Program-made: the position numbers and the translations under genes
The notes under the pieces: generated by a model
Database searches by the model: none
What the model was told of the DNA's origin: nothing
Seen by the model: the letters and a program-made list of their open reading frames with translations, nothing else
In this document: positions 1 to 64,000 of the stretch, in pieces
Layout: every line of letters starts with the position of its first letter
Position numbering within the stretch: position 1 is the stretch's first letter
Assembly: GCF_001280255.1 (NCBI RefSeq)
Contig: NZ_LHCI01000106.1
Span: forward strand, 1,155,766 to 1,219,765
Length of the DNA: 64,000 nt
DNA from: Thermus aquaticus
GTDB taxonomy: Bacteria; Deinococcota; Deinococci; Deinococcales; Thermaceae
Direction of reading: 5' to 3'

Positions 1-285
1 CCCTCCAGGGCAGTCGCGCTCTCCTGATAGACCCGGTCAAGGAGGGCTTCTGCCTCCACCCGTGGGTTGGACAGGAAGCGGTAAAGGGCTTTGGCCTGGT
101 GGAAGCGGTTCTGGAGGGGAGAAGGGAGCGAGGCCACCATCTCGCTCACCCGGGCTGAGCCTGCGGCCAAGGCGCCCCGCACCACCTCTTCAAACCGTCG
201 GTGGAGGCGCTTATCGGGGGAAAACGCTCGCAAAACGGCCCGTGAACTCCTGGAGCCTGGCCTCGGCCACCTTGAGCATGTCCAT
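1..285 (-). pseudogene. transposase N-terminal fragment (IS4/Tn5-like), frameshifted
   Basis: Reading leftward from an ATG at 285, the first 24 codons (MDMLKVAEARLQEFTGRF...) run into a TAA. The next frame then continues without a stop to the window edge (HRRFEEVV..., KALYRFLSNPRVEAEALLD). Removing one base from the T4C5 tract near 230-240 joins the two frames. The residues after the shift resemble the N-terminal DNA-binding part of IS4/Tn5-type transposases. The gene leaves the window at position 1, so its length and the element's inverted repeats cannot be seen. It could be a dead copy, a sequencing error, or a slippage-expressed transposase. The family call is from memory and moderate. Confidence 0.5.
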
Positions 286-395
286 GGATCACCCCCGGTA
301 CCAGATACGGGCTGCGCCCGCAAGGGGAGATTTACCACGAAACGGAGATGTGGGTAAAGTCCTGCTTCTAGGGGAGCCTGGGACAGGGTGGAAGC

Positions 396-851
396 ATGCG
401 CGCCCTTCTCCTTCTCCCCCTCCTCTCCGCCTGCTCCCTGACCCTGGAGGTGGCCTACCCCGGGCCCCGCATCCAGGCCCTCCGCACCCAGGGGACCTAC
501 TGCGCTGACCGGAACACCCGCTTGGACTACCGCTTGGACCTGGAGGGGCGCCTGGACGCTTTAGAGTTTTTCTGGGTGCCGGAGGGGGTAGGCCCCTGGC
601 AGGCGCGTCCCGAGGAGGTATTCCGCCTTTTCGGCCCCATCCTTGGCCCCGAGGTGCGGGGATACCTGGAGGTGACCCCAAGCGGGGAGGTCCGGGCGGT
701 GTACGTGGCCCCTCAAGGGATTGGGATTGAGCCCCTCCCTGACCGCCGGCTCTGGGTTAGGGGGATGACCGCCGGGGTCTATGGCCCCTACGTGCGGGCC
801 CTGAACCTGGTGCGCCCCGACAGCACCGCTCTTTGCGACCCAGGCTGGTAG
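396..851 (+). CDS. predicted lipoprotein of unknown function
   Basis: A 151-residue protein. It starts with a short hydrophobic signal and a lipobox (LLSAC, Cys13), so it is probably lipidated and anchored at the membrane or envelope. The mature part has no domain I recognise. It is rich in Gly, Pro and Arg and keeps two further cysteines, near residue 37 and close to the C-terminus. The gene ends 9 bp before the GlcD-like oxidase and probably shares its transcript. No strong Shine-Dalgarno site is visible; GGTGG lies just before the ATG. The signal and Cys are visible in the sequence; the function is unknown. Confidence 0.75.
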   Translation: MRALLLLPLLSACSLTLEVAYPGPRIQALRTQGTYCADRNTRLDYRLDLEGRLDALEFFWVPEGVGPWQARPEEVFRLFGPILGPEVRGYLEVTPSGEVRAVYVAPQGIGIEPLPDRRLWVRGMTAGVYGPYVRALNLVRPDSTALCDPGW

Positions 852-860
852 CCTGGGGGT

Positions 861-2204
861 ATGGGGCTTGAGGTTCAGGAAGAGCTGAAGGCGGCCTTTG
901 GACCCCGGGCCCTCCTCTCCCGCCCGGAGAAGGAGGTCTACCGTTACGACGCCATCCTGGTAGGGGAGGCCCCCTTGGCCGTGGTCTTGCCGGAGTCCAG
1001 GGCGGAGGTCCAGGCCCTGGTGCGCCTGGCTCGGCGCCACGGGGTGCCGCTGGTGCCCCGGGGGGCGGGAAGCGGCCTTTCCGGGGGGGCGGTGCCCCTG
1101 GGGGAGGCCATCGTGGTGGCCTTCACCCGCATGGCCCGCCTCGAGGTGGACCCCAAGGCCCGTACCGCCTGGGCCGAGCCCGGGGTGACCACGGCCCAGG
1201 TCACGGAGGCCGCCAGGCCCCACGGCCTCTTTTACCCGCCGGACCCCGCTTCCTTGCGCACCAGCACCCTGGGGGGGAACCTGGGGGAAAACGCCGGGGG
1301 GCCCCTTTGCTTCAAGTACGGGGTCACGGGGGACTATGTGCTGGAGCTGGAGTGGGTGGACGGGGAGGGGGAGGTGTGGCGCCTGGGCCGGGAGGCCTAC
1401 GACCTCCCTGGGCTCCTCATCGGTTCGGAGGGGACTTTGGGCCTCGTCACCGGGGCCAGGCTCCGCCTCCTTCCCCTGCCCCGGCACCGGGCCACCCTCA
1501 TGGCCGTCTTCCCCGAGGTGGAGGCCCTGGCGGAGGCGGTCTCCCGGGCCATCGCCCTGGGGGCGGTGCCCGCCAAGCTGGAGTTCATGGACCAAAGCGC
1601 TGTGAACGCCGTGGAGGACTACCTGGGCATGGGCCTGCCCCGGAATAGGGCTCTTCTCCTGGCGGAGACCGACGGGGACGACCGGGAGCTGGTGGAAGAG
1701 GAGCTTTCCCTGGTGGAGAGAACGGCCCTGGAGCTTGGGGCCGAGGTGCGTAGGGCCCGGGACGAGAAGGAGGCCGAGGCCCTCTGGCGGGCCCGGAGGA
1801 GCGTGAGCCCCGCCTTAGGCCGCCTCCGCCCCAAGCGGGTCAACGAGGACATCGCCGTTCCCCGCTCCGCTTTACCCCAGGTGGTGGGAGAGATCGCCGC
1901 CTTGGGCCAGGCCCACGGCCTCCTTGTGGTCCAGTTCGGCCACATCGGGGACGGGAACCTCCACCCCAACATCCTCTACGATCCCCGGTTTGAGCCCGAG
2001 GAGCGGGTCTGGGAGCTGGCCCACGAGATCGCCCGGGTGGCCCTGCGGCACGGGGGGGTCCTTTCCGGGGAGCACGGCATCGGGGTCATGAAGCGCGCCT
2101 TCATGGCCGAGGCCCTGGACCCCGCCACCCTGGACTTCCTGAGGCGGACCAAGGCGGCCTTGGATCCCGGGGGGGTTCTGAACCCCGGCAAGCTCCTCCC
2201 CTGA
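861..2204 (+). CDS. glcD: FAD-linked oxidase, glycolate oxidase GlcD / D-lactate dehydrogenase family
   Basis: 447 residues with the two-part architecture of the family. The FAD-binding PCMH part carries [13 protein letters not shown] (about residues 67-79) and [16 protein letters not shown]. The C-terminal FAD-oxidase part carries [11 protein letters not shown] and GEHGIGVMK. Family members oxidise 2-hydroxy acids such as glycolate or D-lactate and pass electrons to quinone or partner subunits. No glcE or glcF gene is adjacent, so this may be a stand-alone D-2-hydroxyacid dehydrogenase. The gene follows the lipoprotein gene and is closed by a strong hairpin. Family is certain; the exact substrate is not. 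Confidence 0.9.
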
Positions 2205-2205
2205 T

Positions 2206-2241
2206 ACCACCCCATGCTGGCGCAAGCCAGCATGGGGTGGT
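2206..2241. terminator. bidirectional hairpin terminator with GCAA tetraloop
   Basis: A perfect stem of about 16 bp around a GCAA loop (on the plus-strand RNA) lies between the convergent glcD and tyrA genes. It abuts the tyrA stop codon (2243-2245). Positions 2210-2245 are identical, base for base, to 42681-42716 downstream of leuB. There is no U-tract. Its convergent position supports a bidirectional terminator. Confidence 0.8.
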
Positions 2242-2242
2242 G

Positions 2243-3322
2243 TTAGCGGACCCTGTACCCCGCCTCCTTGAGGACCTCCCTGGCCCGCTCCCTCTCCTCC
2301 CGGGTGGCGAAGCCAAGCCGGAGGGCACCCGCCTCCTCGCGGATGGTGAGGACCTCAATGTCCTTGATGTTGACCCCGGCCTCGCCCAAGGCGGTGGCGA
2401 TCCGGGCGATCTCCCCGGGGCGGTCCGGCACCTGGACCGAGAGGTCGTGCATCTCGGGCAGGAGGCTCCGGCGGACGATGGGGAGGCTGTCGCGGGTGCG
2501 CTTGGCTTCCTCGGCCGCCTCCAGAAGGGCCTCGGGGGATTCCAGAAGGCCTTCTAGCTCCAGGAGGACCTCCCTGAGCTCCTCTATCGCCCCTTTGAGG
2601 GCCTCCTTGTTCTCCACCACCATGTCCCGGCTCATCCTGGGGCTTCCCGAGGCCACCCGGGTCAGGTCCCGGAAGCCCCCGGCCGCCAGGAACATGAGGA
2701 GGTCCTTGTCCCGGCTCTGGGCCACCATGCGGTTTAGGGCCACGGCCAGGAGGTAGGGCAGGTGGGAGATGCGGGCCACCAGCTCATCGTGGAGCCTGGG
2801 GGGAACCTCGAGGGAGTAGGCCCCTAGGGCCTCCACCAAGCGCCGAATCCCCTCCCTGGCCCTCGGAGTGGTCCTATGGGTGGGGGTGAGGACCCAGACG
2901 GCGTTTTCCAGAAGCCCAGCGTGGGCGTTTTCCACCCCGGCCCGCTCGCTTCCCGCCATGGGGTGGCCCCCCAGGAAGTGGGGGAGGAGGTTCTCCAGGG
3001 CCTCCACCACCTTGGCCTTGACGCTCCCCACGTCAGTCCAGAGGCTCTCGGGGTGGGCGTGGGGGGCGATGGCCTGGCCCAGGGCCTTCAAAGCCCCCAC
3101 CGGGGCCGCCAGGATGCCCAAGGAGAGCTCCCCCACCCAGGGGCCGATCTCCCGGTGGGCCCGGTCCGCCACCCCCAGGAAGAGGGCCTTTTCCAGGGCC
3201 AGGGGGTCGGGGTCGTAGACGTGGACCTCCTCGGCCAGAAAGCGCTCCTTGAGGCCCAGGGCCACACTCCCCCCCAGGAGCCCCACCCCGAAGACCCCCA
3301 CCTTGGCGAAGAGGGGCCTCAT
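2243..3322 (-). CDS. tyrA: prephenate dehydrogenase with C-terminal ACT domain
   Basis: 359 residues. A Rossmann dinucleotide motif (GVFGVGLLGGS) starts near residue 9, followed by the prephenate dehydrogenase fold (DVGSVK, GGHPMAGSE, ISHLPY with a catalytic-type His). From about residue 290 there is an ACT domain (DLSVQVPDRPGEIARIA), the usual amino-acid sensing module. It catalyses oxidative decarboxylation of prephenate to 4-hydroxyphenylpyruvate for tyrosine. Its ATG overlaps the aroF stop by 4 bp, so the two are translationally coupled and share the attenuator upstream of aroF. Two control layers are therefore visible: ACT feedback (inferred) and attenuation. Confidence 0.95.
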   Translation of the reverse strand: MRPLFAKVGVFGVGLLGGSVALGLKERFLAEEVHVYDPDPLALEKALFLGVADRAHREIGPWVGELSLGILAAPVGALKALGQAIAPHAHPESLWTDVGSVKAKVVEALENLLPHFLGGHPMAGSERAGVENAHAGLLENAVWVLTPTHRTTPRAREGIRRLVEALGAYSLEVPPRLHDELVARISHLPYLLAVALNRMVAQSRDKDLLMFLAAGGFRDLTRVASGSPRMSRDMVVENKEALKGAIEELREVLLELEGLLESPEALLEAAEEAKRTRDSLPIVRRSLLPEMHDLSVQVPDRPGEIARIATALGEAGVNIKDIEVLTIREEAGALRLGFATREERERAREVLKEAGYRVR

Positions 3323-4353
3323 CCCTTGACCGGGACGGAGAGGGTCTTGTCCAGGGCCTCCGCCAGGCGGCGCACCCGGGCCATAAGCGCGGCGAACTCC
3401 TCCTCGTGGAGCTGTTGCGCGGCGTCGGAGAGGGCCTTTTCCGGCTCGGGGTGGGTCTCCACGATCAGGCCGTCGGCCCCCGCCGCCAGGCCCGCCAGGG
3501 CCAAGGAGATGACCCAGTCCCGCTTCCCCGCCGGGTGGGAGGGGTCAATCCAGACGGGGAGGTGGGTCCAGCTCTTGAGGACGGGGACGGCGGAGACGTC
3601 CAGGGTGAAGCGGGTGGCCTTCTCAAAGGTGCGGATGCCCCGCTCCACCAGGATGACCCGCATGTTGCCCCGGGAGAGGATGTACTCGGCGCTCATGAGG
3701 AACTCCTCGAGGGTCATGCTCATCCCCCGCTTGAGGAGGACGGGCTTGCCCACCTCCCCCACCGCCTGGAGGAGGGGGAAGTTCTGGGCGTTCCTGGCCC
3801 CGATCTGCAGGGCGTCGGCGTACTCCGCCACCAGCTCCACCTGGTCCGGGGAAAGGACCTCGGTCACCACGGGGAGGCCCGTCTCCTTCCGGGCCTCGGC
3901 TAGGATCTTGAGGCCCTCCACCCCCAAGCCCTGGAAGGCGTAGGGGCTCGTGCGGGGCTTGAAGGCCCCGCCCCGGAGCATGTGGGCCCCGTAGGCCTTG
4001 ACGTAGCGGGCCGCCTTCAGGGTCTGCTCCCGGCTTTCCACCCCGCAAGGGCCCGCGGCCACCATGACGTGCCCGCCCCCGGTCCTCCCCGTGGGGAAGT
4101 CCAGGACCGTGGGGAAGGGCTGGACGTCCAGGCTGGCCAGCTTCCAGGGCTTGGAGATGGGAATGACCTCGGCCACCCCGGGGAGGGCCCGGAAGTGCTC
4201 CATGAGCTCGGGGGTGGGCCCCCGGCCGATGGCCCCCACCAGGGTGGTCTCCACCCCTTGGGAGACGTGGGGCCGGTACCCCACCTTCTCTATCTCCTGG
4301 ATGACCTCCTGAAGCTCCTCCTCCGTGTGTCCCCGCCGCATCACGATCAGCAT
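3319..4353 (-). CDS. aroF: DAHP synthase, type I-beta with N-terminal ferredoxin-like regulatory domain
   Basis: 344 residues. Residues 1-70 resemble the FL/ACT-like regulatory domain of Thermotoga-type DAHP synthases. The TIM barrel carries AGPC (Cys103 as metal-ligand candidate), RGGAFKPRTSPYAFQG and DPSHPAGKRDW. It condenses phosphoenolpyruvate and erythrose 4-phosphate, the first step of the shikimate pathway. Start ATG at 4353 has a strong SD, AAGGAGG (4360-4366). It is first in the aroF-tyrA operon, preceded by a promoter, a leader peptide and a terminator hairpin. Enzyme type is confident. The symbol follows common usage for the single bacterial enzyme, not E. coli isozyme specificity. 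Confidence 0.95.
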   Translation of the reverse strand: MLIVMRRGHTEEELQEVIQEIEKVGYRPHVSQGVETTLVGAIGRGPTPELMEHFRALPGVAEVIPISKPWKLASLDVQPFPTVLDFPTGRTGGGHVMVAAGPCGVESREQTLKAARYVKAYGAHMLRGGAFKPRTSPYAFQGLGVEGLKILAEARKETGLPVVTEVLSPDQVELVAEYADALQIGARNAQNFPLLQAVGEVGKPVLLKRGMSMTLEEFLMSAEYILSRGNMRVILVERGIRTFEKATRFTLDVSAVPVLKSWTHLPVWIDPSHPAGKRDWVISLALAGLAAGADGLIVETHPEPEKALSDAAQQLHEEEFAALMARVRRLAEALDKTLSVPVKG

Positions 4354-4373
4354 GGCTCGCCTCCTTAAAGCTT

Positions 4374-4397
4374 GGGCGCCCCCTTTTGGGGGCGCCC
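4374..4397 (-). terminator. attenuator terminator hairpin of aroF-tyrA
   Basis: In the minus-strand RNA this is a perfect 10-bp stem (GGGCGCCCCC / GGGGGCGCCC) with an AAAA loop, ending 7 bases before the aroF SD. The upstream arm is also complementary to an identical copy of the downstream arm inside the leader peptide gene (4427-4436). The arms can therefore form either a terminator or an anti-terminator. No U-tract follows (AAGCTTTAAGG). It may also affect translation of aroF. Confidence 0.8.
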
Positions 4398-4412
4398 GCT
4401 TGCGGAAAACCG

Positions 4413-4478
4413 CTACGCAAGACCAAGGGCGCCCCCGGCGGGAGGATAAAAGCCGTAGTAGCGCCCAAAGGTCCGCAT
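4413..4478 (-). CDS. aromatic leader peptide of the aroF-tyrA attenuator (21 aa)
   Basis: Peptide MRTFGRYYGFYPPAGGALGL plus Ala, stop TAG. Five of codons 4-11 are aromatic: Phe4, Tyr7, Tyr8, Phe10, Tyr11. There is no Trp, which fits a DAHP synthase-prephenate dehydrogenase operon sensing Phe/Tyr. The -10 box TACACT (4490-4495) is 11 bp upstream of the ATG, so transcription should begin within about 5 nt of it and the peptide is probably translated leaderless. The anti-terminator arm (4427-4436) lies after the aromatic codons. A stall there leaves the arm free; a ribosome at the stop codon masks it. This is a textbook attenuator layout, inferred from sequence only. Confidence 0.8.
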   Translation of the reverse strand: MRTFGRYYGFYPPAGGALGLA

Positions 4479-4489
4479 AGTTGCTCCAG

Positions 4490-4519
4490 AGTGTAGGGCA
4501 GGGAGGGGGGTGGCGTCAA
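4490..4519 (-). promoter_or_regulatory. promoter of the aroF-tyrA leader
   Basis: On the minus strand, -35 TTGACG (4514-4519), an 18-bp spacer and -10 TACACT (4490-4495). The -35 overlaps the TGA stop of the upstream VOC gene (4516-4518). The predicted start point lies within a few bases of the leader ATG. Confidence 0.75.
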
Positions 4520-5259
4520 GGGGCCTCGGCCAGGGCCCCTGTGGGGTCCCGGTAAAGGCCGGGAGGGACCTCTGGGGGGGCCTTCAGCGCATAGCCTACA
4601 AGCCCCGTGGAGCCTTCCGGGGCCAGGCGCCTCCCCGCCCAGGTGTTGGCCCCCACATGGTGGTGGTAGCCGTCCCAGGCGAAGAAGAGGGTCCCGGGGT
4701 AGGTGCGCAGGGTCACGGCCATGCGAAGCCTTCCCGCGAAGAAGGCTTCGGCTTCGGCGAGGTCCAGCACGTGGAGGTGGAGGTGGCCAAGGAGGGTTTC
4801 TGGGGGGAGGGGGGCGGGCCTGGGGTTCTCGGCCAGGAGGTTCTCCAGGTTCAGGGGCGCCGTGAACATGAGGGGGCCCTCGGGCCACTCCCCCCGGGGG
4901 CGGTCCCGGTAGAGCTCCAGGCCATTGCCCTCCGGGTCCCGGAAGTAGAGGGCCTCGGAGACCCCGTGGTCCGCGGCTCCCTCAAAATGGGCCTTCCCTT
5001 CCAGAAGCCTGCGGAAGACCGCGGCCAGCGCCTTCCCGTCGGGCAGGAGGAGGGCGAAGTGGTAGAGGCCCACCGAGGGGTAAGGGCGGAGGGGGGCCTC
5101 CGGGTCGTGGATCAGATCCAGGAGGAAGCCCCGCCCCTGGGGGAAGAGCCGGTATCGGGGCGGGTCGGCCTCCGCCTCAAGCCCCAGGAGGTCCCGGTAG
5201 AAGGCCAGCTGGGCCTTTAGGTCCCGCACCCTCAGGGTGAGCCCCAAAAGCCGCCTCAA
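4516..5259 (-). CDS. VOC (glyoxalase/extradiol dioxygenase) family protein, two-module
   Basis: Two vicinal-oxygen-chelate modules are visible, one from [14 protein letters not shown] and one from LLGHLHLHVLDL. Typical elements are LYFRDPEGNGLELYRDRP and the His-rich FFAWDGYHHHVG. The layout resembles CatE-like catechol 2,3-dioxygenase relatives; metal ligands would be the first-strand His and the Glu of GLELY. I prefer the TTG start at 5259. It overlaps the upstream stop as TTGA and has GGAGG 6 bp before it. An in-frame ATG at 5289 would add ten residues with no good SD. Substrate unknown. Confidence 0.8.
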   Translation of the reverse strand: MRRLLGLTLRVRDLKAQLAFYRDLLGLEAEADPPRYRLFPQGRGFLLDLIHDPEAPLRPYPSVGLYHFALLLPDGKALAAVFRRLLEGKAHFEGAADHGVSEALYFRDPEGNGLELYRDRPRGEWPEGPLMFTAPLNLENLLAENPRPAPLPPETLLGHLHLHVLDLAEAEAFFAGRLRMAVTLRTYPGTLFFAWDGYHHHVGANTWAGRRLAPEGSTGLVGYALKAPPEVPPGLYRDPTGALAEAP

Positions 5260-5648
5260 AGGGCCTCCTCCGTTCGGGGAAGACCCCACAGGTAAAAGGC
5301 CACAGGGGGCACGTGCAGGGCGATGAGCGAAAGCTCGGTTCTGGGATCAGAGGCGGCGGCCAAGGGGGGGAAGAGCATCAGGAAGAAGACGGCCAGGGCC
5401 AGGCCCACGAAGATGGGCAAGGCCCTGGGGCTTCGCCGTCTAAAGGGCACGTAGAGGGCGAACCCTAGGGCCATGGGCAGGGCGGTGAAGAGGGCCACGG
5501 CGGCCAGGCCCACCTCCTCGGGGGGCCTTCCGGGAGGGGCCACCTGGAAAGGCACGCCCGCCAGCCGGGCCAGGGCGTAGAGGAGAAGGTTGGTACCCAG
5601 GGCCATCCCCGTGGCCAGTAGGGCGAGGCGAAGAGGGGCCATCCTCAT
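5256..5648 (-). CDS. four-helix integral membrane protein of unknown function
   Basis: 130 residues with four hydrophobic segments: about residues 5-30, 47-68, 76-97 and 105-125. There are short charged loops (RRRSPR after helix 2) and no catalytic motif. The size and spacing resemble small DUF6069-type membrane proteins, which I cannot confirm. It overlaps yceI by 4 bp upstream and the VOC gene by 4 bp downstream, so it sits in a coupled three-gene unit. Confidence 0.7.
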
Positions 5649-6181
5649 GCGCCCACGGCCTCCTTGGCCGCCACCACTTCGGCGTCCACGCCAAAGCGGA
5701 CCTCCTCGCCCACCAGGAGGCCCCCCGTCTCCAGGACCATGTTCCAGGTGAGGCCGAAGTCCTTGCGGTTGAGCTTTCCCTCAAAGTGGGCGGCCAGGCG
5801 CTCGTTGCCCCAGGGGTCCTTGATGGGCCCCGAGGTTTCCACCTCCAGCACCAGGGGCCGGGTCACGTCCCGGATGGTGAGCTCCCCTTCCACCCGGTAG
5901 CGGCCTTCCCCCAGGGGGGTGATCTTCTCGCTCCGGAAGACGATCTCCGGGTAGCGCTCCGCATCCAGGAAGTCGGGGGAGCGCAGGTGGTTGTCCCGGT
6001 CGGCCACGCCGGTGTGGATGCTCCTGGCGTCCAGGCGGGCCTCCACCCGGAGGGGCTTGCCGCTTTCGTCGGTCTCCGCGAAGCCCTCCTTCAGGTTCAG
6101 GCTTCCCCGCACCGTGGCCACCATCATGTGCCGCACGGAAAAGGTGATGCTGGTGTGGGCCGGATCCAGGTTCCAACGCAT
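5645..6181 (-). CDS. yceI: YceI-family polyisoprenoid-binding protein
   Basis: 178 residues covering the whole YceI lipocalin-like domain: [21 protein letters not shown] at the start, [16 protein letters not shown] in the middle and DVTRPL near residue 110. There is no signal peptide, so it looks cytoplasmic, unlike periplasmic E. coli YceI. I recall a T. thermophilus homologue whose crystal structure holds an isoprenoid chain. A role with quinone-type lipids fits the nearby menaquinone genes but is inference. It is the first gene of the unit, with its own promoter and a hairpin reaching the SD. Confidence 0.92.
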
Positions 6182-6190
6182 CTTTACCCT

Positions 6191-6211
6191 CCTTGGGCCA
6201 GCGGCCCAAGG
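6191..6211 (-). promoter_or_regulatory. 5'UTR hairpin next to the yceI SD
   Basis: A 9-bp perfect inverted repeat (CCTTGGGCC, 3-base loop, GGCCCAAGG). Its downstream arm contains the first bases of the yceI ribosome binding site AAGGAGGG. It could terminate, stabilise or mask the SD. No experimental support. Confidence 0.5.
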
Positions 6212-6213
6212 CT

Positions 6214-6248
6214 ACGCTACACCAAGCGCTACGATATGTCAAGCGCTA
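6214..6248 (-). promoter_or_regulatory. yceI promoter with duplicated 9-bp box
   Basis: Minus-strand -35 TTGACA (6237-6242), 17-bp spacer and -10 TAGCGT (6214-6219). A direct repeat TAGCGCTTG occurs at 6240-6248 and 6223-6231, centres 17 bp apart. One copy overlaps the -35 and the other lies in the spacer. A third partial copy covers the -10. Such spacing suits an operator. Confidence 0.6.
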
Positions 6249-7058
6249 TTTAGGGTAGTAGCGCGGTCGGAAGGGCAGGCCCAGGGCCTCGGCGAAGGCC
6301 TTCAGGCCCAGGCGGTCTGGCTCCTCCAGGTGGTAGCGGAAGTTCCACAGGTAGTGGAGGAGGAGGGCGGGGTGGACGCCAAGGCGCTTTCCCTCCGCCT
6401 GGGCTACCTCCTCCAGGCGGCCCAGGCCCAGGAGGCGGGCCCGCCTCAGGGCCTGGACCACGGCTTTGGGCGGGGGGCTTTCCAGGCGGTAGGCCCAGAC
6501 GGCGAAGACGAAGGGGAGGCGGGTCCTCCGGAACCAGGCCATAGCCAAATCGGTCACCTCCACCTCGCCGAAGCGGGTGGGGAGGGCCATGGGGGTTTCG
6601 GGGAGGTTTTGGAGGAGGCCAGCGTAGGCCCGGATGGCCCGGTCCCCGATGAGGAGGACCCCGTCGTAGCGCTCAAGAAGCTCCAGCTCCCCCTCGGCCC
6701 GCTCGCAGGCGGGCCTTACGCCTTCCTCCTCCAGGAGCAGGCGGAGGAGGGCCACGCTGGTGGCGCTCTCCCCGGTGAGGGCCACCCGCTTGAGGTCCTT
6801 CAGGGGCACCCGGTGGAAGAGGTTCACCGAGTAGACCGGTCCCAAAACGGCCACGGAGAAGTCGGGCAAAAGCCCCCAGGCCTCCTGGCGCTCCAGATAG
6901 GCCAGGCTCGAGGCCAGGGAGAGGGTGAGCGCCCCCTCCTCCAGCATCCGGTTGAGGGCGGTGGGCGGGGCCCGAACCAGCTCAAAACCCTCGGGCCTCA
7001 GGAAGTGGGCCAGGGGGGCCACGTTGGCGTAGGGGGGGAGGCCCAGGCGGTAGCTCAC
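6246..7058 (-). CDS. mqnA: chorismate dehydratase (futalosine menaquinone pathway)
   Basis: 270 residues matching MqnA, a periplasmic-binding-protein-like fold. Features are SYRLGLPPYANVAPLAHFL at the N-terminus, SLASSLAYLERQ, LTGESATSVALLRLLL and LLIGDRAIR. MqnA converts chorismate to 3-[(1-carboxyvinyl)oxy]benzoate. Its ATG overlaps the mqnE stop by 4 bp; the two enzymes act consecutively on this intermediate. Length is normal for the family. The T. thermophilus homologue is, from memory, a structurally characterised MqnA. Confidence 0.95.
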   Translation of the reverse strand: MSYRLGLPPYANVAPLAHFLRPEGFELVRAPPTALNRMLEEGALTLSLASSLAYLERQEAWGLLPDFSVAVLGPVYSVNLFHRVPLKDLKRVALTGESATSVALLRLLLEEEGVRPACERAEGELELLERYDGVLLIGDRAIRAYAGLLQNLPETPMALPTRFGEVEVTDLAMAWFRRTRLPFVFAVWAYRLESPPPKAVVQALRRARLLGLGRLEEVAQAEGKRLGVHPALLLHYLWNFRYHLEEPDRLGLKAFAEALGLPFRPRYYPK

Positions 7059-8173
7059 GCCTCTACTTGGTCCCAGACCCGCACCTCCCGGTAGAGGGCG
7101 TCCCGCTCCACGGGGATGCGGCCCGCGCTCCGGATGATGCCCGCCAGGGCCTCCTTGGTGAGGCCCTTTGGGGTGGGGCTTCCCGCCATGTGGACGATGC
7201 GCTCCTCAATGAGGGTGCCGTCTATGTCGGTGACCCCCCAGTCCAGGGAGACCTGGGCGAGCTCGGGGGTTAAGGTGGCCCAGTAGCCCTTGATGTGGGG
7301 GAAGTTGTCCAGGTAAAGCCGGGCGATGGCCAGGTTCCTGAGATCGTCCAGGCCGGTGGTGAACTCCTTTTTGCCCAGCTCCCGGGCCAGCTGGTTGCCG
7401 TCGGGCTGGAAGGCCAGGGGGATGAAGCTCATGAAGCCCCCGGTCTCGTCCTGGAGCCGCCTCAGGCGCTCCATGTGGTCCAGGCGCTCCTCGAGGGTCT
7501 CTATGTGGCCGTAGAGCATGGTGGCGTTGGTGGGGATGCCCAGCTCGTGGGCGGTGCGGTGGACCTCAAGCCACCCCTCCGCCGAGACCTTGGCCCGGGC
7601 GATCCGCTTCCGCACCCTTTCGGCGAAGATCTCCGCCCCGCCCCCCGGCATGGCGTCCAACCCCGCCTCCTTCAGGGCCAGGAGGACCTCCTGGTAGGAC
7701 AGGCGGGCGATCTTGGAGAAGTGGTGGATCTCCGCCGCCGTCCAGGCCTTCACCTGGACCCCGGGGAAGTTCTCCTTCAGGGCCCGGACCAGGTCCAGGT
7801 AGTACTGGAAGGGCCTCTTGGGGTGGTGGCCCGCCGTCAGGTGGATCTCGGTGAGGCCCTCCTGGTAGCGGGCCTTTACCCAGGCCACGACCTCCTCCAC
7901 ATCCCAGTCCCAGGCCCCCTCCTCGCCGAAGCGCCTCTGGAAGGCGCAAAAGGTGCAGCCCACGTAGCAGATGTTGGTCTGGGAGACCCGGATGGAGTGG
8001 ACGAAGTAGGTCTTGTGGCCGTGCTTCCTTTCCCGCACCAGGTTGGCCAGGCGCATGAGGGTGGGGAGGTCCTTGGTCTCGTAGAGGACGAGGCCCTCGG
8101 CGAAGCTCAAGCGCTCGCCCGCCATGACCTTTTCGGCGATAGGGACGAGGCGGGGGTCCCGGATGCCTCTCAT
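7055..8173 (-). CDS. mqnE: aminofutalosine synthase, radical SAM enzyme
   Basis: 372 residues. The radical-SAM cluster motif CYVGCTFCAF (CxxxCxxC) lies near residue 70. The rest has the MqnE/MqnC-type barrel (HLTAGHHPKRPFQYYLDLVR, NATMLYGHIET, FIPLAFQPDGNQLA). The enzyme joins the MqnA product to S-adenosylmethionine to give 6-amino-6-deoxyfutalosine. The choice of MqnE over MqnC rests on adjacency to mqnA and the overall sequence impression. It lies 10 bp after the PIN-like gene in the same direction. Confidence 0.9.
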   Translation of the reverse strand: MRGIRDPRLVPIAEKVMAGERLSFAEGLVLYETKDLPTLMRLANLVRERKHGHKTYFVHSIRVSQTNICYVGCTFCAFQRRFGEEGAWDWDVEEVVAWVKARYQEGLTEIHLTAGHHPKRPFQYYLDLVRALKENFPGVQVKAWTAAEIHHFSKIARLSYQEVLLALKEAGLDAMPGGGAEIFAERVRKRIARAKVSAEGWLEVHRTAHELGIPTNATMLYGHIETLEERLDHMERLRRLQDETGGFMSFIPLAFQPDGNQLARELGKKEFTTGLDDLRNLAIARLYLDNFPHIKGYWATLTPELAQVSLDWGVTDIDGTLIEERIVHMAGSPTPKGLTKEALAGIIRSAGRIPVERDALYREVRVWDQVEA

Positions 8174-8183
8174 CCCCCGAAGT

Positions 8184-8846
8184 CTACTCCCCCTTCAGGC
8201 TCAGGAGTAGGGCCTCCACCTCTTTGCGGCGCCCGCCCACCGCCTTCTTCCCCAGGAGGTTCCTGAGGTAGCGGTCGGTGAGGAGGCGGTCCACGTAGGG
8301 GTAGACCGTGGCGGCCATGACGAAGTCCAGGAGGTCCGAGGGGCGGGGCTTCCGGCTTTTGTCCTTACGGCTTTCGGCCAGGAGGGTGGCGAGGAGGCGG
8401 GTAAAGGGCACCTCCCGGAGCCCGGTCCGCCTTTGGATCTCCTCCAGGGCCCAGGCCCGGGCCTCGAGGGGATCCTCGGGGAGGCCTTGCAGAAGCCCCG
8501 CAAAGGGGGAGAGGTCGGCGGGGGTCTCCCAGTCGCCCCCAGGCCAGAGGAAGTCCTCCAGGTAGAGGCCCCGCTCCTGGCGCTTGGCGATCTCCTGCCA
8601 GGGGCGGACCCAAAGCCCCCCGGAGAGGGCGGAGAAGACCTCCACGAGGGCGGGGAGGAGGTAGCCCGCCTTCTCCTTGGGCCCCCGCGCCGGGTAAAGG
8701 GTTTCTAGGACGTGGAAGGGGGAAGGGGGGGCCAGGGCCCTGCCCTTTAGCGCCAGGAAGAGCCTGCCGAAGGCCTCGTGCCCGGGTTGGCCCAGGAGGT
8801 GCTTGGCCATGCGGCTGGCGTAGTTCTGGTCCAGGTAGACGATCAC
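8184..8846 (-). CDS. PIN-like domain protein of unknown function
   Basis: 220 residues. The N-terminus MIVYLDQNYASRMA places an acidic residue (Asp6) after a beta strand, as in PIN-domain nucleases. A later stretch, SDLLDFVMAATVYPYVDRLLTD, supplies further aspartates on helix and strand positions typical of PIN-like folds. If real, it would be a metal-dependent RNase. It sits between yqhA (4-bp overlap) and mqnE (10-bp gap), an unexpected place. No antitoxin gene is adjacent. Fold assignment is by eye and moderate; function unknown. Confidence 0.6.
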   Translation of the reverse strand: MIVYLDQNYASRMAKHLLGQPGHEAFGRLFLALKGRALAPPSPFHVLETLYPARGPKEKAGYLLPALVEVFSALSGGLWVRPWQEIAKRQERGLYLEDFLWPGGDWETPADLSPFAGLLQGLPEDPLEARAWALEEIQRRTGLREVPFTRLLATLLAESRKDKSRKPRPSDLLDFVMAATVYPYVDRLLTDRYLRNLLGKKAVGGRRKEVEALLLSLKGE

Positions 8847-9286
8847 TCCTTGGCCTTGGTGAGCCAGAGGGCCCCCGCCAGCAGGGCCACGCCCCCGGCG
8901 AAGAGGAGGAAGTCCAGGGCCTCCTTGGGCTTGAAGGCCAGGGCCTTCTCAAAGAACTTCACCACCAGGATCATGACGATGACCTGGCCCAGCTTGCCCT
9001 TGAGGTCGGAAAGGCTTTCCACCCGGAGCACGCTTTCCATGGGCAGGTCCAGCTTGCGGATGAAGAGCTCAAAGAGGCCGAGGCCGAAGATGAGGAAGAC
9101 AGCAGAAAGGAGCCCCAGGTCCACCGCTCCTATCAGGCGGGTCAGGGCCTCCTCCAGGGGGCTTTGCCAGGCGGCGAGGGCCTCGAGGAGGGCGAGGTAG
9201 GCGAAGTAGACAGAGCCCAGAAGGAGCCCCGCCACCGGCATGAGGATCACCAGGCGCAGGGGGAAGAGGAAGGCTTCCGGCTGCAT
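8843..9286 (-). CDS. yqhA: YqhA family membrane protein (UPF0114)
   Basis: 147 residues with about four membrane segments: residues 8-30, 55-75, 98-115 and 125-142. Features include LIGAVDLGLLSAVFLIFGLGLFELFI and the adjacent acidic/basic stretch RKLDLPMESVLRVESLSDLK. These match the YqhA family, whose function is unknown. It begins 9 bp after the lacI stop and overlaps the PIN-like gene by 4 bp. A single lacI-yqhA-PIN-mqnE-mqnA transcript is possible. Confidence 0.85.
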   Translation of the reverse strand: MQPEAFLFPLRLVILMPVAGLLLGSVYFAYLALLEALAAWQSPLEEALTRLIGAVDLGLLSAVFLIFGLGLFELFIRKLDLPMESVLRVESLSDLKGKLGQVIVMILVVKFFEKALAFKPKEALDFLLFAGGVALLAGALWLTKAKE

Positions 9287-9295
9287 GGGGGCATT

Positions 9296-10327
9296 CTAGG
9301 GCAGGTAGGGGGCCTCGGGCGGGGTGCCGGTGGAGGCCCTCTCCACCAGGGTGGGCTCAAAGCGCACCTCCCTGGGGGGGCCTCCGTACCCCTGCATCCT
9401 CTCCAGGAGGAGCTGGGCCGCCCGGGCCCCCATGGCCTCCACCGGCTGGACGATGGTGGAAAGCCCCACCTCCTCGGCGAAGGGGTGGCCGTCAAAGCCC
9501 AGGACCCGCACCTCTTTGCCCAGGGTGAGGCCGAGCCTTTGGGCCTCCTCCAGGACCCCCAGGGCCACCTGGTCGGCCCCGGCGAAGATGTTGAGGGGGG
9601 GCGAGGCCTTTTCCAGGAAGTGCCGGAGGGCCAGGCGCCCCCCTTCCGCCGAGAGGCGGGTCACGTAGAGGTGGCCCTCCGGGAAGGGCCGCCTGGCCTC
9701 CTTAATGGCCTCCAGAAACCCCGCCATGCGTTCGCTGAAGACCGTGTGCCGGAAGGCCCGGTCCGGCTCCTCCTCCACCTTGATGGCGAAGATGCTGCCG
9801 GGAAAACGGGCCAGGTAGGCCCCGGCCAGCCGCCCCCCCAGGCGGTTGTCCAGGTAGACGGAGTCGTACCGGGGGTTTCTGGCGTCCACCAGGACCACCG
9901 GCCTTTCCGTGGGCAGGCGCCCTTCCCCGAAGAGCTCGGTGAGGTCGTAGGAGGCCAGGATCAGGCCGTCGGTGAGGAAGGCCAGGGTGGTGCTCTCCAG
10001 GTATCGCTTGAGCCGGGCCTGGGAGAGGATGGGGAAGAGGGCCAGGTCGTAGCGCTTCTCCAGGAGGACGCTCTCAATGCCCTCAATGAGCCTGCGGTAG
10101 AACTCCGTGGCCACGAAGGGAAGGAGGACGGAGACCGTGTAGCTCCGCCCCCCGGCGATCCTGCGGGCGTGGGGGTTGGGGGTGTAGCCCAGCTCCTCCA
10201 TGGCCCTCAGGACCCGGGCCCGGGTTTCGGGCCGCACGGCGGGGTGGTTGTTGAGGACCCGGCTCACCGTGCCCAGGCCCACCCCGGCGCGGGCGGCCAC
10301 CTCGTGGATGGTAGGTTTCTTCTTCAT
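9296..10327 (-). CDS. LacI-family transcriptional regulator
   Basis: 343 residues from ATG 10327. The helix-turn-helix is at the very N-terminus (PTIHEVAARAGVGLGTVSRV), followed by the hinge region and a sugar-binding-protein-like effector domain (SYTVSVLLPF to the C-terminus). I chose this start because it begins the HTH and lies downstream of promoter TTGCAA-17-TATCCT; the frame is open farther upstream. A palindrome TGGAA-AC-TTCCA (10347-10358) lies between the -10 and the start, suggesting autoregulation. The ligand is unknown and no sugar-utilisation genes are adjacent. Confidence 0.9.
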   Translation of the reverse strand: MKKKPTIHEVAARAGVGLGTVSRVLNNHPAVRPETRARVLRAMEELGYTPNPHARRIAGGRSYTVSVLLPFVATEFYRRLIEGIESVLLEKRYDLALFPILSQARLKRYLESTTLAFLTDGLILASYDLTELFGEGRLPTERPVVLVDARNPRYDSVYLDNRLGGRLAGAYLARFPGSIFAIKVEEEPDRAFRHTVFSERMAGFLEAIKEARRPFPEGHLYVTRLSAEGGRLALRHFLEKASPPLNIFAGADQVALGVLEEAQRLGLTLGKEVRVLGFDGHPFAEEVGLSTIVQPVEAMGARAAQLLLERMQGYGGPPREVRFEPTLVERASTGTPPEAPYLP

Positions 10328-10346
10328 GGCTTGTGGAAGGGCTTCA

Positions 10347-10392
10347 TGGAAACTTCCACCCTCAGGATAGGGCAAAGGGCTCCCTTTTGCAA
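10347..10392 (-). promoter_or_regulatory. lacI promoter and candidate LacI operator
   Basis: Minus-strand -35 TTGCAA (10387-10392), 17-bp spacer, -10 TATCCT (10364-10369). A near-palindrome TGGAAACTTCCA (10347-10358) lies around +6 to +17. Its position could block both lacI and the divergent plsY-like gene that starts at 10403. Confidence 0.65.
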
Positions 10393-10402
10393 GAATGGGG
10401 GC

Positions 10403-10936
10403 GTGGGTTACGTTCTTCTGGCCTACCTCCTGGGCTCTTTGGTGGGGGGGCTCCTCTTCTTCCCCCAGGTCCGGCAAAAGGACCTCCCCGGGGGCTCGGG
10501 GGTCTTCCGGCAAAAGGGCCCCCTGGCCGCGCTCATGGTGGTCCTCTTTGACGTGGGGAAGGGGGTTCTGGCCGCTCTCCTCACCCCCGAGGCTTGGCGG
10601 CCCCTTGCGGCGGGGGCGGTGGTGGCGGGCCACAACTGGCCCCTTTTCTTCCGCTTCCGGGGCGGGGGAGGGATCGCCCCATCCCTGGGCTTCTTCCTCT
10701 TCTGGTACCCCCAGACGACCCTTCTTGCGGCGGGGCTCGGCCTTCTGGTGGCCGGGCTCTACCACGCCCTCTACTGGGGCAGGAGTCGGCGTGGGGTCTA
10801 CCCCATCCCCTTCGGGGCCATCTTCGGCTACCTGGCCCTCCTCTTCTTGCTCCCGGGCGAGGGCCGGCTGGGGGCCCTCCTTTCGGCCCTGGCCGTGGGC
10901 CTGAGGGGCCTGCAAATCCTTAGGGGAAGATGGTAG
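10403..10936 (+). CDS. PlsY-like glycerol-3-phosphate acyltransferase, degenerate motifs
   Basis: 177 residues with about five membrane helices. It begins at GTG 10403, the first start before the hydrophobic N-terminus (GYVLLAYLLGSLVGG). PlsY motif 1 is reduced to LPGGSGVFRQKG and lacks the usual GxTN. Motif 2 is GHNWPLFFRFRGGGGIAP, with Gly replacing the conserved Lys of GGKG. Motif 3 is only partly kept. PlsY transfers acyl groups from acyl-phosphate to glycerol 3-phosphate. With these changes this copy may be inactive or act on another acceptor. It is 9 bp before the FAH gene. Confidence 0.7.
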   Translation: MGYVLLAYLLGSLVGGLLFFPQVRQKDLPGGSGVFRQKGPLAALMVVLFDVGKGVLAALLTPEAWRPLAAGAVVAGHNWPLFFRFRGGGGIAPSLGFFLFWYPQTTLLAAGLGLLVAGLYHALYWGRSRRGVYPIPFGAIFGYLALLFLLPGEGRLGALLSALAVGLRGLQILRGRW

Positions 10937-10945
10937 CTTTAGGGC

Positions 10946-11740
10946 ATGAAGGTCCTGCGTTTCAACGAGGGCCGATGGGGCGTTTTGGAAGGCGAGCTGG
11001 TTTTGGAGACGGACGGGCCCGGAGGGAACCCCACGGGGCGGAGGTACGACCTGGCCTCGGTGCGCCTTCTGGTGCCCGCCACCCCTAGCAAGATCGTCTG
11101 CGTGGGGCGAAACTACAAGGAGCACATCCGGGAGATGGGCCACAGCTTCGGGGAGGACCTGCCCAAGGAGCCCGGCCTCTTCCTGAAGGCCCCCAACGCC
11201 CTGGCCCACCCGGGGAACCCCAAGGACCCCTGGAACACCGGGGACGCCGTGCCCTACCCCCACTTCACCCAGGAGCTCCACTACGAGGGGGAGCTGGCGG
11301 TGGTGGTGGGAGACCGGATGCGGAACGTCCCGCCTGAGCGGGCCCTGGACCACGTCCTGGGGTACACCATCGCCGTGGACATCACCGCCCGCGATGCCCA
11401 GAAGCAGGACCTGCAGTGGGTCCGGGCCAAGAGCGCCGACAAGTTCCTGCCCCTCGGGCCCTGGGTGGAGACCGACCTGGACCCCTCCAACACCTGGGTC
11501 CGCACCTACGTCAACGACGAGCTCCGCCAGGAGGGGCACACCTCGGCCATGATCTTCAGCGTGGCGGAGATCCTGGCTTACATCTCCAGCTTCATGACCC
11601 TCGAGCCCCTGGACGTGGTCCTCACCGGCACGCCCTCCGGGGTTGGGGCCTTAAACCCCGGCGACCGCATTGAGGTGGCCGTGGAGGGCATCGGTACCCT
11701 GCACACCCGCATCGGGCCCAAGGAGGCGAGGCCGTGGTGA
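10946..11740 (+). CDS. fumarylacetoacetate hydrolase (FAH) family protein
   Basis: 264 residues. The FAH fold is marked by [17 protein letters not shown], the metal-binding [11 protein letters not shown] (Glu residues) with a later Asp (VDITARD), and [15 protein letters not shown]. Family members are Mg-dependent hydrolases, isomerases or decarboxylases of 2-oxo or dioxo acids. An HHED-type or acylpyruvase role is possible but cannot be chosen from sequence alone. It overlaps the MBL gene by 7 bp (GTGGTGA). I recall a solved T. thermophilus structure for a close homologue. Confidence 0.88.
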
Positions 11741-12633
11741 AGGTCCTGGACCTCCGCTTCCAGGGGGTGGAGCGGGTCATCGCCAGCTTCCTCCTGGAGT
11801 CCAAAGAGGGGCCCATCCTCATAGAGACCGGGCCCGAGAGCGCCTACGCCCGGCTGGTGGCGGCTCTGGAGGAGGCGGGCTATGCCCCCGAGGAGGTGCG
11901 CCACGTCTTCGTGACCCACATCCACCTGGACCACGCCGGGGCGGCCTGGCGCCTGGCGGAGGGGGGGGCCACGGTCTACGTCCACCCCAAGGGGGCGCCC
12001 CACCTGGTGGACCCCTCCCGGCTCCTGGAGTCGGCCAGGCGCATCTACGGGGAGATGCTTAAGCCCCTTTGGGGGGAGCTTCGGGGGATCCCCGAGGCGC
12101 GGGTGCGGGCCTTAGGGGACGGGGAGGTGGTGGAGGTGGGGGGCCTTCGGGTCCAGGCCCTGGAGACCCTGGGCCACGCAAGCCACCACCACGCCTACCT
12201 GGTGGAGGGGGTGGTCTTCGCCGGGGACATCGCCGGGGTGCGCATCGCCCCCGGGCCCGTTCTGCCCCCCACGCCGCCCCCGGACATCCACCTGGAAAGC
12301 TGGTACGCCTCCATAGATCGCCTCCTGGCCCTGAGGCCCGAGGCCCTCTACCTCACCCACTTCGGGGCCTACGAGGACGTGGAGGCCCACCTCCTGGCCC
12401 TGAGGGAGGCCCTCGAGGCCTGGGCGGGCTGGGTCTTAAACCGCCTCAAGGAGGGGCTTTCCCCGGAGGAGATGACCCGGCGCTTTGAGGCCTACGTGAG
12501 GGAGGGCCTGGCCAGGGCCGGGTTGGACGAGGCGGGGATGCGCCTCTACGAGCTGGCCGACCCTCCCTTCATGAACCTCCAGGGCCTGGTGCGCTACTGG
12601 CAGAAGCACCACCCCGAGGCCTTGGGAGGCTAG
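11734..12633 (+). CDS. metallo-beta-lactamase-fold hydrolase
   Basis: 299 residues. The metal-site signature THIHLDHAG is at about residues 61-69. Further metal ligands follow: the [11 protein letters not shown] His residues, VFAGDIAG (Asp) and YLTHFG (His). A C-terminal helical extension of about 75 residues resembles MBL hydrolases of the glyoxalase II/thioesterase type. Start GTG 11734 has SD AAGGAGG 7 bp upstream, and the next codon is also GTG (11737). It is coupled to the FAH gene and directly followed by purN. Substrate unknown. Confidence 0.85.
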
Positions 12634-13524
12634 ATGGGGCCTTTTCCCCTAGGCCGCCCGGCCCGCCTGGCCGTCTTGGCCTCGGGCCGGGGGACCAACC
12701 TGGAAGCCCTCATGGAGGCCTTTCCCCCGGGGAACCCCCTAGGGGAGGTGGTCCTGGTGGTCTCGGACAACCCCGAGGCCTTGGCCCTGGAGCGGGCGAA
12801 AAGGCGCGGGGTGGAGGCGGTGGCCCTCCCCTGGCGGGGGCGGCGGGCCTTTGAGGGGGAGGCCCTGGACCTCCTGGAGGCGCGGCGGGTGGACCTCGTC
12901 CTCCTCGCTGGTTTCATGCGCCTTCTCTCCCCCCGCTTCGTGGAGCCCTGGTACGGCCGCCTCCTCAACATCCACCCCTCCCTCCTCCCCGACTTCCCCG
13001 GCCTAAGGGTCCACCAGCGGGTCCTGGAGGCGGGGGAGAAGGAGACGGGCTCCACGGTCCACTTCGTGGACCAGGGCATGGACACCGGGCCCATCCTCCT
13101 CCAGGGGCGGGTGCCCGTCCTCCCCGGGGACACCCCCGAGGTCCTGGAGGCCCGGGTCCTCCGCCTGGAGCACCGCCTTTACCCGAGGGCGGTGCGCCTC
13201 CTCCTCCTGGGCCTGGCCTTTCCCCCGCCCGAGGGCCTGGAGGGCCTTTTGGGGGAGGAGGCGGCCCGGCTTTTCCAGGGGCTTTCCCCCAAGGAAAGGC
13301 CCCTTCACCTCCGCGTCTGGGCCCTCCTTCGCGCCTGGGGCATGGAGGACCTGGCGGGGCCCGCCTTTTTGGGCCGGGCGGGGGCCTGGGGCCGGGGAGC
13401 CTTCCTCGCCGCCCACCTCCTGGCCGAGGACCACCCGGCCCTTCGGGCCGAGCTCCTTGAGCTTCCCGAGGAGGTGAGGGAAAAGGCCCTGGCGGCCTTG
13501 GCCCTGGTAGAATCCCCTTCATGA
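12634..13524 (+). CDS. purN: phosphoribosylglycinamide formyltransferase with C-terminal extension
   Basis: 296 residues. The first ~205 are PurN: LASGRGTNLEAL, LAGFMRLLSPRF, NIHPSLLPDFPG (catalytic-type Asn/His) and HFVDQGMDTGPIL (Asp). PurN transfers a formyl group from 10-formyl-THF to GAR in purine synthesis. The remaining ~90 residues (from about GLAFPPPEGLEGLLG) are helical, Leu/Glu/Arg-rich, and not part of the usual ~200-residue enzyme. The ATG follows the MBL stop directly, and the end overlaps purD by 4 bp. Confidence 0.93.
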   Translation: MGPFPLGRPARLAVLASGRGTNLEALMEAFPPGNPLGEVVLVVSDNPEALALERAKRRGVEAVALPWRGRRAFEGEALDLLEARRVDLVLLAGFMRLLSPRFVEPWYGRLLNIHPSLLPDFPGLRVHQRVLEAGEKETGSTVHFVDQGMDTGPILLQGRVPVLPGDTPEVLEARVLRLEHRLYPRAVRLLLLGLAFPPPEGLEGLLGEEAARLFQGLSPKERPLHLRVWALLRAWGMEDLAGPAFLGRAGAWGRGAFLAAHLLAEDHPALRAELLELPEEVREKALAALALVESPS

Positions 13525-14774
13525 AGGTCCTGGTGGTGGGAAGCGGGGGGCGGGAGCACGCCCTTCTCTGGAAGGCGGCGCAAAGCCCTCTGGTGGAGCG
13601 CCTTTACGCCGCCCCCGGCAACGCCGGGATGGAGGCTTTGGCGGAGCGCGTCCCCTGGAACGGGGAGGTGGAGGCCCTGGCGGACTGGGCCCTCGAGGCG
13701 GGCATAGACCTCACCCTGGTGGGCCCTGAGGCCCCCCTGGTGGAGGGGATCGCCGACGCCTTTTGGGAGCGGGGCCTCAAGGTCTTCGGCCCCACCCAGA
13801 AGGCGGCCATGATTGAGGGCTCCAAGGCTTTCGCCAAGAGCCTCATGGAGCGCTACGGCATCCCCACGGCCCGCTACCGAACCTTCCAGGACCCCCTCCT
13901 GGCCCTGGAGTACCTGGAGGAGGTGGGGGTGCCCATCGTGGTCAAGGACTCGGGGCTGGCGGCGGGCAAGGGGGTCACCGTGGCCTTTGACCTCCACACC
14001 GCCAAGCAGGCCGTGGCCAACATCCTGAACCGGGCCGAGGGGGGCGAGGTGGTGATAGAGGAGTACCTGGAGGGCGAGGAGGCCACGGTCCTGGCCCTCA
14101 CCGACGGAAAGACCGTCCTCCCCCTCCTCCCCTCCCAGGACCACAAGCGCCTCCTGGACGGGGACCAGGGCCCTATGACCGGGGGGATGGGGGCGGTGGC
14201 CCCCTACCCCATGGACGGGGCCACCCTAAGGCGGGTGGAGGAGGAGATCCTCTGGCCCCTCGTCCGGGGGCTGGAGGCCGAGGGGGTGGTCTACCGGGGG
14301 GTGATCTACGCCGGCCTCATGCTCACCCGGGAAGGCCCCAAGGTGCTGGAGTTCAACGCCCGCTTCGGCGACCCCGAGGCCCAGGCCGTCTTGCCCCTTC
14401 TCCAAAGCGACCTGGTGGAGCTGGCCCTGAAGGTGGCCGAGGGGAGGCTTCAGGGCACCCGGCTTTCCTGGCGGGAGGGGGCCGCCGCCTGCGTGGTCCT
14501 GGCCGCCCCCGGCTACCCGGAAAACCCCAGGAAGGGGATCCCCCTCCACCTCCCCGAGCCCCCGGAAGGGGTCTTGGTCTTCCACGCCGGGACCCGGCGG
14601 GAAGGGGGCAGGCTCGTGAGCGCCGGGGGGCGGGTCCTAAACGTGGTGGGCCTGGGGAAGGACCTGAAGGAGGCCCTGGAGCGGGCCTACGCCTTCATCC
14701 CCCGGGTGGGCTTCCCCGGGGCGGTCTACCGGCGGGACATCGGCCGGAAGGCCCTGGCCCGCTTCAGTACTTGA
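13521..14774 (+). CDS. purD: phosphoribosylamine--glycine ligase (GAR synthetase)
   Basis: 417 residues, normal length. ATP-grasp features: VVGSGGREHALLWK at the N-terminus, VGPEAPLVEGIADAF, KDSGLAAGKGV, PLLPSQDHKRLLDGDQGP, TGGMGAVAPYP and EFNARFGDPEAQA. It makes GAR from phosphoribosylamine and glycine, the step just before PurN. It is coupled to purN by a 4-bp overlap. Its 3' end overlaps the convergent exonuclease-fusion gene by 11 bp. Confidence 0.96.
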   Translation: MKVLVVGSGGREHALLWKAAQSPLVERLYAAPGNAGMEALAERVPWNGEVEALADWALEAGIDLTLVGPEAPLVEGIADAFWERGLKVFGPTQKAAMIEGSKAFAKSLMERYGIPTARYRTFQDPLLALEYLEEVGVPIVVKDSGLAAGKGVTVAFDLHTAKQAVANILNRAEGGEVVIEEYLEGEEATVLALTDGKTVLPLLPSQDHKRLLDGDQGPMTGGMGAVAPYPMDGATLRRVEEEILWPLVRGLEAEGVVYRGVIYAGLMLTREGPKVLEFNARFGDPEAQAVLPLLQSDLVELALKVAEGRLQGTRLSWREGAAACVVLAAPGYPENPRKGIPLHLPEPPEGVLVFHAGTRREGGRLVSAGGRVLNVVGLGKDLKEALERAYAFIPRVGFPGAVYRRDIGRKALARFST

Positions 14775-16647
14775 GCCGGGCCAGGGGGAGCCGTTCGCAG
14801 GCCCGGAGCGCCTGGACCAGGGTGCGGAAGCCCCTCTCCTTCAGGAGGGGGATCATGCGGGCGTAGACCTCGGCGGTCATGAGGGCATCCCCTAAGGCGG
14901 TGTGCCGGCCCAGGACCGGAACCCCAAAGCGCTCGGCCAGGCGCTCCAGGCGGTGGTCCTTGAGGTCGGGGAAGAGGAGGTGGGCCAGGAGGAGGGTGTC
15001 CACCAGGGGGGGCTGGTTTATGCCCACCTTGCGCAGGAAGGCCATGTCAAAGGCCCCGTTGTGGGCCACCAGGACGCTTCCCTCCAAAAAGGCCCGGAAG
15101 GCGGGGAGGACCTCCTCCAGCTTGGGCTTGCCCTTCAGCATCTCCCAGGTGAGGCCGTGGACCTCGGTGGAGGCTTTGGGGATGGGGCGGCCCGGGTCCA
15201 CCAGAGCCTCGTAAACCTCGTGCCGGAGGACCCGGCTTCCCAGAAGGTGGACCGCCCCCAGGGCGATGATGGTGTCCTCCTTGGGGTCCAGCCCCGTGGT
15301 CTCCAGGTCAAAGGCGGTGTAGAGGAGGCCCTCCAGGGGGGCCTCCTCGAGGGCCTCGGAGACCTCCAGGAGGCTCAGGTCAAAGACCTCGGCCCTGGGG
15401 GGAGGACCAGGGGGGGCGGGCAGGCTCGGGGCCTTCACAGCGGGGAGGAGGAGGATGAGGCGGTGCCCCTCCCGCCACAGGCTTCCGCCTGCCTTTTCCA
15501 CGGCCTCCTTCAGGAGGGGGTGGGGGTCCGGGGCGGGGTGGGGGAAGAGGAGGCTGAGCCGGAGGAAGCCCTCGAGGGCCCTTCCTTCCAGGAGGACCTC
15601 CTCCGCCTCCTTCAGGGTGGCGGCCAGGCCCCGGCCCAGGGCATAGGTGTCCACCCTGAGGAGAAGCCACCTGGCCTCCTCCTCCAGGGCCAGGCCCGGC
15701 TGGACCCCGGCCTCCCGCTCCAGGGTCTCCGCCAGGAGGGCCAGGAGGTCTTGGGCCAGGACCTCGGCGGCTTGTGGCGGGGGCTTTAGGGCCTGGACCA
15801 GCTGGGCGAGCTCCTGGGCGGCCTCCTGGGCCTTCTCGGCCAGGGGCCGGACCTCCGGGGGAGCCTCCTGGGCCAGGATCTCCGCCAGGGCCTTGAGGCC
15901 CGCCAGCTTGTCCTTGAGGCGGTGGAGGGTGGCCTCGTCCAGGCCCTCTTCCCCCTTTTGGGCCTCGAGGATCAGCCCCATCCCCTCCGATAGGGGCACC
16001 GCCTGCAGGAGGAGGTTTTTCCCCCTGGCCTGGGTGAGGAAGCGCTCCTTGGGAAGCCTCAGGGCGTGGGCCAAAAGCCCCGGGTCCAGCAGGCCAAAGA
16101 GGCTTTTGCCGATTCCCAGGCCCTCCCCCAGGAGCTCCTGGGCCTTGGGGTTGTAGAGGACCACCTGGCCCCGGGGGTTGGCCAGGACCACCCCCTGGGG
16201 CAGGTGGGCGATGAGGGCGGAGAGGATGGCCCTTTCCCGCTCCACGAGGGCCTTGGCCTCCTGGACCCTGGCCTCCACCTCCTTCTCCAAAGCGGCCTTC
16301 TCCTCGGCCAGGCGCTGCACCAGGCGGCCTAAGGCCTGGAGCTCCAGGGGGCCCTTTAGGGGCAGGCGGTGGCCCGGGTTGGCCAGGAGAATCTCCGCCT
16401 CCTGGCCCAGGGCCCGGGTGGCCGCCAGGTAGCCCAGGAAGAGGGGGTGGAGGAGCGCCCCCAGCGCCAGGGCGAAGAGGAAGGCCACAAAGAGGAGGAG
16501 GGGGGCCTTGGCCCGCGCCAGCTCCAGGAGCTCCCGGGCCAGGGCCTCCTCGCCCTGGAGGAGGAGGAAGAGGGCGAGCCCCACCACCCCCCCCACCAGG
16601 AGGAGGCCCAGGAGGAGGGCGCCCAAAAAGCGGAAGACCTCCCTCAC
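14764..16647 (-). CDS. membrane PAS/kinase-like/DnaQ-type 3'-5' exonuclease fusion
   Basis: 627 residues. Two membrane helices (about 7-30 and 49-72) are followed by a charged coiled coil (to about 150) and a PAS-like domain (SALIAHLPQGVVLANPRGQV, YNPKAQELLG). Residues ~240-420 are kinase-like with no recognisable phospho-acceptor H-box or N/G boxes. A complete DEDDh exonuclease closes the protein: FDLETTG (Asp447, Glu449), HNGAFD (Asp534), HTALGD (His582, Asp587). The catalytic DEDDh residues all appear present. It overlaps the response regulator by 4 bp. DnaQ-like genes beside acetate-switch sensors are known in proteobacteria, from memory. The nuclease substrate and signal are unknown. Confidence 0.85.
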   Translation of the reverse strand: MREVFRFLGALLLGLLLVGGVVGLALFLLLQGEEALARELLELARAKAPLLLFVAFLFALALGALLHPLFLGYLAATRALGQEAEILLANPGHRLPLKGPLELQALGRLVQRLAEEKAALEKEVEARVQEAKALVERERAILSALIAHLPQGVVLANPRGQVVLYNPKAQELLGEGLGIGKSLFGLLDPGLLAHALRLPKERFLTQARGKNLLLQAVPLSEGMGLILEAQKGEEGLDEATLHRLKDKLAGLKALAEILAQEAPPEVRPLAEKAQEAAQELAQLVQALKPPPQAAEVLAQDLLALLAETLEREAGVQPGLALEEEARWLLLRVDTYALGRGLAATLKEAEEVLLEGRALEGFLRLSLLFPHPAPDPHPLLKEAVEKAGGSLWREGHRLILLLPAVKAPSLPAPPGPPPRAEVFDLSLLEVSEALEEAPLEGLLYTAFDLETTGLDPKEDTIIALGAVHLLGSRVLRHEVYEALVDPGRPIPKASTEVHGLTWEMLKGKPKLEEVLPAFRAFLEGSVLVAHNGAFDMAFLRKVGINQPPLVDTLLLAHLLFPDLKDHRLERLAERFGVPVLGRHTALGDALMTAEVYARMIPLLKERGFRTLVQALRACERLPLARLKY

Positions 16648-17000
16648 AAGCCCTCCGAAAGCCTTTGCACTTCCGCCAGCAGGTCCTGGATGCCGAAGGG
16701 CTTGGCCATGAAGGCCTCTGCCCCCAGGGCCAGGGCCTTGGCCCGGTCCGCCTCCCGGCCCCGGGCGGTGAGGACCAGGACCCGGGGCTTCCTGCCCTGG
16801 GGTAGCCGCTCCAGGACGGCGAAGCCGTCCAGGTCCGGCAGCATCAGGTCCAGGACCAGGAGGTCAAAAGGCCCCTCTTCCAAAAGCCTCAGGGCCTCTG
16901 CCCCCGTTCTGGCCAGGGCCACCTCGTGCCCGGCCTTCTTCAGGAGGAACTCCAGGGGCACCAGGATGCTCTCCTCGTCATCCACCACCAGGATCCGCAT
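16644..17000 (-). CDS. single-domain response regulator (receiver only)
   Basis: 118 residues, just a CheY-like receiver: acidic pocket Asp7/Asp8, phospho-acceptor Asp51 (LVLDLMLPDLDG), Thr78 (VLTAR) and Lys100 (MAKPFG). No output domain follows. Start ATG 17000 gives the canonical MRILVVDDEES; the frame is open farther upstream but lies inside the kinase gene. It overlaps the symporter-kinase gene by 23 bp and the exonuclease fusion by 4 bp. It should be phosphorylated by the neighbouring kinase. In the proteobacterial CrbS/CrbR acetate switch the partner has a DNA-binding domain; this one does not. Confidence 0.9.
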   Translation of the reverse strand: MRILVVDDEESILVPLEFLLKKAGHEVALARTGAEALRLLEEGPFDLLVLDLMLPDLDGFAVLERLPQGRKPRVLVLTARGREADRAKALALGAEAFMAKPFGIQDLLAEVQRLSEGL

Positions 17001-19470
17001 GGTCCACCTCCAAGGGCAGGGCGAAGGCGAAGCGCGCCCCCTCGCCCGCTTCCAAAAAGACCCGCCCCCCCAGGGCCTCGGCGAGCCTCCGGGCCAGGTA
17101 GAGGCCCAGGCCCGTGCCCCCGGCGAAGCTCTGGAAGGGCTCAAAGAGCCATGGCCTCTTTTCCTCGGGCACCCCGGGGCCATCGTCTTGCACATAGAAG
17201 AAGGCCTCCCTCCCCAAAGGCGTGAGCTCCAGGATAACCCGGCTATGGGCGTGGCGGATGGCGTTTTGCAGGAGGTTCAGGAGCACCTGGAGGACCCGGT
17301 CCCGGTCGGTGAGGGCCTGGACCGCCCCATGGGGCAGGCGGCCTTCCAGAAGCACCCCCCGTTCCCGGGCCAGGGGGGCCACCAGGGCCAGGGCCTCTTG
17401 GGCGGGCTCCCGCAGGTCCAGGCGCTGAAGCCTCAGGGGAATCCCCGCCTGGACTTTGGCGTAGGCCAGGACCTCTTCCACCAGGCGGGAGAGGCGGGCC
17501 GCCTCCTTGGCCAAGAGGCCGGTGAAGCGCCGCCTCTCCGCCTCCGGCAGGTCCGGATGGGCCTCCAGGATCTCCGCCAGGGCCCGCACCGCGGTGAGGG
17601 GGGTCTTGAGCTCGTGGGATATGGCGGCCAGAACCTCGTCCTTGGCCTGGTCCAGGGCCTTCAGGCGCTCGTAGGCCTGGGCGAGCTCCCGCCTCGCCTC
17701 CTCGAGGGCCCTGGCGTAGGCCCTAACCTCCTTGGACTCCCGGGCCGCCTCCTCCAGAAGGGCCTCTGGCGGGGCTTTCTCCGTGACGGAAAGGATGAGG
17801 AGCCGGGCGGTGGCGGGCCCCAACGCGCCCGCCAGGAGGGCCTCGGCCTTGGCCGCCGCCTGGGGGCCGGGGAGGTCCTGGGCCTCCTTGAGGAAGGCCG
17901 CCTCCGCCTCCGGGCCCAGGACCCGGGAGAGGAGGTTGGCCAGCGCCCCCACCTCCCCGGTCCGCCCCTCCACCGGCGCCTCCCTCTTGGTGAAGAGGGA
18001 AACCCCCACCACCAGGCCCAGGTTCAGAAGGAGGCTTGCGAAGAAGCCGTGGGTGGTGGCCTCGAGGCCCCGCAGGCCGAGGAGCCCCTCCGGCCTCAGG
18101 AGGGGGTGGGGGCCCTCCAGGAAGACCGGGGGGAGCCAGCCCGACCGCGCCAGGGCTGGCAGGAAGAGGGTGTAGGCCCAGAGGAGGATGCCCCCAAGAA
18201 GCCCCGCCAAGGCCCCTTCCCGGGTGGCCCCCTTCCAGTAGAGGCCGAGGAGGGCGGCCGGGGCCAGCTGGGCCACGGCGGCGAAGGAGATGAGCCCCAT
18301 GGCCACCAGGGCGTAGGCCTCCCCCGCCAAGCGGAAGTAGAGGTAGGCCAGGAGCATGACGGCCAGGATGGAAAGCCTTCGCCAGAGGAGGAGGCTTCCC
18401 AGGGCCTTGGCCCGGAGGAGGAGAGGGGACAGGAGATGGTTGGAGATCAGGATGGAAAGGGCCAGGGCCTCCACGATCACCATGGCCGTCGCCGCCGAGA
18501 CCCCCCCCAGGAAGGCCAGGAGGGCCAGAGCGGGCCCCGCTTCCTGGGCCAGGGCCAGGACGAAGAGGTCGGGGTTGGTTTGGGGGAAGTGGATCCGGCC
18601 CAGAAGGGCCAGGGGGAGGACGGGCAGGTTGATGAGGAGGAGGTAGAGGGGAAAGGCCCAGGCGGCCAGGGGGAGGTGGCCTGGGTTTACGTTCTCCACC
18701 ACGCTCACGTGGAACTGCCGGGGCAGGAAGAGGAAGGCCAGGCCCGAGAGGAGGGTGAGGCCCACCCAGTCCAGGTAGCCGGGAAGCCCCTCCGGGGGCA
18801 GGAGGAGGGGCCAGAGCTCCGGCCTCTTCGGGACCTCCAAAAAGGGGTTTCCCAGGAAAAGAAGCGCGGCCAGCCCCACCAGGAGGAGGGCGAAAAGCTT
18901 CACCGAGGACTCAAAGGCCACGGCCAGGACCAGGCCCTCGTGCCTCTCCGAGGGGTCCAGGCGGCGGGTGCCGAAGAGGATGGCGAAGAGGGCCAGGAAG
19001 AGGGTGGTGATGAGGGCCACGTCCGCCATGGGGGCTCTTTCCCCGCTCAGGAAGAGGAAGGCCTGGGCGATGGCCTTGAGCTGCAGGGCCAGGTAGGGGA
19101 GGAGGCCCAGCACCAAAAACGCGGCCGCCAGGGTGGCCAGGGGGGCGTGGCCGTAGCGCAGGAAGAGGTAGTCCGCCCAGGAGGTGAGGCGGTGGGCCCG
19201 GGCCAGCTCCAAAAGCCTTCCGTGGAGGAAGGGCCAGAGGAGGAGGACCAGGGTGGGCCCCAGGTAGACGGGGAGGAAGGAGGCCCCCTGGGTGGCCGCC
19301 CGGCCCACGCTGCCGAAGAAGGTCCAGGCGGTGGCGTAGACGGCCAGGGAGAGGGCGTAGACCCAGGGGCTTTGCACCAAGGCCCTCCCCCGCCTCTCTC
19401 CCAGGAGGGCCACCAGGAAGAGGAGGGCCAGGTAGAGGAAGAGGCCGGTGAGGAGGAGGGCGGGGCTCAC
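16978..19470 (-). CDS. Na+/solute symporter-histidine kinase fusion (CrbS-like)
   Basis: 830 residues. Residues 1-500 form a sodium:solute symporter domain with about 13 helices (YATAWTFFGSVGRAATQG, GGVSAATAMVIVEALALS). After a coiled linker there is a HisKA domain (ISHELKTPL, His near 619) and a HATPase domain (N-box LLNLLQNAIRH, G1 DDGPGVP, G2 GGTGLGLYLARRL). This is the architecture of CrbS, which controls acs in proteobacteria. It is transcribed with the receiver, exonuclease and DUF294 genes by overlaps. The signal may be acetate or another transported solute (inference). Confidence 0.93.
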   Translation of the reverse strand: MSPALLLTGLFLYLALLFLVALLGERRGRALVQSPWVYALSLAVYATAWTFFGSVGRAATQGASFLPVYLGPTLVLLLWPFLHGRLLELARAHRLTSWADYLFLRYGHAPLATLAAAFLVLGLLPYLALQLKAIAQAFLFLSGERAPMADVALITTLFLALFAILFGTRRLDPSERHEGLVLAVAFESSVKLFALLLVGLAALLFLGNPFLEVPKRPELWPLLLPPEGLPGYLDWVGLTLLSGLAFLFLPRQFHVSVVENVNPGHLPLAAWAFPLYLLLINLPVLPLALLGRIHFPQTNPDLFVLALAQEAGPALALLAFLGGVSAATAMVIVEALALSILISNHLLSPLLLRAKALGSLLLWRRLSILAVMLLAYLYFRLAGEAYALVAMGLISFAAVAQLAPAALLGLYWKGATREGALAGLLGGILLWAYTLFLPALARSGWLPPVFLEGPHPLLRPEGLLGLRGLEATTHGFFASLLLNLGLVVGVSLFTKREAPVEGRTGEVGALANLLSRVLGPEAEAAFLKEAQDLPGPQAAAKAEALLAGALGPATARLLILSVTEKAPPEALLEEAARESKEVRAYARALEEARRELAQAYERLKALDQAKDEVLAAISHELKTPLTAVRALAEILEAHPDLPEAERRRFTGLLAKEAARLSRLVEEVLAYAKVQAGIPLRLQRLDLREPAQEALALVAPLARERGVLLEGRLPHGAVQALTDRDRVLQVLLNLLQNAIRHAHSRVILELTPLGREAFFYVQDDGPGVPEEKRPWLFEPFQSFAGGTGLGLYLARRLAEALGGRVFLEAGEGARFAFALPLEVDHADPGGG

Positions 19471-19643
19471 GGCTTGCGAAAGAACCAGTAGGCCAGGAAG
19501 AGGACCAGGCCCCAGGCCAAGAAGAGGTAGAGGTAAAGGGGCGGGAGGCCGAAAGGCCCCCAGGGCGCTAAGGGAAAGAGGGCAAGGGGCATGAGGAAGA
19601 GGAAGAAGGCCAGGAAGAAGAGGGCCAGGGCCTTGGCCTTCAT
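19467..19643 (-). CDS. 58-residue two-helix membrane protein in the acetate signalling block
   Basis: MKAKALALFFLAFFLFLMPL... has two hydrophobic helices (about 5-25 and 33-54) and a short basic tail (FRKP). The ATG at 19643 overlaps the DUF294 stop as ATGA, and the end overlaps the symporter-kinase ATG by 4 bp. It is therefore part of the coupled block and likely real. An in-frame upstream extension reads into the DUF294 gene with non-hydrophobic sequence and is not favoured. Function unknown; a small subunit or chaperone for the symporter-kinase is possible. Confidence 0.7.
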   Translation of the reverse strand: MKAKALALFFLAFFLFLMPLALFPLAPWGPFGLPPLYLYLFLAWGLVLFLAYWFFRKP

Positions 19644-21382
19644 CGTAGCTGAAACCGGGCCGCCGTGCTCTCCTGGACTTCCTGGATGGCCCGGAAGCCC
19701 TCGAGGGCCCGCCGCCTCTCGCCGGGGCTCAAGGCCTCCCACAGGACGCGGTTTTCCAGAGGGGCCCCCTTCTCCAAGGCCTCCAGCTGGGCCTTCAGCC
19801 TCAGGCCGAAGAAGAAGGCGAAGGCCTCCCCCAGGCGCTCCGCCCCCTCCTGGCTCAGGGTGCCTCCCTGGGCGGCGGCCTTGAGCCTCTCCTCGGTGCC
19901 CAGGGCCCGGCTTCCCGCCATGAGGGCGTAGAGGCGGGCCAGGGCCACGATGGGGGCCAGGGCGTGCCGCTTCAGGTCCACATACCCCTCCTCGGTGCGC
20001 ACCCGGCCCAGGAAGCCCAGGGGGGGGCGGAAGGCTAGAGCCGCCTGGGCCAGGTGGTAGAGGAAAACCCCCTTGCGGCTTCCCTCCAGGATGGCCTCCT
20101 CCAGGGGCCTTAAGGAGAGCTCCCCGGCCACGGAGCGGAAGTCAAAGAAGATCTGGGTCTCCAGGAGGGCCTGGGGCTCTGGGGCCTCCATCCACTTCCG
20201 GAAGGTGGAGAGCCAGTCCTTTAGGGGCATGCGCCAGCGGGTGGCCATGTACCCTCCCTTGCACTCGGGGATGCCCGCCCGGATGAGCCCCTCAACCACG
20301 GCCTCCGCCAGGGCCTGGAAGTAGGCCTCGTGCCCCTCCTCCTTGAGCACCAGGGCGTTGTCCTGGTCGGTGAGGAGGGCCTGCTCCCTACGCCCTTCCG
20401 AGCCGAAGACCATGAAGCTATAAGGGATGGGGGGCGGCCCCAGGCGGGCCTCGGCCTCCTTGACGAGCCTCCGGATGAGAGCGTCGTTGAGGCCCGCCAC
20501 CACCCGGCCGATCCCTGTGGGGGGGAGGCCGCTGTGGACCAGGCTCTCCACCAGGCGGGCCACCTCCTCGGCGTAGCGGCTGAGCTCCAGCCGCTCCACC
20601 CGCCGGAGGAGGAGGAGGGGACTGATGGCGGGGACCAGGTCGGTGTGGGTCACCACGCCCACCACCTTCGCCCCCTCCAATAGGGGCAGGTGGTGGATCC
20701 CCCGCTCCACCATGGCGGCCAGGGCCTCGTAGAGGGGGGTGTCGGCGGGGAGGGCGAAGAGGGGGCGGGTGGCCACCTCCCCCACCGGGGTGGAGGAGGG
20801 CCTTTCCTGGGCCAGGACCCGGTTCCGCAGGTCCCGGTCGGTGAGGATGCCCAAGGGCTCCCCCTCCACCAGGAGGCTGGAGACCCCTTCCTGGGCCATC
20901 CTCCTGGCCGCCTCGGCCACCGTGGCCCCGGGGGCGATGTAGAGGGGCGGGCGGCGCACGAGCCGCCCCACGGGGGTGAAGAGGTCGGCCCGGACCCCCG
21001 CCCTGAGGCGCACCCGGTCTCCCAGCCGGGCGGCGAAGTAACGGGCGGCCTCGGGGTAGGAGAGGAGCCAGAAGAAGACCTCCTTGGGCCAGCGGAGGAC
21101 CTCCACCCCTTCCTTGGCCACCACCCCCAGGGCCGGGGGCTCCCCCAGGAAGAGGGAGGGGAAGCCGAAGAAGGCCCCGGGGCCCAGGACCTCCACCTCC
21201 TCCTCCCCGTCCACCAGGGCCACGCGCCCCCGGGCCACCAGGTAGAGGTGCTGGCTGGGGGGGCCGCCCTGGGCCAGGATGGTGGCCCCCTCCGGGTAGG
21301 CAAGCCGCTCCAGGGTGGCCTCGAGGCGGGCCAGGGCCTCTTCAGGCAGGTCCTTTAGGGGTGGGATGGTCTTTAGGTCCAT
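19640..21382 (-). CDS. cNMP-binding/CBS-pair/DUF294 nucleotidyltransferase protein
   Basis: 580 residues. An N-terminal cyclic-nucleotide-binding-like domain (10-125) has FFGFPSLFLGEPPALG, but the arginine that normally binds the cyclic phosphate is absent. A CBS pair (about 140-265: LYIAPGATVAEAARRM, GILTDRDL, GVVTHTDLV) follows. Next is a DUF294 GlnD-like nucleotidyltransferase (FGSEGRREQALLTDQDNAL) with the expected GS and DxD, and finally a DUF294 C-terminal helical domain. Such proteins accompany acs/actP loci in many bacteria. The target of nucleotidylation is unknown. It overlaps the 58-residue gene by 4 bp, and its start lies inside the end of the preceding membrane gene. Confidence 0.92.
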   Translation of the reverse strand: MDLKTIPPLKDLPEEALARLEATLERLAYPEGATILAQGGPPSQHLYLVARGRVALVDGEEEVEVLGPGAFFGFPSLFLGEPPALGVVAKEGVEVLRWPKEVFFWLLSYPEAARYFAARLGDRVRLRAGVRADLFTPVGRLVRRPPLYIAPGATVAEAARRMAQEGVSSLLVEGEPLGILTDRDLRNRVLAQERPSSTPVGEVATRPLFALPADTPLYEALAAMVERGIHHLPLLEGAKVVGVVTHTDLVPAISPLLLLRRVERLELSRYAEEVARLVESLVHSGLPPTGIGRVVAGLNDALIRRLVKEAEARLGPPPIPYSFMVFGSEGRREQALLTDQDNALVLKEEGHEAYFQALAEAVVEGLIRAGIPECKGGYMATRWRMPLKDWLSTFRKWMEAPEPQALLETQIFFDFRSVAGELSLRPLEEAILEGSRKGVFLYHLAQAALAFRPPLGFLGRVRTEEGYVDLKRHALAPIVALARLYALMAGSRALGTEERLKAAAQGGTLSQEGAERLGEAFAFFFGLRLKAQLEALEKGAPLENRVLWEALSPGERRRALEGFRAIQEVQESTAARFQLR

Positions 21383-21701
21383 GGTCCGGGGTCAGCCAGG
21401 CTATCAGGGGGACGATGTAGGGCAGAGCCACCTGCGCCTGAAACAGGACCACGAGGCCCACCCCCAGGACAAAGGCCGGGGGCAGGAGCACAAAAAGCCG
21501 CACCACGCGGCCTAGGCCGGGTGGGGGTAGGGGCCAGATGCGGTGGTAGAGGAGGCCAAGCCCAAGGCCTAAGGCTACTCCCAAGGCGATCTGGAGGAGG
21601 ATCCAGGGGGTGGGGAAGGGGAAGCCCAGGAGGTAGTGGCCCAGGAGGTAAAAGGCGAAAAGGGCGCTCAGGCTTCCCAGGTAAAACCGCAAAAGCTTCA
21701 T
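21342..21701 (-). CDS. small membrane protein, three helices
   Basis: 119 residues with hydrophobic segments at about 6-25, 33-50 and 66-100, and a Pro/His/Lys-rich tail (DHGPKDHPTPKG). Start ATG 21701 is preceded by GGAGG, and a -10-like TATACT (21712-21717) lies just upstream. Its last ~14 codons overlap the start of the DUF294 gene in another frame, so one start could be slightly off. No family recognised. It is the first gene after the terminator that closes the symporter operon. Confidence 0.65.
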   Translation of the reverse strand: MKLLRFYLGSLSALFAFYLLGHYLLGFPFPTPWILLQIALGVALGLGLGLLYHRIWPLPPPGLGRVVRLFVLLPPAFVLGVGLVVLFQAQVALPYIVPLIAWLTPDHGPKDHPTPKGPA

Positions 21702-21720
21702 CTTGCCTCCAAGTATAAGC

Positions 21721-21744
21721 CCCCTGGGCCCGGAGGCCCAGGGG
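21721..21744 (-). terminator. terminator-like hairpin after the acetate symporter gene
   Basis: A stem of about 10 bp (CCCCTGGGCC / GGCCCAGGGG) with a 4-base loop, 15 bp past the symporter stop codon. No U-tract follows, only GCTTATACTTGG. It separates the transport pair from the signalling block and may be leaky. Confidence 0.65.
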
Positions 21745-21758
21745 ATGGGCGGAAAGGC

Positions 21759-23429
21759 CTAGTGCTCGGCGGCGGCCCCGCTTCCCTTGGGCACGCGGAT
21801 CTCGTCCACCAGCTTCTGGATCTCCTGGGGCGGGGACGAGGTGGCCCGGGAGACCAGGTAGGCCACCAGGAAGTTGAGGAGCATACCGATGGCGCCGATG
21901 CCTTCTGCCGTGATGCCAAAGATGAAGTTGGGCCAGCCCAGGTACTTGGTGCCCACGATGTAGGTGGCGGTGAAGACCAGGCCCACGATCATCCCCGCTA
22001 CCGCTCCCTGCATGTTCATCCTCCGGTCAAAGATGCCCAGGAGGATGGCGGGGAAGAAGGTGCTGGCGGCAAGCCCGAAGGCGAAGGCCACCAGCTGGGC
22101 GATGAAGGCCGGGGGGTTGATGCCGAAGGGGGCGGCCAGGATCACCACCAGGGCGATGACCACCCGGGCGATGGTGAGCTTGGTGGCCTCGGAGGCGTTG
22201 GGGTTGATCATCCGGGTGTAGAGGTCGTGGGAGATGGCGCTGGCCATCACGATCAGGAGGCCTGCGGCCGTGGAGAGGGCGGCGGCCAGGCCCCCCGCCG
22301 CCACCAGGCCCACGATGAAGGGGGCCAGCTTGGCCACCTCGGGGGTGGAGAGGACGATGATGTCCCGGTCAATGGTGACCTCGTTGACGTCCTTGTTGCC
22401 GCTCATCTGCAGGATGCCGTCCCCGTTCTTGTCCTCAAACTTGAGGAGGCCCGTCTTCTCCCACTTGGCCACCCAGTCGATCTGGCGCACCTCCTCCAGG
22501 GGCTTATTGGCCAGGGTGTTGAGGAGGTTGTACTTGGAGAAGACGGCCACGGCGGGGGCGGGGGTGTAGAGGAGGCCAATGAAGAGGAGGGCCCAGCCGG
22601 CGCTCCAGCGGGCGTCCGAGGCCCTGGGCACGGTGTAGAAGCGGATGATCACGTGGGGGAGGCCAGCGGTCCCCACCATGAGGGTCAGGGTGATGAGGAA
22701 GACGTTGAGGGCGGAGAGGTTCTGGAAGGGGGCCACGTACTCCTTGAAGCCCAGCTCCACCTGGAGCTGGCTCAGGCGCACGGCGAAGTCGCTGAAGGTG
22801 AAGGAGAGCTGGGGGATGGGGTTGCCGGTGAGGAGGTTGGAGAGGGCGATGCCCGTGATCAGGTAGGCGGAGATGAGTACGGTGTACTGGGCCACCTGGG
22901 TCCAGGTGATCCCCTTCATGCCGCCGATCACGGCGATGAAGGCGGTGACCAAGACGGCGGCCCAGACCCCCGTGGCCACATCCACCCCCAAATAGCGGGA
23001 GAGGACGATGCCCACGCCCCTGAGCTGGGGAACCATGTAGACGAAGGAAACGAACAGGGCGCTGATGATGGCCACCACCCGGGCGAGGTTGGAGTAGTAG
23101 CGGTCCCCCACGAACTCGGGCACGGTGTACTTGCCGTACTTGCGCAGGTAGGGGGCGAGGAGGAGGGCCAGGAGGACGTACCCGCCGGTCCAGCCCATGA
23201 GGTAGACGGCCCCGTCGTAACCCAGGAAGGAGATGAGGCCCGCCATGGAGATGAAGCTGGCCCCCGACATCCAGTCGGCGGCGGTGGCGGCCCCGTTGGC
23301 CACCGGGGGCACCCCCCGGCCCGCCACGTAGAAGCCCGCCGTCTCCCGCACCCGGGCCCAGTAGCCGATGCCCAAGTAAAGGGCAAAGCTGAGAATCACA
23401 ATGGTCCAAGTCCAGGCTTCAACGCTCAC
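21759..23429 (-). CDS. sodium/solute symporter large subunit, VC_2705 type (acetate/ActP-like)
   Basis: 556 residues with the SSS fold of 13 or so helices: FYVAGRGVPPVANGAATAAD, MSGASFISMAGLISFLGYDG, GLPHVIIRFYTVP and VAAGGLAAALSTAAGLLIVM. A loop near residues 335-365 carries DKNGDGILQMSG, resembling half an EF-hand. I recall this loop as typical of the VC_2705 subfamily that pairs with DUF4212. It probably imports acetate or another short monocarboxylate with Na+. It is co-transcribed with the DUF4212 gene 11 bp upstream, from a strong promoter. Exact substrate is inferred from the acs context. Confidence 0.9.
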   Translation of the reverse strand: MSVEAWTWTIVILSFALYLGIGYWARVRETAGFYVAGRGVPPVANGAATAADWMSGASFISMAGLISFLGYDGAVYLMGWTGGYVLLALLLAPYLRKYGKYTVPEFVGDRYYSNLARVVAIISALFVSFVYMVPQLRGVGIVLSRYLGVDVATGVWAAVLVTAFIAVIGGMKGITWTQVAQYTVLISAYLITGIALSNLLTGNPIPQLSFTFSDFAVRLSQLQVELGFKEYVAPFQNLSALNVFLITLTLMVGTAGLPHVIIRFYTVPRASDARWSAGWALLFIGLLYTPAPAVAVFSKYNLLNTLANKPLEEVRQIDWVAKWEKTGLLKFEDKNGDGILQMSGNKDVNEVTIDRDIIVLSTPEVAKLAPFIVGLVAAGGLAAALSTAAGLLIVMASAISHDLYTRMINPNASEATKLTIARVVIALVVILAAPFGINPPAFIAQLVAFAFGLAASTFFPAILLGIFDRRMNMQGAVAGMIVGLVFTATYIVGTKYLGWPNFIFGITAEGIGAIGMLLNFLVAYLVSRATSSPPQEIQKLVDEIRVPKGSGAAAEH

Positions 23430-23440
23430 GGTTTACCCCC

Positions 23441-23698
23441 TTAGTCCTCAAAGCCGTATTCCCGGTCCAAGGCCTGCATCCTAATGGCGTAGACGAAGAT
23501 CAGGACGATGAAGACCCAGATGGCCCCCTGCTGGGCGATCCAGAAGCCCAAGGGCGGACCGCCGAAGAGCCGGATGCTGTTGAGAGCGGGGGCCAGCAAA
23601 ATGCCGAGCCCATAGGCCACCACCGCCCAGATCACCAGCAGGTTCCGGATCAGGGCCAGGTTCTTCCGCCAGTACTCCGCCAGCTTGCCTCCGTCCAT
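23441..23698 (-). CDS. DUF4212 small subunit of the sodium/solute symporter
   Basis: 85 residues from ATG 23698, which has SD GGGAGGG just upstream; an in-frame ATG at 23716 is less well placed. The family pattern is clear: YWRKNLALIRNLLVIWAVVA, PLGFWIAQQGAIWVFIVLI, then a charged C-terminus ALDREYGFED. There are two membrane helices. DUF4212 proteins occur next to VC_2705-type symporters and are called their small subunit. It heads the two-gene transport operon. Confidence 0.92.
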   Translation of the reverse strand: MDGGKLAEYWRKNLALIRNLLVIWAVVAYGLGILLAPALNSIRLFGGPPLGFWIAQQGAIWVFIVLIFVYAIRMQALDREYGFED

Positions 23699-23773
23699 AG
23701 CTCCCTCCCTTGCCAAACCGGATAGGGCCTTGGGGATGCGTAGGATTTGCCTTACCCCGGTTTGGTGGCGGTC

Positions 23774-23822
23774 ATCTTAGAGGCCCATGAGGAGGGTGTC
23801 AAGAAACGGGGGTTTTTTCGCT
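23774..23822 (-). promoter_or_regulatory. promoter of the DUF4212-symporter operon with shared upstream element
   Basis: Minus-strand -35 TTGACA (23797-23802), 17-bp spacer, -10 TAAGAT (23774-23779), a near-consensus promoter. Positions 23797-23822 match 28322-28347, upstream of the IclR-Acs gene, at 22 of 26 bases, and partly match the acs promoter at 28349-28374. The match extends beyond the -35, which suggests a common regulator. Confidence 0.8.
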
Positions 23823-23847
23823 ATGCGCTAAAGGGGCGGTTTCCCAG

Positions 23848-23879
23848 AAACAAAACCCCACCGGAGCTTCCCGGCGGGG
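23848..23879 (-). terminator. intrinsic terminator of the acs operon
   Basis: In the minus-strand RNA there is a 9-bp stem (CCCCGCCGG / CCGGTGGGG, one G-U) with a 6-base loop, followed by TTTTGTTT. It lies 15-45 bp after the acs stop codon at 23894. This is one of the few terminators in the window with a real U-tract. Confidence 0.88.
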
Positions 23880-23893
23880 TGGCCGTTTGGGCG

Positions 23894-25777
23894 CTACTCC
23901 TCGAGGGTGGAGAGGTCCCCGGGGTCTTTGCCCAGCTCCTGGGCCTTAAGAAGCCGCCGCAGGATCTTGCCGGAGCGGGTCTTGGGGAGCTTGTCCAGGA
24001 AGACCACCTCGCTCGGGGTGGCGATGGGGCCCAGCTCCCTTCGCACGTGCTGGACGATGCTGTCTTTAAGCTCCTCGGAAGGGGTCTGGCCCAGGCGCAA
24101 GACCACGAAGGCCTTGATGGCCTCCCCCTTGACGGGGTCGGGTACCCCGATCACCGCCGCCTCGGCCACGGCGGGGTGGGAGACCAGGGCGCTCTCCACG
24201 TCGGCGGTGCCGATGCGGTGCCCGGCCACGTTGAGGACGTTGTCGGCCCGGCCCAGGACGCTATAGTAGCCCTCCTCGTCCTGGCTGGCCACGTCCCCGG
24301 CCACGTAGACGTTGCCGGGGATCTCCCGCCAGTACTGCAGGTAGCGGTCGTGGTTGCCCCAGACGGTGCGCATCATGTGGGGGAAGGGGCGCTTGAGGAC
24401 CAGAAGCCCGCCCTGCCCCGGGGGCACGGGCCTCCCCGCCTCGTCCACCACCGCTGCCTCCACCCCGGGCAGGGCCACCCCGGCGAAGCCGGGCTTGGCG
24501 GGGAGGGTGAGGGGGGTGCCCAGGGTGGGGCCTCCCAGCTCCGTCTGCCACCAGTTGTCGGCCACGAAGCCCTGCCTCCCCTCGTCCACCAGGTGCTGGT
24601 AGGCGAAGCGCAGGGCCTCGGGGTTCAGGGGCTCCCCGGCCACGGCGATGAGGCGAAGGCTGGAGAGGTCGTACTTCCTCGGCCACTCGGGGCCGAACTT
24701 CATGAACATGCGCACCGCCGTGGGGGCGGTGAACATGACGTTCACCCGGTAGCGCTCCACCGCCCGCCAGATGGCCCCGGGGTCCGGGTAGTCGGGGGCC
24801 CCTTCCCGCAGGACGCTGGTGATGCCCTCCAGGAGAGGGGCGTAGACGATGTAGGAGTGGCCCACGATCCAGCCGATGTCGCTGGTGGCCCAGAAGAGGT
24901 CGTCGTCCTTGACGTCAAAGAAGGTGCGCAGGTGGTAGGTAGTGCCCACCATGTACCCGTCGTGCACGTGAACCACGCCCTTGGGCTTTCCCGTGGAGCC
25001 CGAGGTGTAGAGGATGAAGAGGGGGTGCTCGGCCTCCACCATCTCCGCCCGGGCCTCGGGCGGGTGGCCGAAGAGGAGCTCCTCAAAGTCGTAGTGCCCC
25101 GGGGGAAGCTCCGCCTTGCCCAGGCGCTGGAACCAGACCACCTTGAGGGGGAGGTCGCGGATGGCCTCCTCGGCGATGGAGCGGAGGTCCACCACCTTGC
25201 CCCGCCTATAGCTCACGTCCCCGGCGATGAGGAGCTTGGCCCCGGCGTCCAGAATCCGCTCCCTTAAGGCCCCCACGCCGAGGCCGGCGTAGACCACGCT
25301 GTGGATGGCCCCCAGGTAGGCGGTGGCCAGCATGGCCAGGATACCCTCCGGGGTGAGGGGCATGTAGATGACCACCCGGTCGCCCTTCCCCACCCCCAGG
25401 GCCTTCAGGGCCGTGGCCAGGCGGCGCACCCGGTCCAGAAGCTCCCCGTAGGTGAGCTTGGCCTCTTGGCCTTCCTCGGAGAGGTAGAGGAGGGCCACCT
25501 TGTTCCTGAGGCCCCGCTCCACGTTGCGTTCCAGGGCGTTGTACACGGCGTTGGTGGTGCCCCCCAAGAACCAGCAGTGCTCGGGCAGGTTCCACTCCAG
25601 GACCCTCTCAAAGGGTTTCTCCCAGTAAAAGCGCCTGGCCCACGCCCCCCAGAAGCCCTCGGGGTCCTCGAGGCTCCGCCGGTACTCCCCATAGAAGTCC
25701 TGGAGGTTGGCCGCCTTCCTCAGGTGCTCCGGTGCCCAAAGCTTTTCCTCGCTCTTAAGAATCTTTTCCACCGCCAT
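23894..25777 (-). CDS. acs: acetyl-CoA synthetase paralogue 1 (AMP-forming)
   Basis: About 627 residues. AMP-binding motif [56 protein letters not shown] and the C-terminal catalytic lysine region [12 protein letters not shown]. The canonical acetate enzyme has WWQTETGG; the Thr-to-Leu change here could alter the acyl pocket. It makes acyl-CoA through acyl-AMP. Start ATG 25777 (SD GGAGG 6 bp upstream) lies within the 3' end of the IclR-Acs gene. A nearer ATG at 25783 is too close to the SD. The Lys may be acetylation-controlled, as in known Acs (family knowledge). Confidence 0.93.
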   Translation of the reverse strand: MAVEKILKSEEKLWAPEHLRKAANLQDFYGEYRRSLEDPEGFWGAWARRFYWEKPFERVLEWNLPEHCWFLGGTTNAVYNALERNVERGLRNKVALLYLSEEGQEAKLTYGELLDRVRRLATALKALGVGKGDRVVIYMPLTPEGILAMLATAYLGAIHSVVYAGLGVGALRERILDAGAKLLIAGDVSYRRGKVVDLRSIAEEAIRDLPLKVVWFQRLGKAELPPGHYDFEELLFGHPPEARAEMVEAEHPLFILYTSGSTGKPKGVVHVHDGYMVGTTYHLRTFFDVKDDDLFWATSDIGWIVGHSYIVYAPLLEGITSVLREGAPDYPDPGAIWRAVERYRVNVMFTAPTAVRMFMKFGPEWPRKYDLSSLRLIAVAGEPLNPEALRFAYQHLVDEGRQGFVADNWWQTELGGPTLGTPLTLPAKPGFAGVALPGVEAAVVDEAGRPVPPGQGGLLVLKRPFPHMMRTVWGNHDRYLQYWREIPGNVYVAGDVASQDEEGYYSVLGRADNVLNVAGHRIGTADVESALVSHPAVAEAAVIGVPDPVKGEAIKAFVVLRLGQTPSEELKDSIVQHVRRELGPIATPSEVVFLDKLPKTRSGKILRRLLKAQELGKDPGDLSTLEE

Positions 25778-28289
25778 AACCATCCTCCAGCCCCGAGGTG
25801 TCCCCCGGGTCCACGCCCAAAAGCTCGGCCTTGAGAAGCCGCCTCAGGATCTTGCCGCTCCGGGTGCGGGGGAGGCTTTCGGTGAAGAAGACCTCCACCG
25901 GCCCCAAAGGCCCCAGGTGGCAGAAGAGGTGGGCCTTGAGCTTCTCCGCCAGAAGGGGCTTCAGCTCTTCGGGCAGGTCCTTGGTCCTGGGCACGACGAA
26001 GAGGACCAGCCTCTCCCCCTCCTCCCCGGGCAGGCCGATGGCGGCGGCCTCGGCCACCTGGGGGTGGGTGAGGAGGGCCGCCTCCACCTCGGCGGTGCCC
26101 AGCCTGGCCTCCCCCAGCTTGATGACCTCTTCGGAGCGGCCCAGGATGCGGAAGTACCCCTCCTCGTCCATGAGGGCCAGGTCCCCCGTGAGGTAGAGCC
26201 CGCCCCGCCAGGGGTTCTCCCCTCCCAGGAGGCCCACCAGCTGGGCCGGCCCCGCCCGTAGGAGGACCAGGTGGCCCCTCTCCCCCGGGGGCAGGACCCG
26301 TCCCTCGCCGTCCACTACCCGGGCCTCCACCCCGGGCAGGGGTACCCCCACGAAGCCGGGCTTGGCCGGGAGGGGAAGGGGGGTGGCCAGGGCCGGGGCT
26401 CCCAGCTCCGTCTGCCACCAGTTGTCCAGGGGCCAGGCCAGGTTCTCCCTGGTCCAGCGCCAGACCTCGGGGGCCAGGGCTTCCCCCACGCTGCCCACGA
26501 GCCTTAGCCCCGTGGGCCTGGCCTCCCCGTGGCGGCGTAGGGTGCGGAGGACCGTGGGGGAGGTGAGGAGGACCCTCACGCCCAGGCGTTCCAGCCTCTG
26601 GTAGAAGGCGCTGGGGCTGGGGTGGTCGGGCCGGTCCTCCAAGAGGAGGCTCGTCCCCCCGAGGAAGAGGGGAGCGTAGAGGCCGAAGGAGTGGCCCACG
26701 ATCCAGAAGAGGTCGGCGGTGGTGTGGAAGACTTCTCCGGGTTTCAGGTCAAAGAGGTGGCGCAGGGCCCAGGCCACGCCCACCATGTACCCCCCGTGGC
26801 CGTGGACCACCCCTTTGGGCGTGCCCGTGGAGCCCGAGGTGTGGAGGAGGAAGAGGGGGTGGGAGGAGGGGACGGGGAGGGCCTCCTGGGGCTTGCCCTC
26901 CATGGCCCGTTCCAGAAACTCCGTGGTGCCCCTCCGGTGCCAGAGGACAGGGAGGTCTAGGCCCGAGAGGGCGGCCTCCACCGCCGCCCGGGTGGGCGCG
27001 AACCGGCCCCTTAGGTAGTACCCGTCGGCGGCGATGAGGAGGCGGGCTTCGCCCTTTAGGAGCCGCTGGCGCAGGACCTCGGGGCCCAGGCCCATGGGCA
27101 GGGCCATGTGGACCGCCCCCAGGCGGGCGCAGGCCAGCATGGCGATGGCCGCTTCCACCCCCGTGGGCAGGTAGAGGGCTACCCGGTCCCCCGGACCCAC
27201 CCCCAGGTCCTTCAGCACCCCCGCTAGGCGGGCGGAGAGGTCGTGGAGTTCCCGATAGGTCCACTTCTCCAGGGTCCCTTCCCCGTCCAGGGTGAGGAGG
27301 GCCACCTGCTGGCTCCTTTCCGGGAGGTGGCGGTCTAGGGCGTTCAGGGCGGCGTTGGTGAGGCCCCCTTGGAACCAGGCCCGGCTTTCGGCGTCATACA
27401 CCCTCTCCCAGGGCCTGGCCCAAAGGAGCCCTTGGGCGAAGTCGCCCCAGAAGCCTTCCGGGTCCTCGAGGCTCTGGCGGTAGAGGGCGGGGAAGTCCTG
27501 GAGGTTGGCCTTTTCCAAAAGCTCACTAGGGGGCTCCACCACCTCCACCTGGGGCCCCACCTCGGCGGGCGGGGGGAGGGGAGGGGGCTCGGGGGCGGGC
27601 AGGTGGGCGGAGACCTGGGCCACCTCCGAGAGGGCCCGGGCCAGGCGGCTGAAGGCGAAGGGGAAGCGCCGGGCGGGCACCACCACCCCCAAAGCCCCCA
27701 GAACCTCCCCCTTGGGGCCCAGGAGGGGGGCCGCCAGGGCGGAGATCCCCAGGGCGTACTCCTCCATCCCCACCGCCAGCCCCGAGGCCCGGACCCGCTC
27801 CAGCTCGGCCTCGAGGGCCAAGGGGTCGGTGAGGGTGTAGGGGGTCTTGGGGAAGAGGGGGGGGACGGGCAGGACCCCGTGGGCCAGGAGGACCTTGCCC
27901 AGGGCCAGGGCGTGGGCCTCGGGGGGCAGGGTCTCCCCCAGGGGGTTGGGCTGGCCCTGCCGCCCCCGGGTCTTGAGCCGGACCCCTTCCGGGGTGAGGA
28001 GGGCCAGGTAGCACCGCTCCCGGGTCCTCAGGTAGAGCTCCTCCAGGGCCTCCTCCAGGAAGCCCTGGGCCTTAGGGGCGGGCCGGGCCCGGGCCAGGGT
28101 GTACCGCCCTTCCCCTTTGACGGCGAAGCCCTCCTCCACCAGGCTGTTGAGGAGGGCGTAGGCGGCGGAGAGGCTCCGGCCCAGGTGCCTGGCCACCTCC
28201 TTGGCCTCCACCCCTTCCGGGTGCTCCGCCAGATAGGCCAGGACGCGCAGGGCCGCCTGCACCGTGGAAAGCCCCTTTCGCCGCGGCAT
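25755..28289 (-). CDS. IclR-family regulator fused to an acetyl-CoA synthetase-like enzyme
   Basis: 844 residues. Residues ~5-65 are an IclR winged helix ([35 protein letters not shown]). Residues ~70-240 match the IclR effector domain. A proline-rich linker (~245-265) leads to a full acyl-CoA synthetase: [52 protein letters not shown]. The motif GRxDDVINVAGHR reads [15 protein letters not shown]. Start ATG 28289 is preferred because its -10 (28298-28303) lies 8 bp upstream, making the mRNA leaderless; ATG 28349 would lie upstream of the promoter. The ORF is continuous and overlaps acs1. Confidence 0.88.
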
Positions 28290-28297
28290 CTGGCCCC

Positions 28298-28327
28298 ATC
28301 TTCCCGAGGGAAAAGGCCCGCTGTCAA
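28298..28327 (-). promoter_or_regulatory. promoter of the IclR-Acs/acs1 operon
   Basis: Minus-strand -35 TTGACA (28322-28327), 18-bp spacer, -10 GAAGAT (28298-28303). The start point is predicted next to ATG 28289. The bases from the -35 outward (28322-28347) are shared with the symporter promoter. Confidence 0.75.
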
Positions 28328-28348
28328 GAAAAGGGAGATTTTTCGCCA

Positions 28349-28398
28349 TTTCGCAAACCCCCTTTTTCTTGACCCCGTGGGCCCGGGCCGCCTATCCT
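28349..28398 (+). promoter_or_regulatory. acs: promoter of acs (plus strand) with shared upstream element
   Basis: -35 TTGACC (28369-28374), 18-bp spacer, -10 TATCCT (28393-28398). The upstream part TTTCGCAAACCCCC-T-rich-TTGAC resembles the elements at the two other acetate promoters. It is back to back with the IclR-Acs promoter, and 28341-28357 contains paired GCGAAA-type boxes that a dimeric regulator could bind. Confidence 0.75.
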
Positions 28399-28418
28399 CG
28401 GAAAGCGAAGGAGGACCT

Positions 28419-30365
28419 ATGGACCGGATTGAGGGTGTGCTCAAGGAGGAGCGGGTCTTTTACCCTAGCGAGGCGTTCCGCAAGCAGGCCCACATCGGGA
28501 GCGAGGAGGAGTACGAAAGGCTCTACCGGGAGAGCCTCGAGGACCCCGAGGGCTTCTGGGGACGGGTGGCCTCGGAGCTCCACTGGTTCACCCCCTGGCA
28601 GAAGGTCCTGGAGGGGGACCTGCCCCACCCCAAGTGGTTCGTGGGGGGCAGGACCAACCTCTCCTACAACGCCCTGGACCGCCACCTGGGGACCTGGCGC
28701 AAAAACAAGGCCGCCCTCATCTGGGAGGGGGAGCCGGGGGAGGAGCGGGTCCTCACCTACCACGACCTCTGGCGGGAGGTGCAGAAGTTCGCCAACGTCC
28801 TCAAGCGCCTGGGGGTCAAGAAGGGGGACCGGGTCACCATCTACCTGCCCATGATCCCCGAGGCGGCCATCGCCATGCTGGCCTGTACCCGCATCGGGGC
28901 GGTGCACTCCGTGGTCTTTGGGGGCTTTTCCTCGGGGGCGCTGGCGGACCGCATCAAGGACGCCGAGGCCAAGGTCCTCATTACCGCCGACGGGGGTTAC
29001 CGCCGGGGGAGCATCGTCCCCCTCAAGCAAAACGCCGACGAGGCCCTGAAGGAGACCCCCAGCGTGGAGCACGTGGTGGTGGTGCGCCGCACCGGGGAGG
29101 AGGTGCCCATGACCCCGGGCCGGGACCACTGGTGGCACGAGCTCATGGAGGTGGTCTCCGACCGGGCGGACCCCGAGCCCATGGAGGCGGAAGACCCCCT
29201 CTTCATCCTCTACACCTCGGGCTCCACCGGGAAGCCCAAGGGCGTCCTCCACACCCTGGGCGGGTACATGACCTACGTCTACTACACCACCAAGCTGGTC
29301 TTTGACCTCAAGGACGAGGACGTGTACTGGTGCACTGCCGACGTGGGCTGGATCACCGGGCACTCCTACGTGGTCTACGGCCCTCTCCTCAACGGGGCCA
29401 CCACGGTCATGTACGAGGGGGCCCCCAACTGGCCCGAGCCCGACCGCTTCTGGCAGATCGTGGACAAGTACGGGGTCACCATCTTCTACACCGCCCCCAC
29501 CGCCATCCGGGCCTTCATGAAGTGGGGGGAGAACTGGCCCTTAAAGCACCGCCTGGACACCCTCCGCCTTCTCGGGACCGTGGGCGAGCCCATCAACCCC
29601 GAGGCCTGGCTTTGGTACTACCAGGTGATCGGCAAGGGGCGTTGCCCCATCGTGGACACCTGGTGGCAGACGGAGACCGGGGGCATCATGATCACCACCC
29701 TGCCCGGGGCCCACGCCATGAAGCCCGGGCATGCCGGCAAGCCCTTCTTCGGCATCAGGCCGGAGATCCTGGACTCCGAGCACCGGCCCGTGGAGAACCC
29801 CAACGAGGGCGGGCACCTCTGCATCACCCGGCCCTGGCCCAGCATGCTCCGCACCGTCTGGGGGGACCCGGAGCGCTTCATCCAGCAGTACTTCAGCCAG
29901 CACCCCGGGGTCTACTTCACCGGGGACGGGGCCAGGCGCGACCAGGACGGCTACTACCTGATCCTGGGCCGGGTGGACGACGTCCTCAACGTGGCCGGGC
30001 ACCGGCTTGGCACCATGGAGATTGAGTCGGCCCTGGTCTCCCACCCCGCCGTGGCCGAGGCGGCGGTGGTGGGCCGGCCCGATCCCCTGAAGGGAGAGGC
30101 CATCGTGGCCTTCGTCACCCTGAAGGAGGGCCACACTCCCTCCGGGGCCCTGGGGGAGGAGCTCAAGGCCCACGTGGCCAAGGTCATCGGCCCCATCGCC
30201 CGCCCCGACGAGGTGCGCTTCACCGACGCCCTGCCCAAGACCCGCTCCGGCAAGATCATGCGCCGCCTCCTGCGGCAGATCGCCGCCGGGGAGCAGGAGA
30301 TCAAGGGGGACACCTCCACCCTCGAGGACCGCTCCGTGGTGGAGAGGCTGAAGCAGGGCTCCTAA
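28419..30365 (+). CDS. acs: acetyl-CoA synthetase (canonical)
   Basis: 648 residues, the normal length. All canonical motifs are present: [70 protein letters not shown] and [15 protein letters not shown] (catalytic Lys). It activates acetate to acetyl-CoA through acetyl-AMP. Start ATG 28419 has SD AAGGAGG (28408-28414). It is transcribed divergently from the IclR-Acs gene and closed by a strong hairpin. Of the three paralogues this is the most standard acetate enzyme. Confidence 0.97.
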
Positions 30366-30381
30366 GCCTCAGGCCTACCGG

Positions 30382-30415
30382 GGCCCCCATCCTGGCTTGC
30401 GCCAGGATGGGGCGG
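30382..30415. terminator. bidirectional hairpin terminator
   Basis: An inverted repeat around 30385-30412 (CCCCATCCTGG / CCAGGATGGGG) with a loop that is GCAA on the minus RNA. It lies between convergent acs and the NTF2-like gene, whose stop codon begins at 30420 on the minus strand. It has the same architecture as the elements at 2206 and 42681. Confidence 0.8.
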
Positions 30416-30417
30416 TT

Positions 30418-30798
30418 CTACTGGGCCGGGCTCTTGTGGACGTGGACCACCTTCCACCCCTCGGGAAAGCGCACGGCCACCCGGCTCTCGTTGACGGCGG
30501 TGTGCCTGAGGCCCCCTTCCTCCTCCACGGTGAGGAGGAGGGTGTAGCTGAAGATGGCCACGTCGCCGTAAAGCTGCAGGCGCCGCTCCAGGAGGTCCAC
30601 CCGGTAGGGGCGGCCCCGGGTGGCCCACCGCCTTTCCGTCATGAAGAGGTGGAAGGGGAGGCCGTCCAAGCGGTGGGGGGTCACGAACCACTCGTAAAGG
30701 GATAGCTCCTCGTGGGTGGTGGCCTTATACCCTTCGGGGTCGCCGTCGTAGATGCTCTTGAGGTGCCTTTCCAGAAAGGCCCAAAGCGCCTCTTCCAT
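30418..30798 (-). CDS. NTF2-like (CaMKII association/SnoaL-type) protein
   Basis: 126 residues from ATG 30798, which has SD GGGAGGTGAGG directly before it and follows the mutase stop by 2 bp. The sequence LERHLKSIYDGDPEGYKATTHEELSLYEWF and the closing PEGWKVVHVHKS match small NTF2-like domains of the DUF4440/CaMKII-AD type. Function unknown; such domains bind small acidic ligands or act as stress proteins. It is coupled to methylmalonyl-CoA mutase. Confidence 0.75.
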   Translation of the reverse strand: MEEALWAFLERHLKSIYDGDPEGYKATTHEELSLYEWFVTPHRLDGLPFHLFMTERRWATRGRPYRVDLLERRLQLYGDVAIFSYTLLLTVEEEGGLRHTAVNESRVAVRFPEGWKVVHVHKSPAQ

Positions 30799-30800
30799 CC

Positions 30801-32345
30801 TCACCTCCCGGGCTGGTACTCCCCCCACTCCTCCCTCAAGACCCCGCAGACCTCGCCCAGGGTGGCCCGGCGCCGGAAGGCCTCCAGCACATAGGGAAAG
30901 AGGTTCTCGCTTCCCCTCGCCGCCCGCCTCAGGTTCTCCAGGCCCACCCGGACGCTCTCCCCGTCCCGGTTGCGCTTAAACTCGGCCACTTCCCGCTTGC
31001 GCTTCTCGTGGAGCTCGGGGTCTATGCGCTGGACGGGGACGGGCTCGTTGAGGGGGCTCTTTGGGTCCTGGAAGCGGTTGACCCCCACGATGATCCTCTT
31101 GCCCTCCTCCACCTCCTTCTGGAACTGCCAGGCGGACTCCTCTATGGCCCGGTGGAAGTAGCCCGCCTCCACGGCGGCCACCGCGCCCCCCAGGGCCTCT
31201 ATCTCCCCGAGGAGCCTCTCCGCCTCCCGTTCCAGGGCCTCGGTGAGGTGCTCCACGTAGAAGCTCCCTCCCAAGGGGTCCACGGCCCGGGTGACCCCGC
31301 TCTCGTAGGCCAGGATCTGCTGGGTCCTCAGGGCCAGGAGGGCGCTTTTCTCCGTGGGCAGGCCCAGGGCCTCATCGTAGGCGTTGGTGTGGAGGCTCTG
31401 CGTGCCCCCTAGGACGGCGGCCAGGGCCTGGTAGGCGGTGCGCACCACGTTGTTCAGGGGCTCCTGGGCGGTCAGGGTGGAGCCCCCGGTCTGGGTGTGG
31501 AAGCGGAGCATCCAGCTTTTGGGGTCCTTGGCCCCGAACTCCTCCCGCATGATGCGGGCCCAGAGGCGCCGCGCCGCCCGGAACTTGGCGACCTCCTCAA
31601 AGATGTCGTTGTGGGCGGCGAAGAAGAAGGAGAGCCTGGGGGCGAAGCGGTCAATGTCCAGGCCCCGTTCCAAAGCCGCCCGCACGTAGGCCTTGCCGTC
31701 CGCCAGGGTGAAGGCGATCTCCTGGGCGGCGGTGGCCCCGGCCTCGCGGATGTGGTAACCGGAGATGCTGATGGTGTTCCACCGGGGCACCTTTTGGCTG
31801 CAGAACTCAAAGATGTCGGTCACGAGCCGCATGGAGGGGCCCGGCGGGTAGATGTAGGTGCCCCGGGCGAAGTACTCCTTGAGGATGTCGTTCTGCACCG
31901 TGCCCGAGACCTTTTCCCAGGGGACTCCCTGCTTCTCCGCCACCAGGAGGTAAAGGGCCAGGAGCATCATGGCGGGGGCGTTGATGGTCATGCTGGTGGA
32001 GACCTGGTCCAGGGGGATGCCCTGGAAGAGCTTCTCCATGTCCGCCAGCGTGGCGATGGACACCCCCACCCGCCCCACCTCCCCCACGCTCATGGGGTGG
32101 TCGGGGTCCAGGCCCAGCTGGGTGGGGAGGTCAAAGGCCACGCTGAGGCCCGTCTGCCCCTGGGCCAGGAGGTATCGGTAGCGGGCGTTGGTCTCCTCGG
32201 CGGTGGAGAAGCCGGCGTACTGGCGCATGGTCCAGGGCCTCTCCAGGTACATCCTGGGGTAGATGCCCCGGGTGAAGGGGTACTCCCCCGGGCGGCCCAG
32301 CTTTTCCCGGTAGCCTTCGGGCAGGGACTCAAAGAGGCCTTCCAT
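30801..32345 (-). CDS. methylmalonyl-CoA mutase large (catalytic) subunit
   Basis: 514 residues, covering only the substrate-binding barrel: [73 protein letters not shown] (catalytic-type His), [17 protein letters not shown] and [16 protein letters not shown]. The B12-binding domain is absent and must be supplied by a separate small subunit, not encoded in this window. The enzyme interconverts methylmalonyl-CoA and succinyl-CoA in propionate catabolism, which fits the acyl-CoA synthetases next door. Confidence 0.93.
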
Positions 32346-32354
32346 GCCCTAGTT

Positions 32355-32486
32355 TTACAGGAGGCGGAGGAGGAGAAGGAAGAGGAAGAGGAGGCCCAAG
32401 ATGAGGAGAAGGGGCGGGAGGAGGAGGCTATAGAGGGCTAGGACCATGGCCAGAAAGTCCTTCCAGTCGGGCTTCGCCTCCTTCAC
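32355..32486 (-). CDS. 43-residue single-helix membrane protein
   Basis: VKEAKPDWKDFLAMVLALYS followed by a long Leu/Pro helix ending LLLLRLL. The GTG at 32486 lies 6 bp after a -10 TACAAT (32493-32498), suggesting leaderless expression. The gene is one amphipathic N-terminus plus one membrane helix. It is short and its reality rests on the promoter position and the charged-then-hydrophobic pattern. A longer in-frame extension upstream overlaps the HxlR-like gene and is unlikely. Confidence 0.5.
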   Translation of the reverse strand: MKEAKPDWKDFLAMVLALYSLLLPPLLLILGLLFLFLLLLRLL

Positions 32487-32531
32487 GCCCCCATTGTAGC
32501 CCCACGCTTTCCCTTTTGATAGCATTAGGCC

Positions 32532-32837
32532 ATGGCCCTCTCCAAGAACGCCCGCAAGGTCCTCAAGGTCCTGGCCCGGCGGGGGGCCCCGGAGATCCTT
32601 CTGGCCCTGGGCCGGGGGCCTTCCCGCTTTTCCGATCTGCAGGCCTACCTCCTCCTCTCCCCCCGGACCCTGGCGGAGAGGCTTCGGGAGTATCACCTTC
32701 TGGGCTTCGTGGAGAGGCGGGCCTTCCCCGAGGTGCCGCCCCGGGTAGAATACACCCTGACCGCCCGGGGTAAGCGGGTACTGGAGTTTCTCCGCGCATT
32801 GGAGGAGACCCTGGATTCCGAGGAGGTTAAGCGGTGA
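32532..32837 (+). CDS. HxlR-type winged-helix regulator
   Basis: 101 residues: RRGAPEILLALGRGPSRFSD, SPRTLAERLREYHLLGFVER and RVEYTLTARGKRVLEFL. This is the HxlR/MarR-like pattern (RF-D-L, LT--L--L---GL--R, P-VEY-LT--G). The gene overlaps minD by 4 bp (GTGA). The ATG lies about 6 bp after a -10-like TAGCAT (32520-32525). It may regulate its own min operon. HxlR proteins often sense electrophiles, but no sensing cysteine is present here. Confidence 0.8.
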   Translation: MALSKNARKVLKVLARRGAPEILLALGRGPSRFSDLQAYLLLSPRTLAERLREYHLLGFVERRAFPEVPPRVEYTLTARGKRVLEFLRALEETLDSEEVKR

Positions 32838-33637
32838 AGGCGAGAGCCATCGTGGTGACATCGGGCAAAGGTGGGGTGGGGAAGACCACCACCACCGCCA
32901 ACCTGGGGGCCGGTCTGGCCAAGCTGGGCGAGAAGGTGGCGGTCATTGACGTGGACGTGGGCCTCAGGAACCTGGACGTGGTCATGGGCCTCGAGGGCCG
33001 GGTGGTCTTTGACCTCATTGACGTCCTGGAGGGCCGGGCCAAGGTGCGCCAGGCCCTCATCCGGGACAAGCGGGTGGAGAACCTCTACCTCCTCCCCGCC
33101 TCCCAGACCAAGGACAAGGAGGCCCTGGACCCGGTGCGCTTCCAGGAGCTGGTGCGCCACCTTTTGGAAGAGGAGGGGTTTGACCGGGTCCTCATAGACT
33201 CCCCCGCCGGGATAGAAAAGGGCTTCCAGACGGCGGCTACCCCGGCGGAGGGGGCCTTGGTGGTGGTGAACCCCGAGGTCGCTAGCGTGCGGGATGCCGA
33301 CCGCATCATCGGCCTCCTGGAGGCCCGGGAGATCCGGGAAAACCTCCTCGTCATCAACCGCCTGCGGCCCAAGATGGTTTCCCGGGGGGACATGCTCTCG
33401 GTGGAAGACGTGGTGGAGATCCTGGGCCTGAAGCCCATCGGCATCATCCCCGAGGACGAGCAGGTCCTCGTCTCCACCAACCAGGGCGAGCCTTTGGTCC
33501 TCAAGGGGACAAGCCCCGCCGCCATCGCCTTTATGGACACCGCCCGCCGCGTCCACGGGGAAGAGGTGCCCTTTAGGAGCGTGGACGAGGCCCAGGGGCT
33601 CATGGCGGTGTTGCGCAGGCTCTTTGGAGGGCGCTGA
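32834..33637 (+). CDS. minD: septum site-determining ATPase MinD
   Basis: 267 residues. Deviant Walker A (TSGKGGVGKTTTTANLG, Lys of KGGVGKT), VIDVDVGLRNLD, LIDSPAGIEKGF and a C-terminal amphipathic membrane-targeting helix (EAQGLMAVLRRLFGGR). It acts with MinE and MinC to place the division septum. Start GTG 32834 overlaps the HxlR-like gene; minE follows with a TGATG overlap. No minC is adjacent. Confidence 0.96.
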   Translation: MKARAIVVTSGKGGVGKTTTTANLGAGLAKLGEKVAVIDVDVGLRNLDVVMGLEGRVVFDLIDVLEGRAKVRQALIRDKRVENLYLLPASQTKDKEALDPVRFQELVRHLLEEEGFDRVLIDSPAGIEKGFQTAATPAEGALVVVNPEVASVRDADRIIGLLEAREIRENLLVINRLRPKMVSRGDMLSVEDVVEILGLKPIGIIPEDEQVLVSTNQGEPLVLKGTSPAAIAFMDTARRVHGEEVPFRSVDEAQGLMAVLRRLFGGR

Positions 33638-33858
33638 TGTGGTGGCGTAAAGGGAGCAAGGAGAAGGCCAAGGAGAGGCTCAAGCTGGTCCTGGCCTACG
33701 ACCGGGCCAAGCTGTCGCCGGGGATGGTGGAGAACCTGAAGCGGGACCTCCTCGAGGTCCTCCGCCGCTACTTCCCCGCCCAGGAGGAGGGCCTTTCCGT
33801 GGCCTTGGAGGAGCGGGGGGAGAAGATGGTCCTCATGGCCGACATCCCCCTCAAGTGA
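33637..33858 (+). CDS. minE: cell division topological specificity factor MinE
   Basis: 73 residues, slightly short for the family. The N-terminal anti-MinCD helix region is KAKERLKLVLAYDRAKLSPG, and the topological specificity domain follows with LKRDLLEVLRRYF and the closing strand. The ATG shares bases with the minD stop (TGATG). It releases MinD from the membrane by stimulating its ATPase. Confidence 0.92.
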   Translation: MWWRKGSKEKAKERLKLVLAYDRAKLSPGMVENLKRDLLEVLRRYFPAQEEGLSVALEERGEKMVLMADIPLK

Positions 33859-34937
33859 TGGTCCTGAGGCGCCCCAACCTCCTGGCCTACGATTTCGGCC
33901 TGGTGGCCCTGGTTCTGGCCATCCTGGCCCTGGGGCTCTTCAACCTGCGAAGCGCCCTGCCGGACCCAAGCCTCTTCTCCCGGCAGCTTCTCGCCCTATT
34001 CCTGGGCCTGGGCCTGGCAGTGGGGGTCCAGTTCCTCTCCCGCCGCCTGGTCTTCGCCCTGGCCTATCCCCTTTACGCTCTTTCCCTGGCCCTTTTGGTC
34101 CTGGTCCTATTGGTGGGGCGGGAGATCAACGGGGCCAAGGCCTGGTTCGTCCTGGGGCCTTTGCAGTTCCAGCCCTTAGAGCTGGCCAAGCTGGGCCTGG
34201 TCCTGGCCCTGGCCCGGCTTCTGGAAGACCGCCCCGTCCGAAGGGTCTGGGACTACGTCCTTCCCGGCCTCCTCACCCTGCCCGTGGTGGCCCTCCTCCT
34301 CCTCCAGCCCGACCTCGGGGGGAGCCTGGTGGTCCTCTTCGGGGTCTTCGCCGTCCTCTTGGTGAGGGGGCTACCCTGGAAGCACCTCCTCTTGGCGGCC
34401 CTGGCCCTGGCCGTCCTGGTGCCCACCCTGGTCTGGCCCAACCTCAAGCCCTACCAGCGGGAGCGGGTCCTCATCGTCCTGGACCCTTACCGGGACCCCC
34501 TGGGCCAGGGGTTTCAGGTCATCCAGTCCACCATCGCCATCGGCTCCGGGGGGCTTTTGGGCAAGGGATACGGCCAGGGGACCCAGACCCAGCTGGGCTT
34601 CGTCCCTTTCCGCCACACGGACTTCGTCTTCGCCGTCTGGGCCGAGGAGTGGGGGTTCGTGGGGGTGGCGGCCCTCCTGGCCCTTTACGCCCTCCTCGTC
34701 CTCAGAATCCTCGCCCTGGCCCTGGAGTGCCCCAGGTTCGCCGACCGCCTCTTCCTCGCCGGGGTGGGGGGGATGCTGGGCTTCCAGGTCCTGGTCAACC
34801 TGGGGGTGGCCCTGGGGGTCGTGCCGGTGACGGGCCTCACCCTGCCCCTCTTCTCCTACGGGGGGTCCAGCCTCATGGCCACCCTCTTCTCCCTGGGACT
34901 CGTGCTCCTGGTGCACCGGGACCGGGCCGAGCCCTAG
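33858..34937 (+). CDS. rodA: peptidoglycan glycosyltransferase RodA (SEDS family)
   Basis: About 359 residues and ten membrane helices. SEDS motifs: GREINGAKAWFVLGPLQFQP, LLLQPDLGGSLVV, FVPFRHTDFVFAVWAEEWG (near the catalytic acidic residue) and LPLFSYGGSSL. It polymerises lipid II for the elongation-phase wall. A T. thermophilus RodA crystal structure exists (memory). ATG 33858 overlaps the minE stop; GTG 33855 is an alternative. It is fourth in the HxlR-minD-minE-rodA unit, so septum placement and wall elongation are co-expressed. Confidence 0.95.
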   Translation: MVLRRPNLLAYDFGLVALVLAILALGLFNLRSALPDPSLFSRQLLALFLGLGLAVGVQFLSRRLVFALAYPLYALSLALLVLVLLVGREINGAKAWFVLGPLQFQPLELAKLGLVLALARLLEDRPVRRVWDYVLPGLLTLPVVALLLLQPDLGGSLVVLFGVFAVLLVRGLPWKHLLLAALALAVLVPTLVWPNLKPYQRERVLIVLDPYRDPLGQGFQVIQSTIAIGSGGLLGKGYGQGTQTQLGFVPFRHTDFVFAVWAEEWGFVGVAALLALYALLVLRILALALECPRFADRLFLAGVGGMLGFQVLVNLGVALGVVPVTGLTLPLFSYGGSSLMATLFSLGLVLLVHRDRAEP

Positions 34938-34941
34938 GGGC

Positions 34942-34969
34942 TTGCAGGGAGGGGCGGGGTTGCTAAACT
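34942..34969 (+). promoter_or_regulatory. potA: potA promoter (leaderless)
   Basis: -35 TTGCAG (34942-34947), 16-bp spacer, -10 TAAACT (34964-34969). The GTG of potA begins 7 bp after the -10, so the transcript should start at or next to the start codon. Confidence 0.7.
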
Positions 34970-34975
34970 TACCCC

Positions 34976-36043
34976 GTGGCCGGGGACGCTCTGGTGCGCC
35001 TAGAGGGGGTGCGGAAGCGGTACGGGGAAGTGGTGGCCTTGGACGGGGTGGACCTGGAGATCAGGAGGGGTGAGTTTTTCAGCCTCCTCGGGCCCTCGGG
35101 GTGCGGCAAGACCACGCTTTTAAGGCTCCTCGCCGGCTTTGAGACCCCGGACGCTGGCCGGGTTCTGATCGGGGGGAAGGACATGGCGGGGGTTCCCCCC
35201 TATGAGCGGCCCGTGAACACTGTCTTTCAGAACTACGCCCTCTTCCCCCACATGACCGTGGCGGGGAATATCGCCTTCGGCCTCAGGATGAAGGGGCTTC
35301 CCCAAGGTGAGATCCGCAAAAAGGTAGCCTGGGCCCTAGAGCTGGTGGACCTTCTGGGCCTCGAGGGCCGCTACCCCAGGGAGCTTTCCGGCGGGCAAAA
35401 GCAGCGGGTGGCCCTGGCAAGAGCCCTGGTCCTGGAGCCCCAGGTCCTCCTTTTGGACGAGCCCCTTTCCGCTTTGGACCTGAAGCTCCGCCAAGAGCTC
35501 AGGGTGGAGCTCATGCAGCTCCAGAGGCGCCTTGGCACCACCTTCGTCTTCGTCACCCACGACCAGGAGGAGGCCTTGGTCATGTCGGACCGCATCGCCG
35601 TCATGCGCGCGGGGCGCGTGGAGCAGGTGGGCCTCCCCGACGAGGTCTACGAAAGGCCAAAAAACCGCTTTGTGGCCGACTTCCTGGGCCGATCCAACCT
35701 CCTTCCCGCCCGGCCCCACCCCCTGGGGGCCGAGACCCCTCTGGGCCCCCTTCGCCTTAAGTCCCCCCTGGAGCGGGAGGCCCTTCTGGTCATCCGGCCC
35801 GAGAAGATCCGCCTCTACCCCAAGGGGGCGACCCCGCCCCGGGAGAACCTGGTCGTGGCCCAGGTGGAGGAGATCGTCTACACAGGGGCGGAAAACCAGT
35901 ACTACCTGCGGGCGGGGGAGGTGCGGCTTCTGGCCTACACCCTGAACCAGGACCTGCAAGAGCCCGGTTCCGAGGAGTTCGCCTACGGGGAAGAGGTTAT
36001 CTGCTACCTCCCCCCGGAGAACCTGGTGGTGATCCATGAATGA
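34976..36043 (+). CDS. potA: spermidine/putrescine ABC transporter ATPase PotA
   Basis: 355 residues. Walker A GPSGCGKTT, Q-loop VFQNYALFP, signature LSGGQKQRVALARAL, Walker B VLLLDEPLSALD, switch THD. A C-terminal TOBE domain starts near residue 270 (ENLVVAQVEEIVYTGAENQY). It energises polyamine import with PotBC. It overlaps potB by 8 bp. The four-gene order A-B-C-D is the classical pot operon. Thermus makes unusual long and branched polyamines (known), so the true substrate may differ from spermidine. Confidence 0.94.
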   Translation: MAGDALVRLEGVRKRYGEVVALDGVDLEIRRGEFFSLLGPSGCGKTTLLRLLAGFETPDAGRVLIGGKDMAGVPPYERPVNTVFQNYALFPHMTVAGNIAFGLRMKGLPQGEIRKKVAWALELVDLLGLEGRYPRELSGGQKQRVALARALVLEPQVLLLDEPLSALDLKLRQELRVELMQLQRRLGTTFVFVTHDQEEALVMSDRIAVMRAGRVEQVGLPDEVYERPKNRFVADFLGRSNLLPARPHPLGAETPLGPLRLKSPLEREALLVIRPEKIRLYPKGATPPRENLVVAQVEEIVYTGAENQYYLRAGEVRLLAYTLNQDLQEPGSEEFAYGEEVICYLPPENLVVIHE

Positions 36044-36896
36044 GGCGGCGACCCCCCGGCAGCGCCTCCTCCGGGTCCTGGTGACCGTGGGGCCCGGGGG
36101 GCTTTGGCTCCTCCTCTTCGTTCTCCTGCCCACGCTCCTCGTCCTCCTGGCCTCTCTTATGCGCCGGGGGCCTTACGGGGAGCTCCTGGGGCCTTTGGGC
36201 CTCCACAACTACCTGAGGCTTTTGGAGGCCCCCTACTTGGAGGCCTTCGCCCAGAGCCTCTGGGTGGGGGCCCTAGCCACCCTGTTGGCCGCCCTCCTCG
36301 GCTACCCCCTGGCCTTTTACATCGCCCGCCACCCCAGGCGGGACCTGCTCCTTCTCCTCCTCCTCATCCCCTTTTTCACCAACTTCCTCATCCGGGTCTA
36401 CGCCTGGCTGGTCCTGTTGCAGAAAGAGGGGCTTCTGAACGCCCTCCTCCTGGCCTTTGGCCTTGGCCCCTACGCCTTCTACCCCTCCTTCGCCGCGGTG
36501 ATCCTGGCCACGGTCTACACCTTCCTGCCCTTCTTCGTCCTGCCCGTCTACGCCAGCGTGGAGCGCGTGGACTGGCAGCTTCTGGAGGCCGCCTACGACC
36601 TGGGGGCGAGGCCCTTTAGGGCCTTCCTTCACGCCGTGCTCCCCCAGACCTACCCCGGCCTCTTCGCCGGAAGCGTCCTGGTCTTCATCCCCGCCATGGG
36701 GACCTTCGTGGTGGCGGACCTCCTGGGGGCGGGGCGGGTGGTCCTCATCGGCAACCTCATCCAGCAGCAGTTCGGCCTGACCCGGGACTGGCCCTTCGGG
36801 GCGGCTTTGAGCGTGTTTCTGATGGCCTTCGTTCTCCTGGCCCTCTACCTCTACCGGAGGCTCCAGGGGGAACGGGGCCTCGAGGACCTGGTATGA
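36036..36896 (+). CDS. potB: polyamine ABC transporter permease PotB
   Basis: 286 residues with six membrane helices and the EAA-type loop near residue 185 (QLLEAAYDLGARPFRAFLHAVLPQTYPG). It forms the channel with PotC. It overlaps potA by 8 bp and potC by 4 bp. Confidence 0.93.
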   Translation: MNEAATPRQRLLRVLVTVGPGGLWLLLFVLLPTLLVLLASLMRRGPYGELLGPLGLHNYLRLLEAPYLEAFAQSLWVGALATLLAALLGYPLAFYIARHPRRDLLLLLLLIPFFTNFLIRVYAWLVLLQKEGLLNALLLAFGLGPYAFYPSFAAVILATVYTFLPFFVLPVYASVERVDWQLLEAAYDLGARPFRAFLHAVLPQTYPGLFAGSVLVFIPAMGTFVVADLLGAGRVVLIGNLIQQQFGLTRDWPFGAALSVFLMAFVLLALYLYRRLQGERGLEDLV

Positions 36897-37672
36897 GGCG
36901 GCTTCTCTCCCTCCACGCCCTTCTGGTCTACCTCTTCCTTTACCTTCCCATCCTGGTCATCGCGGCCCTCTCCTTCAACGAGAGCCGCCGGGGGGTGCGC
37001 TTCACCGGCTTCACCCTGGACTGGTACCGGGCCCTATTCCAGGACCCCAGGGTCCTGGAGTACTTCCTCAACACCCTGGTGGTGGCCTTCACCTCCACCC
37101 TGGTCTCCACCGTGCTGGGCACCCTTTTGGCCCTGGGCCTGGTGCGCTACCGCTTTTGGGGCCGGGGGATCCTCACCTACCTCCTCTACATCCCCGTGGT
37201 GGTGCCCGACGTGGTCATGGGGGTCTCCCTCCTCCTCCTCTTCGCCTTCGCCCGGGAGCTTCTCGGATTTCCCCGGCTTTCCCTCCTCACGGTGATCCTG
37301 GGCCACATCACCTTCCAGGTGGCCTTTGTGACCCTGGTGGTGCGCTCGAGGCTTCTCCTTTTGGACCCGGCCCTGGAGGAGGCCGCCCGGGACCTGGGGG
37401 CCAGGGGCCTCCAGACCTTCCTCTACGTGACCCTGCCCCTGGCCTGGCCTGGCGTGGCCGCCGGGGCTCTCCTGGCCCTCACCCTCTCCCTGGACGACTT
37501 TGTGGTCACCTTCTTCACCGCCGGGCCCGGGGCCACAACCCTGCCCCTTTACATCTACTCCAGCGTGAAGCTGGGCGTGAGCCCCAAGGTCCACGCCCTC
37601 TCCACCCTGTTGGTGGGCCTTTCCGCCTTCTTCCTGGCCTTGGGGTATGCTCTTAGCCGGAGGCGCATATGA
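36893..37672 (+). CDS. potC: polyamine ABC transporter permease PotC
   Basis: 259 residues, six helices. LPILVIAALSFNESRRGVRF is the typical start of PotC-like permeases. The EAA loop is LEEAARDLGARGLQTFLYVT near residue 165, followed by SLDDFVVTFF. It is the partner of PotB and overlaps potD by 4 bp. Confidence 0.93.
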   Translation: MRRLLSLHALLVYLFLYLPILVIAALSFNESRRGVRFTGFTLDWYRALFQDPRVLEYFLNTLVVAFTSTLVSTVLGTLLALGLVRYRFWGRGILTYLLYIPVVVPDVVMGVSLLLLFAFARELLGFPRLSLLTVILGHITFQVAFVTLVVRSRLLLLDPALEEAARDLGARGLQTFLYVTLPLAWPGVAAGALLALTLSLDDFVVTFFTAGPGATTLPLYIYSSVKLGVSPKVHALSTLLVGLSAFFLALGYALSRRRI

Positions 37673-38706
37673 TCGCAAGGTTTTCCCTTCTCCTTTTGGC
37701 CCTCCTCCTCACCGCCTGCCCCAAGCGGGCGGAGGTAGAGACCCTCTACTTCCTCAACTGGGCCGACTACATCCCCGAGGAGCTGGTCAGGAAGTTTGAG
37801 CGGGAGACCGGGGCCAAGGTGGTCCTGGACACCTTTGAGTCCCCCGAGGCCATGCTGGCCAAGCTGAAGGCGGGGGCCGACCGGGAGTTCTCCCTGGTGG
37901 TGGCCCCCGACTACTACGTCCTGCAGATGGCCCGGGAGGGCCTCGTCGCCCCTCTGGACAAGGGGAAGCTCAAGAACCTGGCCAACCTGGACCCCTTCTT
38001 CCAGGACCCCCCCTACGACCCCGGCCTCCAGCACTCCGTCCCCTACCTCTGGGGTACCACGGGCCTGGCCTACCGGGAGGACCTGGTGCGGGGCCCTGTG
38101 GACTCCTACGCCGTCCTCTTTGACCCCAAGGCCCAGGTGGGCCCTTTCCTCCTCCTGGACGAGATGCGGGAGACCATCGGGGCCGCCCTCAAGTACCTGG
38201 GCTACTCGGTCAACACCACCGATCCAGAGGCCCTGGAGAAGGCCAAGGAGCTCCTCATCGCCGCCAAGGCCCGCTCCGTGGGCTTCGCCGGGGGGGTGGA
38301 GGCCCTGAACCGCATCCTGGGTGGGGACGCCGCGGTCTCCCTGGCCTACTCCGGGGACGTCCTCCAGGCCCGGCAGGAGGACAAGCGCCTCCGCTACGTC
38401 ATCCCCAAGGAAGGGGGGACCATCTGGACCGACGCCCTGGTGGTCCTCAAGCGGGGGCCTTCCCAGGACCTGGCCTACCGCTTCATAGACTTCCTCCTGA
38501 GGCCGGAAAACGCCGCCGAGCTCGCCGCCTACACCCGCTACGCCACCTCGGTGGCCCAGGCCATCCCCCTCTTACCCGAGGAGATGCGCCAAGACCCCGC
38601 CGTCTTCCCCCCGGAGGAGGTGCGGGCCAGGCTGGAGTACCTGAAGGACCTGGGTCCCGAGATCGCCCTTTACGACCGGGTCTGGACCGAGGTCAAGGCC
38701 CGCTAA
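37669..38706 (+). CDS. potD: polyamine-binding lipoprotein PotD
   Basis: 345 residues. Signal peptide with lipobox LLTAC (Cys near 16), so a membrane-anchored binding protein. LYFLNWADYIPEELVRKFER is the diagnostic PotD/PotF start. Further on are PYLWGTTGLAYR, DEMRETIGAALKYLGYSVNT and VSLAYSGDV, which line the polyamine site in homologues. Last gene of the pot operon. Confidence 0.93.
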   Translation: MIARFSLLLLALLLTACPKRAEVETLYFLNWADYIPEELVRKFERETGAKVVLDTFESPEAMLAKLKAGADREFSLVVAPDYYVLQMAREGLVAPLDKGKLKNLANLDPFFQDPPYDPGLQHSVPYLWGTTGLAYREDLVRGPVDSYAVLFDPKAQVGPFLLLDEMRETIGAALKYLGYSVNTTDPEALEKAKELLIAAKARSVGFAGGVEALNRILGGDAAVSLAYSGDVLQARQEDKRLRYVIPKEGGTIWTDALVVLKRGPSQDLAYRFIDFLLRPENAAELAAYTRYATSVAQAIPLLPEEMRQDPAVFPPEEVRARLEYLKDLGPEIALYDRVWTEVKAR

Positions 38707-38741
38707 AGGCTGAGGAGGAGGCCAGGGCCTATACTGGGCCT

Positions 38742-39119
38742 ATGAAACGCCTTCTTCCCCTTCTCCTCCTCTTCCTGCCTGCCCTGGCCCAGGGGCCGGA
38801 GGCCCTCTGGGCCAAGACCTGCGCCCAGTGCCACGGGGAAAAGGCCCAGGGGGTGAGGCCCTACCCGGGCCTGGGGGAGGCGGCTTCCCTCTTGGCTACG
38901 CCAGAAGGGCGGCGGTACCTGATCCTGGTGGTCCTCTACGGCAAGAAGGGAGCCTCGGGGCTCATGCCCGGCTTCGCCCAGCTCAAGGACGAGGAGCTCG
39001 CCGCCCTCCTAAACCACCTAATGGCCCTTCTGAAGGCCAAGGGGGAGCCCTTCAAGCCCGAGGAAATCAAAAAGGAGCGGGGCCAGAACCTGGCCCCAGA
39101 CCAGATCAAAAGGCCCTAG
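38742..39119 (+). CDS. secreted class I c-type cytochrome
   Basis: 125 residues with a signal peptide (residues 1-17, cleavage near ALAQ). A single haem site CAQCH (Cys27, Cys30, His31) is present, with a candidate axial Met in GASGLMPGF (Met75). The C-terminal ~30 residues are charged and unstructured-looking ([10 protein letters not shown]). The ATG follows a -10 TATACT (38730-38735) by 6 bp, so likely leaderless. The redox partner is unknown. Its 3' end overlaps ilvD on the other strand by 14 bp. Confidence 0.88.
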
Positions 39120-40809
39120 GTGGACCTTCCGCCCCCATGCCAGCGTGGGGCGTTTCCAGCACCGCGCCCTCGTCGGCCTGGGCCACCAGGGCGGCGTAGC
39201 GGGCGAACACGCCGTGGCGGAAGGCGGGGGGGCGTGGCTTCCAGCTTTCCTTCCGCCTCGCAAGCTCCTCCTCGGGGAGGAGGACCTCCAGGAGGCGGTT
39301 TTCCACGTCTATGCGCACCCGGTCCCCCTCCTTGAGGAGGGCGATGGGCCCGCCCACAAAGGCCTCGGGGGCGATGTGCCCCACCATGAGGCCCCGGGTG
39401 CCCCCGGAGAAGCGCCCGTCGGTGAGGAGGGCCACCTCGGGGCCCAGGCCCTCGCCCACGATGGCGCTGGTCACCGAGAGCATCTCCGGCATGCCAGGGG
39501 CCCCCTTGGGCCCCACGTAGCGGATGACCACCACGTCCCCGGGGCGGATCTCCTTGGCCAGGACCTTGGCCATGGCCTCCTCCTCGGAGTCAAACACCCG
39601 GGCCGGGCCCTCAAAGTAGGTGCGCTCCGTGCCCGCAAGCTTCAAGACCGCTCCCCTCGGGGCCAGGTTCCCCCGGAGGACCACGAGCCCGCCCTGGGGC
39701 TTCAGGGCCCGCTCCACGGGGAAGACCACCTTTTGCCCTTCGGCCTCCCTGAAGGCCTGTTCCACCTCCTCCGCCAGGGTGCGCCCGGTGAGGGTCTTCT
39801 CCTCGCCAAAGAGGAGGCCCGCCTCCAGGAGCCTTTTGAAGACCAGGGGCGTGCCCCCCGCTTCATAAAGCTCCCAGGCGGTGTAGGTACCCCAGGGCCG
39901 GAGGTCGGCGATGACGGGGGTCTTGCGGGAGACCCGGTCAAAGTCGTCCAGGCTGAGCTCCACCCCCACCTCCTTGGCCATGGCCAGAAGGTGCAGCACG
40001 GCGTTGGTGCTGCCGCCCGTGGCGGCCACGGCGGCGATGGCGTTCAGGAAGCTCCTCCGGGTGAGGAAGTCTTGGGGCTTCCAGTCGTGCTCTATGGCCC
40101 AGGCCAGGATCCTTCCCGCCTCTTTGGTGGTCCTGGGCTTTTCCGGGTGGACGGCGGGGATGGCGTTGTAGCCCATGGGGGAGAGGCCCAGGACCTCGAG
40201 GGCCATGGCCATGGTGTTGGCCGTGTACTGCCCCCCGCAGGCCCCGGGGCCGGGGATGGCCCGGCGCTCAATCTCCAAAAGCTCCTCGTCGGTGATCCTG
40301 CCCGCCGCCCGCTGGCCCACGGCCTCAAAGACCTCCACGATGGTGAGCTTGCGGCCCCGCCACTCCCCGGGGGCGATGGTCCCCCCGTAGAGGACCATGC
40401 CGGGGACCCCGCTCCTGATGACCCCCATGGCGCCGCCGGGGATGGTCTTGTCGCAGGCGGAGAGGACCGCCATGCCGTCGTAGAGGTAGCCCTGGGCGAC
40501 GAGCTCAATGCTATCGGCGATGACCTCGCGGCTTACGAGGCTCGCCCGCATCCCCGGGGTGCCCATGCTGATGCCGTCGGAGATGGCGGGGGCCCCGAAC
40601 TCAAAGGGGAAGACCCCGGCCTCCCTGAGCCCCGCTTTCAGGTCCAGGGCCAGCTCCCTCAGGTGGTAGTTGCAGGGCATCCCGTCGGTGAAGGTGTTGA
40701 CCACCCCCACGAAGGGCCTCCCAAAGTCCTCGTCCCCCACGCCCACCGCCCGGAGCATGCTCCGGGCCGGGGCCTGCTGTAAGCCTTTCTTGATCCGATC
40801 CGACCTCAT
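39106..40809 (-). CDS. ilvD: dihydroxy-acid dehydratase
   Basis: About 567 residues. Iron-sulfur cysteines lie in GMPCNYH, SACDKT and [10 protein letters not shown], with [19 protein letters not shown] and [13 protein letters not shown] as family landmarks. It makes the 2-oxo acid precursors of Ile, Val and Leu. Start ATG 40809 overlaps the SDR stop as ATGA and has GGAGGG upstream; GTG 40821 is an alternative. The leu operon lies 2 kb away on the same strand, separated by Uma2 genes. Confidence 0.96.
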
Positions 40810-41540
40810 GCGTCCCTCCACGTGGCGATCTTGCCGTGAAAGGCCCTGGCCCTGGGCAGGAGCCGGACCAGGGCCCTCGCCGCCTCCTCGGGGGTGAGCA
40901 GGCGGCCTTCCTCCCGGTAGCCGCGGAAGACCCGCTGGAGCACGGGGGCCCCGCCCCCTTGGGCTTCCCGGGCCGCCTTCTGCATGTCCGTCTCCACCAC
41001 CCCCGGGCGGTAGACGAAGCAGGTGACCTCCGGGGCCTCGGCGGCGAGTTGCTTCGCCAGGTGCTCCTCCGCCGCCTTGGCCACGGCGTAGGCCCCGATG
41101 CCGGGCAGGTTGGTCTCGGCTGCGCCCGAGCCCAGATAGACCGCCAGGCCCTCGCCCCTTTGGAGGAGGTGGGGGTAGGCGAAGCGGGCCAGCTGGTAGC
41201 CGGCGATCAGGTTGGCCTCGAGGACCTCCATAAAGAGGCTCTCCGCCAACTCAAAGAGGAGGGGCCCCGGGTGGAGGACCCCGGCGTTGTGGATGAAGCC
41301 GGCGAAGTTGCCCAGCTCCAGGGCCTTCGCCACCAGGGCCTCGGCCACCTCCGCCTTCCCGGCGCTCCCCGGGACCATCTCCGCCCTGGCCCCCAAGGCG
41401 CGCACCTCCTCCAGCGCCGCCAAAAGCGGGGCCTCCCGCCTGGCGTTCAGGACCAGGTTGTAGCCCGCCTTGGCCAGCTCCAGGGCCAGGGCCTTCCCGA
41501 TGCCCCGGCTGGCCCCGGTGAGGACCAGGGTCTTCCTCAT
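40806..41540 (-). CDS. short-chain dehydrogenase/reductase
   Basis: 244 residues. NAD(P) motif TGASRGIG (residues 8-15), NAG at about 90, catalytic Ser (YLGSGAAE) and Tyr-x3-Lys (AYAVAKAA). The benzil reductase/sepiapterin-like subgroup is suggested by [12 protein letters not shown]. Substrate unknown. It overlaps ilvD and the first Uma2 gene by 4 bp each. Confidence 0.9.
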
Positions 41541-42073
41541 AGGAGCGCCTCCACGGGCACCGCCACGCCCATGAACTCCAGGACCTCCCCCGGGCCCAGG
41601 GCCTCCACCTCCCCGTAGGCCTCCCCCTGGGGCTTCCGGTGGACCAGGACCCGCCCGCCCTCTAGGTCCACCACCCAGACCTCGGGCACCCCTGCCCTGG
41701 CGTAGAGGGGGAGCTTGGTGCCCAGGTCGTAGCGGAGGGTGGTGTCCGCCACCTCCACCACCAAAAGGGCATCGGAGGCCTCGGGTAGTCGCTCTTCATA
41801 GAAGTCGGGGCGGGGCTTCAAGAGGGCCAGATCGGGGTAGAGCTCGGATTCACCCACCACCAGGGGGTTTTGGGGCGAGATAAGGGCTTTTCCAGACTGG
41901 AGCAAAGGCAGGAGGAGGGCGAGGAGCCGGTTGACCTTGGCCGCGTGCCGCTTCCCTATAGGGCTCATTTCTACCAGTTCTCCTTCCACCAGCTCCAGCC
42001 TCAGGTCCTCGGGAAATACCCCGGCCTCCACCATGCGGTGAAACTCCTCCAGGGAGATCTTGTGGCGGGTCAC
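41537..42073 (-). CDS. Uma2-family (DUF820) PD-(D/E)xK nuclease-like protein
   Basis: 178 residues. LRLELVEGELVEMSPIGKRH, YPDLALLKP (acidic site), LLVVEVADTTLRYDLGTKL (E-x-K core) and GVPEVWVVDLEGGRVLVHR are the conserved Uma2 elements. The fold is nuclease-like but the biological role is not known. It is a tandem paralogue of the next gene, with which it overlaps by 4 bp. Confidence 0.88.
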   Translation of the reverse strand: MTRHKISLEEFHRMVEAGVFPEDLRLELVEGELVEMSPIGKRHAAKVNRLLALLLPLLQSGKALISPQNPLVVGESELYPDLALLKPRPDFYEERLPEASDALLVVEVADTTLRYDLGTKLPLYARAGVPEVWVVDLEGGRVLVHRKPQGEAYGEVEALGPGEVLEFMGVAVPVEALL

Positions 42074-42603
42074 GGTAGGACCTCCTTGACGGGCACCTTC
42101 AGGGAGAGGACCTCAAGCTCCCCGTCCTCGAGGACCCTGGCTTCCTGGTAGGCTTCCCCCTTGGGGTTCCGAAAGACGTGCACCCTGTCCCGCACCAGGT
42201 CCACCACAAGGACCTCCGGTATCCCGGCTTGGGCGTAGAGGGGGAGCTTCACCTTGAGGTCGTGGTCCAGGCTGGTCTCGGCCACCTCCACCACCAGGAG
42301 GGCGTCCTTGGCCTCGGGCAGGCGGTTGCGGTACCGGGTCCTCGGGGGCTGGAGGAGGGCGAGGTCGGGATAGACCTCGGTGTCCGGGAAAAGCACGAGG
42401 GGGTTTTGCACCGAGAGCACACCTTGATCCCGTAGGGCGCTCAAGAGGTCCACGAGGGTGTTCAGGACGTACGCATGCCGCTTCCCAATGGGGCTCAGCT
42501 CCACCACCTCCCCCCGGATGAGCTCCACCCGATCGTCCTCGGAGAGGATCCCCGCCTCGGCCATGCGGTGGAAGTCCTCGGCGCTGAAGCGGTGCCGGAT
42601 CAT
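42070..42603 (-). CDS. Uma2-family (DUF820) PD-(D/E)xK nuclease-like protein, paralogue
   Basis: 177 residues, clearly related to the downstream gene: HRFSAEDFHRMAEAGILSED, VELSPIGKRHAYVLN, YPDLALLQP, LLVVEVAETSLDHDLKVKL and GIPEVLVVDL. -10 TAAGAT (42610-42615) lies 6 bp before the ATG, so the gene is probably leaderless. It heads Uma2-Uma2-SDR-ilvD, which ties branched-chain synthesis to accessory genes by overlap. Confidence 0.88.
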   Translation of the reverse strand: MIRHRFSAEDFHRMAEAGILSEDDRVELIRGEVVELSPIGKRHAYVLNTLVDLLSALRDQGVLSVQNPLVLFPDTEVYPDLALLQPPRTRYRNRLPEAKDALLVVEVAETSLDHDLKVKLPLYAQAGIPEVLVVDLVRDRVHVFRNPKGEAYQEARVLEDGELEVLSLKVPVKEVLP

Positions 42604-42680
42604 ACCCCCATCTTAATACCCTTGTTTCCTGTTTCCTTCGGCCCACCCTGGTAACTTCCCCAGGAACCTTTTGCCGGGGC

Positions 42681-42713
42681 CCCCATGCTGGCGCAAGCCA
42701 GCATGGGGTGGTG
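42681..42713. terminator. hairpin terminator after leuB, repeat of the 2210 element
   Basis: An inverted repeat CCCCATGCTGGC-GCAA-GCCAGCATGGGG. The 36 bases 42681-42716, including the leuB stop codon, are identical to 2210-2245 at the end of tyrA. It lies between the leu operon and the promoter of the Uma2 pair. Confidence 0.8.
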
Positions 42714-44350
<1,637 letters not shown>

Positions 44351-44353
44351 GGC

Positions 44354-45766
44354 TCACCTCCCGATGCCAAACACTTCCCGAGCGTCGGCGATCTCTCCGG
44401 TCACGGCGGCGGCGGCCACCATGACCGGGCTCATGAGGACGGTGCGGCCCCTGGGGCTTCCCATCCTCCCCTTGTAGTTGCGGTTGGAGCTACTGGCCGC
44501 CAGCTCGTCCCCTTCCAGGCGGTCCGGGTTCATGGCCAGGCACATGGAGCAGCCGGGGTTCCGCCACTCAAACCCCGCCTCGCGGAAGACCTCGGCGATG
44601 CCCTCCTCCTCCGCCTTTTTAGCCACCCACTCCGAGCCCGGCACCACCAGGGCCCGCACGCCCTTTTTCACCTTGTGCCCCTTGAGGTGGCGGGCCACCT
44701 CCCGGAGGTCGGAGAGCCTGGCGTTGGTGCAGCTCCCGATGAAGGCCACCTGGACGGGCACCCCCTTGATGGGCTGGCCGGGCCTGAAGCCCATGTAGGC
44801 CAGGGCCTCCTCGGCCACGGCCCTTTCTTCCTCGGGGAGCTCCTCCAGAAGGGGAATCCGCCCGTCCACGGGGATGGCCTGGCCCGGGTTGATGCCCCAG
44901 GTGACCGTGGGGGCGATCTCCTCGGCCCGGAAGCTGACCACGTCGTCGTAGGTGGCATCGGGGTCGGAGCGGAAGGAAAGCCAGCGCTTCTTGGCCTCCT
45001 CCCACTCAGGCCCCTTGGGGCTATAGGGGCGGCCCTCGAGGTAGGCGAAGGTGGTCTCGTCGGGGTTCACGTAGCCGATGCGGGCCCCGCCCTCAATGGA
45101 CATGTTGCAAAGGGTCATGCGGCTTTCCATGTCCATGGCCTCCACGGTGCTCCCGCCGTACTCATAGGCGTAGCCCAGGCCCCCCTTGACCCCCAGGGTG
45201 CGGATGATGTGGAGGATCACGTCCTTGGCGTAGACCCCGGGGCCTAGCTTTCCGTCCACGTTGATGCGCCGCACCTTGAGCTTCTTGGCGGCCAGGCTCT
45301 GGGTGGCGAGGACGTCCCGCACCTGGCTGGTGCCGATGCCGAAGGCCACGGCCCCGAAGGCCCCGTGGGTGGAGGTGTGGGAGTCGCCGCAGGCGATGGT
45401 CATCCCGGGCTGGGTGAGGCCCAGCTGGGGGCCGATAACGTGGACGATGCCCTGGTTGCCGCTGCCCAGGTCAAAGAAGGTGATGCCGTGCTCCTTGGTG
45501 TTGCGCCTCAGGGCCTCCAGCATGTTCTGGGCCAGAGGGTCCTGGAAGGGCTCGGTGCGGTCGTGGGTGGGGACGATGTGGTCCACGGTGGCGAAGGTGC
45601 GGTGGGGATAGCGCACCTTGAGGCCCAGGTCCTTCAGCATCCCGAAGGCCTGGGGGCTCGTGACCTCGTGGAGGAGGTGGAGGTCTATGAAAAGCTGGCT
45701 CTGCCCATTCCTGAGCTTTCGCACCTCGTGGGCCTCCCAAACCTTGTCGTAAAGCGTTTTTCCCAT
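44354..45766 (-). CDS. leuC: 3-isopropylmalate dehydratase large subunit
   Basis: 470 residues. The aconitase-type Fe-S ligands are GSCTNARL and [12 protein letters not shown]; substrate-site motifs are [22 protein letters not shown] and [13 protein letters not shown]. It isomerises 2- to 3-isopropylmalate. Start ATG 45766 has [11 protein letters not shown] upstream, which itself follows the attenuator U-tract. First structural gene of the leu operon. Confidence 0.97.
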
Positions 45767-45779
45767 GCTCCCTCCCTAG

Positions 45780-45809
45780 AAAAAACCCCCGGGTTCCTGG
45801 GCCCGGGGG
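45780..45809 (-). terminator. leu attenuator terminator
   Basis: Minus-strand RNA has stem CCCCCGGG / CCCGGGGG (45802-45809 with 45786-45793), an 8-base loop and then six U (45785-45780), directly before the leuC SD. Upstream arms at 45835-45850 can form a pause hairpin (ACCGGGC / GCCCGGT). The GGCCCGG arm can instead pair with the CCGGGCC of the terminator stem, giving an anti-terminator. Confidence 0.88.
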
Positions 45810-45830
45810 AGTGCGGCGCAAAGCCTTTCC

Positions 45831-45875
45831 CTAAACCGGGCCTGCCCGGTCTAGGGATAGAAGGACCCGCCGCAT
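45831..45875 (-). CDS. leuL: leu leader peptide (14 aa)
   Basis: MRRVLLSLDRAGPV, stop TAG. Leu codons at 5, 6 and 8 (CTT, CTA, CTA) precede the pause hairpin. -10 TAGGCT (45884-45889) lies 8 bp upstream of the ATG, so the leader is probably translated without an SD. Slow decoding of Leu would favour the anti-terminator. A Leu leader ahead of Thermus leu genes was, I believe, reported in early work on T. thermophilus. Confidence 0.82.
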   Translation of the reverse strand: MRRVLLSLDRAGPV

Positions 45876-45883
45876 TGCCCTAT

Positions 45884-45913
45884 AGCCTAAAGGGCCCGGG
45901 GCCCAAAGGTCAA
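45884..45913 (-). promoter_or_regulatory. leu operon promoter
   Basis: Minus-strand -35 TTGACC (45908-45913), 18-bp spacer, -10 TAGGCT (45884-45889). The -35 is part of the 12-bp palindrome GTCAAGCTTGAC (45909-45920) shared with the divergent tRNA-Leu promoter. Confidence 0.75.
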
Positions 45914-45915
45914 GC

Positions 45916-45944
45916 TTGACGAAAGGGGCCTTCTTGCCTACAAT
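45916..45944 (+). promoter_or_regulatory. tRNA-Leu promoter
   Basis: -35 TTGACG (45916-45921), 17-bp spacer, -10 TACAAT (45939-45944), then 13 bp to the mature tRNA. A near-consensus promoter, as expected for a stable RNA gene. Confidence 0.85.
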
Positions 45945-45957
45945 GACCCTTGCGTCT

Positions 45958-46044
45958 GCCGGGGTGGCGGAATTGGTAGACGCGCACGATTCAGGGTCGT
46001 GTGTCCTCGCGGACGTGCGGGTTCAAGTCCCGCCCCCGGCACCA
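45958..46044 (+). tRNA. tRNA-Leu (anticodon CAG)
   Basis: An 87-base class II tRNA with encoded CCA. Acceptor stem GCCGGGG pairs with CCCCGGC, discriminator A46041. D-arm GGCGGAATTGGTAGACGC is Leu-like. Anticodon stem CACGA/TCGTG has loop TTCAGGG, anticodon CAG at 45992-45994. A long variable arm (TGTCCTCGCGGACG) is present, and T-loop GTTCAAGTC. It reads CUG, a very frequent Leu codon in this genome. Confidence 0.97.
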
Positions 46045-46047
46045 GAA

Positions 46048-46067
46048 GGCCCCGCTCAAGCGGGGCC
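46048..46067 (+). terminator. terminator after tRNA-Leu
   Basis: A 9-bp perfect stem GGCCCCGCT / AGCGGGGCC with a very short loop, followed by CAAGCTTTTGG with a short T run. It begins 3 bp after the tRNA CCA. Confidence 0.8.
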
Positions 46068-46078
46068 CAAGCTTTTGG

Positions 46079-46107
46079 TTGACGGCTTGGGGCCTTGCCC
46101 GTACCCT
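46079..46107 (+). promoter_or_regulatory. trpS: trpS promoter (leaderless)
   Basis: -35 TTGACG (46079-46084), 17-bp spacer, -10 TACCCT (46102-46107). ATG 46115 is 7 bp further on, at the expected transcription start. Confidence 0.75.
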
Positions 46108-46114
46108 AGGGGTA

Positions 46115-47128
46115 ATGAAGCGCGTCCTTTCCGGCATCCAGCCCTCGGGGGAGATCCACATCGGCAACTACCTGGGGGCCATCAAGCAGTGGGTGGAGAT
46201 CGGGGAGAAGCTGGGCCGGGACGCTTTCTTCTGCATCGTGGACTACCACGCCCTCACCAACCCCCTGGCCTACGACCCCGCCACCCTGGCCCAGCGCACC
46301 TTTGAGGCGGCCCTGGTCAACATGGCGGCGGGGCTGGACCCCGAGAAGGTGACCCTCTTCGTCCAGTCCCACGTGCCCGAGCACACGGAGCTGGCCTGGG
46401 TCTTCACCACCCTCACCCCCCTCGGGGACCTGACCCGCATGACCCAGTTCAAGGACAAGGCGGCCAAACAGGAGACCGTCTGGAGCGGCCTCCTCATGTA
46501 CCCCGTCCTGCAGGCGGCGGACATCCTCATCTACAAGGCGGACACCGTGCCCGTGGGGGAAGACCAGGTCCAGCACATAGAGCTCACCCGGGAGATCGCC
46601 CGCCGCTTCAACGGGCTTTTCGGGGAGACCTTCCCCGAGCCCCAGGCCCTCCTCAACCCCAAGGCCCCCAGGGTCCCGGGCATTGACGGCAAGGCCAAGA
46701 TGAGCAAGTCCCTGGGCAACACCATCGGCCTTCTGGAGCCCGAGGAGAGCATCTGGGAGAAGATCCGCCACCTCCCCGACGACCCCCAGAGGATCCGCCT
46801 CCAAGACCCCGGGGACCCCGAGAGGACCATCGTCTTCACCTACCTCTCCTACTTCGCCCCCGAGGAGGTGGTGGCGGCCCTGAAGGAGGAGTACCGCCGA
46901 GCGGGGGTCGGGACCCTGACCGTGAAGCGCATCCTTTTTGAACACCTGATGCGCGCCTTGAGGCCCATTCGGGAACGGGCCGAGGCCCTGAAGCGGGACC
47001 CGGACTACGTGATGGACGCCCTCTTGGAGGGCGCCCGCCGGGCCCGAAGCGTCGCCCAGGCCACCATGGAGGAGGTGCGGGAGAAGGTGGGCCTCCTCCT
47101 GCCCAGGAAGCGCCCGGTGCTCCGGTGA
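46115..47128 (+). CDS. trpS: tryptophanyl-tRNA synthetase
   Basis: 337 residues, normal length. Class I signatures are HIGN (residues 15-18 region, PSGEIHIGNYLGAIKQW) and KMSKS (DGKAKMSKSLGNT). VPVGEDQVQHIELTREIARRF is the conserved TrpRS segment. It charges tRNA-Trp. The start was set by the promoter and the MKRVLSGIQPSG beginning. No attenuator or T-box is visible. Its stop overlaps scpA as GTGA. Confidence 0.96.
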   Translation: MKRVLSGIQPSGEIHIGNYLGAIKQWVEIGEKLGRDAFFCIVDYHALTNPLAYDPATLAQRTFEAALVNMAAGLDPEKVTLFVQSHVPEHTELAWVFTTLTPLGDLTRMTQFKDKAAKQETVWSGLLMYPVLQAADILIYKADTVPVGEDQVQHIELTREIARRFNGLFGETFPEPQALLNPKAPRVPGIDGKAKMSKSLGNTIGLLEPEESIWEKIRHLPDDPQRIRLQDPGDPERTIVFTYLSYFAPEEVVAALKEEYRRAGVGTLTVKRILFEHLMRALRPIRERAEALKRDPDYVMDALLEGARRARSVAQATMEEVREKVGLLLPRKRPVLR

Positions 47129-47769
47129 TCCAGATCGCCTTCCCCGGCTTCTCCGGCACCCCCGAGGCCCTGAGGGAGGCCCTGAGGCGGGGCCGGATAT
47201 CCCCCAGGGCGGTCCCCGTGCTGAAGGTCATTGAGGACGCCCTGGCCCAGCTCCCCCCGTCCCTCAAGGAGAGGAGCGAGGTCCTGCCCATCCTGGCGGA
47301 GCTTCTCGTCCTCAAGCTCTCCCCGGAAAGGGCCATGGAGGCCGAGGAGGGCAAGGAAGCCCCCCTGGTCCAGGCCCTTCTGGACCTCTCCGAGACCGTG
47401 GCCTTTCTGGAAGCGCGGCTTAAAGCCCGGGCCAGGCTCCTTCCCGTGGCCCCACCCCCCCTCCCCAGGCCCGCCCTCCGGCTTTCCCCCAAGACCCTCT
47501 GGCAGGCGGCCAGGCCCTTCCGCCGGGCGGTTCTGGCCCTTCCCCGGGAGACCTTTGGGCTGAAGGAGGCCTGGGAGCGGCTTCGGGGGCTTCTTCGGGG
47601 GAGGGCGGTCTTCCAGGCCCTGCCCCTGGGGAGCTGGGGCGAGCGGGCGGTGGCCTTCGCCGCTCTTTTGGAGGCCCACCGCCTGGGCCTCCTTCGCCTC
47701 CACCAGGAGGCCCCCTTTGCCCCCCTTCACGTGGAGGTCTTGCAGGAGCGGCAGGAGCTCAGCGCCTAG
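47125..47769 (+). CDS. scpA: segregation and condensation protein A (divergent)
   Basis: 214 residues. The N-terminus IQIAFPGFSGTPEALREALRRG corresponds to the kleisin start F-GPL-LLL. The C-terminal winged helix AVAFAALLEAHRLGLLRLHQEAPFAPLHV matches FLALLEL---G----Q--F--I. ScpA bridges SMC heads with ScpB. The middle is divergent and Pro-rich; scpB is not adjacent. GTG 47125 overlaps trpS. Its 3' end overlaps the coiled-coil gene on the other strand by 4 bp. Confidence 0.82.
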   Translation: MIQIAFPGFSGTPEALREALRRGRISPRAVPVLKVIEDALAQLPPSLKERSEVLPILAELLVLKLSPERAMEAEEGKEAPLVQALLDLSETVAFLEARLKARARLLPVAPPPLPRPALRLSPKTLWQAARPFRRAVLALPRETFGLKEAWERLRGLLRGRAVFQALPLGSWGERAVAFAALLEAHRLGLLRLHQEAPFAPLHVEVLQERQELSA

Positions 47770-48509
47770 CGCAGGAAGGTGATGAGGGCCAGCACCGCTG
47801 CCAGGGCGGTGAAGTAGAGCATGGCCTTGTTGAAGGCGTTGCCGATCTCGGCCTTCACCTCCTGACGGAGACCGGCCATTTCCTGGCGGAGTCCGGCGAT
47901 TTCCGCATTCACCGCCTGGCGGAGTCCGGCGACCTCCGCCTTTACCTCCTGGCGGAGGTCGGCGATCTCTGCCTTTACCTCCTGGCGGAGTCCGGCGATC
48001 TCCGCCTTTACCTCCTGACGGAGGCCATCGTGTTTTTCTTCTATCTCTCGGCGGAGGGCGCCGAACCTTTCCTCCATTTCCTGGCGGAGGCCCCCGATTT
48101 CGGCCCTGACCTCTTGTTGGAGGCCGTTGAACTTCTCCTCCATTTCCTGGCGGAGGCCCCCGATTTCGGCCCTGACCTCTTGTTGGAGGCCGTTGAACTT
48201 CTCCTCCATTTCCTGGCGGAGGCCCCCGATTTCGGCCCTGACCTCTTGGCGGAGGCCGTTGAACTTCTCCTCCATCTCCTGGCGAAGGACCCCAATCTCG
48301 GCCTTCACCTCCTGGCGGAGACCGGCCATTTCCTGGCGGAGTCCCGCGATCTCCGCTTTAACTTCTTGGCGGAGCCCCGCGATTTCCGCCTTCACCTCCT
48401 GGCGCAGGAGGTCCATGCGGTGCTCCAGGGCGGAGACCCTCTCGGGCAGGACCGCCATGACCCCTTCCACAATGCCTTCCAGCTTGTAAAGGCGTTCCTC
48501 CGTGGTCAT
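47766..48509 (-). CDS. coiled-coil protein with 22-residue repeats and C-terminal membrane helix
   Basis: 247 residues. Residues ~30-220 are nearly all 11/22-residue repeats of the form LRQEVKAEIAGLRQE and EMEEKFNGLQQEVRAEIGG, giving a long parallel coiled coil. The C-terminus (AMLYFTALAAVLALITFLR) is one membrane helix. It looks like a tail-anchored rod, similar in style to DUF1640-type proteins. The ATG lies 8 bp after -10 TATCCT (48518-48523), leaderless. Function unknown. Confidence 0.78.
   Translation of the reverse strand: MTTEERLYKLEGIVEGVMAVLPERVSALEHRMDLLRQEVKAEIAGLRQEVKAEIAGLRQEMAGLRQEVKAEIGVLRQEMEEKFNGLRQEVRAEIGGLRQEMEEKFNGLQQEVRAEIGGLRQEMEEKFNGLQQEVRAEIGGLRQEMEERFGALRREIEEKHDGLRQEVKAEIAGLRQEVKAEIADLRQEVKAEVAGLRQAVNAEIAGLRQEMAGLRQEVKAEIGNAFNKAMLYFTALAAVLALITFLR
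48071..48268 (-). repeat. three tandem 66-bp repeats inside the coiled-coil gene
   Basis: Units starting at 48071, 48137 and 48203 (period 66 bp, 22 codons) are nearly identical in DNA, encoding EMEEKFNGL(Q/R)QEVRAEIGGLRQ. The flanking repeats are more diverged, so these three probably arose by recent duplication and could vary in number. Confidence 0.85.
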
Positions 48510-48541
48510 CTAAGCCCAGGATAGCAGAGTAGACTGGAACC

Positions 48542-49099
48542 ATGGGCGAGGCAGCGAAGACGTTGGAGCTTCTGGACGCCGAGGCCTACCTGGCCCTGGA
48601 AGAGCGCTCCCCCGTGCGCCACGAGCTCCTCGAGGGCGTGCCCTACGCCATGGCGGGGGCGAGTCTTGCTCACAACCGCATCGTGGGCAACCTCTACGCC
48701 CTCCTCAGGCCCGAGGCCCTGGCCAAGGGGTGCCGGATTTACACGGAAACCGTCAAGCTTCGGGTTTCCGTAAGGACCTTTTACTACCCTGACCTCATGG
48801 TGGTCTGCGGGGGGAAGCCTCCGCACACCCACTACGAGGAGGCACCCTGCCTGGTGGTGGAGGTGGTTTCCGAGGCCACCGAGGCCATAGACCGAAGGGA
48901 GAAGCTCTGGCGCTACCGGGAGCTCCCAAGCCTCCAGGGCTACCTCCTGGTGGACTCCCGGGAAAGGCGGGTGGAGGGCTACTTCCGCCAGGGGGAAGTC
49001 TGGCTCTACCGCCTTTGGGAGGGGGAGGGGATGGTGGAGGTGCCCTGCCTCGGCGTGGGGCTAAACCTGGAGGCCATCTACGAGGGGGTAGAGGTTTAG
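48542..49099 (+). CDS. Uma2-family (DUF820) nuclease-like protein
   Basis: 185 residues: LDAEAYLALEERSPVRHELL, YAMAGASLAHNRIVGNLYAL, YYPDLMVVC (acidic), CLVVEVVSEATEAIDRREKL and GYLLVDSRERRVEGY are Uma2 landmarks. -10 TAGACT (48530-48535) is 6 bp upstream of the ATG. Its stop codon overlaps the end of the MazF remnant. The two short Uma2 remnants near 50019 and 51069 resemble this gene's N-terminus more than the 41-42 kb pair. Confidence 0.88.
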   Translation: MGEAAKTLELLDAEAYLALEERSPVRHELLEGVPYAMAGASLAHNRIVGNLYALLRPEALAKGCRIYTETVKLRVSVRTFYYPDLMVVCGGKPPHTHYEEAPCLVVEVVSEATEAIDRREKLWRYRELPSLQGYLLVDSRERRVEGYFRQGEVWLYRLWEGEGMVEVPCLGVGLNLEAIYEGVEV

Positions 49100-49281
49100 G
49101 CGGTCCCGCGCACCCACCGACATAGCCGCGCCCGAAGGCGGTCAAAGCGTTCAGGGTTTACCCTCCCCAGGCTTCCCACTAGGAGGCCCTTGTCCACCAC
49201 GGCGAGGCGGCTAAGGCGCACTACGCTACTGCGCTTGAGGCCCGTTTCGGCAAAATCGGGGTCTGTTCCAGAACATACCCT
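49096..49281 (-). pseudogene. C-terminal remnant of a MazF/PemK-type toxin
   Basis: In the frame closing at TAA (49098-49096) the residues read FAETGLKRSSVVRLSRLAVV, then DKGLLVGSLGRVNPERFDRL to the end. GLK-SSVV-...VDK-L....G.... is the C-terminal half of MazF/PemK endoribonucleases. An in-frame TAG and no start codon precede it, so the N-terminal half is gone. It lies directly beyond the frameshifted HepT gene and overlaps the Uma2 stop. Visible as sequence decay; family by recognition. Confidence 0.65.
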
Positions 49282-49643
49282 CTAGTGCTCGGGGCGGTCC
49301 AGAGTTGCCAAGAGGGATTCTAGCTGCTCCAGAAGTGGGGGGAGGTCTTGTTCCAGGATGGCCGCCACCACCTCCATGTCCACGCCAAAGTACTCGTGGA
49401 TAAGGAGATTGCGGGTGGCCACGATCTCCCGCCAGGGAATTTCAGGGTGGAGGCGCTTGAATTCCTCGGAAATGCCCCTAGCCGCTTCTCCAAGGATTTC
49501 CAGGAGGCGGACGAGAGCGAGGACGTTTCTTCTTCTGGGGCCAAGCTTCTGGGGTCTTTGTTCTGCGTGATTTCCAAAGCGCGCCTGCAAGCGTCCCGCA
49601 TGTGGAGGAGCCGGACACGGTCGGAAAGATTACGCCGCCTCAT
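49282..49643 (-). pseudogene. HepT-like HEPN toxin, frameshifted
   Basis: The first ~38 codons from ATG 49643 (MRRRNLSDRVRLLHMRDACR) are in one frame. The body NVLALVRLLEILGEAARGIS, RLHPEIPWREIVATRNLLIHEYF and the C-terminus are in another. Adding one A in the GAAGAAGAAAC run near 49530 joins them into a normal-length HepT. The Rx4H RNase motif (RNLLIH) is intact but out of frame. It may be a mutation, an error, or slippage. It overlaps mntA by 14 bp. Confidence 0.75.
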
Positions 49644-49941
49644 GGATAGGGCGGGCCTCCTTCAGGACCTCCTCCCGGAGGTAAGGGCTCAGGCTTCCCA
49701 GGGTGTGGAGGTCTACCCTGCGCCCGAAGAGGCGGGTCAGCTCCTCCTGAAGCCGCACGAAGCCCAGGCCTGGGGGGCGCCCGGGGAAGAACTCCACCAG
49801 GAGGTCCAGGTCGCTTTCCTCGTCGGCCTCTCCTCGGGCGAAGGAGCCGAAGAGGAGGAGGCGCCGGACCCCGTACCGACGGCAGACCTCTGCCAGGGCT
49901 TGGGAAGGGATGGACACCCCTAAGCTCATCGCCAGGTTCAT
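49630..49941 (-). CDS. MntA-type minimal nucleotidyltransferase antitoxin
   Basis: 103 residues: VRRLLLFGSFARGEADEESD with DLDLLVEF gives the GS-x9-DxD nucleotidyltransferase core. In MntA/HepT modules the NTase AMPylates a Tyr beside the HEPN active site (known for this family). A start at ATG 49929 is possible, since TAAAAT precedes it at leaderless distance. The partner toxin gene is frameshifted, so the antitoxin may have lost its task. Confidence 0.85.
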   Translation of the reverse strand: MNLAMSLGVSIPSQALAEVCRRYGVRRLLLFGSFARGEADEESDLDLLVEFFPGRPPGLGFVRLQEELTRLFGRRVDLHTLGSLSPYLREEVLKEARPIHEAA

Positions 49942-50011
49942 TTTAGTGCTAGGAAGCCCAAAGTGTCCGGGAGTCCGTCCCCCTTCCGACGGGCCGGGAA
50001 GTGGCCCCTTG

Positions 50012-50064
50012 CTATAGGGCCAGGCACTCCTTTAGGCCACGAGGCCGCACCGCCTTGGCCGCGC
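50012..50064 (-). pseudogene. Uma2 N-terminal remnant, copy 1
   Basis: Minus strand reads AAKAVRPRGLKECLAL then TAG. Bases 50019-50064 match 51020-51065 at 41 of 46 positions. The segment resembles the first residues of the Uma2 gene at 48542. Upstream and downstream coding sequence is gone. Confidence 0.5.
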
Positions 50065-50089
50065 AGGGCCTCGCCCTGGCTACATCCCG

Positions 50090-50152
50090 TTGACTTCGGG
50101 CGCAAAAGGGCCTACCCTGTAGCTAGGGACTGGGCCCGGGCTTTGCCCGGGC
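50090..50152 (+). promoter_or_regulatory. promoter-like site followed by hairpin, no gene
   Basis: Plus-strand TTGACT (50090-50095), 17 bp, TACCCT (50113-50118). Only ~16 bp later a perfect GCCCGGGC-TTT-GCCCGGGC hairpin (50134-50152) follows, ending at the stop codon of the DUF3800 gene. The hairpin may terminate the DUF3800 gene. The promoter-like site has no plus-strand gene, so it could be a relic or make a very short or antisense RNA. Confidence 0.4.
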
Positions 50153-50929
50153 TTAGTACGTTTTGATCCTCTTCAAGACCTCCTCTCCCACGGGGTAGAG
50201 CGCCACCTTGCCTCCGAAGAAGCGCTCAAACCACTCCTCCATGTGGGGGCGGCGTCTTCCAACCCCCAGGGAGCGCTTGAGGTAGTCGGCTAGGACGTAG
50301 GCGGGGAAATCCGCCGCTGCCAGGGGAAGGTGCTCTTTCTCCACCAGCGCCGGGACCCCTTGGAGGCGAGGTGTGGGGTGCGTTGCCCGCAAGTGGGCCA
50401 AGGCTTGCCGCCACAGGCCGTGGTCCTGGGCCGGGTAGCGAGCCTCGGCGAGGAGGAAGCCGTATCCGGACAAACGGTCCAGCTCCTCCCGAAGCCTCTC
50501 TAGAAGAGCCTGTATCAAGTCCCGGCGGAGCCCTTCGGCTAGATTGCGCCCTTTCCTGTCCCCCAGGATATCGGCCATCTCCCTCTTGTTCGCGTAGACG
50601 CCCACCCACCCCGGCACCACCTGGGCCACGGTTTGCAGGACCCGCTGGAAGTAGACGAAGGCCTCTTCCGGGGAAAGGGGAAGAGGCGCCTTCCGGAAAA
50701 ACCCCGTGCGCTGGTAGAATTCCACGGCATGAAGCGGGGCGGGGTGGCCCAGCTGGAGCCTTTTTTGGAGGTCCTGCGACAGGGCTTCCAGCTGTCTAGA
50801 CAAAGCTTCATAGTCGGGGCCCGCTGGCACCAGGGCGGCCAGGAGCAAATAGAGGGGCTGTTGGGGGTTTGCCAGGTCCAGTCCTGTTTCCCCGGACTCG
50901 TCCACATAAACCAGGAAGACCCTCTCCAC
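50153..50929 (-). CDS. DUF3800 domain protein
   Basis: 258 residues. The N-terminus RVFLVYVDESGETG is the DUF3800 hallmark (YxDESG). Conserved acidic and basic residues lie further on, in GVYANKREMADILGDRKGR and LPLAAADFPAYVLADYLKRS. The fold is RNase H-like by family knowledge; members are common in mobile or defence regions but have no settled function. GTG 50929 is 6 bp after TAGGCT (50936-50941). It is flanked by the two Uma2 remnants. Confidence 0.85.
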   Translation of the reverse strand: MERVFLVYVDESGETGLDLANPQQPLYLLLAALVPAGPDYEALSRQLEALSQDLQKRLQLGHPAPLHAVEFYQRTGFFRKAPLPLSPEEAFVYFQRVLQTVAQVVPGWVGVYANKREMADILGDRKGRNLAEGLRRDLIQALLERLREELDRLSGYGFLLAEARYPAQDHGLWRQALAHLRATHPTPRLQGVPALVEKEHLPLAAADFPAYVLADYLKRSLGVGRRRPHMEEWFERFFGGKVALYPVGEEVLKRIKTY

Positions 50930-50955
50930 GCTTACAGCCTAAGACCTGCTTTGGC

Positions 50956-51069
50956 TCAAGCTGGTAGTTTACCCTGGGTGGCCCACAGCTCGTGCTTTGC
51001 CGGGGCCTCACTCTCCAGGGCCAGATACTCCTCCAGGCCAAGAGGCCGCACCGCCTTGGCCGCGCCCAC
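50956..51069 (-). pseudogene. Uma2 N-terminal remnant, copy 2 (37 codons)
   Basis: An intact short ORF VGAAKAVRPLGLEEYLALES, then EAPAKHELWATQGKLPA, stop TGA. It aligns with the start of the Uma2 gene at 48542 (LDAEAYLALEERSPVRHELLEG) but ends after one-fifth of the domain. It keeps a -10 TACACT 6 bp before the GTG, so it may still be transcribed. Confidence 0.6.
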
Positions 51070-51156
51070 GCCTAGAGTGTAGCCCGGCCTGCCCCGCCCA
51101 TAACCTCAGCTTCGTGGCTCAGAAAATGCTGGGGTAGCGACTGGGTTATGTTTTTG

Positions 51157-51179
51157 GGGCCCGGGGGAAACCCGGGCCC
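51157..51179 (-). terminator. hairpin downstream of pilA4
   Basis: A perfect 9-bp stem GGGCCCGGG / CCCGGGCCC with a 5-base loop, 25-47 bp after the pilin stop codon. No U-tract on the minus side. An outer stem GGGGTAGC/GCTACCC could lengthen it. Probably the pilA4 terminator. Confidence 0.65.
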
Positions 51180-51203
51180 AGCTACCCTTAGGCGGTCAGG
51201 TCC

Positions 51204-51623
<420 letters not shown>

Positions 51624-51845
51624 CTTTCTTCCTCCTTAGAGATTTCCGCGCCTTTATGTATCGCGCGGCCATGAGTGCCTAGAGCCGACTTGCCTGCCTC
51701 TCACCTAGCCCTGCTTTCTCTCTTTTTACCCCTCTCTCACCTCCTTTCTGGGGCCATTTTTCCGCCCGCTCCTCCTTCTTGTCAACCCCCCCTTTTGGGG
51801 GGGTCATCTTCAAGGTAGGGGAGGGGTGTGAAAGCCATGTGAAAG
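51624..51845 (-). promoter_or_regulatory. pilA4 upstream region: hairpin, promoter candidate, structured leader
   Basis: From the minor-pilin side: a 7-bp CCCCCCC-AAAA-GGGGGGG hairpin (51786-51803), probably ending the minor-pilin transcript. TTGACA (51780-51785) follows directly with a weak AAAAAT 18 bp downstream. A perfect SD-like AAAGGAGGTGA (51737-51747) has no ORF behind it. Later comes a CCGCGC/GCGCGG stem, and then the true SD. A long structured leader of the pilin mRNA is likely. Confidence 0.5.
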
Positions 51846-52457
51846 CTACGGCGCGTTTCGGGGGTAGACCCGGAGGCTGTAGGTCTGACCCGCTCCGGGC
51901 ACGAAGAGGATGCGCCCTCCCTCCGGGGCCTTGAGCCGGATGTTGAGGGTGATGGCGGTGGGGGAGGTCTGCACCTGGAAGAAGGCCAAGGTGCTGGCGT
52001 TATCCACCAGGTCAAGGACCACGTAGGGCTGGGCGCCGCTGAAGGTGGTGGCCGAACAGCTTTGTCCTCCCAGCCGGTATTCGCGGAGCATGCGGGTGTT
52101 GGCGTCGGCCCAGGGGTCTGGGCTTTTGTAGTCGTCCCCCACAGCTGACCTGGCCTCCAGCCTGTAGGCCCGGAGGGCGCAGGTGCCACCCGGTTCAGGT
52201 AGGAGGACCGCCAAGCAGGTGGGGGGCTGGCAAGGGCTTCCGTTGACCGTGGCCGAGGAGAGGACCCTTTGGGCTTCCTGCAGGGTATCGGCCAGGTAGC
52301 CTGCGGCGTCCTTCAGCTCTTCCAGGAGCTGGGTCTGCTTTCGCGCCACGCGGTTGGCCGTGAGGGTCCCCTGGGTGAAGGCCAGGAGGGCGGTGGTGAA
52401 GATGGCCAGCACCGCCAGGGCCACCAGGATTTCCAGCAGGGTAAAGCCCCGTCTCAT
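51846..52457 (-). CDS. minor pilin, PilW-type (PilA3-like)
   Basis: 203 residues. MRRGFTLLEILVALAVLAIF has the prepilin cleavage site (G/F) and Glu at +5. The long globular part has paired cysteines (SPCQPPTC, GTCALRAY, GQSCSATT). ATG 52457 overlaps the previous stop as ATGA. PilW-like minor pilins help prime pili and are needed for transformation in Thermus (family knowledge; I recall pilA3). Confidence 0.85.
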   Translation of the reverse strand: MRRGFTLLEILVALAVLAIFTTALLAFTQGTLTANRVARKQTQLLEELKDAAGYLADTLQEAQRVLSSATVNGSPCQPPTCLAVLLPEPGGTCALRAYRLEARSAVGDDYKSPDPWADANTRMLREYRLGGQSCSATTFSGAQPYVVLDLVDNASTLAFFQVQTSPTAITLNIRLKAPEGGRILFVPGAGQTYSLRVYPRNAP

Positions 52458-52891
52458 GGTCTCCACTCCCGGTAGAAGGTGTAGGTCCTGCCGCTCCCTT
52501 CCAGGGTGAGCTCCACAGCGAGGAGGGAACAGGCCACCGTGGATGCGCCTTGAGCGCAGCTAACCGAGCAGGTGTAGCCCGTGGTGGGGTTTCCCGTGCA
52601 GTCCCTGAGGCTCACGGGCTGGGAGGGGGTGAGCCTACCCCCGGCCCTCACCGCAACCTTGAAGCCCCCGGTCTGGGTGAAGGAGGGCAGGCTCAGGGTG
52701 GTGCCAGAGTAGGTCCCCTCTCGCCTCGCCCTTTCCAGGTAGTCTTTGGCCACCACCACGGCCCGGGCCTCGGTGCCCGCCGAGCGGTTGACCCTAAAGA
52801 TGCCCAGGAGCCCGGAAAGAATGGCCGCGTCCAGAAGGCCAAAGATGGCCAGGGCCACGAGGAGTTCCACGAGGGAGAAACCCTTTTTCAC
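52454..52891 (-). CDS. minor pilin, PilV-type (PilA2-like)
   Basis: 145 residues. MKKGFSLVELLVALAIFGLL is a class III prepilin leader. The globular part carries RDCTGNPTTGYTCSVSC and VACSLLAV, so several disulfide candidates. It is coupled by 4-bp overlaps to the neighbours on both sides. Confidence 0.85.
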   Translation of the reverse strand: MKKGFSLVELLVALAIFGLLDAAILSGLLGIFRVNRSAGTEARAVVVAKDYLERARREGTYSGTTLSLPSFTQTGGFKVAVRAGGRLTPSQPVSLRDCTGNPTTGYTCSVSCAQGASTVACSLLAVELTLEGSGRTYTFYREWRP

Positions 52892-53331
52892 CGGACCACC
52901 ACCTTTCCGATGACCCCTATCACGTGAACGCTCCGGGTCAGGTCGGGGTAGCGGGTGTGTCGCAGGGTCAGCTTCTTTAGGGGGGCGTCTGTGGTGCCGT
53001 AAGGGCGCTGGAAGACCACGTCCAGAGGAGGGAAAGTGGCGTAGTTGCTTTCGCTGACCTGCACCCGGGAGAAACGTTGCGTGGGGGCGCTCAGATCGGC
53101 GCAGCTTTCACCTACGCTAAAGCCATCCCTCCAGACCCGCACGCATCTAGCTGCGTTCGTGCGCTTGGCCTCGGCCCGGGCGTACTGGAAGGCCTGGGCC
53201 AGGGAGCGGGCGGCCTCGTCCACCTCCGCCTGGGCCCGCCAGCGCAGGAAGTTGGGGACCCCCAGGCCCAGGAGGAGGCCCAGTACGGCCAGCACGATTA
53301 GGAGCTCCAGCAGAGAAAGCCCACGCTTCAC
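52888..53331 (-). CDS. minor pilin, GspH/FimT-type (PilA1-like)
   Basis: 147 residues from GTG 53331 (GTGA overlap with comZ). RGLSLLELLIVLAVLGLLLG is the prepilin helix. The body matches GspH/FimT (LAQAFQYARAEAKRTNAARC, then CVRVWRDGFSVGESC). FimT-type pilins can bind DNA in competence systems (known for some species). Confidence 0.86.
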   Translation of the reverse strand: MKRGLSLLELLIVLAVLGLLLGLGVPNFLRWRAQAEVDEAARSLAQAFQYARAEAKRTNAARCVRVWRDGFSVGESCADLSAPTQRFSRVQVSESNYATFPPLDVVFQRPYGTTDAPLKKLTLRHTRYPDLTRSVHVIGVIGKVVVR

Positions 53332-54839
53332 AGACGCCTCCAGGTGCCGGAAACAGGACTGACCGAGGTGAGGCCTTGGCTCATGACGCGGAGCCTGTAG
53401 AGGACCAGGGGGTCATACTCTATCTTCCCACCCGCCTGTTTGCCCTGCGTTCCGGCGATGTTGGTCCAGCAATCGTCTCCGCCCCCCTGGGGGCCGCACC
53501 CCTCGAGGTTGGCCACGCCCTCCACCACCACGGCCCCACGGAGACCGGCGTTGCCCTGCTGGTCGTAGTCTCCGGCCACGTAGACGAGCCCTTGGAACCC
53601 CTGCGGGCAGGTGCCGTTCACCGTGAGCTCTCCGAAGACCACCAGGATGCCCTTGCCGCAAAGCTCCCTGTTTCCCGTGAGGTTCAGGGGCCCCGAAACG
53701 CTCTTGATCTCCCAGTTCTGGAGGGTGCCCCCGAAGGAGCTGGCGGAAACGGGGGGGTAGAGGCGGCGGAACTCCTCCTTGCTCATGCCGAAGACCCTTT
53801 GGAAGAGGTCGTCTGGGGAAGTGGGGACCAGGGGTGAAGAGGGGGCTGAGCCGTAGAGAATCTGGCCGCCTCCAGAGGTGTCAATGGTCCGGCTGCTGGC
53901 GGCCCCCAGGACCTGGGCCACCAGGGGGGTGCCTTCCGGGATGGAGGTGGGGGGAGTTCCACTCCAGGAGACCTTTACCTGCACATTTTCCACGCTCTCC
54001 ACCACGCCCTCAAAGCTTCCCACGCGTACCTTTTGCCCCTTCACGAGCCCCCGGGCGTCGCTCAGGGTGAGGGTGTTGGTGCTGAGGTCGTAGGCTTTCA
54101 CCCCATAGGGGGCGAGCTCCACCGGGGCCCCAGGAAGGATGACATCCGTCAAACCCCGCGTGAAGAGGGGAGTCAGGGTGAGGGTGTTGCCGCTCTTGCC
54201 TTCCACGCGGTAGGTTTTCGGGGTGCCTCCGGTGGTTATTCTGAGGTAGCTCCCGGTGGGAATGAGGGTGGCATCGTCCACGTCAAGGTTAAAGGTCCCG
54301 GTGTTCTGGTCCAGGGCGGACAGCAGGTTCAGGCTTCCGTTTAGCCTTACCGTGGCCACAGGCAGGAACCCGCTATCCGCGGCGAAGTCAAAGCCAACAA
54401 TCTTGGCGTTGCCGCTCACCTCTACCCGGGGCCTCGAGGTGAGGGCGGCGGGAACGGCGCCTAGGATGCCGCAACCCACCCGAAAGGTCTGCTCCAAGGT
54501 GGCCTTTCCGCCCCCCACCTGGGCCACAGCCTGGACCCTGATGTTGCCCCCGCCCGGGGGCACGGTGCTTTCCCGATTGGGATAGCTGTAAGTGGCGCTC
54601 AGGGCGGGGCCTCCGGAAACCGAGAGGGTGTAGGCGCTCGGGAGGTTATCGCCGCACCGGACCAGGAGGGGGAAGGCCTCGAGGGCGCTTTCCGCCAGGG
54701 TAAAGGCCTGGTACGTAACCCGCTCGGAGGCCCCGCCTCTCAAGGCGCCCAGGGCCATGTAGCCTGTGGCCGCCAGGAGGCTGGTGAAGACCACCATCAG
54801 GACCACCAGGGTAATGGGGGTGGCGATACCCTTCCTCAT
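53328..54839 (-). CDS. comZ: large minor pilin/competence protein ComZ (PilX-like)
   Basis: About 503 residues from ATG 54839. MRKGIATPITLVVLMVVFTS is a PilX-like start without a classical G/F-T-E prepilin site. A very large beta-rich region follows (RPRVEVSGNAKIVGF, TYRVEGKSGNTLTLTPLF), then PilX-like C-terminal parts with cysteines (RELCGKG, NGTCPQG, GCGPQGGGDDCW). The T. thermophilus homologue ComZ is thought to sit at the pilus tip and bind DNA (memory). Here it is first in the minor-pilin operon. Confidence 0.85.
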   Translation of the reverse strand: MRKGIATPITLVVLMVVFTSLLAATGYMALGALRGGASERVTYQAFTLAESALEAFPLLVRCGDNLPSAYTLSVSGGPALSATYSYPNRESTVPPGGGNIRVQAVAQVGGGKATLEQTFRVGCGILGAVPAALTSRPRVEVSGNAKIVGFDFAADSGFLPVATVRLNGSLNLLSALDQNTGTFNLDVDDATLIPTGSYLRITTGGTPKTYRVEGKSGNTLTLTPLFTRGLTDVILPGAPVELAPYGVKAYDLSTNTLTLSDARGLVKGQKVRVGSFEGVVESVENVQVKVSWSGTPPTSIPEGTPLVAQVLGAASSRTIDTSGGGQILYGSAPSSPLVPTSPDDLFQRVFGMSKEEFRRLYPPVSASSFGGTLQNWEIKSVSGPLNLTGNRELCGKGILVVFGELTVNGTCPQGFQGLVYVAGDYDQQGNAGLRGAVVVEGVANLEGCGPQGGGDDCWTNIAGTQGKQAGGKIEYDPLVLYRLRVMSQGLTSVSPVSGTWRRL

Positions 54840-54903
54840 GCCTTTCAGGATGGGGGTCCGGGCCTTGGGGCGCATCCCCCAAATGGGGGGATATGATGGG
54901 GCT

Positions 54904-56094
54904 ATGCGGGAGGTCTACATCGTTTCCGCGGCCAGGACCCCCATCGGCAAGTTCGGGGGGGCCTTGAAGGACGTGAGCCCGGTGGACCTGGGGGCCCACG
55001 CCATGCGGGCGGCTTTGGAGCGGGCGGGGGTGGAGGGGAAGAGCCTGGACCTCTACGTCTTCGGGAACGTCTTAAGGGCGGGGCACGGGCAGCTCCTTCC
55101 CCGGCAGGCGGCCATAAAGGCGGGCATCCCCAAGGAGGTGGACGGGTACCAGGTGGACATGGTTTGCGCCTCGGGGATGATGGCCCTCATCAACGCCGCC
55201 CAGTTTATCCGCACCGGGGAGGCCCACCTGGTCCTGGCCGGGGGGATGGAGTCCATGAGCCAGGCGGGGTTTTACCTCTCCCACCGGGCCCGGTGGGGGT
55301 ACAGGTTCCTCATGGGGGCCCCGGAGAACCTGCAGGACATCCTCCTCCGGGACGGGCTTTCCGACCCCTTCACCGGTGAGGCCATGGGGGAGCAGGCGGA
55401 GCGCCTGGCCCAGGACTACGGGGTGGGCCGGGAGGAGGTGGACGAGGCCGCCTACCTCTCCCACCGGCGGGCCTGGGAGGCCACGGAGGGGGGCCACTTC
55501 GCCTGGGAGATCGCCCCCATGGAGCTTCCCGGCAAGAAGGGGCCCCAGGTGGTGGACAGGGACGAGGGGATCCGCCCGGAGACCACGCCGGAGTCCCTGG
55601 CCGCCTTGAGGCCCGCTTTCAAGAAGGAAGGCGTGCTCACGGCGGGCAACGCCAGCCAGATCTCCGACGGGGCGGCGGCGCTTCTTTTGGCCTCGGAGGA
55701 GGCGGTTCGGGCCCACGGGCTTAGGCCCATCGCCAAGGTGTTGGGCGGGGCCTGGGCCGCCGGGGAGCCCTGGCGCTTCCCCGAGGCCCCCGTCCCGGCG
55801 GCCAAGCGGCTACTGGACCGGCTCGGCCTGCGGGTTTCGGACTTCGGCCTCTTTGAGAACAACGAGGCCTTCGCCCTGAACAACGTCCTCTTCAGCCGCC
55901 TCCTGGGGGTGCCCTACGAGCGCCTCAACGTCTTCGGCGGGGCGGTGGCCCTGGGCCACCCCATCGGGGCCAGCGGGGCCAGGATCGTGGTGACCCTCCT
56001 GAACGCCCTAAGGGCCAAGGGGGAGGAGCGGGGCCTCGCCGCCATCTGCCACGGGACCGGAGGGTCCACGGCCCTGGCGGTGGAGCGGGTGTAG
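54904..56094 (+). CDS. acetyl-CoA acetyltransferase (thiolase)
   Basis: 396 residues. Nucleophile Cys88 (DMVCASGMMALINAA), GGMESMSQAGFYL, ENNEAFA, catalytic His in GHPIGASGARI and Cys in ICHGTGGSTAL. It cleaves or forms acetoacetyl-CoA or longer 3-ketoacyl-CoA. ATG 54904 lies 6 bp after a -10 TATGAT (54892-54897), leaderless; frames extending upstream overlap comZ. It is divergent from the pilin operon. Confidence 0.93.
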   Translation: MREVYIVSAARTPIGKFGGALKDVSPVDLGAHAMRAALERAGVEGKSLDLYVFGNVLRAGHGQLLPRQAAIKAGIPKEVDGYQVDMVCASGMMALINAAQFIRTGEAHLVLAGGMESMSQAGFYLSHRARWGYRFLMGAPENLQDILLRDGLSDPFTGEAMGEQAERLAQDYGVGREEVDEAAYLSHRRAWEATEGGHFAWEIAPMELPGKKGPQVVDRDEGIRPETTPESLAALRPAFKKEGVLTAGNASQISDGAAALLLASEEAVRAHGLRPIAKVLGGAWAAGEPWRFPEAPVPAAKRLLDRLGLRVSDFGLFENNEAFALNNVLFSRLLGVPYERLNVFGGAVALGHPIGASGARIVVTLLNALRAKGEERGLAAICHGTGGSTALAVERV

Positions 56095-56100
56095 GGGCCT

Positions 56101-56370
56101 GTGCTGGTGGACGTGGTGGAGGCCAAGGCCTTGGAGGGGCTTAAGCTCTGGCTCCGGTTTTCCGACGGGACGGAGGGGGTGGTGGACCTCTCCCAGGAGG
56201 CCTTGCCCGGCCTCCTGGGTCAGCTTAGGGACCCGGGCTTCTTCGTCCAGGTTCGGGTGGACCCGGAGCTTAAGGCCCCGGTCTGGCCTGGAGGGCTGGA
56301 CCTGGATCCCTTGGTCCTTTACGCCAAGGTTCTGGGTAGGCCCCCCTTGGAGGAGGCCGAGGCGCTCTAG
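56101..56370 (+). CDS. DUF2442 domain protein
   Basis: 89 residues from GTG 56101, 6 bp after the thiolase stop. VVEAKALEGLKLWLRFSDGT, VVDLSQEALPGLLGQLRDPG and VRVDPELKAPVWPGGLDLDP match DUF2442, which often lies near toxin-antitoxin or DUF4160 genes. No DUF4160 gene is present here. Function unknown. Confidence 0.82.
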   Translation: MLVDVVEAKALEGLKLWLRFSDGTEGVVDLSQEALPGLLGQLRDPGFFVQVRVDPELKAPVWPGGLDLDPLVLYAKVLGRPPLEEAEAL

Positions 56371-56460
56371 GGCGAGGGGCCAAAGCTGGGAAGCGGCCCA
56401 GGCCCTTTTGCTCCTAAGTGGCCGACCATTGCTTTAGGCTCCTGTACGCCCTTTTGGGGC

Positions 56461-56488
56461 CCCCGCCGTGGCAAGAGCCACGGCGGGG
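56461..56488. terminator. bidirectional hairpin terminator
   Basis: A 12-bp perfect stem CCCCGCCGTGGC / GCCACGGCGGGG with loop AAGA, 3 bp from the stop codon of the convergent DUF503 gene. It is the same type as the GCAA-loop hairpins elsewhere in the window, but with different stem sequence. The stretch 56371-56460 before it holds no gene. Confidence 0.8.
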
Positions 56489-56491
56489 TAC

Positions 56492-56800
56492 TTACATAAC
56501 GCCGTCCAGCTCAAAGGCCTCGAGGCGGTACTCCTCCAGGGCCACGCGGAAGGCGCCGTTTTGCGCCAGGAAGCGGGCCGCCGCCCTCAGGGTCTCCTCC
56601 ACCCAATGGGGGTCGTTCCCCAGGAGGCTAAAGCCCACCACCTCGTACCCCCAGGCGTCCAGGCCGTAGAGCCTGGCGGCGGAGACGGGAAAGCGGGCCT
56701 TCACCTTCTCCAGGGCGGGCTTGATGAGGGCCCGCTTTTCCTTGAGGCTCCGGGCTCCCGTCTCCAGCCTGGCGGTGTAGAGGCCCAGGTACGCCTTCAT
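56492..56800 (-). CDS. DUF503 (YlxP-like) protein
   Basis: 102 residues: AYLGLYTARLETGARSLKEK, RALIKPALEKVKARFPVSAA and GFSLLGNDPHWVEETL are the DUF503 pattern. The fold is ferredoxin-like; I recall a T. thermophilus structure. Members are often near rbfA and have been linked loosely to ribosome or RNA biology. ATG 56800 has a G-rich SD-like GGGGGG. It stands alone here. Confidence 0.88.
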   Translation of the reverse strand: MKAYLGLYTARLETGARSLKEKRALIKPALEKVKARFPVSAARLYGLDAWGYEVVGFSLLGNDPHWVEETLRAAARFLAQNGAFRVALEEYRLEAFELDGVM

Positions 56801-56871
56801 GGTTCCCCCCAGTTTGTTTCGGTGGGCGCCTCGCTGACAAGGGCGTAGCCCCTTTGGGCTAGCATAAGGGT

Positions 56872-57159
56872 ATGGGCCTCGAGGAGGTGCGGGCCATCTT
56901 GGAAGCCCACCGGGAGGAGCTCAAGGCTCTGGGCGTTGGGGAGGTCTATGTGTTTGGCTCCACCGCCCGGGGCGAGGCCGGCCCAAAGAGCGATGTGGAC
57001 CTCATCGTGGTGCTGGAGCGCCCTTTGGGATTCGCCTTCTTTGAACTGAAGGAGCGCCTGGAAGCCTGGCTTGGCCGACCTGTGGACCTCACGACCCCTG
57101 ATGGCCTGCGGGAGGACCTCAGGGAAAGCGTTTTGCGGAGCGCTGTTCGTGCGGCCTAG
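56872..57159 (+). CDS. MntA-type nucleotidyltransferase antitoxin (intact pair)
   Basis: 95 residues. VYVFGSTARGEAGPKSDVDL gives GS and DxD of the minimal nucleotidyltransferase fold, then LERPLGFAFFELKERLEAWL and GRPVDLTTPDGLREDL. It overlaps the HEPN gene by 11 bp. A -10-like TAGCAT (56858-56863) lies 8 bp before the ATG. It probably neutralises HepT by AMPylation (family knowledge). Confidence 0.88.
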   Translation: MGLEEVRAILEAHREELKALGVGEVYVFGSTARGEAGPKSDVDLIVVLERPLGFAFFELKERLEAWLGRPVDLTTPDGLREDLRESVLRSAVRAA

Positions 57160-57490
57160 GGGCATAAAGGAGCGCTTAGGGGACATGCTGGCGGCCATCG
57201 CCAACATCCAGGCCTTTGTTCAGGGCCTGGACCAGGAGAGTTTTGCAAAGGACGCCAAGACCCTCCGAGCGGTGACCTACGAGTTTGTGGTCATGGGCGA
57301 AGCGGTGGCCCGTCTCCCCGAGGAGTTTTTGGAGGCCTACCCGCACCTGCCTTGGAGGGCCATCAAGGCCCTTCGGAACTACGCCGTGCACGAGTACTTT
57401 CGCCTGAGCCCACAGGTCCTTTGGCAGATCGTCAGCGAGGAGCTTGAGCCTCTTAAGCGAGAGCTGGAGCGCATCCTGAAGGAACTCTAA
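57149..57490 (+). CDS. HepT-type HEPN ribonuclease toxin
   Basis: 113 residues from GTG 57149. GIKERLGDMLAAIANIQAFV, AVTYEFVVMGEAVARLPEEF, and the RNase motif RNYAVHEYF (R-x4-H followed by the Tyr that MntA modifies in studied pairs). No frameshift, unlike the copy at 49282-49643. The 3' end overlaps bamA by 4 bp on the opposite strand. Confidence 0.87.
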   Translation: MRPRGIKERLGDMLAAIANIQAFVQGLDQESFAKDAKTLRAVTYEFVVMGEAVARLPEEFLEAYPHLPWRAIKALRNYAVHEYFRLSPQVLWQIVSEELEPLKRELERILKEL

Positions 57491-59952
57491 AACATCGGCC
57501 CGATGCGGAAGTGAAGCCGGCCCGTGGGGCTTTCCGGGCTGAAGGCGTAGTCCAGGCGCAGGGAGGGGAGGAGGGCCCCCAGGATGTCCAGGTCCAGCTG
57601 GAAGCCGATCCCCACCCCCCACTTGAGCCCCCCGGTGTTGTCGGCGAGGCCAAGGTCGGCGAAGAGGATGCCGTAGAGGTTGGTGCCCCCCTGGGGGGAG
57701 AGGTTGAAGTCGTAGCGGTACTCCAGGCTCCCCGTGGCGAAGGAAAGCCCCCCGTACTTGCGGTCCTCGTAGCCCCTTAGGAGGAAGGCCTCGGCCCCGC
57801 TTCCCGAGAGGAAGAAGCGCTCGCTTTCCGGGGGGAAGCCCAGGAGGGTCCCCACCGAGAGGCGGAAGGCTAGGGCCTGGCGCCTGGCCTCGTCCAGGGG
57901 GAGGTAGGTCTTGCCCGTGGCCACCAGGGGGACGAAGAAGCTCTGGCCCCCTGCGTCGGGCAAGGAGAGGCCGAGGCCGGTGGCGAGGCTCGCCTCGTAG
58001 CCCTGGGTGCGGAAGCGGGGGCTGTCCACGTCCACGTAGGCTAGGCCCGTGTCCAACCTCAGGGTCCAGCCGGGGGTGGGGAGGAGCCCCTGGGCCAGGG
58101 CGGGGTTCTTGTAGCCCGCGCCGTCGCAGTATTTGGGGCTTGCGGGGTCGGCGACGGCGGGGTCGCAGGGGGCGTTGGGGTCATAGACCTCGAGGGCGTA
58201 GGTGGACCGCCTGGCGGAAAGGCCCAAGGTGAGCCTCAGGTTCTCCAGGTCCTTGGAGAAGGGGCGGGCCAGGCTGAAGCCCCCGCCCGTGCGCCTTTCC
58301 GTGTACTCCCAGCCGGTGTCCGTGGCGCCCTGGAGGAGCTTGTTGTTGCCGATGGGCGTGGAGAAGAGGTTGAAGGCCAGGCTGGTGCGCACCTCCTTTA
58401 GGTCCAAGAAGTCCACGTAAAGCCAGGGGATGGTGTAGCTGGCAGAGAGAGAGAGGTTGTCCCGGGCATCGTTTTGCACGAAGGCCAGATCCAGGCCCAC
58501 CTGGTGGGCCAGGCCGAAGAGGTTGGTCTCCTTGAAGGCGACGCTTCCCGACCACCCTTCCAGGGAGCTCCAGCCGATGGCGGGCTGGAAGAGGCCGGTC
58601 CTGGCCTCCTTCAGCCCCAGGACCACCACCACCTGGTCGGGCCTCTCCGAAGGGGCCAAAGAGACCCGGGGCGGCTCGGCGAGAAGCCCGGTGGCCATGA
58701 GGCGGGCGATGGCCTTCCTGAGCTCCGGCACGCTGAAGAGGCTTCCGGGCTTGGGAAGCTCCCGGAGGATCACCTCCTCCCGGGTGCGGTGGTCCCCCTG
58801 CCACTCCAGGCGGTAGCCCCCGATCTTGAGCTCCACCACCTCCAGCCGGAAGACCCCGTCCTGGAAGCCGTAGCGGACGTCGGCCACCTCGAGGCCCCGC
58901 TCCCGGTAGAGCTCCGCCACCTTCCTGGCGTCCTCCTGGGCCAGGAGGGGCGTGTAGACCTCGCCGGGCTTGAGGCGGAGGGCCTGAAGGATGGCCTCGG
59001 CGGGGATGGCGGTGTTGCCCATGACCTGCACCTGGGCGATCTTTCCTCCTTCTGGCCCCAGCTCCAGGCGGACCGCCACCCCCTCCCCTTCGGGGGCCAG
59101 GGTGAAGGTGACGATGCGGGAGAGCTTTCGGGAAAGCTCCTGCACGCCCTCCAGGAGGCGGTTGTAGTTCAGGTAGTCCCCCTCCTTAAGGGGGAAGCCC
59201 GAGAGGTCCAAGCCCTCGCCCTCCAGCCGGGCCACCTTAAGCTCCCGCACCCGCACGGTGAGGACCCCGTCCTCGAGGGCGCTACTTGCGGGGTCGGGGC
59301 CGCTATAGCGGTAGCCCTTTTCCTCGTAGCGGGCGGCGATGGCCCTCAGGGCCTCCTGGTACTTGGCGAAGTCAAAGGGGCCCTTTAGGGGCTCCAGGAG
59401 CTTCAAGAGGTCGCCTTCCGGGAGGAGCGTCACCCCCGAAAGGCGCACCTCCTTGACCTCCCTGGCCTCCTCCACCCGGAAGGTGAGGGCCATGGGCCCC
59501 TCCACTTCCTTGGCCTCCACCTCCACCTTGGGGGCGAAGGGGAAGCCGTTTTGCCGGTAGGCCTGGGCCAGGGCCCTGGCGGCCTCCCCTGCCCTTAGGG
59601 GGTTATAGGTGGCCTCCTTGCCGATGGCGAATCCCTCCTCCAGGAAGCGCAGGAGGGCTTCCTGGGGGAAGGCCTTGGCCTCCACCCTGACCTCGGCGAT
59701 GGGGGGGTAGGGGACGAGGCGCACCTTGAGGACCTCGCCTTCTAGGCGTACCTCGGCCTCCCGGAAGTAGCCCGTGGCCAGGATGGCCTTCCTGGCGGCC
59801 TCGAGGTCACCGGGCTCGTCCCCCACGCCAAAGGGCAGGGCGGCCCGGGCCAGGGCCTGGAGGACCGGGTCGCCGCCTTCCACCACCACGTCCTTGATGG
59901 GGGCGGCCAGGGCGAGAAGGCTGAAGAGGGCTAGGGCCAGAAAGCGCTTCAT
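57487..59952 (-). CDS. bamA: outer-membrane assembly protein, Omp85/BamA family
   Basis: 821 residues. Signal peptide MKRFLALALFSLLALAAP; ATG 59952 is 7 bp after -10 TATGCT, leaderless. About five POTRA-type repeats fill residues ~20-480 (IKDVVVEGG, VKEVRLSGVTLLPEGDL, IAQVQVMGNTAIPAEAILQA). A beta-barrel follows with the Omp85 motif LLRGYEDRKYGG and a C-terminal Phe (RIGPMF). It inserts outer-membrane proteins. It confirms a didermic cell envelope. Confidence 0.93.
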   Translation of the reverse strand: MKRFLALALFSLLALAAPIKDVVVEGGDPVLQALARAALPFGVGDEPGDLEAARKAILATGYFREAEVRLEGEVLKVRLVPYPPIAEVRVEAKAFPQEALLRFLEEGFAIGKEATYNPLRAGEAARALAQAYRQNGFPFAPKVEVEAKEVEGPMALTFRVEEAREVKEVRLSGVTLLPEGDLLKLLEPLKGPFDFAKYQEALRAIAARYEEKGYRYSGPDPASSALEDGVLTVRVRELKVARLEGEGLDLSGFPLKEGDYLNYNRLLEGVQELSRKLSRIVTFTLAPEGEGVAVRLELGPEGGKIAQVQVMGNTAIPAEAILQALRLKPGEVYTPLLAQEDARKVAELYRERGLEVADVRYGFQDGVFRLEVVELKIGGYRLEWQGDHRTREEVILRELPKPGSLFSVPELRKAIARLMATGLLAEPPRVSLAPSERPDQVVVVLGLKEARTGLFQPAIGWSSLEGWSGSVAFKETNLFGLAHQVGLDLAFVQNDARDNLSLSASYTIPWLYVDFLDLKEVRTSLAFNLFSTPIGNNKLLQGATDTGWEYTERRTGGGFSLARPFSKDLENLRLTLGLSARRSTYALEVYDPNAPCDPAVADPASPKYCDGAGYKNPALAQGLLPTPGWTLRLDTGLAYVDVDSPRFRTQGYEASLATGLGLSLPDAGGQSFFVPLVATGKTYLPLDEARRQALAFRLSVGTLLGFPPESERFFLSGSGAEAFLLRGYEDRKYGGLSFATGSLEYRYDFNLSPQGGTNLYGILFADLGLADNTGGLKWGVGIGFQLDLDILGALLPSLRLDYAFSPESPTGRLHFRIGPMF

Positions 59953-60001
59953 GGGCAAGAGCATACCGGTAAAGAGTGAAGAGGCGGTTAGAATGGCAGG
60001 C

Positions 60002-60823
60002 ATGGGGGGTTACGAGAAGATCCAGGAGGCGGTGGCCGCTATCCGCCAGAAGACCGGGTTCGCCCCCGAGGTGGGCATCGTCCTGGGCTCGGGGCTTGGG
60101 CCTTTGGCCGAGGAGGTGGAGAAGGTGGCGGAGATGCCCTACGGGGAGATCCCCCACTTCCCCCTTTCCACCGCCCCCGGGCACGCGGGGAGACTCGTCC
60201 TGGGAACCCTGGAAGGGAAGCGGGTTTTGGTCTACCAGGGCCGGGTCCACTACTACGAGGGCTATAGCGCCGAGGAGGTGGTGTTCCCGGTGCGGGTAGG
60301 CTTCTTCCTAGGGGCCAGGACCTTCCTCCTCACCTCCGCCGCCGGGGGGCTCAACCCCCGCTTCCAGGCCGGGGGCATCATGCTCCACCTGGACTACCTG
60401 AACCCCTCCGGGGTGAATCCCCTAAGGGGCAAAAACGACGAGCGCCTGGGGCCCCGCTTCCCGGTGATGTTCGGGGCTTACGACCCGGAGCTCATAGAAC
60501 TTGCCCGGCGGGTGGCGAGAAAGCAGGACCTCCACCTCTTTGAAGGGGTCTACGCCTGGTTTTTGGGGCCCTCCTTCGCCAGCCGGGCCGAGCTCAAGAT
60601 GCTCCGGGAGCTCGGGGCGGACGCCATCGGCATGTCCACGGTGCCCGAGGTCATCGCCCTGCGGCACCTGGGGGCCAGGGTCCTGGGCCTTTCCACCATC
60701 ACCGACATGGCCGTGCCCGAGCGGGAGCACCACGCCACCGAGGAGGAGGTGCTGGAGGTGGCCAGGAGGACGGGCCCCGTTTTCCGCCGCTTCGTGCGGG
60801 GCATCTTGGCCGAGCTCCCATGA
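60002..60823 (+). CDS. punA: purine nucleoside phosphorylase
   Basis: 273 residues. VGIVLGSGLGPLAEEVE, PHFPLSTAPGHAGRLVLGTL (His), QGRVHYYEGY, TSAAGGLNPRF, GVYAWFLGPSFASRAE and GADAIGMSTVPEVIALRH with STITDMA. This is the trimeric PNP family (guanosine/inosine, or MTAP-like). Start ATG 60002 is 7 bp after TAGAAT (59989-59994); ATG 59993 overlaps that -10. It overlaps the next gene by 4 bp. Confidence 0.93.
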   Translation: MGGYEKIQEAVAAIRQKTGFAPEVGIVLGSGLGPLAEEVEKVAEMPYGEIPHFPLSTAPGHAGRLVLGTLEGKRVLVYQGRVHYYEGYSAEEVVFPVRVGFFLGARTFLLTSAAGGLNPRFQAGGIMLHLDYLNPSGVNPLRGKNDERLGPRFPVMFGAYDPELIELARRVARKQDLHLFEGVYAWFLGPSFASRAELKMLRELGADAIGMSTVPEVIALRHLGARVLGLSTITDMAVPEREHHATEEEVLEVARRTGPVFRRFVRGILAELP

Positions 60824-61455
60824 GCTTGCCCGAGGTCTTGGAGAGGATCGCCCTGGCCTGCCGGAGGGCCGGGCGGGACCCCAAGGAGGTGCGCCTGGTG
60901 GCCGTCACCAAGGGGCGCACGGTGGAGGAGATCCGGGAGCGGGTCCTCCGCTACGGGGCCTTTCCCCTGGGGGAAAGCCGGGTGCAGGAGGCCCTGAAGA
61001 AGATGGAGCTTCTCCAGGCGGAGTGGCACCTGGTGGGTCCTCTTCAGCGCAACAAGGCCAAGTTCGCTCCCCGCTTCCACCTCATCCACTCCCTGGACTC
61101 CCTGCGCCTGGCCGAGGCCCTGGAAGGGGTGGGGGCCAAGGCGGGGATGCGGCTTAGGGTGTTGGTGGAGGTGAACCTGGGGCGGGAACCCCAGAAGCAC
61201 GGCTTTCTGGAGGAGGAGCTTCCCGAGGCCCTGGCCCGGGTGCGGGAGATGCCCCACCTCGAGGTCCTGGGCCTCATGACCGTGCCCCCCATGGGGCCGG
61301 AAGGGGTGGTCCGGCCCATCTTCCGCAGGCTCTCCCTGCTGGCCGACCGCTTTGGCCTGCCCGAGCGCTCCATGGGCATGTCCCAGGACTACGAGTGGGC
61401 GGTGGAGGAGGGGGCCACCATGGTCCGGGTCGGCCGGGCCCTTTTTGTAGACTGA
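60820..61455 (+). CDS. PLP homeostasis protein (YggS/PROSC family)
   Basis: 211 residues. PLP-lysine motif LVAVTKGR near residue 30, GESRVQEALKKM, EWHLVGPLQRNKAKF, VNLGREPQKHGF, GLMTVPP and SMGMSQDYEWAVEEGATMVR with GRALF at the end. It carries pyridoxal phosphate and buffers its level. In many bacteria it lies near division genes, as here, just before a DivIVA-like gene. Confidence 0.92.
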   Translation: MSLPEVLERIALACRRAGRDPKEVRLVAVTKGRTVEEIRERVLRYGAFPLGESRVQEALKKMELLQAEWHLVGPLQRNKAKFAPRFHLIHSLDSLRLAEALEGVGAKAGMRLRVLVEVNLGREPQKHGFLEEELPEALARVREMPHLEVLGLMTVPPMGPEGVVRPIFRRLSLLADRFGLPERSMGMSQDYEWAVEEGATMVRVGRALFVD

Positions 61456-61462
61456 AGGGCGC

Positions 61463-61912
61463 ATGGACCTAACCCCTTTGGACGTTCGCTACCAGGAGTT
61501 CCCCACCGCCTTCCGGGGTTACCAGAAGGAGGCGGTGCGGGCCTATTTGGCCCAGGTGGCTGAGGCCATGGAGGCCCTGATTCGGGAAAACGAGGCCCTC
61601 AGGGAGAAGCTTCGCGCCCTGGAGGAGGAAAGCGCCCGCTTGAAGGAGGCGGAAGGGGAGCTGAAGCGGGCGGTGGTGGCCGCGGAGAGGATCGCCCGGG
61701 AGCTCAAGGCCCAGGCGGAAAGGGAGGCGGAGCTCATCCGCAAGGAGGCCATGGCCGCCAAGGAGCAGGTCCTGAGGGAGGCTGCCGAGGAGCTGCGGCG
61801 CCTCCGGGAGGAGGCTGAGCGGGCCCGGCGGGACAAGGCCCTTTTTCTGAGCCAGTTCAGGGCCCTTTTGCAGGGCTATCTGGACTCCTTGGGGCGGCTT
61901 GAAGAAAAGTAG
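61463..61912 (+). CDS. DivIVA-like coiled-coil protein
   Basis: 149 residues. The N-terminal part VRYQEFPTAFRGYQKEAVRA with YLAQV is the DivIVA/GpsB membrane-curvature segment. Residues 35-130 form a long Glu/Arg/Ala coiled coil. It probably marks cell poles or division sites. Its 3' end runs 56 bp into the opposite-strand YdcF-like gene. Confidence 0.85.
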   Translation: MDLTPLDVRYQEFPTAFRGYQKEAVRAYLAQVAEAMEALIRENEALREKLRALEEESARLKEAEGELKRAVVAAERIARELKAQAEREAELIRKEAMAAKEQVLREAAEELRRLREEAERARRDKALFLSQFRALLQGYLDSLGRLEEK

Positions 61913-62459
61913 CCTGGGAGAGGAGCTTCCCCAAAGGGTGTTCCTGGGCGAGGGGCCTCAGGCCCAGGTAGAGCCAGAGGCGGTAGAGGCTCTCCCGGAG
62001 CCAGTACTGGGGAGGGTAGCGCCCGGGCACGGGGTAGCCCTCGGCCTTAAGGCCCAGAAGGCGGGCCAGAAAGAGGGCCCGGGGGAGGTGGGGGGCGTCG
62101 GTGACCAGAAGGACCCTGCCCTCGAGGTGGGGCCTCAAGAAGAGGAGGTTTTGGTAGGTGCTCTGGCTTCGGGTCTCGCAAAGGAGGGCCTCTTGGGGCA
62201 CGCCCCGGGCCATGAGGTAGCGGCAGCCGGCCTCGCCCTCGCTCAAGGTATCCCCGGCGGCCTTGCCCCCGGCCACGGCGATGCGGGGGGCGAGGCCCTT
62301 TTGGTAGAGGGCGAGCGCGGCAAGAAGCCGCCTTTCCAAGGCGGGGGAGGGCCTTCCCCCGTACTGGGCCGCCCCCAGGACCACGATCCAGGCGTACTCC
62401 GCGGCCAGGACCGGGGAGAGGAGGAAGAGGAGGGCCACAAAGCCCCGCACGCCCTCCAT
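61857..62459 (-). CDS. YdcF/ElyC-like DUF218 protein
   Basis: About 200 residues from ATG 62459; a longer form from 62477 is possible. A signal-like hydrophobic start (GFVALLFLLSPVLAAEYA) is followed by DUF218 motifs: IVVLGAAQYGGRPSPALERR, AVAGGKAAGDTLSEGEAG, RSQSTYQNLLFL and LLVTDAPHLPRALFLARLLG. Members act in the envelope, and ElyC affects peptidoglycan or cyclic antigen synthesis in E. coli. Its 3' end overlaps divIVA by 56 bp. Confidence 0.85.
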   Translation of the reverse strand: MEGVRGFVALLFLLSPVLAAEYAWIVVLGAAQYGGRPSPALERRLLAALALYQKGLAPRIAVAGGKAAGDTLSEGEAGCRYLMARGVPQEALLCETRSQSTYQNLLFLRPHLEGRVLLVTDAPHLPRALFLARLLGLKAEGYPVPGRYPPQYWLRESLYRLWLYLGLRPLAQEHPLGKLLSQATFLQAAPRSPDSPAKGP

Positions 62460-62476
62460 GCTATACTGAGGGGGCA

Positions 62477-64000
62477 TTGGAGAAGGTCTTCGGGAAGACG
62501 GAGGGGCTCAAGAAGAGCGAGCTCAAGCGGCTTTCCAACCTTTACCGGCGGCGGGTTCCCAAGGAGCGGGTCCTGACCCCCGAGCTGGCCCAGGCCCTGG
62601 CCGCCCTGAGCCAGGAGGTGGGGCGGCCTTTGGCCCTTCTTTTGGACCGGGAGGGCCGGGTGGTGCGGGTGGGGGTGGGGGACGCCAAGGACCTGCCCAT
62701 CCCCGAGGGGGCGAGGGGGGAGAGGCGGCTTTCCGGCTTCCGCCTCCTCCACACCCACCTCGCTCCCGGGGGGCTTTCCCGGCCCGACCTTTCCGTCCTC
62801 TTCCTGAACCGCCTGGACAGCCTGGCGGCCCTCGAGGTGGAGGCGGGCCGGCCCACCACCCTGCACCTGGCCCTTCTCGCTCCGCCCAAGACCGGGGAGG
62901 ACTGGCGGATCCTGCCCCCCAGGCCCTACTTCCAGTACCTGGACCTAAACCTCCTGGCGGAGGTGGAGGCCTTGGAGGAGGAGATGGCCCGCCAGGCCCG
63001 GGTGCGGGAGGTTTTGGACGGGAGCGGGGAGCGGGCCATTCTGGTGGGGGTGGACCTGGGGGAGGGCCCCGAGGCCGAAGCGGGGTTGGAGGAGCTCTCC
63101 GAGCTCACCCGCACCGCCGGGGGCGTCCCCGTTAAAAAGGTCCTGGTCTTCCGCCAGCACCTGGACCCCAGGTACCTGGTGGGCCTGGGGAAGCTGGAGG
63201 AGCTCAAGAGCCTGGCCTACCACGAGAACGCCTCCACCCTTATCTTCGGCCTGGAGCTCACCCCGACCCAGGCCCGGGAGATTGAGCGGGCCACGGGGCT
63301 CAAGGTCCTGGACCGCACCCAGCTGATCCTGGACATCTTCGCCCTCCACGCCAAGACCCCCGAGGCCCAGGCCCAGGTGGAGCTGGCCCAGCTCAAATAC
63401 CTCATGCCCAGGCTGGTGGGCCGGGGGAAGGAGATGAGCCGCCTTGGGGGCGGGATCGGGACCCGGGGGCCGGGGGAGACCAAGCTGGAGGTGGACCGGA
63501 GGCGGCTTCTGGAGAGGATCACCCACCTCTCCCGCAAGCTTTCCGAGTACGCCCAGCGCCGGGAGGAGGCCAGGCGGCAGCGCAAGAGGAAGGGCGTGCC
63601 CCTGATCGCCATAGTGGGGTACACCAACGCCGGCAAGACCACCCTCCTCTCGGCCTTGGCCAAGGGCGGGGAGCCGGGGGAGGACAAGCTCTTCGCCACC
63701 CTGCGCCCCCTGACCCGCCGGGGCTTCCTGCCCGGGGTGGGGGAGGTCCTCTTCACGGACACCGTGGGCTTCATCCGCAGGATGCCCGAGGAGCTCCTCA
63801 CCGCCTTCCGGGCCACCCTCGAGGAGGTGCGGGAGGCGGACCTCCTCCTCCACGTCCTGGACGCTTCCCAGGAGGGGGGGCTGGAGCGGTACCGGGTGGT
63901 GGAGGAGCTTCTTAAGGGGCTTGGGGTGGAGGCCCCCAGGGTCCTCGCCCTCTCCAAGGCGGACCGGGCCGCCCCCTACGACCTCCTCTACCTGCGGGAG
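62477..64000 (+). CDS. hflX: GTPase HflX, 5' part (runs off the window)
   Basis: 508 codons open to the window end. Start TTG 62477 is supported by -10 TATACT (62462-62467) 9 bp upstream; no ATG start lies near. The N-terminal HflX domain is KKVLVFRQHLDPRYLVGLGK and FGLELTPTQAREIE, with the linker LPRLVGRGKEMSRLGGGIGT-like region (MPRLVGRGKEMSRLGG). GTPase motifs: G1 GYTNAGKTTL, G3 DTVGF, G4 SKAD. HflX splits stalled ribosomes. The C-terminus is outside the window. Confidence 0.93.
   Translation, partial: MEKVFGKTEGLKKSELKRLSNLYRRRVPKERVLTPELAQALAALSQEVGRPLALLLDREGRVVRVGVGDAKDLPIPEGARGERRLSGFRLLHTHLAPGGLSRPDLSVLFLNRLDSLAALEVEAGRPTTLHLALLAPPKTGEDWRILPPRPYFQYLDLNLLAEVEALEEEMARQARVREVLDGSGERAILVGVDLGEGPEAEAGLEELSELTRTAGGVPVKKVLVFRQHLDPRYLVGLGKLEELKSLAYHENASTLIFGLELTPTQAREIERATGLKVLDRTQLILDIFALHAKTPEAQAQVELAQLKYLMPRLVGRGKEMSRLGGGIGTRGPGETKLEVDRRRLLERITHLSRKLSEYAQRREEARRQRKRKGVPLIAIVGYTNAGKTTLLSALAKGGEPGEDKLFATLRPLTRRGFLPGVGEVLFTDTVGFIRRMPEELLTAFRATLEEVREADLLLHVLDASQEGGLERYRVVEELLKGLGVEAPRVLALSKADRAAPYDLLYLRE

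Follow-up and report, generated by a model that had tools for sequence, protein, structure and literature searches.

In the DivJ-DivK-DivL system of Caulobacter, a REC-only response regulator is phosphorylated by a kinase other than DivL. DivL is a PAS-containing pseudo-histidine kinase that acts on the kinase CckA and carries no nuclease. For this system, a kinase repurposed for sensing the phosphorylation state of the regulator has been described (PMC4211667). A second related system is the CrbS/R (MxtR/ErdR) acetate switch of Pseudomonas and Vibrio, in which a symporter-fused kinase works with CrbR, a LuxR-type transcription factor, and in which DUF294 and exonuclease genes are tied to monocarboxylate transport and use (PMC5715377, PMC9927547). 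One DUF294-exonuclease pair is PP_0354-PP_0353 of Pseudomonas putida; ErdR binds the PP_0354 promoter and deletion of PP_0353 delays growth on pyruvate (PMC9927547). The genes PA3232-PA3235 are induced about 16-fold on propionate (PMC9765439). PP_0353 and PA3232 are standalone exonucleases, and the locus described here shares with them the DEDDh type and the DUF294 neighbour.

The locus lies in a stretch of 64,000 nucleotides of Thermus aquaticus DNA (hereafter, the window). Its operon encodes, in order, a symporter, a small membrane protein, a DUF294 protein, another small membrane protein, a symporter-fused histidine kinase, a REC-only regulator and an exonuclease fused to a membrane pseudokinase (Table 1). 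The REC and exonuclease genes overlap by 4 bases, between the stop of the former and the GTG start of the latter. As in CrbS, the SSF, HisKA and HATPase_c domains of the window kinase are found in one protein (Pfam E values of 1.2e-6, 2.2e-15 and 1.6e-21). In contrast to CrbS/R, the regulator consists of REC only and the exonuclease is joined to a membrane pseudokinase.

Table 1 Features of the operon in the window (residue numbers refer to the fusion protein).
Feature	Position	Strand	Remarks
Membrane pseudokinase-exonuclease gene	14764..16647	-	627 aa, GTG start
DEDDh exonuclease domain, residues about 437-605	14833..15339	-	Pfam RNase_T, AlphaFold2, Foldseek
CA-like (ATPase-fold) pseudokinase domain, residues 294-405	15433..15768	-	N, G1 and G2 motifs absent
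DHp-like helical hairpin, residues 238-286	15790..15936	-	Proposed REC-docking site; hairpin seen with AlphaFold2
PAS domain, residues 152-229	15961..16194	-	PAS_8 E 6e-5 (match at residues 142-193); AlphaFold2
Two transmembrane helices, residues 2-30 and within 48-89	16381..16644	-	AlphaFold2; hydropathy of homologues
REC-only response regulator	16644..17000	-	118 aa; Pfam Response_reg E 2.2e-26
Histidine kinase fused to sodium/solute symporter domain	16978..19470	-	Kinase motifs intact; Pfam
cNMP-binding/CBS/DUF294 putative nucleotidyltransferase	19640..21382	-	DUF294 E 2.4e-44, DUF294_C E 1.4e-42
VC_2705-family sodium/solute symporter	21759..23429	-	TIGR03648 E 1.6e-237

The two small hydrophobic proteins of the operon (19467-19742 and 21342-21701, minus strand) score below every Pfam and NCBIfam cut-off; the second is kept beside the symporter in several relatives. 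The 3' end of the exonuclease gene overlaps a convergent purD-like ORF (13521-14774, plus strand) by 11 bases. Three acetyl-CoA-synthetase-like ORFs, named by sequence reading, adjoin the operon (23894-30365), one of which (25755-28349, minus strand) seems to follow an IclR-like DNA-binding domain in a single fused protein. Beyond them is a methylmalonyl-CoA-mutase-like gene (30801-32345), named in the same way.

Architecture and catalytic domain of the fusion protein

The AlphaFold2 model of the fusion protein, built from a 74-sequence alignment (mean pLDDT 86.6, pTM 0.46), comprises two N-terminal helices, a coil at residues 101-147, the PAS domain, the DHp hairpin, the CA-like fold as an alpha/beta sandwich, a disordered linker at residues 409-422 and the exonuclease domain; because the pTM is 0.46, the relative placement of these domains is unreliable. 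Pfam matches PAS_8, gives a weak HisKA match under the family cut-off (E 0.0097), and finds no HATPase_c in the 627 residues. In Foldseek searches of the PDB, a WalK-type histidine kinase (9a5d) aligns over 453 columns with an E value of 7.5e-16, and other histidine kinases, including the kinase-regulator complex 3a0r, are also returned. The membrane-PAS-DHp-CA layout is that of WalK, from which the fusion differs by the loss of the kinase motifs and by the exonuclease joined at its C-terminus. The segment past the second helix is HAMP-like in appearance; since Pfam matches no HAMP domain in any of 26 members, none is claimed. An earlier note, made by reading the letters of the window, had described a membrane-held sensor with two helices, a PAS domain and a kinase-like core leading into an exonuclease, and had proposed structure prediction as a check. 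The ORF, Pfam, AlphaFold2 and Foldseek agree with this description, including the membrane anchoring by the two N-terminal helices.

The C-terminal domain matches RNase_T at residues 445-595 (E 1.4e-32). The five catalytic residues of the DEDDh type named in the earlier note (Asp447, Glu449, Asp534, His582 and Asp587) are all found at these positions, in motifs that start with DLETTG at 447, NGAFD at 530 and GRHTALGD at 580, and are constant in 95 of 95 aligned homologues. Foldseek places the domain with PolC (E 1.9e-13), DnaQ and the epsilon exonucleases; the closest structures by identity are 2p1j at 42% and epsilon at about 31%, and the proofreaders 2p1j, 9qpc, 8h2f and 2gui share its fold and catalytic residues at 27-42% identity. 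By profile, fold and catalytic set, the protein is thus predicted to belong to the DEDDh 3'-5' exonucleases. A chance motif is ruled out by the Pfam E value, by residues that stay constant in homologues and by the fold seen with Foldseek.

The earlier note held that the enzyme is unlike those of replication. This is right for its architecture and gene context, as it lies outside any replicase, is attached to a membrane signalling protein and is set in a two-component operon, but it does not extend to the catalytic domain, whose nearest relatives are the PolC/epsilon proofreading exonucleases. Homologues without the catalytic residues, which the note had named as counting against its reading, occur once: L129 (genome G132, 671-2698), a divergent homologue outside the core family, keeps the membrane and PAS parts and has lost all five residues, while the 95 aligned homologues are intact.

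Distribution and the kinase-like core

The fusion architecture is ancient and occurs in Betaproteobacteria, some Gamma- and Deltaproteobacteria, Chloroflexota and Thermaceae. Its complete form is found again in other phyla, which puts it far beyond chance. Among 50 Thermaceae genomes searched, nearly all species of the same genus carry the gene. A scan for the exonuclease domain over 84,980 species, one genome per species, gave at least 561 confirmed relatives, of which 80 loci were kept; Betaproteobacteria supply most of these, joined by some from Gammaproteobacteria, from Deltaproteobacteria-type MAGs and from one Caldilineaceae MAG. Complete ORFs among the kept relatives are mostly 660-790 aa long and have the exonuclease at the C-terminal end, behind one or two membrane helices at the N-terminal end; the longer ORFs probably have over-extended starts. 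In 60 of these 80 loci, all from other genomes, the gene immediately upstream of the exonuclease encodes REC, and in most of the 60 the symporter-fused kinase precedes it. The order in three more distant class members (L131, L132 and L134) is REC-exonuclease-kinase instead of kinase-REC-exonuclease. In two Thermus species (L025 in G025 and L026 in G029, minus strand) a shift of frame interrupts the gene at the CA-exonuclease linker, close to about eight consecutive C in its proline-rich part, and the exonuclease half is conserved but read in another frame; this may reflect slippage, a split gene or phase variation.

HHalign matches the DHp-CA part of the fusion to the neighbouring histidine kinase's core across 213 columns, with 23% identity (E 3.5e-24). 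Alignments show the H-box and the ATP-binding motifs missing from the fusion, and none of 26 fusion members has a HATPase_c match in Pfam. Judged by its sequence, the fusion thus lacks the set that marks an active histidine kinase, namely the H-box histidine with the N, G1 and G2 motifs. The motifs are intact in 52 readable symporter-fused kinases (one row is gapped over part), and the phosphoacceptor Asp51 and Lys100 of REC are constant in 84 of 84 homologues. The earlier note had spoken of a decayed kinase-like middle. The kinase motifs are indeed lost, but as the loss is common to several phyla, the core is an old, conserved pseudokinase and not one in ongoing decay; recent decay in this genome is ruled out by the same finding.

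The H-box position is occupied by histidine in most Thermus members (His242 in the window protein), by phenylalanine in two Thermus members, by arginine in G010 and by glutamate or other residues in betaproteobacteria. Like DivL, the fusion combines a kinase fold with the lack of a conserved phosphoacceptor histidine. A Spo0B-like phosphotransfer, by which the DHp histidine takes the phosphate from REC and the resulting phosphohistidine gates the exonuclease, would fit the histidine of most Thermus members, but the substitutions elsewhere argue against transfer to a position so variable. Such a phosphorelay is ruled out as the mechanism of the family, and in any form we regard it as very improbable.

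The DHp hairpin and the response regulator

The DHp hairpin and the REC gene covary. Deletion of the hairpin is confined to three members, L033 (G049, a genome of the searched Thermaceae set in which the rest of the fusion is present), L102 and L113, and whole-genome searches found no symporter-fused kinase in the genomes of these three. Other members without the kinase retain the exonuclease and mostly have a degenerate DHp. Domains were scored with leave-out profiles, the training set for each test sequence being made up of REC-bearing members that share under 80% identity with it across the exonuclease domain. Outside the Thermaceae, members that have REC reach a median DHp score of 94.9 bits and those lacking it 10.2 bits (p 3.7e-8), as compared with 345.8 and 331.2 bits for the exonuclease (p 0.002) and 168.7 and 157.9 bits for PAS (p 0.048); the REC classes and thresholds behind these values were chosen after the alignment and data had been inspected, and L115 and L135 were excluded as unclear. 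On a tree made without the DHp columns, REC status requires 10 changes and yields 8-9 independent pairs, with 6-8 as predicted and none opposite (p about 0.016). Several of the genomes are incomplete MAGs. Two exceptions, L087 and L098, keep a fair DHp (60-62 bits) without kinase and REC. L135 retains DHp with no adjacent REC and, because its genome has a second copy with REC, was left out of the later tests.

The proteobacterial exonuclease DHp profile was run on six genomes. In all five of the betaproteobacterial and Pseudomonas genomes with a kinase next door, the cognate kinase was the best match after the exonuclease itself, with E values of 4e-10 to 4e-12 and at least 13 bits over the next best (E 1e-6 or weaker). 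The Thermus DHp profile recovered nothing significant beyond its own protein in seven Thermus genomes, the cognate kinase included, so the specificity argument is limited to Proteobacteria; the Thermus DHp has diverged too far for such a recovery. For the window's own species, REC docking is suggested by gene order, fold, homology and one co-loss (G049).

It may be argued that the kinase-like part does no more than dimerise or tether a constitutive exonuclease, and that the kinase and REC act elsewhere. REC-only regulators may have other targets and some fusion members do persist without REC, but the DHp is lost or degenerate in most REC-less members while PAS, CA and exonuclease stay, which makes a pure scaffold unlikely. 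The signal control proposed in the earlier note gains indirect support from the REC-only gene directly upstream and from a DHp that is kept with REC and mostly decayed or lost in its absence.

DUF294 as a possible partner and a proposed route to the exonuclease

An even sample of 185 genomes from one class contained 10 that match the fusion profile strongly; in one of them (G207) the match is a free exonuclease. DUF294, which is widespread in this class (57 of the 185 genomes), occurs in nine of the 10 and in 48 of the other 175 (Fisher p 1.2e-4); the tenth is G132, the genome of the dead exonuclease domain of L129, which has no DUF294 match. It was also found somewhere in 19 of 20 genomes chosen mostly because none was seen beside the fusion. 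Two Thermus species carry a free DUF294-exonuclease pair without the membrane part, and one Pseudomonas genome carries two such pairs. The two Thermus loci, L034 (G035) and L035 (G027), have neither kinase nor REC, the exonuclease follows DUF294, and a different symporter adjoins the pair. The Pseudomonas pairs (L126 and L127) differ from the fusion by the absence of the membrane, PAS and kinase-like parts, at about 30-36% identity. The partnership of DUF294 and the exonuclease is one of association only.

Two other roles for the exonuclease can be considered in this light. DEDDh enzymes work on RNA or DNA 3' ends, so that, on a REC signal, the membrane-held enzyme could trim acetate or pyruvate mRNAs or small RNAs, with DUF294 merely a co-regulated neighbour. 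The authors of the PP_0353 study likewise propose mRNA degradation (PMC9927547). However, the closest solved structures are DNA proofreading domains, Pfam finds no RNA-binding domain in the window operon proteins or in the 26 members, and the joint travel of DUF294 and exonuclease is left unexplained; RNA decay of this kind is therefore possible but doubtful. The linked cNMP-binding/CBS/nucleotidyltransferase protein might instead point to an oligoribonuclease-like enzyme that degrades signalling dinucleotides or modified nucleotides made by the pathway. We find this improbable, as sequence and fold group the domain with PolC/DnaQ and Pfam finds no nucleotide cyclase among the scanned operon proteins.

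The reading that we favour, and consider probable, is that the fusion is a membrane pseudo-histidine kinase with a REC-gated DEDDh exonuclease as its output, linked to DUF294 and to the control of short-chain acid metabolism. The anatomy, the exonuclease residues, the lost kinase motifs, the operon order and the DHp-REC covariation, read from sequences and models, support it. The symporter-fused kinase would sense a short-chain monocarboxylate and phosphorylate the REC-only protein. By analogy to DivJ-DivK-DivL, REC in one of its phosphorylation states would then dock on the DHp hairpin of the pseudokinase, and docking, together with PAS input, may move the CA-like domain and so switch the membrane-held exonuclease on or off. 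Exonuclease and DUF294 might perhaps act on a common target, a protein or an RNA 3' end, where one adds and the other removes nucleotides, and the pair might serve the control of acetate, propionate and pyruvate use. Only tentatively do we suggest the fullest form of this proposal, a new class of two-component output in which REC docking switches an exonuclease that reverses DUF294 nucleotidylation, as a phosphorylation-controlled write/erase switch in short-chain acid metabolism.

The open-access literature yielded no account of the fusion, or of an exonuclease as the output of a REC-reading pseudokinase. Pseudokinases that read response regulators are already known, with none found there that has a nuclease output; as far as could be found, the parts are known and their wiring to a nuclease is new. 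If correct, the favoured reading would widen two-component signalling to include a membrane-held nuclease under its direct control and would give a function to a large family otherwise recognisable just as exonuclease-domain proteins. Both the DUF294 nucleotidyltransferases and the PP_0353 pyruvate phenotype of Pseudomonas putida would also gain a role that can be tested.
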